From: a bacterium
GTDB lineage: Bacteria > Electryoneota > JAOADG01
Reading direction: 5' to 3'
Assembly: GCA_030247525.1 (NCBI GenBank)
Contig: JAOTSC010000017.1
Span: 1-32,990, forward strand
Length of the DNA: 32,990 nucleotides
Below, piece after piece: positions 1-32,990 of the stretch. The notes beneath the pieces are model-generated. The model saw only the letters and a program-made list of their open reading frames with translations. It was not told where the DNA came from and did no database searches. Each line of letters begins with the position of its first letter. Positions within the stretch are counted from its first letter, which is position 1. The position numbers were made by a program, and so were the translations under genes.

Positions 1-2
1 CC

Positions 3-812
3 GAACTTCCCACCGGTACTACCTTCATGGTGCAGGGTTACTATAAGGATTATTTCAATCTCATTGGTACTCAGACTGAAACCTATGGTCCGTTGACAGT
101 CGACCGTTATGCAAATAAAGCGTATGGTCGTGCTCGCGGTTTTGAAATCGATGTTGACCACACCTTTGAGAACGTTGCTAACACCGGTGAATTCCGGGCA
201 AACATGACATACGACTTCTCGTTTACCGCCGGCAAGAGCTCATCGCAAGATGCCGATGCGCAGAACCGGTTGTTGGGTGTTCCCGCGTATACGGAAGAAT
301 ATCCGTTGGATTGGGATGAGCGACACCGCATCAATGCAAGCACCGCTTTACAATTCCGCGAAGGCAAGTTCCCGCAACTGGGTAGCGTCCGGGTTCCGTT
401 GGACGACTGGCTGATGTCGGTTGAGTTCCAGTATGGATCGGGTGTACCATATACCCCGTCGAAGTACACCACCGGACAAGACGCCAATACGATTCCGACG
501 AACAGTGCACGGTATCCATGGACGGAAACCACCAACTTGAAGTTTGAGAAGTACTTCCGCTACGGTAGTAAACCGGCAAGCGGCGGTCGTGAGAGCCGTA
601 CAATCTTCACTGTTGGTATCGATATCAGCAATGTATGGAATCACAAAAACATTAACAGTCTGTATTCTGAGACCGGGAATCCTTATCAAGCGGTTCACCC
701 GGAAAACCCGACGTATAATCCGTTTGACAATCGCGTAGAATACGATGCCAACCCCCGTAACTTCGGCCAACCAAGACAGATATTGCTTCGGTTGGGCGTG
801 TCTTGGGAATAA
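3..812 (+). CDS. TonB-dependent receptor, C-terminal barrel (5' truncated by window edge)
   Basis: This is the last 269 residues of an outer-membrane beta-barrel, open at the left edge of the window. Alternating aromatic/polar strands separated by Tyr/Asn/Gly-rich loops are visible throughout. Segments such as RARGFEIDVDHTF, DWDERHRINAS, QYGSGVPYTP, NLKFEKYF and the closing RQILLRLGVSWE match the last strands of TonB-dependent receptors with a carboxypeptidase-like regulatory domain, as found in FCB bacteria. In that family the barrel imports substrates across the outer membrane using TonB energy, or acts as a surface secretion or attachment component. The plug domain and TonB box lie outside the window, so the substrate cannot be inferred. 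It ends Trp-Glu rather than in the usual terminal Phe. The next gene starts 19 bases later, suggesting co-transcription. Confidence 0.75.
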   Translation, partial: ELPTGTTFMVQGYYKDYFNLIGTQTETYGPLTVDRYANKAYGRARGFEIDVDHTFENVANTGEFRANMTYDFSFTAGKSSSQDADAQNRLLGVPAYTEEYPLDWDERHRINASTALQFREGKFPQLGSVRVPLDDWLMSVEFQYGSGVPYTPSKYTTGQDANTIPTNSARYPWTETTNLKFEKYFRYGSKPASGGRESRTIFTVGIDISNVWNHKNINSLYSETGNPYQAVHPENPTYNPFDNRVEYDANPRNFGQPRQILLRLGVSWE

Positions 813-831
813 GGGGAGCTGGGAGTAATCA

Positions 832-2517
832 ATGAAGAAACGAATCTTATTGGCGGTGCTCTTTTTGTTGCTGGCAATGATTGTCGGATGCGACAAAGAC
901 GAGGGTACCCCGCCAGATATCACAAGAGGAACGCCGATTTCCGGTAACTGGTCAGGATCGCATGGCGGTGTTTTCACTGCAACTGCCGATCTGACAGTTC
1001 CGGCAGGTCAAACGTTGACCTTACAACCGGGTACTGAAATCCAGTTCGATCGGGGTGTCAAACTTGATGTTTATGGGAAGATTGTCGCGATTGGTAGTAA
1101 AGGTCACGAGATTATCTTTACTACTGGCGTTAACAGTCCCGACCGTGGTGTATGGGGTGGTGTTATCCTCCATACCAACACCGACACATCGAAATTTAAA
1201 TTTGTACACTTCCGTTGGGGTTCAAAGTTTGAATTGGTTTCCGACACAATCGCAACGGTAGGCAATGTCTTCAAAGGCATTCTGTCGGTACACGATGCAA
1301 AAGCGGTAGTCGAGAATTGCAGCTTTGCCCGTTCGGGTTGGGATGGAGTAGATGTGCAGGGTGGACAAGGGTATGCCCGGGTCGATCACTCTATCTTCTT
1401 TAAAAATGCATTCAATGGTGTTCGGGTTCGTCATGGCGCACAAATCGTTGTGACGAATTCAATCTTTATTACGAATGACGACGCAGCTATCCGTGAAGCA
1501 TTACCCGGTGGTGGTTCATTAACTGGCAACACGAACGATATTTGGAACAACGTTTCCAATCCACCGCGTGTAAGTGAATTAGGGCGAGTTATCCAAGCGA
1601 TGCCTGGTGATATTTCGGTTGACCCAATGTTTGCCGACCCCGATAATTTCGATTTTACACTGTTACCCGGTTCACCAGTAATCGATCAGGGAGATGCCTC
1701 CTTTACTGACGATCCCGATAACACCCGAACCGACATGGGTGCTTATTACTATCATCAGTCACCCTATGAAATTTTTGGTCCGTTGCCGAGTCACATCGGA
1801 CCCGGAACCTTTAAAGTCGTTTATGATGTTACCGTACCCCAAGACTGTACAGTAACGATCGCCCCCGGAACAGTTTTCAAGTTCGACGGCTTGTATGCTA
1901 TGCATGTTATGGGAACGTTGCATGCCGACGGTACGAATGACAACTGGATAACCTTTACTTCCAACAAAGAAGCGCCTGACCGTGGCGACTGGAAGAATAT
2001 TTACTTTGACGGGAATAGCGCAACTGGCAGTTCGATGAGCTATTGCAAGGTGAAGTATGCCAGCAATTTCACCCCTAACTCACATATTGCGATTGGTGGC
2101 ATCTCTGTGAATGCGGCTGCGATTTCGCTCAACAATGTGTATGTCGAAGAGTCGCTGTTCGATGGAATTCACCTTTTGAACGGTGCTGCTGGTACTTTCC
2201 GGAATCTTGATATAAACGGGTTTGGCCATTACGGTATCAGTTGCGAGTTGAACATTGTTACTGCTGTTGAGAAATTCAAAATTCGCAATGGTTTGGGTAC
2301 TGGAATCAATATTACCAATAACTCATCGCCTCATTTCTCGAATGGTCTCATTGTCGATAACGGCACATCTGGTGTTCGAATCGAACAACTTTGCAATCCG
2401 GTTTTCAATTTTATGACGATTGCAAATAACCAGTATAACGGGATGTCGGTGATTTCAAACTCGAATCCCACGCTTACGAATTCGATCATTGCGAGTAATT
2501 CGTTAAATGGTATTTAG
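832..2517 (+). CDS. Right-handed beta-helix lipoprotein, ended early by an in-frame TAG
   Basis: The 561-residue product starts with a lipoprotein signal (MKKRILLAV...MIVGC, Cys20), so it should be exported and lipid-anchored. A GGGAG Shine-Dalgarno sits six bases before the ATG. Two copies of one module follow, at about residues 35-105 and 315-400. Each has an N-terminal hydrophobic strand (DLTVPAGQTL / DVTVPQDCTV), a PGT-x-x-x-F turn, a V-x-G-x-x-x-A-x-G turn and a PDRG-x-W motif, leading into parallel beta-helix coils rich in N-N, GNT and NSII repeats. The segment SPVIDQGDASFTDDPDNT is the closing motif seen at the end of such helices. The role is probably surface adhesion or glycan binding, but no catalytic site is recognisable. 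The reading frame continues after the TAG (see the fragment at 2518-2778), so the annotated protein lacks its last 86 residues. Confidence 0.8.
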   Translation: MKKRILLAVLFLLLAMIVGCDKDEGTPPDITRGTPISGNWSGSHGGVFTATADLTVPAGQTLTLQPGTEIQFDRGVKLDVYGKIVAIGSKGHEIIFTTGVNSPDRGVWGGVILHTNTDTSKFKFVHFRWGSKFELVSDTIATVGNVFKGILSVHDAKAVVENCSFARSGWDGVDVQGGQGYARVDHSIFFKNAFNGVRVRHGAQIVVTNSIFITNDDAAIREALPGGGSLTGNTNDIWNNVSNPPRVSELGRVIQAMPGDISVDPMFADPDNFDFTLLPGSPVIDQGDASFTDDPDNTRTDMGAYYYHQSPYEIFGPLPSHIGPGTFKVVYDVTVPQDCTVTIAPGTVFKFDGLYAMHVMGTLHADGTNDNWITFTSNKEAPDRGDWKNIYFDGNSATGSSMSYCKVKYASNFTPNSHIAIGGISVNAAAISLNNVYVEESLFDGIHLLNGAAGTFRNLDINGFGHYGISCELNIVTAVEKFKIRNGLGTGINITNNSSPHFSNGLIVDNGTSGVRIEQLCNPVFNFMTIANNQYNGMSVISNSNPTLTNSIIASNSLNGI

Positions 2518-2778
2518 TTCAAGATTTCTTCTCAGCTAACCCACTCGAACAATCTGTTTTATCGTTCTGGTGCCGATTCGACGGGTTTACTGGTCGTAAT
2601 CGAAAACTTAACATCTCGGGCGCTCCCATTCGATACTACGGAAATAGTCAGAAATCCACTGTTTATTGGTGGAACGCCAACGGATTATCATTTACAAACC
2701 ACGTCACCAGCTCTTCACCGCGCCAGCGATGGCACGGACCTTGGTGCTTATGGCGGCCTCGGTTTATTTAAACACTGA
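2518..2778 (+). pseudogene. In-frame 3' remainder of the beta-helix lipoprotein after TAG
   Basis: The frame used by the preceding gene stays open for 86 codons after TAG (2515-2517) and ends at TGA (2776-2778), 17 bases before the next ATG. The translated text is plainly the missing end of a beta-helix: HSNNLFYRSG, then NPLFIGGTPTDYHLQ, SPALHRASDG and TDLGAYGGLGLFKH. These match the standard closing pattern of the family (NPLF-x-G...DYHL...SPA...DLGAYGG). No start codon with a ribosome binding site precedes it, so it would not be translated alone. The whole gene is best read as 832-2778 with one nonsense codon at position 562 of 648. Confidence 0.8.
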
Positions 2779-2795
2779 CGGAAAGGGTTGATTGG

Positions 2796-5597
2796 ATGCT
2801 AAGCAGGATTCCTCTTTTCCTAATGGCATTGCTGACTTCGACGGTGTGGGCCGCGATGGAAGTTCCGCGTGTTGCGCCCCGCGGGCCGGTTCGGAAAGAT
2901 CCGCCCTCCGCACAAGTCTATAACTTGCAGATGGAAAACCGTGTCCATCGAGCCAGCGGCATTTGGATGAATATTACTAATTATGGCTTCTTCGGAAACC
3001 TCGGTCGCGAAGACGGTGATGCATTAATTGATCCGGAGTATCCCGGTGTCTGGGCACCACAATTAGAGTACCCTGGTGGTTCAAATCGCCAATACATGTT
3101 CATGGGAGCATTGTGGGTTGGTGCAATGATTCGCTCGCAAGGTTCCGAGTTTCCGCGGGTTTCGGTCGGTATTGACGGATGGACCAACCCGAATGGAAGA
3201 CCGCGAGGTGAGTTTTTTCCGGGTGAAGGTTCTTCGAGCGGAATTATCGAGCGTAGCACGAAACTGAACGCTTACAACCGACTTGGCGCTTATATCACCG
3301 ATACGACCAACGCGGTAAGTCAACAAGATTTTGAAGCTACCTACACAGATACCGTTAAAGGCCAGTCACTATACAATTCTAACGACGAGATCGATGGTCC
3401 TCACTTCCCGTTGGGTATTGAAGTGAAACAATCCAGCTATGCTTGGACTTACAACTACGCACAGAATTTTATCATCATCGATTATGAGTTTAAAAATATC
3501 GCCACGAACTATCTGAAGAACCTGTACATCGGGCTCTACATGGATGCCGACGTCGGTCTTGTCAGTGAAGGCGATCGTCATACCGATGATATCACAGGTT
3601 TTCAAGAGTTCTACTATCCACCGGTTCGTCCGGACGGATCTCAGGATTCACTTGTAATCAATACCGCATGGATTGCCGACAACGACGGTCGTCCCCATAC
3701 CGTTGCTTCTGGTTCAGAGTTTACTGTACCGGATGTGTTTGGCGCTCGAGTGTTACGTGCTCCGAATCCCCGCTTGAAGACCAGTTACAACTGGTGGATT
3801 TCGTTTGGAACAGCTGCCAATGACTTTGGTCCATCTTGGATCGATGATGAATCGGAAGGTAACTGGACGGCTTCCTATGGTACCCCGATGGGTGATAAGC
3901 GGAAGTACCACGTATTGTCGAATCGCGAATTCGATTATGATCAATTGCGCGTCGATAACCGAACTTGGATCGAAGAACATCCCCAACGCGATTTAGATAA
4001 TCCGGCGATTCAGCATGAATGGCGGGTACCTGATGCCGGTAATGCGACCGATTTAGCCAATGGTTACGATACCCGATTCTTGTTATCGTGGGGTCCGTTA
4101 GGTGTCTTCGATTACTTAGATCCACAAGGGAACCGAGTTTACCGATTGAATCCCGGCGAACAGTTCTCGATGACAATTGCATTGGTGATGGGGCAAGGGT
4201 TCCACGATCCTAACAACCCGCAAATCGGTAACACGAATATTAATAACAGCCGTTTCCGATTTGACTTGCTGCAACGTGCCGCCGCTCAAGCCGCCCGTGT
4301 TTACGACAATCCGATGAAAGATACCAAGACGCGGCGGTATCCAAACGGCGATGGGTGGTTTGGCGAAGATGTCGGTACTGATGGTCTCTTTGCGGAACAA
4401 GCAGGTGACAGTGTCGTGATCGATGGTATTTATCACGATATCTATCCCGGTCCCGATGCCGACGGCACGGAGAACAACGGTCGGATCGATTCGTTAGATC
4501 AAACCCGAACAGAATTTGCTTTACGAACCGAAGACATTCATCCCTGGAAACCGGCACGTTACGATTATACTTCGGGCAACGGTATTCTCGATCCGGGTGA
4601 CTGTGAACCCGACTTCCTCGGACCGCCCCCGCCCCCGGCACCGGTGTGTTCCGTATTTACGACGGCAACTTCGGTCAAGATTCGCTGGCGACCAATGCCT
4701 TCGGAAGACCCCGCCTACTCCGATCCTTTCTCGGGATTGCAGGACTTTGAAGGTTATCGGCTGTATGTATCGAATACCGGACTGGAAAGTGAATTCTCGT
4801 TTATAAAGCAATGGGATCAGTCGGATTACGCTTATTATGCCGGCAATGATTCATTAGTGACGATTCCAGTGCCGCAGGATTCCATCGACCTCCATCCGGA
4901 ATGGTATCCATTGGTTAGAACCGGGACCGATGGTAATCCAGTTTATCGGCGACCAGTCGGTGCCAATACGGGCTTTGCGGAGATTATTGACAGTATGCGA
5001 GTCACCGCGCGAATTACTCGTGGTGGTGTGACGGTCGATACGACGTATTGGGACAAGTATTACGAATACGAAATCAAGAATGTTGCGCCGATTTTTGCTC
5101 GCTACTATGCGGTTACTTGTTACGACTTTGGCGATCCGAAAGGTGGTACCGAGTCGCTGGAAACATCGAAAACCGCGACCTCTTTCCGAACTGCACCATC
5201 AGGTGAACCGTCGAAGAAGGTCGGAGTTGCACCGAATCCGTACCGGGTAGATCAGAATTACACTGTTTCGCATTCGGGTGGATTACAGTGGGAAAATCAG
5301 GATGATGGTACTGTCGACTTCTTCCCACAACAAGACCGGAGAATATGGTTCTACAATCTTCCGAAGCAAGCGTTGATTCGAATTTTCACTGTTTCGGGTG
5401 ATGTAGTAACAGCTATCCCGCATAACATCGCGGGCGACAACAATCTCTGTGTCAATTTCGATTATGCCGAGTGCTGGAATCTCCAGAACCGGAATGAGCA
5501 AATGGTTGCAAGTGGCTTGTATTTCTTCTCCGTTGAGGATAAAACCCCAGGCGGATCAAGCACGATGCAGACCGGTAAATTTGTTGTGATTCGCTGA
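2796..5597 (+). CDS. Large exported protein with FN3-like and C-terminal FlgD-like/sorting domain
   Basis: This 933-residue protein has a signal peptide (MLSRIPLFLMALLTSTVWAA, cleavage near residue 20). Its first part (about 45-530) begins with a conserved-looking block, ITNYGFFGN...WAPQLEYPGGSNRQYMFMGALWVGA, of a type seen in uncharacterised secreted proteins of FCB candidate phyla. An Asp/Gly-rich stretch at about 545-605 (PGPDADGTENNGRIDSLDQ, then NGILDPGD) looks like calcium-binding loops. A Pro-rich linker (GPPPPPAPV, about 609) leads to an FN3-like segment (SVKIRWRPMPSED...FEGYRLYVS). The last 130 residues (VGVAPNPYRV...IRIFTVSGDVV...ASGLYFFSVED...KFVVIR) have the layout of FlgD-Ig/Por-type sorting domains. 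It is therefore likely surface-exported by the Por machinery. No enzyme motif was recognised. Confidence 0.7.
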   Translation: MLSRIPLFLMALLTSTVWAAMEVPRVAPRGPVRKDPPSAQVYNLQMENRVHRASGIWMNITNYGFFGNLGREDGDALIDPEYPGVWAPQLEYPGGSNRQYMFMGALWVGAMIRSQGSEFPRVSVGIDGWTNPNGRPRGEFFPGEGSSSGIIERSTKLNAYNRLGAYITDTTNAVSQQDFEATYTDTVKGQSLYNSNDEIDGPHFPLGIEVKQSSYAWTYNYAQNFIIIDYEFKNIATNYLKNLYIGLYMDADVGLVSEGDRHTDDITGFQEFYYPPVRPDGSQDSLVINTAWIADNDGRPHTVASGSEFTVPDVFGARVLRAPNPRLKTSYNWWISFGTAANDFGPSWIDDESEGNWTASYGTPMGDKRKYHVLSNREFDYDQLRVDNRTWIEEHPQRDLDNPAIQHEWRVPDAGNATDLANGYDTRFLLSWGPLGVFDYLDPQGNRVYRLNPGEQFSMTIALVMGQGFHDPNNPQIGNTNINNSRFRFDLLQRAAAQAARVYDNPMKDTKTRRYPNGDGWFGEDVGTDGLFAEQAGDSVVIDGIYHDIYPGPDADGTENNGRIDSLDQTRTEFALRTEDIHPWKPARYDYTSGNGILDPGDCEPDFLGPPPPPAPVCSVFTTATSVKIRWRPMPSEDPAYSDPFSGLQDFEGYRLYVSNTGLESEFSFIKQWDQSDYAYYAGNDSLVTIPVPQDSIDLHPEWYPLVRTGTDGNPVYRRPVGANTGFAEIIDSMRVTARITRGGVTVDTTYWDKYYEYEIKNVAPIFARYYAVTCYDFGDPKGGTESLETSKTATSFRTAPSGEPSKKVGVAPNPYRVDQNYTVSHSGGLQWENQDDGTVDFFPQQDRRIWFYNLPKQALIRIFTVSGDVVTAIPHNIAGDNNLCVNFDYAECWNLQNRNEQMVASGLYFFSVEDKTPGGSSTMQTGKFVVIR

Positions 5598-5619
5598 TCG
5601 CTGAGCCGAGGAGTTTCTA

Positions 5620-6639
5620 ATGAAACGCACATGGTTGCATATAATCAGGCTGATCCCTCTCCTCTTGCTGCCGGCGCTTGTGTTTGCGCAGGCGAAGGTC
5701 GGCACTTCGACCTTCCAGTTCTTGAAGATCGGGCCATCAGCACGCGCTGTCGCAATGGGCGAAGCATTCATCGGAATCGCTAACGACGCTTCTGCGACTT
5801 ACTACAATCCGGGCGCAATGATCGTCATGAAACAGCCGAAATTCATGTTTACTCATGTGAGTTATCCGGCCGGTGTGAAGTACGATTATGTCGCTGGTAT
5901 TTATCCGATGCCGCAAGTATACGGGGTTGCCGGAGCTTTCGTATCAGGATTAACTACAGACAATATCACTGAGACGACACCGGAAATGCCTTATGGTACT
6001 GGACGAACCTTCAACGTATCGGAATGGACAATTGGCGGCTCTTACTGCCAGCGGCTAACCGATAAGTTCTCAGTTGGCTTTACCGGACGTTACATTCGAT
6101 CCGATTTGGCGGATGTTTCCGCGAATGGGTGGTCGGCCGATGTCGGCACCTATTACGAAACCGGCTGGCGAAATATTCGGATTGCTATGGTGATCCAGAA
6201 TTTTGGACCGGACGTAAAGTACATCCAGACCGAACATACTTTACCGATGATTTTCAAGTTTGGCGGCGCTGCTGAAGTCTACAAGAGGAATGACCATACG
6301 GTTTTGGTGGCATTTGAAGGGTGGCATCCCAACGATAACATCGAAATGGTAGCAATTGGTGCCGAGTATGATTGGCGGAATTTTGTCCAGTTCCGTCTTG
6401 GCAAGAAGATTAACGGTGTAACTCGCGATTCTTGGGAAAAATACCAAGGAAATCGCACCAGTAACGATCCGTTTGTCGAGTATCCCGTTTTCGATGAAGA
6501 TGGCGGAATATCATTCGACGGCGCATCGGTAGGTTTTGGCGTCAAGCTTCCAATGGGTTTGTCAGTCGACTATGCGTTGACAAACATTGGTTACTTCGGC
6601 GACTTGCATCGTTTCACGCTCAGTTATTCAATGAAGTGA
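5620..6639 (+). CDS. PorV/PorQ-family outer-membrane beta-barrel protein
   Basis: A 339-residue protein with a signal peptide (cut near VFAQA, residue 24-25). The mature N-terminus KVGTSTFQFLKIGPSARAVAMGEAF, followed by ANDASATYYNPGAM, is the hallmark of the PorV/PorQ (UPF0164) family. The rest is alternating beta-strands (FSVGFTGRYIRSD, WRNIRIAMVIQNFG, VQFRLGKKIN, LSVDYALTNIGYFGDLHRFTLSYS) typical of a FadL-like barrel. In characterised T9SS systems PorV receives cargo from the translocon and passes it to the attachment complex. The position directly before a gene encoding a T9SS-type sorting domain supports a cargo-shuttle role, although this is inferred. GAGGAG lies six bases before the ATG. 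The next gene begins seven bases after its stop. Confidence 0.85.
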   Translation: MKRTWLHIIRLIPLLLLPALVFAQAKVGTSTFQFLKIGPSARAVAMGEAFIGIANDASATYYNPGAMIVMKQPKFMFTHVSYPAGVKYDYVAGIYPMPQVYGVAGAFVSGLTTDNITETTPEMPYGTGRTFNVSEWTIGGSYCQRLTDKFSVGFTGRYIRSDLADVSANGWSADVGTYYETGWRNIRIAMVIQNFGPDVKYIQTEHTLPMIFKFGGAAEVYKRNDHTVLVAFEGWHPNDNIEMVAIGAEYDWRNFVQFRLGKKINGVTRDSWEKYQGNRTSNDPFVEYPVFDEDGGISFDGASVGFGVKLPMGLSVDYALTNIGYFGDLHRFTLSYSMK

Positions 6640-6646
6640 GGGTAGT

Positions 6647-9600
6647 GTGAACCATCCATTGAACCGACGTTCCCTCGTCAAACTGGTTTTGGTGATTGCC
6701 GCAATATGCGCGGTTGCCATTCCTGCGATAGCGGTCGACGTTTCCGGTTCGGTTTCCGGAAACTGGACACGAGGATTCAGTCCCTATCGGATAGTCGGAG
6801 ACATTACCGTGCCTCCCGATTCGGCGCTTTTCATTGAGGCGGGCGTTGACGTTGTCTATACCGGTCCGTATGCGATATATGTGAATAACGGGGCAGCTCT
6901 GCGCGTCCGCGGCGATTCCATTGTCGGCAGTTCGACATCGTTGGATACCGTTATGTTCCAAACCGACCCCGCCGTAACCGATACGTTACAATGGGGTCGC
7001 GGGATCCGCTTTACGAATGCAAACAACTTCTCGGAAATACGTTACGCAAAGTTTGCTCGTCTTCGTGCCAGTGGCGTTTGGCCAGAGAATAACGGCGGCG
7101 CATTGTATGTCGAAGGTTGCAGCCCAAAGATAAAGTTCGTCGAATTTTATCGTTGCAAAGCGGCATTCTACGGTGGTGCAATGCACTTCTGGTTTTCCAG
7201 CAGCACGGTCGAGCACGCATTGATCGACAGTTGTAACGCTATTGAGGGCGGCGGCGGCGTTGACATGTGGTTCTCCACGATTACTTTCAAATTTGTAACC
7301 GCTGTTTCCAATTACATCCCACTTGCGATTCAAACCAATGGCGGGGCGATTTTGGTTGGTTCAAGTTCTAATCTGTCATTGTCTCACTGCGTTCTCTATC
7401 GTAATGAACTCCCATTAGATAGCGGTATCGCAAAAATCGGCGATGGTAGCGCATATGTTGCGCGTTACAGTTACTGGAGAGCGATTTCCGCCAGCAATGG
7501 TAATGTATCAACTGAACTGAACAGCACTCATTGGACGCAAACTCCACCATGGAGCCCCAGCATTGTAAGTCCTTTGATCGACGCCGGTGATCCCAACGAA
7601 CCGGTCGGTGCAGAATTGCTGCCGAATGGCGGTCGGGTTAATGTCGGCTATTACGGACAAACAAGTTTAGCAACCAAGTCGGTCGCTGTTGCTGAAATAT
7701 TCCCCAGTCCCATCGATACGATAAAATTGGGGGATTTAAAAATCGGTAAACAGATTAGTGCGACAAAGCGCTTTCGTAATATTGGACGGGCTCCATTAGC
7801 TCCGTTGTTCATCAAGAACATGCACTCGGATAATTCTATCGTCCTGATCCAATATGGCGACTCACTGGTTACACAAATCGATAGTCTTCGACCGTTGTAT
7901 CCAGATAGCACTTTTGAGCTTAAAGTGTACTGGCGCCCCACTACGATTGGCGTGCAGCGTTCGCACATAACGTGGCGTTGGAATGACCGCGACACGAATT
8001 ATGTTTATGACACGATTGTCGTGCAAGGCAACGGTATCAACCCCCGAATAAATGTAAATGTTGACACATTGAATTTCGGCGAGCGGTCAAATTACTCACG
8101 CGACACCTTACGTGCAGTGTTATCGAATAGCGGTACTACCGAACTAAGCGTTTCCGCGATTTCAGTCGGATCGGTGTTTGACGGTGGTTTTGGATCAACT
8201 TTAACTGGGGCGGCACGAATCCCAGTTGACTCGACGAAGCAACTGAATGTTACATTTGAACCGGACAATGTGGGATATTTTGCTGCTCGGCTTTCCATCG
8301 TGAATAACGACTCATTACGATCGATTTATGTTCACGGTTACTCCCGCGGTTCTTTCTTTGAGTCGGATACATTCTATCATGCGGGCTTTGTTCCACAAGG
8401 TTCCACCAGGGATTATCAGGTAAGGGTTTATAACAACGGAAATGCAACATTACAAATTGACAGTGTTGTATTCAACAATCCGATTGTTCGAGCAAATTTT
8501 ACTTCACCGATTTTGATCGGCATCGCCGATACCGTACTACAACGTCCCGATACTGGATTTATCCCGATTGTTTTCGCGCCAACAGCACTCCGTACCGATA
8601 CAGTACGCGGTATTGTCTACACTAATGATGGGAAACTGGATACAATCCGGATTATTGGACGGGGTATTCAATATGGTGAGTACATCTCGAATTCAATAAC
8701 CGGGATTCTGGAACCGGCAACCAGCGGTATTCCTTATGTGATTACCGGTGAAGTATCGATTCCGCGAACATCGACTCTTCGAATTCGCCCCGACGTTCAC
8801 ATTCTCTTTGAACCGGGTTCATCGCTGAAGGTGGAAGGCACGATTATCGCTGAAGGCACCCAGACGCAACCAATCGTTTTTTCTGCTCAAGATTCATCTA
8901 ACTTCCGTACACCGTTCTTGGTGTTTAATGAAACATCGGGTGACAACAAGTTATCGTTCGTAACAATAACTGGCCCTGACGCCGACATTACTGTTCGACA
9001 ACCAATGATTACAGCCACGCGCTCAAACTTCACCCTTGACCATTGCTCAATAATCGGCGGTAATGCCACTGATGGCGCTGTAATGAAGTTACTTCTAAGC
9101 AATGCGAAGTTAGTTCGTTGTGAATTGAGAAATCACACCGCGACCAATGGTGGTGTGATCGCTTTGGTCGATAGCCGGGCTACAACTATCCGCAGTGTAT
9201 TTGCGGACAACCGAGCTACCGGCAACGGTGGTGTGATTCATGCCGGAAATGGTTCAGAAGTTATTTCGTACAACGATCTCTTCTTGCGGAATCACGCGGC
9301 ATACGGTGGTGTGGTCGCCATGTTCGACAACTCTGAAGCAACAGTTAACAACAGCGTATTCCATAATAACATCAGCGACTCCATTGCAACTATCGGCTAC
9401 ATGTCGCAGTCGGTGGCAAAGATATCTTCTTCGATTATTACCGGAACGCAAGGTTCAGTTGATTTTGCCGGGCCTCTCGGTAGCTATTCTAATCCGTTGA
9501 TCAGTTTTTCGTTGATCGAGCGGTCGAATAGCGCATATACTCCGCTCGCCTTGTGGAATAACGATACGGTGAATTTCCAGTTAGTCAGCGGAGCTCAAGC

Positions 9601-10603
9601 AATCGATGCCGGCGATCCGAACCCATCGAAGAATGATTATTGGTTCCCACCAGCGATGGGTACAGCGCGAAATGATGCTGGACTCACCGGCGGACCGAAG
9701 TCCGGTGAAGGCGAGTTGAATGCGATGGGCATCCTTTTGATGGACAATCCGGGAATTGGCGCTCTACCGGACGTTGCGATCTATCGAATCGATCCGAATG
9801 TTACGGTTGATTCTTTGCAGTTCGTACCAACTTCGGGAACACCGCAATACTTGCCATTGACAGTTCTGCCCAACGGAACCGACATCTACCGCAGTCGGAT
9901 CACGACGACCGGATCGGCAACGGTGACTGCGATAGGTCATAATACTGCGAATCCAGCAGAACGATATCGTGTAACCCGTCTGGTCGGAGTCGTTCAATCG
10001 GGCACGATGGCAATTGGTCCATGGACGGTTGGTGTTTCGGAAGGGGCTGGATTCGTCCGTGCGACATTGGCAATTTCGAGCGAGGCGACCGGATTTGGTC
10101 CGGATATTGAAATCGGCGCGTCTTCAAATCGTATTGTTACTCTGACATTTGATGGTGAATTGCCGGGTGGCCAGCGATTTGCTTTGTTAAAGCAAAGCAA
10201 TGGAAACTGGATGGAAGTAGCTTCAGTAACGCGTAGTAATGGCAGTGCTACCGCCGATGTTACCGGTTCTGGAACCTATCGCATCATGGCGGTGGAAGAT
10301 TTGACACCTGTCGTTTCATTACCTACGGAATTCGCATTATCTGATGCATTCCCGAATCCATTTAACCCTGTGACCTCGTTGAAGCTATCAGCACCGATCG
10401 CTGGATACTACCGAGTTACAGTGTATGACTTGCTGGGTCGCACCGTTGCAGTCTTACTGAATAGCGATATTTCTGCCGGAACGCACACCCTCCGGTGGAA
10501 TGCAACGACAAGCAATGGCGCTCCAGTTGCTGCTGGTATTTACTGGGTGAAAGCCGAAAGCGCCGCGAATTCGGCGGTACGTAAACTGGTCTTGATGAAG
10601 TAG
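6647..10603 (+). CDS. 1318-aa beta-helix / HYDIN-like repeat protein with T9SS type A sorting domain
   Basis: The start is GTG (6647) with GAGGG five bases upstream, and a signal peptide ends near AIA (residues 27-29). From about 30 to 345 is a right-handed beta-helix opening with SGSVSGNW...DITVPPDSAL and closing with SPLIDAGDPNEP. About 350-675 holds three Ig-like repeats of the choice-of-anchor D / ASPM-SPD-2-Hydin type (for example NVDTLNFGERSNYSRDTLRA). A second beta-helix spans about 680-1000 and again ends in AIDAGDPN. The C-terminus from about 1221 (LSDAFPNPFNPVTSLKLS...VYDLLGRTVAVL...AAGIYWVKAES...KLVLMK) is a textbook T9SS type A-like sorting signal. It is probably a secreted, surface-attached cargo protein. 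The duplicated beta-helix entry module is shared with the lipoprotein at 832. No catalytic motif is visible. Confidence 0.85.
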   Translation: MNHPLNRRSLVKLVLVIAAICAVAIPAIAVDVSGSVSGNWTRGFSPYRIVGDITVPPDSALFIEAGVDVVYTGPYAIYVNNGAALRVRGDSIVGSSTSLDTVMFQTDPAVTDTLQWGRGIRFTNANNFSEIRYAKFARLRASGVWPENNGGALYVEGCSPKIKFVEFYRCKAAFYGGAMHFWFSSSTVEHALIDSCNAIEGGGGVDMWFSTITFKFVTAVSNYIPLAIQTNGGAILVGSSSNLSLSHCVLYRNELPLDSGIAKIGDGSAYVARYSYWRAISASNGNVSTELNSTHWTQTPPWSPSIVSPLIDAGDPNEPVGAELLPNGGRVNVGYYGQTSLATKSVAVAEIFPSPIDTIKLGDLKIGKQISATKRFRNIGRAPLAPLFIKNMHSDNSIVLIQYGDSLVTQIDSLRPLYPDSTFELKVYWRPTTIGVQRSHITWRWNDRDTNYVYDTIVVQGNGINPRINVNVDTLNFGERSNYSRDTLRAVLSNSGTTELSVSAISVGSVFDGGFGSTLTGAARIPVDSTKQLNVTFEPDNVGYFAARLSIVNNDSLRSIYVHGYSRGSFFESDTFYHAGFVPQGSTRDYQVRVYNNGNATLQIDSVVFNNPIVRANFTSPILIGIADTVLQRPDTGFIPIVFAPTALRTDTVRGIVYTNDGKLDTIRIIGRGIQYGEYISNSITGILEPATSGIPYVITGEVSIPRTSTLRIRPDVHILFEPGSSLKVEGTIIAEGTQTQPIVFSAQDSSNFRTPFLVFNETSGDNKLSFVTITGPDADITVRQPMITATRSNFTLDHCSIIGGNATDGAVMKLLLSNAKLVRCELRNHTATNGGVIALVDSRATTIRSVFADNRATGNGGVIHAGNGSEVISYNDLFLRNHAAYGGVVAMFDNSEATVNNSVFHNNISDSIATIGYMSQSVAKISSSIITGTQGSVDFAGPLGSYSNPLISFSLIERSNSAYTPLALWNNDTVNFQLVSGAQAIDAGDPNPSKNDYWFPPAMGTARNDAGLTGGPKSGEGELNAMGILLMDNPGIGALPDVAIYRIDPNVTVDSLQFVPTSGTPQYLPLTVLPNGTDIYRSRITTTGSATVTAIGHNTANPAERYRVTRLVGVVQSGTMAIGPWTVGVSEGAGFVRATLAISSEATGFGPDIEIGASSNRIVTLTFDGELPGGQRFALLKQSNGNWMEVASVTRSNGSATADVTGSGTYRIMAVEDLTPVVSLPTEFALSDAFPNPFNPVTSLKLSAPIAGYYRVTVYDLLGRTVAVLLNSDISAGTHTLRWNATTSNGAPVAAGIYWVKAESAANSAVRKLVLMK

Positions 10604-10611
10604 GACAACCG

Positions 10612-11205
10612 ATGAAAAAGATCATACCGATTCTCTTCACGGTGTTGCTGATTGTCGGCTGTAAAGACAGCGACGACGCAACAGGACCCACGGGCGATCC
10701 GCGTTCGCTCGTCAACACCGGCTGGGAGCTGTTTGAAGTTGGCGAGTACACTGAAGCGCTATCGAACTTTTCGTTAGCATCGAGTATTGACCCGGGTTAT
10801 ACCGATGCAACGATTGGGTTGGGGTGGGCTAACATGCGGGTTACACCGCCACGTTTGACAGACGCAATAAATGCGTTTGAATCGGTGTTGCGGGTTTCCG
10901 CAAACTCGAACGATGCACAGGCGGGCAAAGCTTTTGCATTGCGCGGTAATGCCCAGTATAGCGAAGCTGAAGCAGCAGCGACCGTATTACTAAGCCGTTC
11001 GACGATTTGGGAATTCTCTCACGACGAGTCGGTGAATCGCCAGGACTTGTTAGTTTTGCGAGCGGCATGCCGGTTCTTAATCGGCAATTATGCGACAGCA
11101 TTGACAGCACTGCAAGAAGTAGAGCCTACCTTTAGCGTCGATGTCTCGACCATCGAAGGCAGAACGCAATTGGGTATTCGCATTGAGGAGTGGACACGAC
11201 GATGA
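10612..11205 (+). CDS. Tetratricopeptide-repeat lipoprotein
   Basis: A 197-residue protein with a short lipoprotein signal (MKKIIPILFTVLLIVGC, Cys17) and AGGA six bases before the ATG. After a Ser/Asp linker it carries TPR-like helical pairs: GWELFEVGEYTEALSNFSLASSIDPGYTDATIGLGWA at about 37-73, then DAINAFESVLR and a further degenerate repeat up to about 180. TPR lipoproteins usually act as periplasmic or outer-membrane scaffolds, and the binding partner here is unknown. Its TGA overlaps the next ATG (ATGA), so the two products are probably made together and may interact. Confidence 0.75.
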   Translation: MKKIIPILFTVLLIVGCKDSDDATGPTGDPRSLVNTGWELFEVGEYTEALSNFSLASSIDPGYTDATIGLGWANMRVTPPRLTDAINAFESVLRVSANSNDAQAGKAFALRGNAQYSEAEAAATVLLSRSTIWEFSHDESVNRQDLLVLRAACRFLIGNYATALTALQEVEPTFSVDVSTIEGRTQLGIRIEEWTRR

Positions 11206-13229
11206 GTATAATTTCCCTCAAATCTACGTCGGCTTCACGGCGATGGTGGTTCGCCACCCTCCTTGTCGCTGGTATGTTGCTTACAATTGCCGGCTGTGCA
11301 AAATATGATGGTTCGCAAACAGCGAATCAGTTGCCAATTGTCGAGTTTGCAACGACGCCACGTGATAGCTCAACATTTAATGCTGCTCCAATCATTTCTT
11401 GGTTCGGTCGAGACCCCGATGGATTTGTCGAGCTTTACAGCTACGCAGACATCATCGATCCAGCAGCGTTAGCCAATCCTACTACCTATGTCCCGCAGAT
11501 CCCACGCGACGCTTGGAAAACGACCGCTTCCACCAGTGATACCGTGATTTTGCTAACTTCGATTGGCGATACGACGCAACATATCTTCTATTTGAAAGCA
11601 ACTGACAACCGTGGTGGCGAATCACCAGTGATTTACCGTCGGTTCGATCGCACCAACCAACCACCAAACGCTCCAGAATTACGGGCACCGGATGACAGTT
11701 GGTCGAACCGGGTCGATATCACCGATACGCTTTTCTGCATCGAAAACACCAATGATCTTTGGCCTGGCATAACATTCAACTGGCGCGGCAGCGATCCCGA
11801 CGACCGGGTGGATCGTACGATTGCCTTAACCTATAAGTATTTCTTGATCAAAGCACCAAACGACACGATTGGTCGATTCGTCTCACAAAACTGGTCAACT
11901 ACCAAGAACATCGTGCTCTCTGGTTTGGAAACTGGTTCTTATCGTTTCGAAGTATACTCTCGGGATGACGGTTTAACGGTCTCGAAAGTACCTGGAGTCT
12001 TGTATTTCTCAATTCTTCGGCCGACCTATGATCGAAACGTATTGATCTACATGGAAGGTTCGAACGCAAGAAACGGCAACAACCGTAATGATTTGCTGCA
12101 CACGGATTCAGCTCGTGCTTACTATACCAAGTTGTTGAGTGATATCAAGACATCCTATCCCGAGTACCAGTATCTTTCTTACAACCAAAACGAACCGCAC
12201 GATGTCGAGTTTTACATTCATGGTGGAGCGTTGGTTGACAGTCTGCCGCCGAAAATTCTGTTGTCACGATATCGTGTAATCCTTTGGATGCAAGACGTAT
12301 TTCCGGCAGTCAACTCGGATGCTTACAACTACGAAAAGATTAAATTGTTCCGTGAGTACTTGCAGGTTGGTGGTCGCATGATGATTGCCGGTCGTCAATT
12401 GTCCCGCGTGGTATTTCCACCTCCAGCGAATGCGGCAACAGATTACGCAATCGCGAAATTGGCGTTTTTTAATACCTATTTTGGCGTTAATCTTCCTTAC
12501 GATGCAACGTATGCTGGAAACTATATCACGCCAAATCGAGCAGAATTCATCGGCACATCTCCGGCATTCGATCCGTTTGAGAGGACCGATTTCGACTCTA
12601 CCCGGATGCGCAATCTATTGTTTCCATTCACCGCCGCGAATCTTCCCTATACTGGATTGCCGGGAGTAGATTACATTGAGCGCGTTGGTGCATCGCGAAC
12701 TGTTTTTACGTTTGTCTCGAACACCGACACGTTAAACCCGTATGTCGGTGGTGAAGATGCAACGGTGATTGGTACTGATGTTCAAGTGATAAACGGCCAA
12801 ATTGTAACTTATCCACCTACTCCAACAAATTGCTTGATTCAAATCCAGCGCAACGGAGACTTGGAGAGTATCGACTCGGTAGTTAATCTTACCAAACGAA
12901 ACAATGGAAGTGTCAACTATCGTGGTGAAGTACGGTCGATTACCGGTCGTTATGCCTTCATTAGCTATCCCTATGGCGAGCCTTGGCGGAACAGCGATAC
13001 ATTGGCGGTGTATTACTATTACCGTGCGACCTCTGAGCGCCATAATAAACCAGTCTGTACGACCTATGAAGCGACACAGACTGTTGGTGGAACTAATGTA
13101 TCGCTCTTGTTAACTCGAACGGTAATGTGTTCCTATCCGTGGTACTTTGTAAACCAGACTACCGGTTCCGAGCAATTTGCAAGAATGTTGAATTGGCTGT
13201 TGGCTCCACCGAATTTCGATTTGCAGTAA
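11202..13229 (+). CDS. Large lipoprotein of unknown function
   Basis: I chose the ATG at 11202, which overlaps the previous stop as ATGA, over a GTG four codons upstream that lacks a ribosome site of its own. The 675-residue product begins MSIISLKSTSASRRWW and has a lipobox (LLTIAGC, Cys about 32). Residues about 45-280 look like two Ig/FN3-like beta domains (PIVEFATTPRDSS, ISWFGRDPDGFVELYSY; ITFNWRGSDPDDRVDRTIALTYKYF). A different alpha/beta region follows (RNVLIYMEGSN...YRVILWMQDVFP...LFREYLQVGGRMMIAGRQL), reminiscent of the DUF4350/GATase-like fold with a beta-strand, a helix and a G-G-x-x-x-I-x-G strand. No catalytic triad could be assigned. It probably sits on the cell envelope beside the TPR lipoprotein. 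The function is unknown. Confidence 0.65.
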   Translation: MSIISLKSTSASRRWWFATLLVAGMLLTIAGCAKYDGSQTANQLPIVEFATTPRDSSTFNAAPIISWFGRDPDGFVELYSYADIIDPAALANPTTYVPQIPRDAWKTTASTSDTVILLTSIGDTTQHIFYLKATDNRGGESPVIYRRFDRTNQPPNAPELRAPDDSWSNRVDITDTLFCIENTNDLWPGITFNWRGSDPDDRVDRTIALTYKYFLIKAPNDTIGRFVSQNWSTTKNIVLSGLETGSYRFEVYSRDDGLTVSKVPGVLYFSILRPTYDRNVLIYMEGSNARNGNNRNDLLHTDSARAYYTKLLSDIKTSYPEYQYLSYNQNEPHDVEFYIHGGALVDSLPPKILLSRYRVILWMQDVFPAVNSDAYNYEKIKLFREYLQVGGRMMIAGRQLSRVVFPPPANAATDYAIAKLAFFNTYFGVNLPYDATYAGNYITPNRAEFIGTSPAFDPFERTDFDSTRMRNLLFPFTAANLPYTGLPGVDYIERVGASRTVFTFVSNTDTLNPYVGGEDATVIGTDVQVINGQIVTYPPTPTNCLIQIQRNGDLESIDSVVNLTKRNNGSVNYRGEVRSITGRYAFISYPYGEPWRNSDTLAVYYYYRATSERHNKPVCTTYEATQTVGGTNVSLLLTRTVMCSYPWYFVNQTTGSEQFARMLNWLLAPPNFDLQ

Positions 13230-13230
13230 C

Positions 13231-15156
13231 ATGAATCTTCGTAGTACTACCGTCCCCCCTCCTATCGAGGGGGGACGTTTCACTCCAGTAAAGATGTGGT
13301 CGTCTTTGGCGATTGCATCGATAATTCTCATCCTGTTTATTCTCGTTCAACCGTCCCCAATCACCAATGTCGATTCTGGTTTGAAATGGTACGGTGCAAA
13401 AATCTATGCTGAGACGAGCGAGCTTTCCTTACCGGAGAGTGATTCCACGTGGTTGAATCAATTTCAGTTTCCTCCGGTTCCAAAACCGTATCTCTACCCG
13501 GTCAATGGAAGTATCTATCCAGTATTCCCTGCAGTACCGATGGTATTGAATGGTTTGGTGTATCGCTGGTGGGGTGAGAACTTCTGGTGGTTTTGGACAT
13601 TATTGGCGACGATGTCGTTGCTTGGTTTGCTGCTTTGGTATACCAAACCGTTTCTATTCAATCCCCATTTACTACTACTCGTTTTACTATTCGCTACCCC
13701 AGTCGCAGTGTATGGTGCGACTTATTGGGAACACTCGCTCGCTGCTTTCGTAGGCTGTGCTGGTGTAGTGTACTTACGTAGTTCACGACATTTGGTAACT
13801 CTGCTCGGAGGATTATTACTTGGGTTTGCTCCATGGTTTCGCCCGGAAATGGTTGCATGGAGTCTGCTGGCAATCATCGCGGGATGGGTGTTTCTCGCAA
13901 ATCGACAACGGTTGTGGGGGACCACTGGATTGATAACTGGATTGTTGATTGGAACCTGGATTCAACACCAGTTAACCGGGACATGGTTGCCGTTGCAAGT
14001 GTTGTCAAACTATGAAACCGGAGAAACTGTTTTAACGCCGGGTAGTAATGTCCGTTTTCCAATTCTGATTTATTTGGAACTCGTGCTGGGAGCGGGCGAC
14101 TGGTGGATTACAATCGTTGCCGTTCTGATGGTCATTGTTGGGATGATTGGATGGCGCTTGGGAAAATGGTATTCGGTTTTTTTACCTGCGACACTGCTTC
14201 TGTTTTTAATAACTCGGATGCTCGACCCGCTTCCAGTGTTTCATACCATACAAGCAAATGGACTGATTTATACTCTGCCGCTACTTCTAATTGCACCTTG
14301 GGGTGTTCGCAAACTTCCAAATCACTACATCTGGATTGCCGCCATAGCAGGGCTATTGATATCGATTGTCGCAATGGGGAAAGTAGCGCAAGGAATGCAT
14401 TGGGGAATGCGCTTCTTCCTTCCGGCAGCTTTTCCTTTAACAATTGCAGCTATACAGGCGTTGCGAGAAAAACCGCTCTCGAAGTTTTCGGCATGGTTGA
14501 GTGCAGTAGGTGTCTTAGCAATCACTTTCTATGGAGTGTTTTGGCATTCTGGAATCGCTTCCCGGCAAATCCAATTTGCCGATGTAGTAAGGCAACAACC
14601 TGAGCTGATTGCAACTGATGTAAGCTGGATCGGTGGCGATTTAGCGCCACTACTCAGTGAGCGTCCAATTTCCTTTATTCGTGATCGGGAAAAAATGGGT
14701 AGGTACCTGTTAACACTTAAATCACGTAATATCACAACATTTCAGTACGTCCGGAGCAATAGCAGCGATCCGCTAACCCAAATGGCACCGAATTTGGAAA
14801 AACTCATTGCGTTGCGTCGAGTGGTTGCTGCACCAACACCAGAAAAGGGATATGACTACCGATTGGAATTCTATAATCTTATCGGTGACACGATTTTGTT
14901 TGGATCATTAGCAGGGGAACTGGGAGCACTACAGTTTCTGAAAGAAGATTCGACGGGTTTGGAAGACGTCCGCTTGGCATTACGGTGGAATCCTGATGAT
15001 TCTCGACCGGCAATTGCATTGTTGGTGTTTGGTATTGAACATCGTACAGGTCGTTGGATCGATGAAGCCTTACGGTACTTCGATGTTCATCCTGTTCCCC
15101 AACAATTTGAAGCAATGGTAGCGGAAGCAAAGCGATTCAGAGTTTATATGCCTTAG
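13231..15156 (+). CDS. Polytopic membrane protein, possible GT-C-like glycosyltransferase
   Basis: A 641-residue integral membrane protein with roughly ten hydrophobic segments in the first 430 residues (for example SLAIASIILILFILVQ, FWWFWTLLATMSLLGLLLWY, LLLLVLLFATPVAVYG, LITGLLIGTWI) and a soluble C-terminal domain of about 200 residues. The first extracytoplasmic loop (about 45-90, NVDSGLKWYGAKIYAE...PVNGSIYPVFPAVP) and the overall layout recall GT-C/ArnT-type glycosyltransferases that use polyprenyl-linked sugars, but no decisive motif is seen. The start is uncertain. The ATG at 13231 lies one base after the previous stop without a clear Shine-Dalgarno. An in-frame ATG at 13294 begins right at the first membrane helix and would place a strong hairpin (13251-13277) upstream of the gene. 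Confidence 0.6.
   Translation: MNLRSTTVPPPIEGGRFTPVKMWSSLAIASIILILFILVQPSPITNVDSGLKWYGAKIYAETSELSLPESDSTWLNQFQFPPVPKPYLYPVNGSIYPVFPAVPMVLNGLVYRWWGENFWWFWTLLATMSLLGLLLWYTKPFLFNPHLLLLVLLFATPVAVYGATYWEHSLAAFVGCAGVVYLRSSRHLVTLLGGLLLGFAPWFRPEMVAWSLLAIIAGWVFLANRQRLWGTTGLITGLLIGTWIQHQLTGTWLPLQVLSNYETGETVLTPGSNVRFPILIYLELVLGAGDWWITIVAVLMVIVGMIGWRLGKWYSVFLPATLLLFLITRMLDPLPVFHTIQANGLIYTLPLLLIAPWGVRKLPNHYIWIAAIAGLLISIVAMGKVAQGMHWGMRFFLPAAFPLTIAAIQALREKPLSKFSAWLSAVGVLAITFYGVFWHSGIASRQIQFADVVRQQPELIATDVSWIGGDLAPLLSERPISFIRDREKMGRYLLTLKSRNITTFQYVRSNSSDPLTQMAPNLEKLIALRRVVAAPTPEKGYDYRLEFYNLIGDTILFGSLAGELGALQFLKEDSTGLEDVRLALRWNPDDSRPAIALLVFGIEHRTGRWIDEALRYFDVHPVPQQFEAMVAEAKRFRVYMP
13251..13277. repeat. GC-rich perfect inverted repeat (11-bp stem, 5-base loop)
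   Basis: CGTCCCCCCTC (13251-13261) pairs exactly with GAGGGGGGACG (13267-13277) around the loop CTATC. No T-run follows, so it is not a standard terminator. It could be a REP-like genomic palindrome or a translational/processing hairpin. It lies inside the membrane-protein frame if the ATG at 13231 is used, where it encodes PPPIEGG, or in its leader if the ATG at 13294 is used. Confidence 0.7.
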
Positions 15157-15183
15157 CTAAGTTTCGTATTTCTATAGAGAAAA

Positions 15184-15202
15184 CATCCGCTAATAACGGA
15201 TG
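15184..15202. terminator. Hairpin terminator between convergent genes
   Basis: CATCCG (15184-15189) pairs with CGGATG (15197-15202) around a seven-base loop. Read on the minus strand it is followed by TTTTCTCT, so it best serves the cold-shock gene, whose stop is about 80 bases upstream in that direction. On the plus strand the downstream tract (CTCTTGATT) is weak, but it lies just after the membrane-protein gene ending at 15156. It is probably shared. Confidence 0.55.
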
Positions 15203-15284
15203 CTCTTGATTGCAAACCATTCCTCATGAACACCGAATGCGTTCATTGCAAACACAAAAAAATTTGATTGAAGTTATTGAGCGT

Positions 15285-15497
15285 TTACCCTTTTATGATC
15301 GGTTGAACATTTTCGGCTTGCGGACCTTTGGGACCATCTTTCACATCAAATTCTACTTCCTGTCCATTTTCCAATGTTCGAAAACCACCACCCTGAATTG
15401 CCGAATAGTGAACGAATACATCGCGACCGCCATTATCCTGAGAAATGAAGCCGTATCCTTTCTCTTTCGAGAACCACTTCACTTTACCTTTCACCAC
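15285..15497 (-). CDS. CspA-family cold-shock protein
   Basis: A single cold-shock domain of 70 residues ([17 protein letters not shown]...), the usual family length. RNP1 (KGYGFI, residues 13-18) and RNP2 (VFVH, 27-30) are intact, as is the surface Trp8/Phe9 pair. Proteins of this family bind single-stranded RNA/DNA and melt mRNA structure in the cytoplasm, often after a temperature drop. I chose the GTG at 15497 over an ATG six codons upstream (15515) because AAGGA lies five bases before it and because the resulting N-terminus matches the family exactly. It is transcribed alone from its own promoter with a long leader. Confidence 0.9.
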
Positions 15498-15510
15498 CAG
15501 AATCCTTACT

Positions 15511-15525
15511 CCCACGGTCCGTGGG
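15511..15525. promoter_or_regulatory. Palindrome in the cold-shock mRNA leader
   Basis: CCCACGGTCCGTGGG is a perfect 7+1+7 inverted repeat. In the minus-strand transcript it ends five bases before the AAGGA ribosome site of the cold-shock gene. A hairpin this close could tune ribosome access. Alternatively it is a DNA operator. No direct evidence separates the two. Confidence 0.45.
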
Positions 15526-15635
15526 TCTTAAGTTGAGAAATCGTATTGACGGGTTCCGCATTCTCTAACATAGGAAAATCGGTTCCGGTGCGGGAAACAA
15601 TCCAGACAACGACCCGAAAACACGTACTACGCGGG

Positions 15636-15664
15636 AGTATACGTATCTGATTGAAATTGCACAA
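15636..15664 (-). promoter_or_regulatory. Sigma-70-type promoter of the cold-shock gene
   Basis: On the minus strand TTGTGC (15664-15659) and TATACT (15641-15636) are separated by exactly 17 bases. Transcription would start near 15629, giving a 5' leader of about 130 nt before the GTG at 15497. That is a length comparable to the structured leaders known for cold-shock mRNAs. Confidence 0.55.
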
Positions 15665-15746
15665 GGTTTTTTTATTACGTGTGAAAAAAAACACTCCTGT
15701 CGGCAATACTTTTCATTTCGCTTGGATGCATAGACAAGCTTTCGTG

Positions 15747-16847
15747 TTACTGATGTCCTTGAAATGATTGCAATTGAAACACTTTCCCCGGTTCCCATTC
15801 ATTTGGTAGATATCGCATCACTTCCTCTTGGAGTGACATTTTTTTTACACGCTCTATAGGGATCGAGTTTGCTAACAATAGCCAAGCAATTGACCGTGCT
15901 ATCGCGTTTCGCACCGCTGTCGGCTGAAAGCCTAACTCACTTTTCGCTTTGGCTGCATCATAAAAACCATAACGTTGATATAAACTGCGAAATCGCTTGA
16001 GTGTTAACTGGGGGGCCTTTCTCCGAAGTTTTGCATACGCTTCCATCGCTTTTACAGCAAGCGAACCAGTTGCCTTTCCCAACTCCCAACTTGGTGCAGA
16101 TAATCCTGTCAGTTCAGCAGTCGTATCATAAAACTCGCGAATCGTTAGATTTCCACCGGTTAAGATGTATCGCTCCCCGGGAATGCCCCGTTCTGCCGCC
16201 AAAAAATGTCCAACTGCGGCATCCGTGACATCGACAATCGACATCCCTCCGGGAATCGTTACCGGAAGTGATTGCATTAAAAAACGGTGTACCATTTGAG
16301 TCGATGGTGTTAACCGATAGTCATAATATCCCAATAGAACCGAAGGGTTTACCGTTACAATTGGAAGTCCGGTCGCCAACTGCATTTCATGAACGAGTTG
16401 TTCGGCACGGGTTTTTGCTTCAACATAGGGACTATCGAAATCATCGTTCCAATGCAACTCGGTTTTTGGTGAACGAGCATTACGGGAATACCCGATGGCT
16501 GCGGTAGAAGAGGTATATACTATCCTTTGCAGGGTAGAGCATTTTATTGCCGCTTCGAGAATGTTTTTAGTTCCCGTTACGGCAGTCTCTAAAATTGTGT
16601 TTCTCTTGTGAGGATGGAAATCAAAAACGGCGGCGGCATGGAATAGGTGAGTACATCCTGCTAATACGGAGTTTAGTGAAGCCGGTTGCAAGATATCACC
16701 GGTTACGACCTCAACCGGGAGACGTTCGATCCCAATTTTATTACTTTCAGAGCGAACCATCACACGAACCGGGATTCCTTGAGCGAGTAACACCCGAACC
16801 AAATTCGCCCCCAAATGACCCGTTGCACCGGTTACTACTGCGTTCAT
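15747..16847 (-). CDS. NAD(P)-dependent epimerase/dehydratase-family protein (extended SDR)
   Basis: A 366-residue extended short-chain dehydrogenase. The N-terminal Rossmann motif GATGHLG (residues 7-13), the acidic GD at 50-51, FHAAAV (69-74), YTSSTAAIG (111-119) and the catalytic YVEAK (Tyr141, Lys145) are all present, so the enzyme should be active. The closest families by eye are dihydroflavonol-4-reductase-like and hopanoid-associated sugar epimerase (HpnA)-like proteins. The substrate could be a nucleotide sugar, a sterol/hopanoid side chain or another carbonyl. The last 100 residues are basic and extend past the usual SDR core. It is divergent from the actA operon and upstream of the cold-shock gene. 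No partner genes are in the window, so the pathway is unassigned. Confidence 0.8.
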   Translation of the reverse strand: MNAVVTGATGHLGANLVRVLLAQGIPVRVMVRSESNKIGIERLPVEVVTGDILQPASLNSVLAGCTHLFHAAAVFDFHPHKRNTILETAVTGTKNILEAAIKCSTLQRIVYTSSTAAIGYSRNARSPKTELHWNDDFDSPYVEAKTRAEQLVHEMQLATGLPIVTVNPSVLLGYYDYRLTPSTQMVHRFLMQSLPVTIPGGMSIVDVTDAAVGHFLAAERGIPGERYILTGGNLTIREFYDTTAELTGLSAPSWELGKATGSLAVKAMEAYAKLRRKAPQLTLKRFRSLYQRYGFYDAAKAKSELGFQPTAVRNAIARSIAWLLLANSIPIERVKKMSLQEEVMRYLPNEWEPGKVFQLQSFQGHQ

Positions 16848-16873
16848 AACAACTCTGTTTGCGTTTTTCCCTT

Positions 16874-16901
16874 AGAATACAACATTGAATACTAACACCA
16901 A
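16874..16901 (-). promoter_or_regulatory. Weak candidate promoter of the epimerase gene
   Basis: On the minus strand TTGGTG (16901-16896) and TATTCT (16879-16874) are 16 bases apart and lie 27 bases or more upstream of the ATG at 16847. The match is modest and rests on consensus alone. Confidence 0.3.
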
Positions 16902-17006
16902 AATAGAACAAATACACATTGCTTTCGGAAATTGCTTGCGCCTAAAACTGGAAAGTCTTACTTTGTCGGCAGTTTGAAAGATTTGCCGGACGGATTCTCA
17001 GCGAGC

Positions 17007-17035
17007 TTGACATCTCCGGTAAGTCGGTATATTTT
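17007..17035 (+). promoter_or_regulatory. Predicted promoter of the act (alternative complex III) operon
   Basis: A perfect TTGACA -35 (17007-17012) is followed 17 bases later by TATTTT (17030-17035). A TATATT at 15-base spacing (17028-17033) overlaps it. The transcript would start near 17042 and carry a leader of about 180 nt to the actA ATG at 17222. Confidence 0.55.
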
Positions 17036-17061
17036 GTAGCCTATTTTTACTGAGCTACAAA
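17033..17061. promoter_or_regulatory. Inverted repeat overlapping the act transcription start
   Basis: TTTGTAGC (17033-17040) and GCTACAAA (17054-17061) are exact inverted copies separated by 13 bases. They begin inside the -10 element and span the expected start site, the classic place for a repressor operator. A transcript hairpin is the alternative. Confidence 0.45.
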
Positions 17062-17208
17062 TGGGCAAGTGGGGGAACTCGAGCTCTATTTGTGAACCCC
17101 TTCACCATGAGTGTAAGATAGTGTGGGTTGGATTCACGCGATAGTTCTCGAATTGCCGCAATCCGCTTCCCCGCAATCAATCCATTTCTCGAAATCTCAA
17201 TCGGATAA

Positions 17209-17220
17209 GGGTTGCAACCC
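17209..17220. promoter_or_regulatory. 12-base perfect palindrome before the actA start
   Basis: GGGTTGCAACCC ends one base before the ATG of actA and includes the only Shine-Dalgarno-like GGG. Pairing of transcripts or binding of a regulator here could limit actA translation or transcription. It may equally be chance. Confidence 0.35.
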
Positions 17221-17221
17221 G

Positions 17222-17728
17222 ATGAAGAATCTGGTCCGAGCAGCGGTCAGTGTTGGTATAATCCTTGTGCTCGTATTGTACTGGTGGCGTCAAAACCAGT
17301 GGAATACCGGTTATCAACCAACTCAACCGATTGCCTTCAGCCATAAGTTGCACGTGCAAGGAAATAAAATCGACTGCATGTATTGTCATGTCGGCGTCGA
17401 ACGCAGCGCACACGCTACGATCCCGCCGGTTAGTGTCTGCATGAATTGTCACTCCATCGTACGCACGGATCGCCCGGCGATTCAGAAACTTACGGAATTG
17501 TATAACAGCGGAAAACCGGTGGAATGGGTGCGAATCCATCGGCTGCCCGACCATGCCTATTTTAGTCATAAGTGGCATATCGCTAAAGGATTCGCCTGTG
17601 TCGAATGTCATGGGCAAATCGAACAGATGGATGTGGTGCAACAAGCGAAACGTCTCGAGATGGGGGATTGTGTGAGTTGCCATCGCCAGAATAACGCGCC
17701 GACCAGTTGTAATACCTGTCACCAGTAA
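17222..17728 (+). CDS. actA: Alternative complex III subunit A, membrane-anchored pentahaem cytochrome c
   Basis: The 168-residue protein has one N-terminal membrane helix (about 5-22) and five c-type haem sites CxxCH at residues 52-56, 73-77, 126-130, 150-154 and 163-167. This is the count and spacing expected of ActA. It carries electrons on the periplasmic side from the iron-sulfur subunit ActB towards the cytochrome c acceptors. The ATG at 17222 is preferred to a start 33 codons upstream because it gives a normal basic-then-hydrophobic anchor and the family length. The ribosome site is weak (AAGGG, ten bases away) and a GGGTTGCAACCC palindrome lies between. It is the first gene of actABCDEF. 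Confidence 0.93.
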   Translation: MKNLVRAAVSVGIILVLVLYWWRQNQWNTGYQPTQPIAFSHKLHVQGNKIDCMYCHVGVERSAHATIPPVSVCMNCHSIVRTDRPAIQKLTELYNSGKPVEWVRIHRLPDHAYFSHKWHIAKGFACVECHGQIEQMDVVQQAKRLEMGDCVSCHRQNNAPTSCNTCHQ

Positions 17729-17739
17729 GCGAGGAACGA

Positions 17740-20700
17740 ATGAGTTTGAACGAACAAAAGCCGCGCTACTGGACTACGATGGAAGAACTCAACGGTTCCG
17801 ATACTGTCGAGCAAATCCGGCGCGAAGAATTCTTTTCAAAACCCGCAGAAATGATGAATGAGGCGGGCGAAGTCAATTTCCATCTTTCCCGGCGCGATTT
17901 ATTAAAATTAACTGGCGCAGCGATGGTATTAGCCACGGTCGGTTGTGCCCGTCGACCAGTTGAAAAAATAATTCCTTATGTTGTAGCTCCCGAAGAAATT
18001 ACACCGGGAGTTGCTGTTTGGTACGCCAGTACCTGTAGCGGTTGTGCTGCACAGTGTGGAACTTTGGTGAAAACCCGCGAAGGTCGACCGATAAAATTGG
18101 AAGGGAATCCAAATCACCCGGTCAATCATGGGAAACTGTGTGCCCGCGGACAGGCAACCGTCTTGGATCTATACGATCCCGACCGCTTGCAACAACCGAC
18201 AAAGTATTACCGTGGTAAACGGACACCGGAACAAGTTACTTTCGCTCAAGCAGACGAAGCGATTCTCGCGGCATTGAAAAAAGCTCCCGGCAAGATTGCT
18301 ATCGTCGGAAATCATCAGAACGGCGTGGCTATGAAGCGAGTCTGGCGAGAGTTTGCAGCCGCGTTTCCAGGTGTATCGCTGTTTCAATATGACCCGTTGG
18401 GCGAGGACGATTTACTGCGGGCACAATCGGTGGTATTTGGCACTACGGTGCGTCCCCGCTACCGCTACGACCAAGCCCAATATCTGGTCTTATTTGGTCA
18501 CGATCCCTTTGGCAATTCAGCATCTCCGGTGGAAGCGGCGCATGGATACGGTATCATGCGAAAACCCTCGAAAGAGGATATGGCAAAAGTGGTATCGTTT
18601 GAACCGGCGATGACATTATCAGGTGCCAATGCCGACGAGCGATTCTTAATATCCCCGGATGATTTAGCACCGATAGCTTATTCGCTTGCGTATGTACTCA
18701 CGCAGATGGGACGCAATGCATTCGAGAAAGAGGAAGACAACCAGAAATTACGCAATGTGCTGAGCGCCTATGCCCCCTCGAAGATTGAGAAGAATACCAA
18801 CCTTCCCGAAGGGCTTATCAAGCGGTTGGCGAAAGAAATCAATCGGTATCGCGGAAAATCGCTCGTTGTAGCTGGAAGTACTGCCGTACAGGGTAACAAT
18901 TCTCTCGCACTGCAAATTGCTGTTAGCCTTGTGAACGTCTTGCTGGAAAACGAAGGACGAACGGTCGATGGTTCCACATGGTTCTCCCAGCAACGACTCG
19001 GTACCCAACGTGACCTGATCGAATTTACCAAAGAATTAAAGGCAGGAAAGTTCGATACCGTTATTTTCGCCGGAACCAATCCGTTGTACCACGCTCCCGC
19101 CGAGCTTGGCATTGCTGAGGCGTTACAGTCCGTAAATTTGGTCGTATCGCTTGCCGACCGGATTGATGAAACGGCATTACAAGCCGATTGGATTTTACCG
19201 TTATCCCACGGATTAGAAACTTGGAGCGATGTCGCGCCGGTTAACGGTTTGTACGCAATAAAACAACCGGTAATCACTCCCTTATACACCACTCGTTCGG
19301 TCGAAGAGAATCTTTTGGCTTGGACAACCGCTGCAACGAAAGCAGGAGCGGCAGTCCCCACAATGTTGGAGTTCATACAGGAGACTTGGAAGCAGACGTT
19401 CATGGCGGAAGCCAGCACCAATACATTCATTGAATGGTGGAATGATAAATTACGCGATGGTTTCTTTGGCACTGCCAAAACTGATGTTGCTGTAACACCG
19501 CGGAAAGTATTACCAGAATCGGTAAATGCCATCCGTACGAAACATAGCGACCCGGTCGATTTACAATTAGTGTTACAGACCACTGCTATTTCCTACGATG
19601 GAACGCAGCGAAACAACGCTTGGCTAATGGAAACCCCCGATCCGGTTTCCAAAGTGTCGTGGGATAACCACCTTTCGCTCTCGCCATCTCGCGCAAAGAA
19701 ACTGGGCGTTCAAACCGGTGACATTGTCAAACTGACCCTTGGAAGTACGAATGTCGAAGTGCCGGTATACATTCAACCCGGTGTTCATGCGAATGTCGCA
19801 TTATTGGCATTGGGTTGGGGTCGCACAGCCGGTGGAAGAATTGCCAATAAAGTGGGAACCAACGGTTTCCCCTTGACCCAAGTCTCCGGAGACCAAATTC
19901 AGTTTAGCGGATTGTCGATAACACTTACGAAGACCGGTCGTACCCATAAACTTGCGAATATGCAAGGGCATAATTACATCGAAGGCCGCCCGATTGTTCA
20001 AGAAACGACCTTCGACAAGTGGCGTGAGAATCCCGAATCGGGTGGACACCACCGGCCGGAAATGACTTCGATGTGGGGCGCTCCCCCGAAGGCCTTAAAT
20101 CCTCCGGCAGGGGAACCGGTGCGTTGGTGGATGTCGATCGACTTAAATTCGTGTATCGGATGCAACGCCTGTTCGGTCGCTTGCCAAGCAGAAAACAATA
20201 TTTCCGTTGTCGGGAAAGAACAAGTGCTGCGCGGCCGTGAAATGGCGTGGATTCGCATCGACCGGTATTATTCCGGCGATGAAGAGAATCCCGAAGTCAT
20301 TCATCAACCGATGCTTTGTCAGCACTGTTCTCATGCCCCGTGCGAAACGGTCTGCCCGGTGGTAGCGACAACCCATAACGATGAAGGATTGAACGTTCAA
20401 ACCTATAATCGTTGTGTCGGAACCCGTTACTGTTCCAACAACTGCCCGTACAAAGTGCGTCGCTTTAATTGGTTGGCTGATAACACAGCGTACAGCAGCC
20501 GCAATATCCAACACCCGATGGAAATGGTTCTCAATCCCGATGTAACCGTTCGATCGATTGGCGTAATGGAAAAATGCACCTTCTGCACGCAACGAATTCG
20601 CGAAGGGCACGATTACCGCAAAACCAACGGACTCCAAGCGATTCCCGACGGTCAGGTCAAACCTGCCTGTGCGCAGACTTGTCCGACTAATGCGATTACC

Positions 20701-20922
20701 TTTGGCAACATTTTGAATAAAGAATCGAAGATTGCTGAAGTGTCGCAGGATCCCCGCGGATTTTTAGTTTTAGAAGACTTAAACACCCGTCCCGCGATTA
20801 CCTATCTTCGCAAACTGCGGCACCGGATGCCGAAGACTTGGGATGAGGCAGAACATCACAACGGCGGCGAACATGCCGCGCCGAAGAATGAGGAGCACGA
20901 CTCCGGTAAAGGGAAGGTATGA
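17740..20922 (+). CDS. actB: Alternative complex III subunit B, molybdopterin oxidoreductase-like/iron-sulfur fusion
   Basis: A 1060-residue protein that joins a molybdopterin-oxidoreductase-like B1 domain (about 70-740) to a four-cluster ferredoxin-like B2 domain (about 795-1020). An internal Tat-type signal ([11 protein letters not shown], Arg51-Arg52) runs into a lipobox-like ATVGC (Cys69), fitting export and lipid anchoring. B2 has Cys805/808/811/815, Cys860/863/868/872, Cys892/898/902 and Cys946/949/977/981, which wire electrons from the quinol site to ActA. The third group has only three clearly placed cysteines, consistent with a 3Fe-4S or rearranged cluster. Unusually, the B1 domain keeps a CSGCAAQC...C quartet (Cys99/102/106/134). 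In characterised complexes B1 carries no molybdenum cofactor. GAGG precedes the ATG and the stop overlaps actC. Confidence 0.95.
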
Positions 20923-22307
20923 GTACCGTTACACCGTACGCCGAAGCGCCGCTGATTCCGGAAAAGGTGACGATGGGCGACGTCACCGAGACGATTCTCA
21001 AACCTACCGAGCGGATGCCGGGAATTGGATGGTGGTCGTTATTCCTTGTTGCGGTTGGCATGTTGTCCGTGGGCGTGCTTAGCGTTGCGATACAGATGTA
21101 TCGCGGGGTGGGAGTCTGGGGCATAAACCATCCCATCGGGTGGGCGTTCGATATCACCAATTTCGTATTCTGGGTTGGTATCGGACACGCCGGAACGCTA
21201 ATCTCGGCAATTCTATTTCTACTCCGGCAGAAGTGGCGCACTTCGATCAATCGGTCGGCTGAAGCGATGACCATCTTTGCTGTTATCACCGCATTGATGT
21301 TTCCACTCTTGCATACCGGTCGTCCATGGTTAGCGATATACTGGTTGCTGCCCTATTGGCCGAACGAACGGTTATTGTGGGTGAACTTCCGCAGCCCGCT
21401 CTTATGGGATGTGTTTGCGGTATCGACTTACTTCACGATTTCGCTTTGTTTCTGGTTTACCGGCTTGATTCCCGATATCGCAGCAATGCGGGAACGGGCA
21501 CAAGGCAAAATCCGAAAAAAGATTTTAGGTTTGCTCTCCATCGGCTGGAGCGGCACGATGCGGCAGTGGGTACACTTTGAAAAAGCGTATCTACTTTTTG
21601 CCGGTCTCGCTACTCCATTGGTGTTGTCGGTTCACACTATCGTTTCGTTTGACTTTGCAACCTCGATTATGCCCGGATGGCATACGACAATCTTCCCGCC
21701 CTACTTCGTCGCCGGTGCAATTTTCGGCGGATTCGCCATGGTGATGGTGCTGCTCGTTCCGTTACGCAAGGCGTTCGGGCTCGAGGAAATGATTACCATC
21801 AAACACCTTGAGTTCATGAATAAAATCATGCTCGCAACCGGTATGATGGTTAGTTACGCCTATGCGACCGAATTCTTTATGGCGTGGTATAGCGAGAACC
21901 AATACGAACGCTTCGTGTTCTGGAATCGGTTGACCGGACATTACTGGTGGACGGTGTGGTTGATGATAACATGTAATGCGATTATTCCCCAGCTCTTCTG
22001 GTTCAAGAAAATGCGAACCTCGATTCCCGTGATGTTCGGGGTTGCCATTATGATCAACGTCGGCATGTGGTTTGAACGTTTCAACATTATTGTTACATCG
22101 CTCGCACAGGACTTCTTGCCGTCGAACTGGGCGTTTTACGAACCGACCATCTTTGATTTCGGTGTCACAATCGGTTCGTTCGGATTGTTCTTCACATTGT
22201 TCTTGTTATTCATTCGGGTGTTACCAACGCTCTCATTAGCGGAAGTTAAATCGGTATTGCTAAGGCCAGCTGGCGATAAGCACCGGAAGGAGTCGACACA
22301 TGCTTAA
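20919..22307 (+). CDS. actC: Alternative complex III subunit C, NrfD-like quinol-oxidising membrane subunit
   Basis: A 462-residue polytopic protein of the NrfD/PsrC family with about ten membrane helices. Recognisable family blocks are [62 protein letters not shown] and [17 protein letters not shown]. ActC binds the menaquinol headgroup near the periplasmic side and hands electrons to ActB. It may also take part in proton translocation. Its ATG overlaps the actB stop by four bases (ATGA) with AGGGAAGG just upstream, so translation is coupled. Confidence 0.95.
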
Positions 22308-22863
22308 GATCAAGGATGTGTTAGCGCAGATTATGCCTCCGGCGAAAGTACCGCTGACGATTGGCTATTTCGATTCTCCGGAGCATTTAGTCGAGGCGGC
22401 GGAGCATGCGATGGATAATGGCTTCAAAGATGTCGACGCCATTACGCCGTATCCCATTCACGGACTCGCGGAAGTCTTGAAGATTTCCGATTCGATGATA
22501 CCTTGGGCGACGCTTGGTGCTGGTTTATCAGGAGCAGCGCTAATGTTGTGGGTGCAATGGTATACCAGTGCGGTCGATTACCCGTTGAATGTTGGTGGGA
22601 AGCCATTGTTCTCTTGGCCAGCATTTGCGCCAATTACCTTTGAAGGTGGTGAGCTGATCGGTGGTGTCACCACATTTGTGATGTTGCTGATTACTGCTTA
22701 CATGGCACGTCCGCATGCCGTCATTAAGAATAAACTTGATCCAAAATTGACTGATAATCGGTTTGCTTTACTCATTCCCAATTTTTCCCATGGTGATGAT
22801 GTAAAAGCGATGGAGTTTTTGAAAGGACAAGGCGCCGATGAGATTCGTCAACTCCCGGTCTGA
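22300..22863 (+). CDS. actD: Alternative complex III subunit D (DUF3341)
   Basis: A 187-residue protein with an N-terminal soluble part, two membrane helices (about 65-88 and 118-138) and the DUF3341 signature [22 protein letters not shown] between them. The segment [34 protein letters not shown] is the typical opening of this family. ActD is a structural subunit beside ActC and ActF with no cofactor. It overlaps actC by eight bases, has AAGGAG seven bases before its ATG, and overlaps actE at its end. Confidence 0.93.
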
Positions 22864-23530
22864 TCGCAGCGCGTTCCGGCGCACGACTTGGTCTTCGATA
22901 AGCGCAATCGTTATCCTCGCGGTTGTAGTATTGCTCATGAGTGGATGCGGGCCTCGCACTCGAACGGAGTTGGAGTTTGCTCCTCAGATGTACCGCAGTC
23001 CAGCTTACAAAGCGCAGGAGTATAACCCCATTACCGCCGAATTGTCGGTGATGCGGAAGCCTCCGGTCGGATCGGTTGCGATAAATGAGCATCCCTATCG
23101 CTATACATTAGCAGATTCGTTATTGCAAGACCAGATGGCGAATCCGTTTCCGGCAACCGAAGAGGTGCTCAAAGTCGGAAAGAAATACTACGATGTGTAT
23201 TGCATCGTTTGTCACGGACCCAAAGGGGATGGGATGGGCTATATCATTCCCAAAGGAATGCAGATGCCGCCCTCCTACGTCACGGGTGCCGCTCGCTCAT
23301 GGTCCGATGGACGAATGTATCATTTGATTACTCGCGGTCGCGGAAACATGGCGAGCTATGCCTATCAACTTACCCCGGAACAACGATGGGCGGTAGTTCA
23401 TTACATTCGCGCACTCCAGCGCGCGGGTAATCCATCGACAGCGGATTTACAGAAATTTAAGAGTGGCGGCATCGGCTTTGAAAACGATGAGCCCGACACA
23501 ACGTACGGCGTACTCTGGCCAAAGAAATAG
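22838..23530 (+). CDS. actE: Alternative complex III subunit E, mono-haem cytochrome c lipoprotein
   Basis: A 230-residue protein with a lipoprotein signal (IVILAVVVLLMSGC, Cys37) and a single class I cytochrome c domain. The haem site is CIVCH (122-126) and the likely distal ligand is Met171 in GRGNMASYAYQL. ActE sits on the periplasmic face of the complex and is thought to pass electrons out of it. The ATG at 22838 overlaps actD by 26 bases and has AAGG five bases upstream. The overlap is large but the sequence upstream of the signal peptide fits no other start better. Confidence 0.9.
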   Translation: MRFVNSRSDRSAFRRTTWSSISAIVILAVVVLLMSGCGPRTRTELEFAPQMYRSPAYKAQEYNPITAELSVMRKPPVGSVAINEHPYRYTLADSLLQDQMANPFPATEEVLKVGKKYYDVYCIVCHGPKGDGMGYIIPKGMQMPPSYVTGAARSWSDGRMYHLITRGRGNMASYAYQLTPEQRWAVVHYIRALQRAGNPSTADLQKFKSGGIGFENDEPDTTYGVLWPKK

Positions 23531-23550
23531 CGCATTCCGGAGCAGCGGTT

Positions 23551-24759
23551 ATGTCCATGCACGACTATAAGATTACGACAATTCCCAACCCCGGTCCCTG
23601 GAATGTTCCAGCGAAGACCATCTCGATGTTCACTGGCGTTGCGGCTATCGGCGCAATTCTATGGGGCATCGGTTTGGCAATGGATCCGTTGCGAGGATGG
23701 TCGGCGTACATCATCAATTTTTGTTTTGTCTTTTTCTTCGCATTGTCCGGCGTTGTGTTTACTGCCATTCAATACATGACGAGTGCACAATGGTCGCCAG
23801 CGATTCGCCGCATTCCCGAAGGGATGACAGCGTTTCTTCCGTTGGGAATTCTCTTCATCGCTCTCTATTGGTTTGGCGTACCGAAGCTGTATGAATGGTC
23901 AGACACCTGGACGAATTTTCATGGACTAAGCAGCGAAGTACATCGGACGAAAACAACGTGGTTATCGCAACCGTTTTTCACTGTGCGGCAAATCATCTTT
24001 GCGGCCATTTGGTTGTTGTTCGCAACGCTAATGGTGAAGAATAGCCTCAAGCAGGATAAGGAAAATGCCCCGCAGTTGTCGAAAGTCAATACCAAACTAT
24101 CGATTGCATTTATTATTTTCTTTGCGTTGTCGTTTTCGGTAGCGAGTTACGACTGGTTGATGTCGCTCGAGCCGACTTGGTTCTCGACAATGTTTGGCGT
24201 CTATACTTTTACCGGACTTTTTCAGAGTGGTATTGCTGTCATTGCGATTTTTGCAATTCTCATGCGACGGAGCGGAGCACTACCGATTACAAAGAGCGGT
24301 CATATTCGTGATCTTGGCGGTTTCATCTTTGGTATGTCTACTTTTATGTCGTACATCGGATTTAGTCAGTATATGCTGATTTGGTATGCGAATTTACCGG
24401 AAGAGACATTCTACTTCATGAAGCGGTCGCAAGAAGGTTGGTGGATCATTTTTGTGTTACTGCCGCTCTTAAAGTTTGTAATCCCATTTGCTTTTTTATT
24501 GAGCGCGGATGCGAAGCGAAACGAAAAAGTATTGCTCTTTGTAGCGGGATGTGTCATCGCTGGTCAGTGGCTCGATCTCTATTGGATGGTACTACCTGCG
24601 CATTATGCAAAGCTAACGCTACCGGGGATCGCTGATGTCGGCGGGTTGCTGTTCTTTTCCGGGCTCTTTATCGTTATGACCCTGCGGTTCTACAAGAAGC
24701 ATTCGGTGTTACCAGTGGGTGACCCGGGAATTCTGAAGAGCCTGAACTGGGGTGCTTAA
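23551..24759 (+). CDS. actF: Alternative complex III subunit F, membrane subunit
   Basis: A 402-residue integral membrane protein with about ten helices, distantly NrfD-like and matching ActF (quinol:cytochrome c oxidoreductase subunit 2). Conserved-looking blocks include GWSAYIINFCFVFFFALSGVVFTAIQYMTSAQWSPAIRR, FHGLSSEVHRTKTTWLSQPFF, SYDWLMSLEPTWFSTMFGVY and FSQYMLIWYANLPEE. It pairs with ActC in the membrane and has been proposed to hold a proton-conducting path. GGAG lies a short way before the ATG. It closes the actABCDEF set, and no actG homologue follows. Confidence 0.93.
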   Translation: MSMHDYKITTIPNPGPWNVPAKTISMFTGVAAIGAILWGIGLAMDPLRGWSAYIINFCFVFFFALSGVVFTAIQYMTSAQWSPAIRRIPEGMTAFLPLGILFIALYWFGVPKLYEWSDTWTNFHGLSSEVHRTKTTWLSQPFFTVRQIIFAAIWLLFATLMVKNSLKQDKENAPQLSKVNTKLSIAFIIFFALSFSVASYDWLMSLEPTWFSTMFGVYTFTGLFQSGIAVIAIFAILMRRSGALPITKSGHIRDLGGFIFGMSTFMSYIGFSQYMLIWYANLPEETFYFMKRSQEGWWIIFVLLPLLKFVIPFAFLLSADAKRNEKVLLFVAGCVIAGQWLDLYWMVLPAHYAKLTLPGIADVGGLLFFSGLFIVMTLRFYKKHSVLPVGDPGILKSLNWGA

Positions 24760-24784
24760 CTTAGTGATTCGGCAACTTGCCCGA

Positions 24785-24804
24785 CGTTTTCGTTCGTTTT
24801 CGTT
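24785..24804 (+). repeat. Two tandem copies of a 10-base unit
   Basis: CGTTTTCGTT occurs twice back to back in the 98-base gap between actF and the cytochrome c gene. It is a simple tandem duplication of unknown role. A weak TTGCTT / TATTTG pair follows it and could be an internal promoter. Confidence 0.5.
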
Positions 24805-24857
24805 GCTTGAGAAGTTGTTTGCAATATTTGGAGATTTCCCGTCACTTGGGATAACCG

Positions 24858-25535
24858 ATGAATAAAAAATCCGAGACTACTCATCCTGTTTTATGGTTCC
24901 TGTTAACTGCGATTGCTGTCGCTGTTGTGACGGTGATATTCTTGCGGGGATTTCAACAAGGGGTGAAGGTAGGGGCTAATACTCCGCCGGACTCCCTGCG
25001 CAAAGCCGATGCGCCGGTAGGCCCCGATTTCCGGAAATTAAGGATTGCCACTCCGGAAGTGGTTGCGAAGGGGAAACAGCTTTTTGCGACCAATTGCGTT
25101 AGTTGCCATGGTGCCGAAGGAAAAGGCGACGGTCCAAAATCGGCAGAGTTGAACCCCAAACCCCGTAACTATCAAACTGAACAATTCAAGAATGGCAACG
25201 CACCGTTAAAGCTCGCTGCTACGCTCCAAAAGGGATTGGGTCAAATGCCGGCATTCCCATTGATGCCGGTCGAAGATCGCTTTGCGATAGTCCATTTTGT
25301 TCGCACACTGATACCGAATCCGACCGATGACGATTCTGCCGCTATCGCCGCATTACCGACGCCGGAACAAAGCGTTAGTAACATTCCGGCTATTGCGGCG
25401 ACCGAAGCGCCGGGACCGCGGATTCCAATTCAACTTGCCATGAAGTTGATTGCTGAGGAATCGAATACGCGCGGAGCTGCCTCGACTTCAAAACTGCCAC
25501 TATGGTTAACCCAAAAGAATGTAAACGCTCGCTGA
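24858..25535 (+). CDS. Membrane-anchored mono-haem cytochrome c, likely complex III to oxidase carrier
   Basis: The 225-residue protein has one uncleaved N-terminal helix (about 10-30), a class I cytochrome c domain with CVSCH (80-84) and the probable Met ligand Met130 in GLGQMPAFPL, and a Pro/Ala-rich tail of about 70 residues. The location between alternative complex III and the cox operon suggests that it shuttles electrons from ActA/ActE to the CuA centre of CoxB, which lacks its own cytochrome domain. It lies 98 bases after actF and before a strong terminator, so it closes the act transcription unit. Confidence 0.85.
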   Translation: MNKKSETTHPVLWFLLTAIAVAVVTVIFLRGFQQGVKVGANTPPDSLRKADAPVGPDFRKLRIATPEVVAKGKQLFATNCVSCHGAEGKGDGPKSAELNPKPRNYQTEQFKNGNAPLKLAATLQKGLGQMPAFPLMPVEDRFAIVHFVRTLIPNPTDDDSAAIAALPTPEQSVSNIPAIAATEAPGPRIPIQLAMKLIAEESNTRGAASTSKLPLWLTQKNVNAR

Positions 25536-25562
25536 CCATTCAAAGTTAAGTTAAGGAAGTCG

Positions 25563-25591
25563 AAAACGCGGATAATAAATCCGCGTTTTTT
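25563..25591 (+). terminator. Strong rho-independent terminator of the act operon
   Basis: AAAACGCGGAT (25563-25573) and ATCCGCGTTTT (25579-25589) form a perfect stem around AATAA, and the run of T reaches 25591. It starts 27 bases after the cytochrome c stop codon. Confidence 0.9.
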
Positions 25592-25631
25592 GTGTAAGTC
25601 TTGTTTCATCACAATTCTAACTACTGATAAA

Positions 25632-25649
25632 TCCACAAAGTTCTGTGGA
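25632..25649. promoter_or_regulatory. Inverted repeat upstream of the cox promoter
   Basis: TCCACA (25632-25637) and TGTGGA (25644-25649) are exact inverted copies with six bases between them, in the 184-base gap between the act terminator and coxB. It is a possible regulator site, with no supporting second copy in the window. Confidence 0.3.
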
Positions 25650-25674
25650 AATATTCGAAAACCAACTTAGCCTC

Positions 25675-25703
25675 TTGCATTTCCCGATTCCTGTGAGCAT
25701 ATT
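25675..25703 (+). promoter_or_regulatory. Candidate promoter of the cox operon
   Basis: TTGCAT (25675-25680) and CATATT (25698-25703) are 17 bases apart. A second -10-like TATACT (25743-25748) closer to coxB lacks a good -35. One of the two presumably drives coxB onwards, since the act terminator isolates this operon. Confidence 0.35.
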
Positions 25704-25775
25704 CGCCCCTTCAATTCGACTTTAATGGTCTACTTTATCGTATATACTAAGAGGACGAACGCTTCGGAGATATGA

Positions 25776-26570
25776 ATGAAGCAGCATTGTAAGAAGTGGG
25801 CAGCAATTTTGCTACCGTTAATCGGCACTACATCGGCATTCGCAGCGAGCAGCGGGATGACGACGTGGTTGTTCGATCCGGTGTCGCCGATCTCGGAACA
25901 GGTGAAAAACGATTTTTGGTACACGATGGCGTTAATCATGCCATTCATGTTTCTCGCCCACGGTCTGTTGATTTATGCAATTGTAAAGTTTCGGGCAAAG
26001 CCGGGCGGTAAAGCTGCGAAGTTTCATGAGAATTTGCCATTGGAAATTGCATGGACGGCAATTCCCACATTGGCGATCATCCTCATTGCAATCCCAGCGT
26101 ATCGTTTACTCAAGGCGATGGAAGTACCGCCGAAGAGCGATTTGGTGGTTGAGGTCGTCGGTCATCAGTTCTTCTGGGAGTATAAATATCTCAAGTACAA
26201 CATTGGATATTCCGAAGCGCCGATTGTCGTTCCCGTGAACTCGGTAGTGACATTAAATGGAACCAGTGTCGATGTGATTCACAGTTGGTTCATTCCAGCG
26301 ATTGGTGTGAAGTTCGATGTGAATCCGGGAAAGATGACGCACAGTTGGTTCAAGGCAACTAAAGTCGGACACTACAAGGGGCAATGCGCTGAGTTGTGCG
26401 GAAAACTGCATGCAGCGATGTACATCGATCTTAAAGTGGTGACACAGGATGAGTTCGATCTTTGGATACAACAAAAAGTGCGTGAACAGAGAATCGACGA
26501 AACTGTAAGTGTTGTAGCGGATAGTGCTAAGGCAATGCCAGCCGACTCGACAACGAAGCAAGGGAAATAA
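25776..26570 (+). CDS. coxB: Cytochrome c oxidase subunit II with CuA
   Basis: A 264-residue protein with a cleavable signal (to about AFA, 23), two membrane helices (about 50-72 and 92-112) and a CuA cupredoxin domain. All copper ligands are present: His169, Cys204, Glu206, Cys208, His212 and Met215 (CAELCGKLHAAM). The aromatic HQFFWEYKY electron-entry patch is at 130-138. It accepts electrons from soluble or anchored cytochrome c. There is no C-terminal haem c domain, so it is not the fused caa3 type. GGAG lies just before the ATG. An overlapping out-of-frame ATG four bases earlier opens only a six-codon frame. Confidence 0.95.
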   Translation: MKQHCKKWAAILLPLIGTTSAFAASSGMTTWLFDPVSPISEQVKNDFWYTMALIMPFMFLAHGLLIYAIVKFRAKPGGKAAKFHENLPLEIAWTAIPTLAIILIAIPAYRLLKAMEVPPKSDLVVEVVGHQFFWEYKYLKYNIGYSEAPIVVPVNSVVTLNGTSVDVIHSWFIPAIGVKFDVNPGKMTHSWFKATKVGHYKGQCAELCGKLHAAMYIDLKVVTQDEFDLWIQQKVREQRIDETVSVVADSAKAMPADSTTKQGK

Positions 26571-26574
26571 CGCA

Positions 26575-28146
26575 ATGAGCCATCCACCGAAAAGCGGTAT
26601 GGTCGATTGGTTGACGACTGCCGATCACAAAAAAATCGGAATCATGTATCTGTTATTTGCGCTCTTCAATTCGTTATTTGGTGGCGCATTTGCTGGGTTT
26701 ATTCGGATGCAGTTGTTCACTGCCGATGGTCATGTATTGTCTCCGACGCTTTACAATCAATTCCTTACAATGCACGGCTCGGTTATGATATTTCTTGTCG
26801 TTATACCTGCTCTCATCGGATTCGGAAATTACCTTGTGCCGTTGCAAATCGGCGCGCGCGATATGGCATTTCCCAAGATCAATGCATTCAGTTTTTGGAT
26901 TAACTTGCCAGCAATGGTGCTCATGTACGGAAGTTTTATCGCGGTGGGCGGGGCGGCGCAAGCCGGTTGGACTTCCTATCCCCCACTATCGGGAAGAGAA
27001 TTTTCTCCATCGCCCGGTGTTGATATGTGGATTTTTGGCGTTCACTTGCTTGGCATCGGATCGATTCTTGGCGCGATCAACTTCATCGTAACGATTCTCA
27101 ACATGCGCGCTCCCGGAATGACGATGTTCAAGATGCCGCTCTTTACATGGACGTGGCTCGTAAACGCATCCATGATCCTGGTGGCAACGCCAGTATTGGC
27201 AGGTGCTGTTACGATGCTGCTAACCGATCGAGCGTTTCAAACCGGTTTCTTTCGACCTGCGGAAGGCGGCGATCCGGTTTTGTATCAGCATGTCTTCTGG
27301 TTTTATTCGCATCCGGCGGTATACATCATGGTTGTACCAGCAATGGGACTGGTATCGCAAGTATTGCCGGCGTTTTCCGGAAAAAAGCTATTCGGTTACA
27401 AGGGGATGGTGATTGCGACATCGCTGATTGGAATCATCGGATTTATGGTTTGGGGACACCACATGTTTGTCTCCGGCGTGTCGCCGCTGCTTCGTATGAT
27501 ATTCATGTTTATGACAATGCTGATTGCAATTCCAACAGGCATTAAAATCTTTTCGTGGCTCGCGACGATTTGGGGTGGTCAAATTCGTTTTACAACATCA
27601 ATGTTGTTTGGTTTAGGATTCATTGGCCTGTTTACGATTGGCGGGATGGGTGGTGTGCTGCTCGCGGTGGTTCCCATCGACGTGCAAACCCATGATACTT
27701 ATTTTGTTGTGGCTCACTTCCATTATGTCTTGTTCGGCGGCTCGATGATGGGAATTCTTGCCGGACTCTACTTCTACTTTCCGAAAATGTCGGGTCGTTT
27801 CTTATCGGAGAAAATGGGTAAAATCGTCTTCTGGGGAATGTTCCTTGGCATGAACATGACATTCTTCCCGATGCACTTACTGGGATTGTTAGGAATGCCA
27901 CGGCGGATATACAACTATGCTCAACGCCCGGAATTCACCGGTCTTAATCAAATTGCTTCCATTGGGTATCTATTGATGTTTATCGGTGGCATGACGTTGA
28001 TACTCTCAGTGATTCTTGCGTTGCGCAAACCGAAGACCGCCGAGGCTGACGCATGGAATGTGAACGATGTGCAACAAACGCTCGATTGGACGACGTCTTC
28101 ACCGCCACCAGTCGAAAACTTTCCCAAGATTCCGGTGGTAGCGTAA
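26575..28146 (+). CDS. coxA: Cytochrome c oxidase subunit I, A2-type haem-copper oxidase
   Basis: A 523-residue protein with about 12 membrane helices. Haem a ligands are His67 and His383, the haem a3 ligand is His381, and the CuB ligands are His246, His295 and His296, with the cross-linked Tyr250. The K-channel Lys324 is in PTGIKIFSW. The D-channel Glu of the usual HPEVY motif is absent. The sequence reads FYSHPAVY (Tyr244-Ser245), the hallmark of A2-type oxidases such as that of Rhodothermus marinus. The enzyme reduces O2 to water and pumps protons. I use the ATG at 26575 with AAGGGA nine bases upstream, not a longer frame that opens inside coxB. Confidence 0.96.
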   Translation: MSHPPKSGMVDWLTTADHKKIGIMYLLFALFNSLFGGAFAGFIRMQLFTADGHVLSPTLYNQFLTMHGSVMIFLVVIPALIGFGNYLVPLQIGARDMAFPKINAFSFWINLPAMVLMYGSFIAVGGAAQAGWTSYPPLSGREFSPSPGVDMWIFGVHLLGIGSILGAINFIVTILNMRAPGMTMFKMPLFTWTWLVNASMILVATPVLAGAVTMLLTDRAFQTGFFRPAEGGDPVLYQHVFWFYSHPAVYIMVVPAMGLVSQVLPAFSGKKLFGYKGMVIATSLIGIIGFMVWGHHMFVSGVSPLLRMIFMFMTMLIAIPTGIKIFSWLATIWGGQIRFTTSMLFGLGFIGLFTIGGMGGVLLAVVPIDVQTHDTYFVVAHFHYVLFGGSMMGILAGLYFYFPKMSGRFLSEKMGKIVFWGMFLGMNMTFFPMHLLGLLGMPRRIYNYAQRPEFTGLNQIASIGYLLMFIGGMTLILSVILALRKPKTAEADAWNVNDVQQTLDWTTSSPPPVENFPKIPVVA

Positions 28147-29244
28147 ATGCGGACTGCTACGATGACATGGAACGAACAGGAAAATCGCACCAGTAAAACG
28201 GGAGCGGTCAACGGGATCGTAACCGGCTTGACAGTGCTGGTACTGATCTCACTTGCGTTGGTGGTATGGGGAGGGGTGGTTCGACTTACCGGTTCTGGTC
28301 TTTCGATTCCGGAATGGCCGATTGTGAATGGTACGGTGTTGCCGCCGTTCACGGAATCGGATTGGCAAGCGGTTTATCAAACATACCATAACCGGATTCT
28401 GAAGTTGGAATCGGTTGCTGAACCAACGGTTGAGCAACTACGGCAGTTTCAACAGATGTTCTGGATCGAGTATGCCCACCGTGCGCTCGCGGCGATTGCC
28501 GGAATTGTGTTTCTAACTTTGTTCGTGCGCACGTTTCGCAATCGAATGCTGCGGCTTCGGATTGGGACGGGAATGATTGTTATCGCAGCAGCGTTGTTAA
28601 CGCAAGCTATTCTGGGTGGATTGGTCGTCAAGACCGATATCAGACCTGAGTTGCTGTCGCTGCATCTTGGTACAGCGTTCTTCTTTATCGGAATGTTGCT
28701 CTGGACGGCGTTGCGCGCGGCTACGAATGAAGCGACACCCCGGATTTCGAGCAAGTTAAATACGACTATCTGGATGGGACTTGGATTCCTCTTTTTGCAG
28801 ATTATGTCCGGTGCGTTAGTTGCTGGCACTTTCGCAGGACAACTCTACAATACGTGGCCGACAATGGAAGGGTATATCATTCCTCCCTTCGCATTTCTGT
28901 TCGATGAGAATATCGGAAACTTCTTGACGAACCTTGTGCGAAATCCGCTAACGGTGCAGTTCGTTCACCGATGGTTAGCGTTTCTCGCTGCCGGGATGCT
29001 CACAGTCGCTGTATTGATGAGCTTTCGATATCAAGTGTCGCCACGCGGAAAGTTTGCTTTGCGGGCTATTCCGACTTTGTTGACGTTGCAAATTCTCTTA
29101 GGGCTCGCGAACTTATTATTCAAAGTGCCGTTCTGGTTCGGTTTAGCACATTTGGTGACAGCGGTTCCCTTGTTTGCCGTTACAGTAGTTGCTGCGTATG
29201 AAACTGGTTACACAACCAATGCATTGTTGCGCGGGAAGGAGTAG
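28147..29244 (+). CDS. ctaA: Haem A synthase (COX15/CtaA family)
   Basis: A 365-residue protein with eight probable membrane helices. It contains the family motifs VVWGGVVRLTGSGLSIPEWP (about 39-58), EYAHR (108-112), LHLGTA (His173), VHRWLA (His274) and LAHLVTA (His335). The four histidines are the haem ligands, and Glu108 is the conserved catalytic residue. It oxidises the C8 methyl of haem O to a formyl group to make haem A for CoxA. The external cysteine pair found in some CtaA proteins is absent. The ATG follows the coxA stop with no gap, so the two are likely translationally coupled. Confidence 0.93.
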   Translation: MRTATMTWNEQENRTSKTGAVNGIVTGLTVLVLISLALVVWGGVVRLTGSGLSIPEWPIVNGTVLPPFTESDWQAVYQTYHNRILKLESVAEPTVEQLRQFQQMFWIEYAHRALAAIAGIVFLTLFVRTFRNRMLRLRIGTGMIVIAAALLTQAILGGLVVKTDIRPELLSLHLGTAFFFIGMLLWTALRAATNEATPRISSKLNTTIWMGLGFLFLQIMSGALVAGTFAGQLYNTWPTMEGYIIPPFAFLFDENIGNFLTNLVRNPLTVQFVHRWLAFLAAGMLTVAVLMSFRYQVSPRGKFALRAIPTLLTLQILLGLANLLFKVPFWFGLAHLVTAVPLFAVTVVAAYETGYTTNALLRGKE

Positions 29245-29250
29245 GAAAAA

Positions 29251-30177
29251 TTGAAGTTAGGAACGACAACCGTTGCCGCGCAATCGAATGTTGCTACATC
29301 AAACGTCGCAGGAACTTGGCGAGACTACTTCACGTTAATGAAACCGAGCATCATGCTGCTGGTGCTCATCACCGGGTTGGCTGCGCTTATAGTAGAAGGC
29401 TCCTTGTTTACCAAAGGATTCGATGCGATTTGGGTTACGATTGGATTGTTGTTGACCGGCGGCAGTGCAAACGCATTGAACATGTATTTTGAGCGCGACC
29501 GCGATGCGGTAATGACGCGAACTCGCAAACGGCGTCCGCTGCCACAAGGTAAAATTGAACCGCGCAACGCATTCATTTTTTCGGTTGCGATTGGAGTTAT
29601 CGCAGTCGCAATGTTCGCCGTTATTTTTAATTGGCTCTCGGCATCACTTGCATTGTTCACGATTCTCTTTTACAGTTTGTTTTACACGCTCTACCTGAAA
29701 CCTCGCACCGCTCAAAATATCGTAATTGGCGGAATCGCTGGAGCAATGGCGCCGCCGATCGCGTGGGCTGCGATGACGGGAACGGTCGCCGCACCGGCAT
29801 GGATCATGTTTGCGATTATCGTCATGTGGACGCCGCCGCACTTCTGGTCGTTAGCGCTGTTCTACAAAGACGATTATGTGAATGTGAATTATCCGATGAT
29901 GCCGGTTGTAAAAGGCGACGAAGCGACTCGCCGGCAAATTTTTTACTATTCGCTTGGGATGCTTGGAACCAGCGGATTGCTGTTGTTCAGCGGAGCGAGT
30001 TGGTTTTATGCGGTTTCGGCAATCGTCTTGGGAGTCTTGTTTCTGCGCACCGTGCTTGCATTGACGCGGAAGAGAGATTTGCCGAGTGCGCGCAAGGTGT
30101 TTGGTTACTCGATTCTGTATCTCTTCGTTCTGTTTATCGCCATGATGCTCGATGCCGGGATACAAAATCTACTCTGA
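29251..30177 (+). CDS. ctaB: Protohaem IX farnesyltransferase (haem O synthase)
   Basis: A 308-residue UbiA-superfamily membrane protein. The prenyl-diphosphate motif is NMYFERDRDAVMTRTRKRRPLPQG (from Asn77), with Glu81 where many relatives have the first Asp. The second loop region YLKPRTAQNIVIGGIAGAMAPPIAW and VMWTPPHFWSLALFYKDDYVNVNYPMMPV are also typical. It attaches a farnesyl group to protohaem to give haem O, the substrate of CtaA upstream. The start is TTG (29251) with AGGA about six bases before it. No ATG is placed well. Confidence 0.94.
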   Translation: MKLGTTTVAAQSNVATSNVAGTWRDYFTLMKPSIMLLVLITGLAALIVEGSLFTKGFDAIWVTIGLLLTGGSANALNMYFERDRDAVMTRTRKRRPLPQGKIEPRNAFIFSVAIGVIAVAMFAVIFNWLSASLALFTILFYSLFYTLYLKPRTAQNIVIGGIAGAMAPPIAWAAMTGTVAAPAWIMFAIIVMWTPPHFWSLALFYKDDYVNVNYPMMPVVKGDEATRRQIFYYSLGMLGTSGLLLFSGASWFYAVSAIVLGVLFLRTVLALTRKRDLPSARKVFGYSILYLFVLFIAMMLDAGIQNLL

Positions 30178-30184
30178 TGGAACC

Positions 30185-30706
30185 ATGAAAAGAAACCGGA
30201 AATTCCTGGTTGGATTTATTCTCTTCGCGTTCGCGATGTTCGCGTTCGCCTATGTGAATGTCCCACTTTATCGGCTGGTCTGCCAAAAACTCGGCATTGC
30301 CATCGCGCCAGATGAGAAGAATATCTCACGGCTAACCGATGGACAAACTGGCCGCGAAATCAAGGTGCGCTTTAGCGGATTGGTAGCACAGGGTTTGAAA
30401 GTAAGCTTCGCCTCGGGAGAGCAAATCCAAACGATACAGTTAGGAAAAGAAGCACAGAACAAATACGTCTTCACGAATCTCACCAACGATACAGTTCGCT
30501 TTCGACCCGTACACAGCGTGTTGCCGGAAGACGCCGCATCGAAAATCAATTTGACGAAGTGTTTTTGTTTCGACGATCAGACATTACTACCACATCAACG
30601 CCTCGAGCTGCCAGTCATTTACACCATCGGCTCGAATCTCGACAAGGAAATCGATTACGTGACGATGCACTATACGCTGTTTCCCAAACCGACGAGTACA
30701 AAATGA
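30185..30706 (+). CDS. ctaG: Cytochrome c oxidase assembly protein CtaG/Cox11
   Basis: A 173-residue copper chaperone with one N-terminal membrane helix (about 8-26), the PLYRLVC segment (Cys33) and the copper-binding CFCF motif (Cys126, Cys128) in a periplasmic beta-sandwich domain. Cox11 proteins deliver copper to the CuB site of subunit I. The ATG at 30185 gives the expected short basic N-terminus. The frame also opens upstream inside ctaB, but that part is not family-like. The stop overlaps the next ATG. Confidence 0.93.
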   Translation: MKRNRKFLVGFILFAFAMFAFAYVNVPLYRLVCQKLGIAIAPDEKNISRLTDGQTGREIKVRFSGLVAQGLKVSFASGEQIQTIQLGKEAQNKYVFTNLTNDTVRFRPVHSVLPEDAASKINLTKCFCFDDQTLLPHQRLELPVIYTIGSNLDKEIDYVTMHYTLFPKPTSTK

Positions 30707-30888
30707 CGAATACTTTGGATATGAGTAGTGAATCGACCCGCCACCGTAACCGGAAACTTGGATTACTGCTGTCAACGCTTGCCGTAACGCTTGCGGTGGG
30801 GTGTTACATCTATCTCGACGTTACCCAATACAATCCATTTACGAAACCATCGATGATGGAACGCTCAGATAGGGGGAATGGACATTGA
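30703..30888 (+). CDS. 61-residue single-helix membrane protein in the cox operon
   Basis: The ATG at 30703 overlaps the ctaG stop (ATGA), and its TGA overlaps the TTG start of coxC. A 61-residue product has a basic segment (RHRNRKLG) followed by one hydrophobic helix (LLLSTLAVTLAVGCYIYLDV) and a short polar tail. The location resembles that of small oxidase assembly or subunit IV-like proteins found near ctaG and coxC in other genomes. The sequence itself shows no recognisable motif. Gene-to-gene overlaps on both sides argue that it is real. Confidence 0.65.
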   Translation: MTNTLDMSSESTRHRNRKLGLLLSTLAVTLAVGCYIYLDVTQYNPFTKPSMMERSDRGNGH

Positions 30889-31700
30889 GTGAACATAATC
30901 AACCCAACTCGGCGACAAGCGATGTAATCCATTTACCGGAAAACAGTTGGTGGCCGATGGTTTTAGCGGTGGGATTGGGTTTCCTGCCATTCGGAGCACT
31001 GGCGCTGCTATGGGGCGGTACGATGGGTTATGGGATGCTCGTTTTCGGCGGGGCGGTCACACTGCTTGGAGTTGGCGGTTGGGCACACGCGATGATTCGC
31101 GAGAAGTTTGATGTACCGTCGGCAGTAGACGAATATCGTTGGCTAAAACAATCGGTATTGCTGGTGTTGGTTTCGGAATTTGCAATCTTTGCCGCATTCT
31201 TTGCCCATCATTTTTATTCGCGGTATCACTTCGCTGTTTGGCCTCCCGTTGGTTCGCCGGAAATTCCGGTCAAGCTCCCGGCTATCGCAACATTGATATT
31301 GATGACCAGTTCGTTGACGATGGAGTTTGCGCACCGTTTACTCCAAAAAGGGAAGCGCTTGCAAGCGGAAGCGTTGGTAGCGTCAACAGTTTTATTGGGC
31401 ATCATCTTTATCACGATGCAATCGTTTGAGTATGGCTTTTTGAAGCAGTTCGATAATTTCACGATGAAAAGCGGAACCTTCGGAACATCGTTCTACATCA
31501 TGACCGGGTTTCACGGATTGCATGTCGCCATCGGACTCGTGTTATTGATTGTCGTGTTAGTCCGGATGCGAATGGGACACTTTACGCCGGAACGGCATTT
31601 CTCGTTCCTTGCCGCGTCGTGGTACTGGCATTTCGTCGATGTAATCTGGATCTTCCTGTTCGGCACGATTTACTTGCTGTCGGCTCGAATCGTCGGATAG
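30885..31700 (+). CDS. coxC: Cytochrome c oxidase subunit III
   Basis: A 271-residue polytopic protein with seven likely helices. Family landmarks are the H-H pair near FFAHHFYSRYHF, LEFAHRLL-type MEFAHRLLQKG, GFHGLHVAIGL and the closing SWYWHFVDVIWIFLFGTIYL. Subunit III supports the stability of subunit I and proton uptake. The TTG start at 30885 overlaps the previous stop and is preceded by AGGGGG eight or nine bases away. A downstream ATG would lie inside the first hydrophobic segment and is less likely. It is the last gene of the cox operon. Confidence 0.93.
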   Translation: MSEHNQPNSATSDVIHLPENSWWPMVLAVGLGFLPFGALALLWGGTMGYGMLVFGGAVTLLGVGGWAHAMIREKFDVPSAVDEYRWLKQSVLLVLVSEFAIFAAFFAHHFYSRYHFAVWPPVGSPEIPVKLPAIATLILMTSSLTMEFAHRLLQKGKRLQAEALVASTVLLGIIFITMQSFEYGFLKQFDNFTMKSGTFGTSFYIMTGFHGLHVAIGLVLLIVVLVRMRMGHFTPERHFSFLAASWYWHFVDVIWIFLFGTIYLLSARIVG

Positions 31701-31722
31701 GATACATTACAGAGATATTCAA

Positions 31723-31744
31723 AAGGCGCTCGAACGAGCGCCTT
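31723..31744. terminator. Bidirectional hairpin terminator between coxC and the ABC permease gene
   Basis: AAGGCGCTC (31723-31731) pairs perfectly with GAGCGCCTT (31736-31744) around GAAC. ACTTTTA follows on the plus strand and TTTTGAATA on the minus strand, so it can stop both convergent operons. Confidence 0.8.
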
Positions 31745-31748
31745 ACTT

Positions 31749-32561
31749 TTATGATCCTACTTCGGTACGTTGAAACCGCCAGACGCCAATACCAACCACC
31801 ACAGCGATTCCGAGTAACGTCGTGATTACTGCGAACAAGACGGCTCCCGGTAACGTAGAAAACACTCGTAGCCATAATAGTCCCGCAGCGCCATAGGATT
31901 CGGTTCCACCGAGCAGTAGCATCCCGGTTGTGCGAATAAGTGCGACGGGATTGATCGCAAGGTGGGTAAAGAGCGCGATTCGATAGGATATCCCGCTCAA
32001 CCAATTCGATAGCAAAATTGCAATCGTATCGCCAAGAATGGAGAAACTGAGCCAGACTGCCGATGCTGCGATAAGCGCACCAATTCTTCCTCGCGCAAGG
32101 ATTCCGATCAGATTACCTGCACCAATGAAGAAACTACCCAGTAACCAAAACAACCCAAACAATGCCAGTACATCGAGAATTGCTGCACCACGCAAGCGAA
32201 AGAGCAAAGGCGATAACGCGATTAGACTTACAAGCAGTCCTGCTCCAAACAGAAGTACCTGTGCAAGAAATTTTGCGAGGTAAAGTTTACTGCGGGAAAC
32301 TGGCAGCGCGAGCAGTAATTCGTCTTTTCGCAATGTACTATTGCAGTCGATGGCGGAAAGATGGATTGCGAGAAACGGCAATAACAAAACGCCGACTTGC
32401 ACGGCAGCGATCAGAGATCGAAAGTCGCTACTACCATTCGTTCCTCCGAATAAGAACGACAACATGAATCCAAGTATCGCTGCGACGCTGTATATGAGCA
32501 AAAACCGTTGCCGGATTCCGCTCCGCCACTCCCAAGCGACTCGTGTAGTAAACGTACTCAT
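31749..32561 (-). CDS. ABC-2-type transporter permease, NosY-like
   Basis: A 270-residue protein with six likely membrane helices and the ABC-2 permease layout. A cytoplasmic N-terminus (TRVAWEWRSGIRQRFLLIY) leads into helix 1, followed by a cytoplasmic loop DELLLALPVSRSKLYLAKFLAQ, the motif by which these permeases contact their ATPase. The neighbour is nosL and the ATG overlaps the nosL stop as ATGA, so it is most likely the NosY partner of a NosDFY-type maturation transporter for the copper sites of nitrous oxide reductase. The ATPase and NosD would be outside the window. Assignment to NosY rests mainly on context. Confidence 0.75.
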   Translation of the reverse strand: MSTFTTRVAWEWRSGIRQRFLLIYSVAAILGFMLSFLFGGTNGSSDFRSLIAAVQVGVLLLPFLAIHLSAIDCNSTLRKDELLLALPVSRSKLYLAKFLAQVLLFGAGLLVSLIALSPLLFRLRGAAILDVLALFGLFWLLGSFFIGAGNLIGILARGRIGALIAASAVWLSFSILGDTIAILLSNWLSGISYRIALFTHLAINPVALIRTTGMLLLGGTESYGAAGLLWLRVFSTLPGAVLFAVITTLLGIAVVVGIGVWRFQRTEVGS

Positions 32562-32950
32562 CGGGGATCATACGCCGATTTGGCGACCAATTCAGACCAG
32601 GTGATGATTTTGCCGCCATGTTTCGCAAGCAATTGTTCCGCTTGTTGTTTGGTCGCAAATGCGAGGAAACCGAATCCCATTGGTGTCCGAACGCCGGCGG
32701 TAGCAACAAACACGGCGGAGTCGCCGCGCACCCATTGTTTCGTATCGAAAACGCCAACCCATACCCGATTCGGTTGTGCCCGGTTTTTATCTTCGATCAA
32801 ACAGCCGATATCATCGTACTTCACATATTCGCCATTTGGCAGTATCGCTTGGGCGGCAAATCGTTGATCGCTTACCGCCATTTTGCAAACAACGCAAATA
32901 TCTTCCCGTTGCAACGGCTCCGGTTTCGGTTGAGGTTTACAACCAAGCAT
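32558..32950 (-). CDS. nosL: NosL-family copper chaperone lipoprotein (5' end uncertain)
   Basis: The visible frame gives 130 residues. The NosL core is clear: EDICVVCKMAVSDQRFAAQ (Cys19, Cys22, Met24), YVKYDDIGCLIED, FVATAGVRTPMGFGFLAF and the C-terminal helix. NosL holds Cu(I) for assembly of the CuZ centre of nitrous oxide reductase. MLGC at the start is a lipobox, and the codons before it read as a hydrophobic signal (VIFSALICIS). However, a TGA at 32983-32981 closes that frame within the last few bases, so no normal start codon precedes the signal. A one-base error in the AATTTTCTCC run would link it to a GTG at 32984. The gene ends overlapping the permease. Confidence 0.8.
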   Translation of the reverse strand: MLGCKPQPKPEPLQREDICVVCKMAVSDQRFAAQAILPNGEYVKYDDIGCLIEDKNRAQPNRVWVGVFDTKQWVRGDSAVFVATAGVRTPMGFGFLAFATKQQAEQLLAKHGGKIITWSELVAKSAYDPR

Positions 32951-32990
32951 CGAGATACAGATTAAGGCGGAGAAAATTACTCACGTATAC

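Follow-up and report, generated by a model that had tools for sequence, protein, structure and literature searches.

Several pairs made up of a secreted protein with a C-terminal domain (CTD) and an outer-membrane barrel dedicated to it are already known, namely PorU with PorV, PorZ with PorQ, and type B cargo with PorP/SprF. PorU and PorZ retain their CTDs and stay on PorV and PorQ, respectively, and one proposal is that CTDs retained in this way are protected by cognate PorV-like barrels (PMC10202324). The PorP/SprF shuttles are encoded beside the type B cargo that they anchor (PMC10202324, PMC12618676), and PorV is said to be common to the type A cargo proteins (PMC12618676). An extracellular lipoprotein is held by BamG, a barrel of the FadL type, and BamG/BamH are reported from most FCB phyla (PMC12611786, PMC12578637). 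The known outer-face partners of TonB-dependent transporters are mainly surface lipoproteins of Bacteroidota. Here we describe an operon from Electryoneota (AABM5-125-24), a candidate phylum within the FCB group (PMC10439189), in which a TonB-dependent transporter, a CTD protein and a PorV paralogue are encoded side by side.

Results

Gene content of the locus

The window, that is, the whole stretch of DNA analysed (32,990 nt), is the entire contig C17 of the source genome G000 (3.59 Mb, 98% complete, 305 contigs), and the contig start falls within g1. The gene calls bear out the eight plus-strand genes, g1 to g8, that the original prediction had placed at positions 3-15156 (Table 1). Its family assignments were also recovered for g2 and g5 (beta-helix), g4 (PorV), g6 (TPR) and the sorting tail of g5, and the glycosyltransferase-like assignment of g8 was recovered below cut-off: 114.9 bits, cut-off 200, with NF047440 (LA_3751/3752 putative glycosyltransferases). 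The g7 protein, given as 675 aa, is 679 aa when counted from the first GTG. Gaps of about 22 bases or less had been claimed throughout. This holds for g1/g2 and for g3/g4 onward to g8, where the gaps are 19, 22, 7, 8, -16 and 1 bases, but the g2-g3 gap is 278 bases as called and 17 only if an in-frame TAG (2515-2517) is read through. Beyond this TAG the g2 frame stays open, with beta-helix sequence, up to a TGA at 2776-2778; in the nearest relative the g2 orthologue is uninterrupted, with 647 aa matching the continued frame. An altered genetic code is not favoured as the explanation, as g8 also ends in TAG, and we leave the g2 codon as a nonsense change or a sequence error. In promoter and terminator scans of the region the match counts were not above those of shuffles.

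Table 1. Features of the operon in the window
Feature	Position	Strand	Description
g1	3..812	+	TonB-dependent outer-membrane transporter, C-terminal 269 aa; 76% identity to the orthologue in genome G001
g2	832..2778 (called ORF 832-2517)	+	Right-handed beta-helix lipoprotein; PF13229 1e-16
g3	2796..5597	+	933-aa exported protein with T9SS-type C-terminal domain; core member
g4	5620..6639	+	PorV-family outer-membrane barrel, TonB-linked clade; core member
g5	6647..10603	+	1318-aa beta-helix/HYDIN-like protein with T9SS type A sorting tail; accessory cargo
g6	10612..11205	+	TPR lipoprotein; TPR_19 1.3e-8; accessory
g7	11190..13229	+	679-aa lipoprotein with two FN3-like domains and a Rossmann-like domain; core member
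g8	13231..15156	+	Polytopic GT-C-like putative glycosyltransferase; accessory, fast evolving
Terminator-like hairpin	15184..15202	+	Scan match 28 bases 3' of g8; weak

Conservation of the operon

In our analysis g7 was found in all 39 Electryoneota genomes, although it is fragmentary in a few. The gene order is kept, far beyond chance, in each of the 20 relatives with 20-kb context, for which the gene calls are mechanical. This agrees with the conserved unit of the original prediction, and the scattering of its members as single genes in relatives did not occur. The variation that we identified concerns g5-g6, which the operons of families f3 and f8 lack and which lies ahead of g4 in f6, and a convergent GT-C/TPR gene (g9), which follows in most relatives but not in the family of the window. 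Beyond Electryoneota, records titled Zixibacteria, Cloacimonetes bacterium 4572_55 and several other lineages have g1-g3-g4-g7 or g1-g3-g4, and g3-g4-g7 is present in a record titled Delongbacteria that the start of its contig truncates; these names are as titled, and such assembly titles are often wrong. The order g1-g3-g4 is also found in paralogous operons within the same genome. Because g1-g3-g4-g7 recurs outside the phylum, we regard these genes as the core and g2, g5, g6 and g8 as lineage-specific accessories. The eight-gene unit therefore gives way to a core that is narrower and older, with g5 and g6 as accessories that two families lack. This absence also rules out g5 as the defining cargo.

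Within the phylum the mean pairwise identity is 53% for g1, 55% for g3 and 52% for g4. The corresponding values are 31% for g2, 30% for g5, 30% for g6, 36% for g7 and 25% for g8. Of all members g8 evolves fastest, and it does not adjoin the others in every case, so that the action on the cargo that had been suggested for it is no more than putative. The single slow rate of g1, g3 and g4 would fit a complex, which is suggestive and not proof.

A TonB-linked clade of PorV

The g4 protein scores 187.8 bits against the PorV/PorQ family profile NF033709 (cut-off 90) and 73.6 bits against the PorV equivalog NF033710, below the cut-off of 250. In a search of the PDB with the g4 profile PorV was the sole match, and no protein of the window matched the PorP/SprF barrel. 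The host has several genes of the PorV family, with 13 matching stretches, and its best match is on contig C104, directly adjoining a C25 peptidase of the PorU type; the orthologues in genomes G001 and G003 are placed likewise. A separate FadL-like protein is encoded on contig C38.

In phylogenetic trees the operon PorVs from all lineages group together. In an analysis of 51 sequences the TonB-linked PorVs form one clade with strong bootstrap support (97/95) and the PorU-linked PorVs a separate one (100/100), and the TonB-linkage labels require one change on the tree versus 16.7 in shuffles. For all five further members of the TonB-linked clade, genes for a TonB barrel and a CTD protein precede the PorV gene, and the same holds for a PorV gene from a plasmid of Rhodothermus marinus that joins this clade. 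Outside the clade, larger neighbourhoods showed no TonB linkage at the C104, C187, C142, C97, C49 and C91 genes or at six genes in other genomes; for the remaining PorVs outside the clade linkage was judged from 1.5-kb flanks. A role for g4 as the translocon's own PorV is ruled out, the PorU-linked C104 gene and its orthologues belonging to another clade, and g4 is a specialised PorV paralogue. Nor is g4 a general shuttle, since the canonical PorV, linked to PorU, is encoded by another gene and falls into another clade.

The sorting-domain protein g3 and the type IX route

Family profiles gave no match with g3 of the window. Its C-terminus is a sorting-type domain that is divergent from type A. 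Among the C-termini of 26 g3 homologues the best family matches were to the PorZ tail in seven and the PorU tail in five, and the type A tail was matched weakly by the orthologues in 4/26 cases (best E 0.0017) and not by g3 of the window. The type B tail had no match in g3, its orthologues or g5, the C25 peptidase family had none in g3, and a consistent lipobox was not found among the g3 proteins. In a fold model of g3 (pLDDT 76) the best Foldseek matches were GH116 and GH94 enzymes, with E of about 1e-6 to 1e-5 and TM-scores near 0.2; these enzymes have a beta-supersandwich region in common. We take the carbohydrate link that these matches may imply as a hint only. A search of solved structures by sequence with g3 gave nothing useful.

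The g5 protein matches the type A tail TIGR04183 with 30.2 bits (cut-off 23) and has a HYDIN_VesB Ig domain. It had been proposed as the sorting-domain cargo of the operon, and its type A tail agrees with this, but g3 also ends in a sorting-type domain. g3 is better conserved than g5 as the neighbour of g4, and we take g3, not the beta-helix protein g5, as the primary partner of g4. The proposed export set thus survives as a pair of a PorV-family barrel and a neighbouring CTD protein, but with g3 and not g5 in the second place. By analogy with PorU and PorZ, the g3 CTD may be retained uncleaved on g4. Orphan copies of g3 without a nearby PorV also occur.

Of the other type IX genes that the original prediction had suggested looking for, the translocon (SprA) and a PorU-type peptidase are present in the genome. 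SprA was found at E <= 0.001 in 39/39 phylum genomes, above its own cut-off in 35 (the host SprA is split over contigs), and C25 peptidases of the PorU type were found at E <= 0.001 in all 39 as well. These results indicate that the type IX route is present in the host phylum. GldM/PorM gave 0/39 with two profiles, although no genuine positive control gave a match either. SusD, for which PF07980 was the only family used, was found in none of the 39 phylum genomes and in none of all 61 genomes, while the Bacteroides ihuae control was positive. This absence suggests that, as far as PF07980 shows, the slot of a SusD-type TonB partner is vacant.

The TonB-dependent barrel g1

The end of contig C32 encodes the remainder of g1 (1044 aa), and the final bases of this contig show an imperfect overlap with the window start. 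This part has an N-terminal CarboxypepD-like region, a plug and eight EF-hand-loop motifs, the full number for the host g1. The orthologue L073 matches CarbopepD_reg, with a Plug match just under cut-off, and the CarboxypepD-like domain and the plug, the latter aligned, can be read in orthologues L073 and L127. The orthologues also have a TonB-box-like EEIxVTAxRP stretch. A region of about 180-250 residues, within a stretch of 22-29% Asp + Asn, contains perfect EF-hand loops, for example DLNENGRWDRGE. There are three to eight such loops per g1 orthologue, outside the phylum too, versus 0.0085 expected in shuffles. From general barrel architecture this insert is presumably extracellular, and the loops may bind calcium. 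The literature searched had nothing relevant on EF-hand loops in TonB barrels. The SusC/RagA subfamily profile TIGR04056 had no match in a full-length g1 orthologue and a weak match, below cut-off, in the paralogous barrel on contig C106. The C106 barrel matches PF25183, which we take to be an Oar-like family.

Lipoproteins of the operon

Surface lipoproteins were recognised by acidic residues after the lipid cysteine, as in PMC12578637. g6 has CKDSDD at this position, and 14 of its 15 lipobox orthologues have at least two acidic residues there, so that g6 is probably surface exposed. g2, with CDKDEG and agreement with the rule in 13/20 orthologues, also looks surface exposed. g7 is intermediate (8/17), compared with 16% of other lipobox proteins at the same loci. 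The g7 model (pLDDT 83.6) returned only generic tandem FN3 structures with Foldseek, a distant g7 orthologue matches DUF4159 just under cut-off, and solved structures searched by sequence with g7 gave nothing useful.

Discussion

A proposed uptake complex built with type IX parts

The original prediction was of an export set only. The constant first member of the operon is a TonB-dependent transporter, and this points instead to a transporter complex. Our best reading, at even confidence for and against, is that the operon encodes a T9SS-anchored analogue of SusCD, that is, an outer-membrane uptake complex built with type IX parts. g1 would be the TonB-energised channel, with its plug, its TonB-box-like stretch and a long extracellular EF-hand insert. 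g3 would be exported by Sec and then, by virtue of its own C-terminal domain, through the SprA translocon; this domain would stay uncleaved and docked on g4, in the manner of PorU on PorV and PorZ on PorQ. Held in this way, g3 could cap the outer face of g1 and take the place of the SusD lipoprotein, and the calcium loops may stiffen or fasten the interface of g1 with g3. Ligand binding or processing could be aided by g2 and g6, as surface lipoproteins, and by the cargo g5 with its beta-helix, with g7 as a putative outer-membrane lipoprotein scaffold. We infer a physical complex, the import direction and a polymeric or glycan ligand from these features. TonB-dependent barrels can also export; import is favoured as the direction because the plug and the TonB-box-like motifs are kept in g1. 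There is no digestive enzyme in the operon, contrary to typical Sus loci, and a near-universal operon would suit housekeeping as well as nutrition.

Other readings of the operon have to be weighed against this one. It may be a set for secretion and display only: g4 would be a specialised shuttle that places g3 and g5 on the cell surface, where they form a layer for adhesion or protection, and the TonB barrel would be a neighbour under shared regulation. The true type A tail on g5 and the precedent of PorP/SprF with type B cargo speak for such a layer, but the set can do without g5, its leading gene is most constantly that of the TonB barrel, and all checked members of the PorV clade proved to be TonB-linked. 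We consider this reading unlikely, if still worth serious attention. An envelope-biogenesis module, in which the barrels and surface proteins help to fold or assemble outer-membrane proteins in the manner of the extracellular canopy of BamG and BamH in Bacteroidota, is in our judgement unlikely to much the same degree: such a role has an FCB-wide precedent (PMC12611786, PMC12578637) and would suit a set that is near-universal, strongly conserved and, for g7, single-copy, unlike most nutrient systems, but no BamA or BamD gene was seen in the operon, a separate FadL-like protein is encoded on contig C38, the g4 profile finds PorV alone among solved structures, and g1 retains its plug and TonB-box-like motif.

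The barrel itself could be the exporter, with g1 releasing a protein or polymer that the surface proteins then process. TonB-powered export reportedly has a precedent in Oar of Myxococcus, and the CarboxypepD-like N-terminal domain of g1 and the PF25183 match of the paralogous C106 barrel point the same way. The operon has no constant candidate substrate, however, and import would call for plug and TonB-box motifs just as much, so that we hold TonB-powered export to be very improbable. That these are co-inherited surface genes without a functional relation seems scarcely credible. The variable and fast-evolving g2, g5, g6 and g8 would suit such an explanation, but it is at odds with the order g1-g3-g4, which different lineages share and which the paralogous operons of one genome repeat. 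For g1-g3-g4-g7 co-inheritance alone is largely refuted; g8 may be such a gene.

The reading as a T9SS-anchored uptake complex may extend beyond this phylum. Somewhat more tentatively than for the operon itself, we suggest that lineages of the FCB group other than Bacteroidota have an older, SusD-free form of SusCD, in which a T9SS-exported partner sits permanently on a PorV paralogue with calcium-loop fastening. If true, this would be a second solution to the provision of an outer-face partner, would join the fields of type IX secretion and TonB-dependent transport, and would account for the many PorV paralogues in FCB genomes. The TonB-linked PorV clade would be a phylogenetic marker with which such systems can be found genome by genome, and the idea is testable, since Rhodothermus marinus, which is cultured, has a related plasmid triad. 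In the literature searched, with subscription journals and preprints outside its scope, we found neither a published TonB-PorV system nor a PorV paralogue dedicated to a TonB-linked protein, and, as had been supposed, no named system with exactly this composition.

Comparison with known systems

The operon resembles SusCD/RagAB in its TonB barrel with a CarboxypepD-like N-terminal domain and plug, in the large surface partner that adjoins the barrel and in its accessory surface lipoproteins. It differs in that a SusD family protein is absent (PF07980, 0/39 genomes), in that the partner g3 ends in a sorting domain, lacks a consistent lipobox and has a PorV-family barrel of its own, and in that g1 has an EF-hand-rich insert and the operon no enzymes. 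With PorU-PorV and PorZ-PorQ it shares the pairing of a PorV-family barrel with a CTD protein, and the g3 C-termini match PorZ and PorU profiles. Unlike PorU, g3 has no C25 match; it is linked to a TonB barrel, and the PorU-linked PorV of the host is separate. Type B cargo with PorP/SprF is similar in having a dedicated barrel directly next to its cargo gene (PMC12618676), but g4 is of the PorV family and neither g3 nor g5 matches the type B tail. The Bacteroidota BAM with BamG/BamH, which is likewise FCB-wide, offers the likeness of a FadL-type barrel holding an extracellular protein, whereas g4 matches PorV and not BamG among solved structures and a TonB barrel is present.

Plasmid pRMAR01 of R. 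marinus (RMAR_RS14125 to RS14100) encodes an FG-GAP protein, a TonB receptor, a large CTD protein and a PorV/PorQ family protein, in this order. It differs from the window in having a peptidoglycan-recognition protein and a serine hydrolase, and its g3 counterpart is similar to that of the window at the C-terminus only. The pRMAR01 operon is homologous to the paralogous C106 operon of the host.

Gene content of the window

The beta-helix gene g2 of the operon (g1-g8) is interrupted by an in-frame TAG at window positions 2515-2517. Beyond it another 86 codons stay open before a TGA is reached, and this frame agrees with an intact orthologue of 647 aa. The TAG may be a nonsense change, a strain variant or a sequence error.

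A short, putative cold-shock-type reading frame lies between the operon and a gene resembling a hopanoid-associated epimerase. The respiratory cluster begins with the genes of alternative complex III (a QrcA-like multihaem cytochrome, a MoCo/FeS protein, NrfD and ActD), which are followed by COX2, COX1, CtaA and UbiA.

Features downstream of the operon
Feature	Position	Strand	Remark
Cold-shock-type protein, short	15297-15500	minus	Translation read by eye
Hopanoid-associated-epimerase-like gene	15747-16847	minus	
Respiratory cluster	17123-31700		3' of the operon

Type IX components and PorV-linked loci

The translocon protein SprA was found in all Electryoneota genomes (39/39). Two profiles for the motor protein GldM/PorM gave no match in these 39 genomes, in a search in which no genuine positive control rang.

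Copies of the sorting-domain protein g3 also occur away from PorV. Records titled Zixibacteria (L138, L143, L148) have four or five g3-like proteins in tandem with no PorV neighbour, and orphan copies are found within Electryoneota too (loci L074, L075 and L085; host contigs C244/C228). At locus L254 of genome G189 (10799-14141), two adjoining proteins with 5 and 10 EF-hand-loop motifs lie near a PorV-family gene.

The host genome has other PorV-linked loci. On contig C142 (L068) a PorV-family gene is directly adjoined by a gene for a 1692-aa C25 peptidase protein, and the two are perhaps one more dedicated pair. Contig C106 (L066) carries a second, distant triad of a TonB barrel, a 1214-aa sorting-domain protein and PorV. 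The sorting-domain protein of this triad shares 36.7% identity, at 84% coverage, with its counterpart on the Rhodothermus marinus plasmid pRMAR01.
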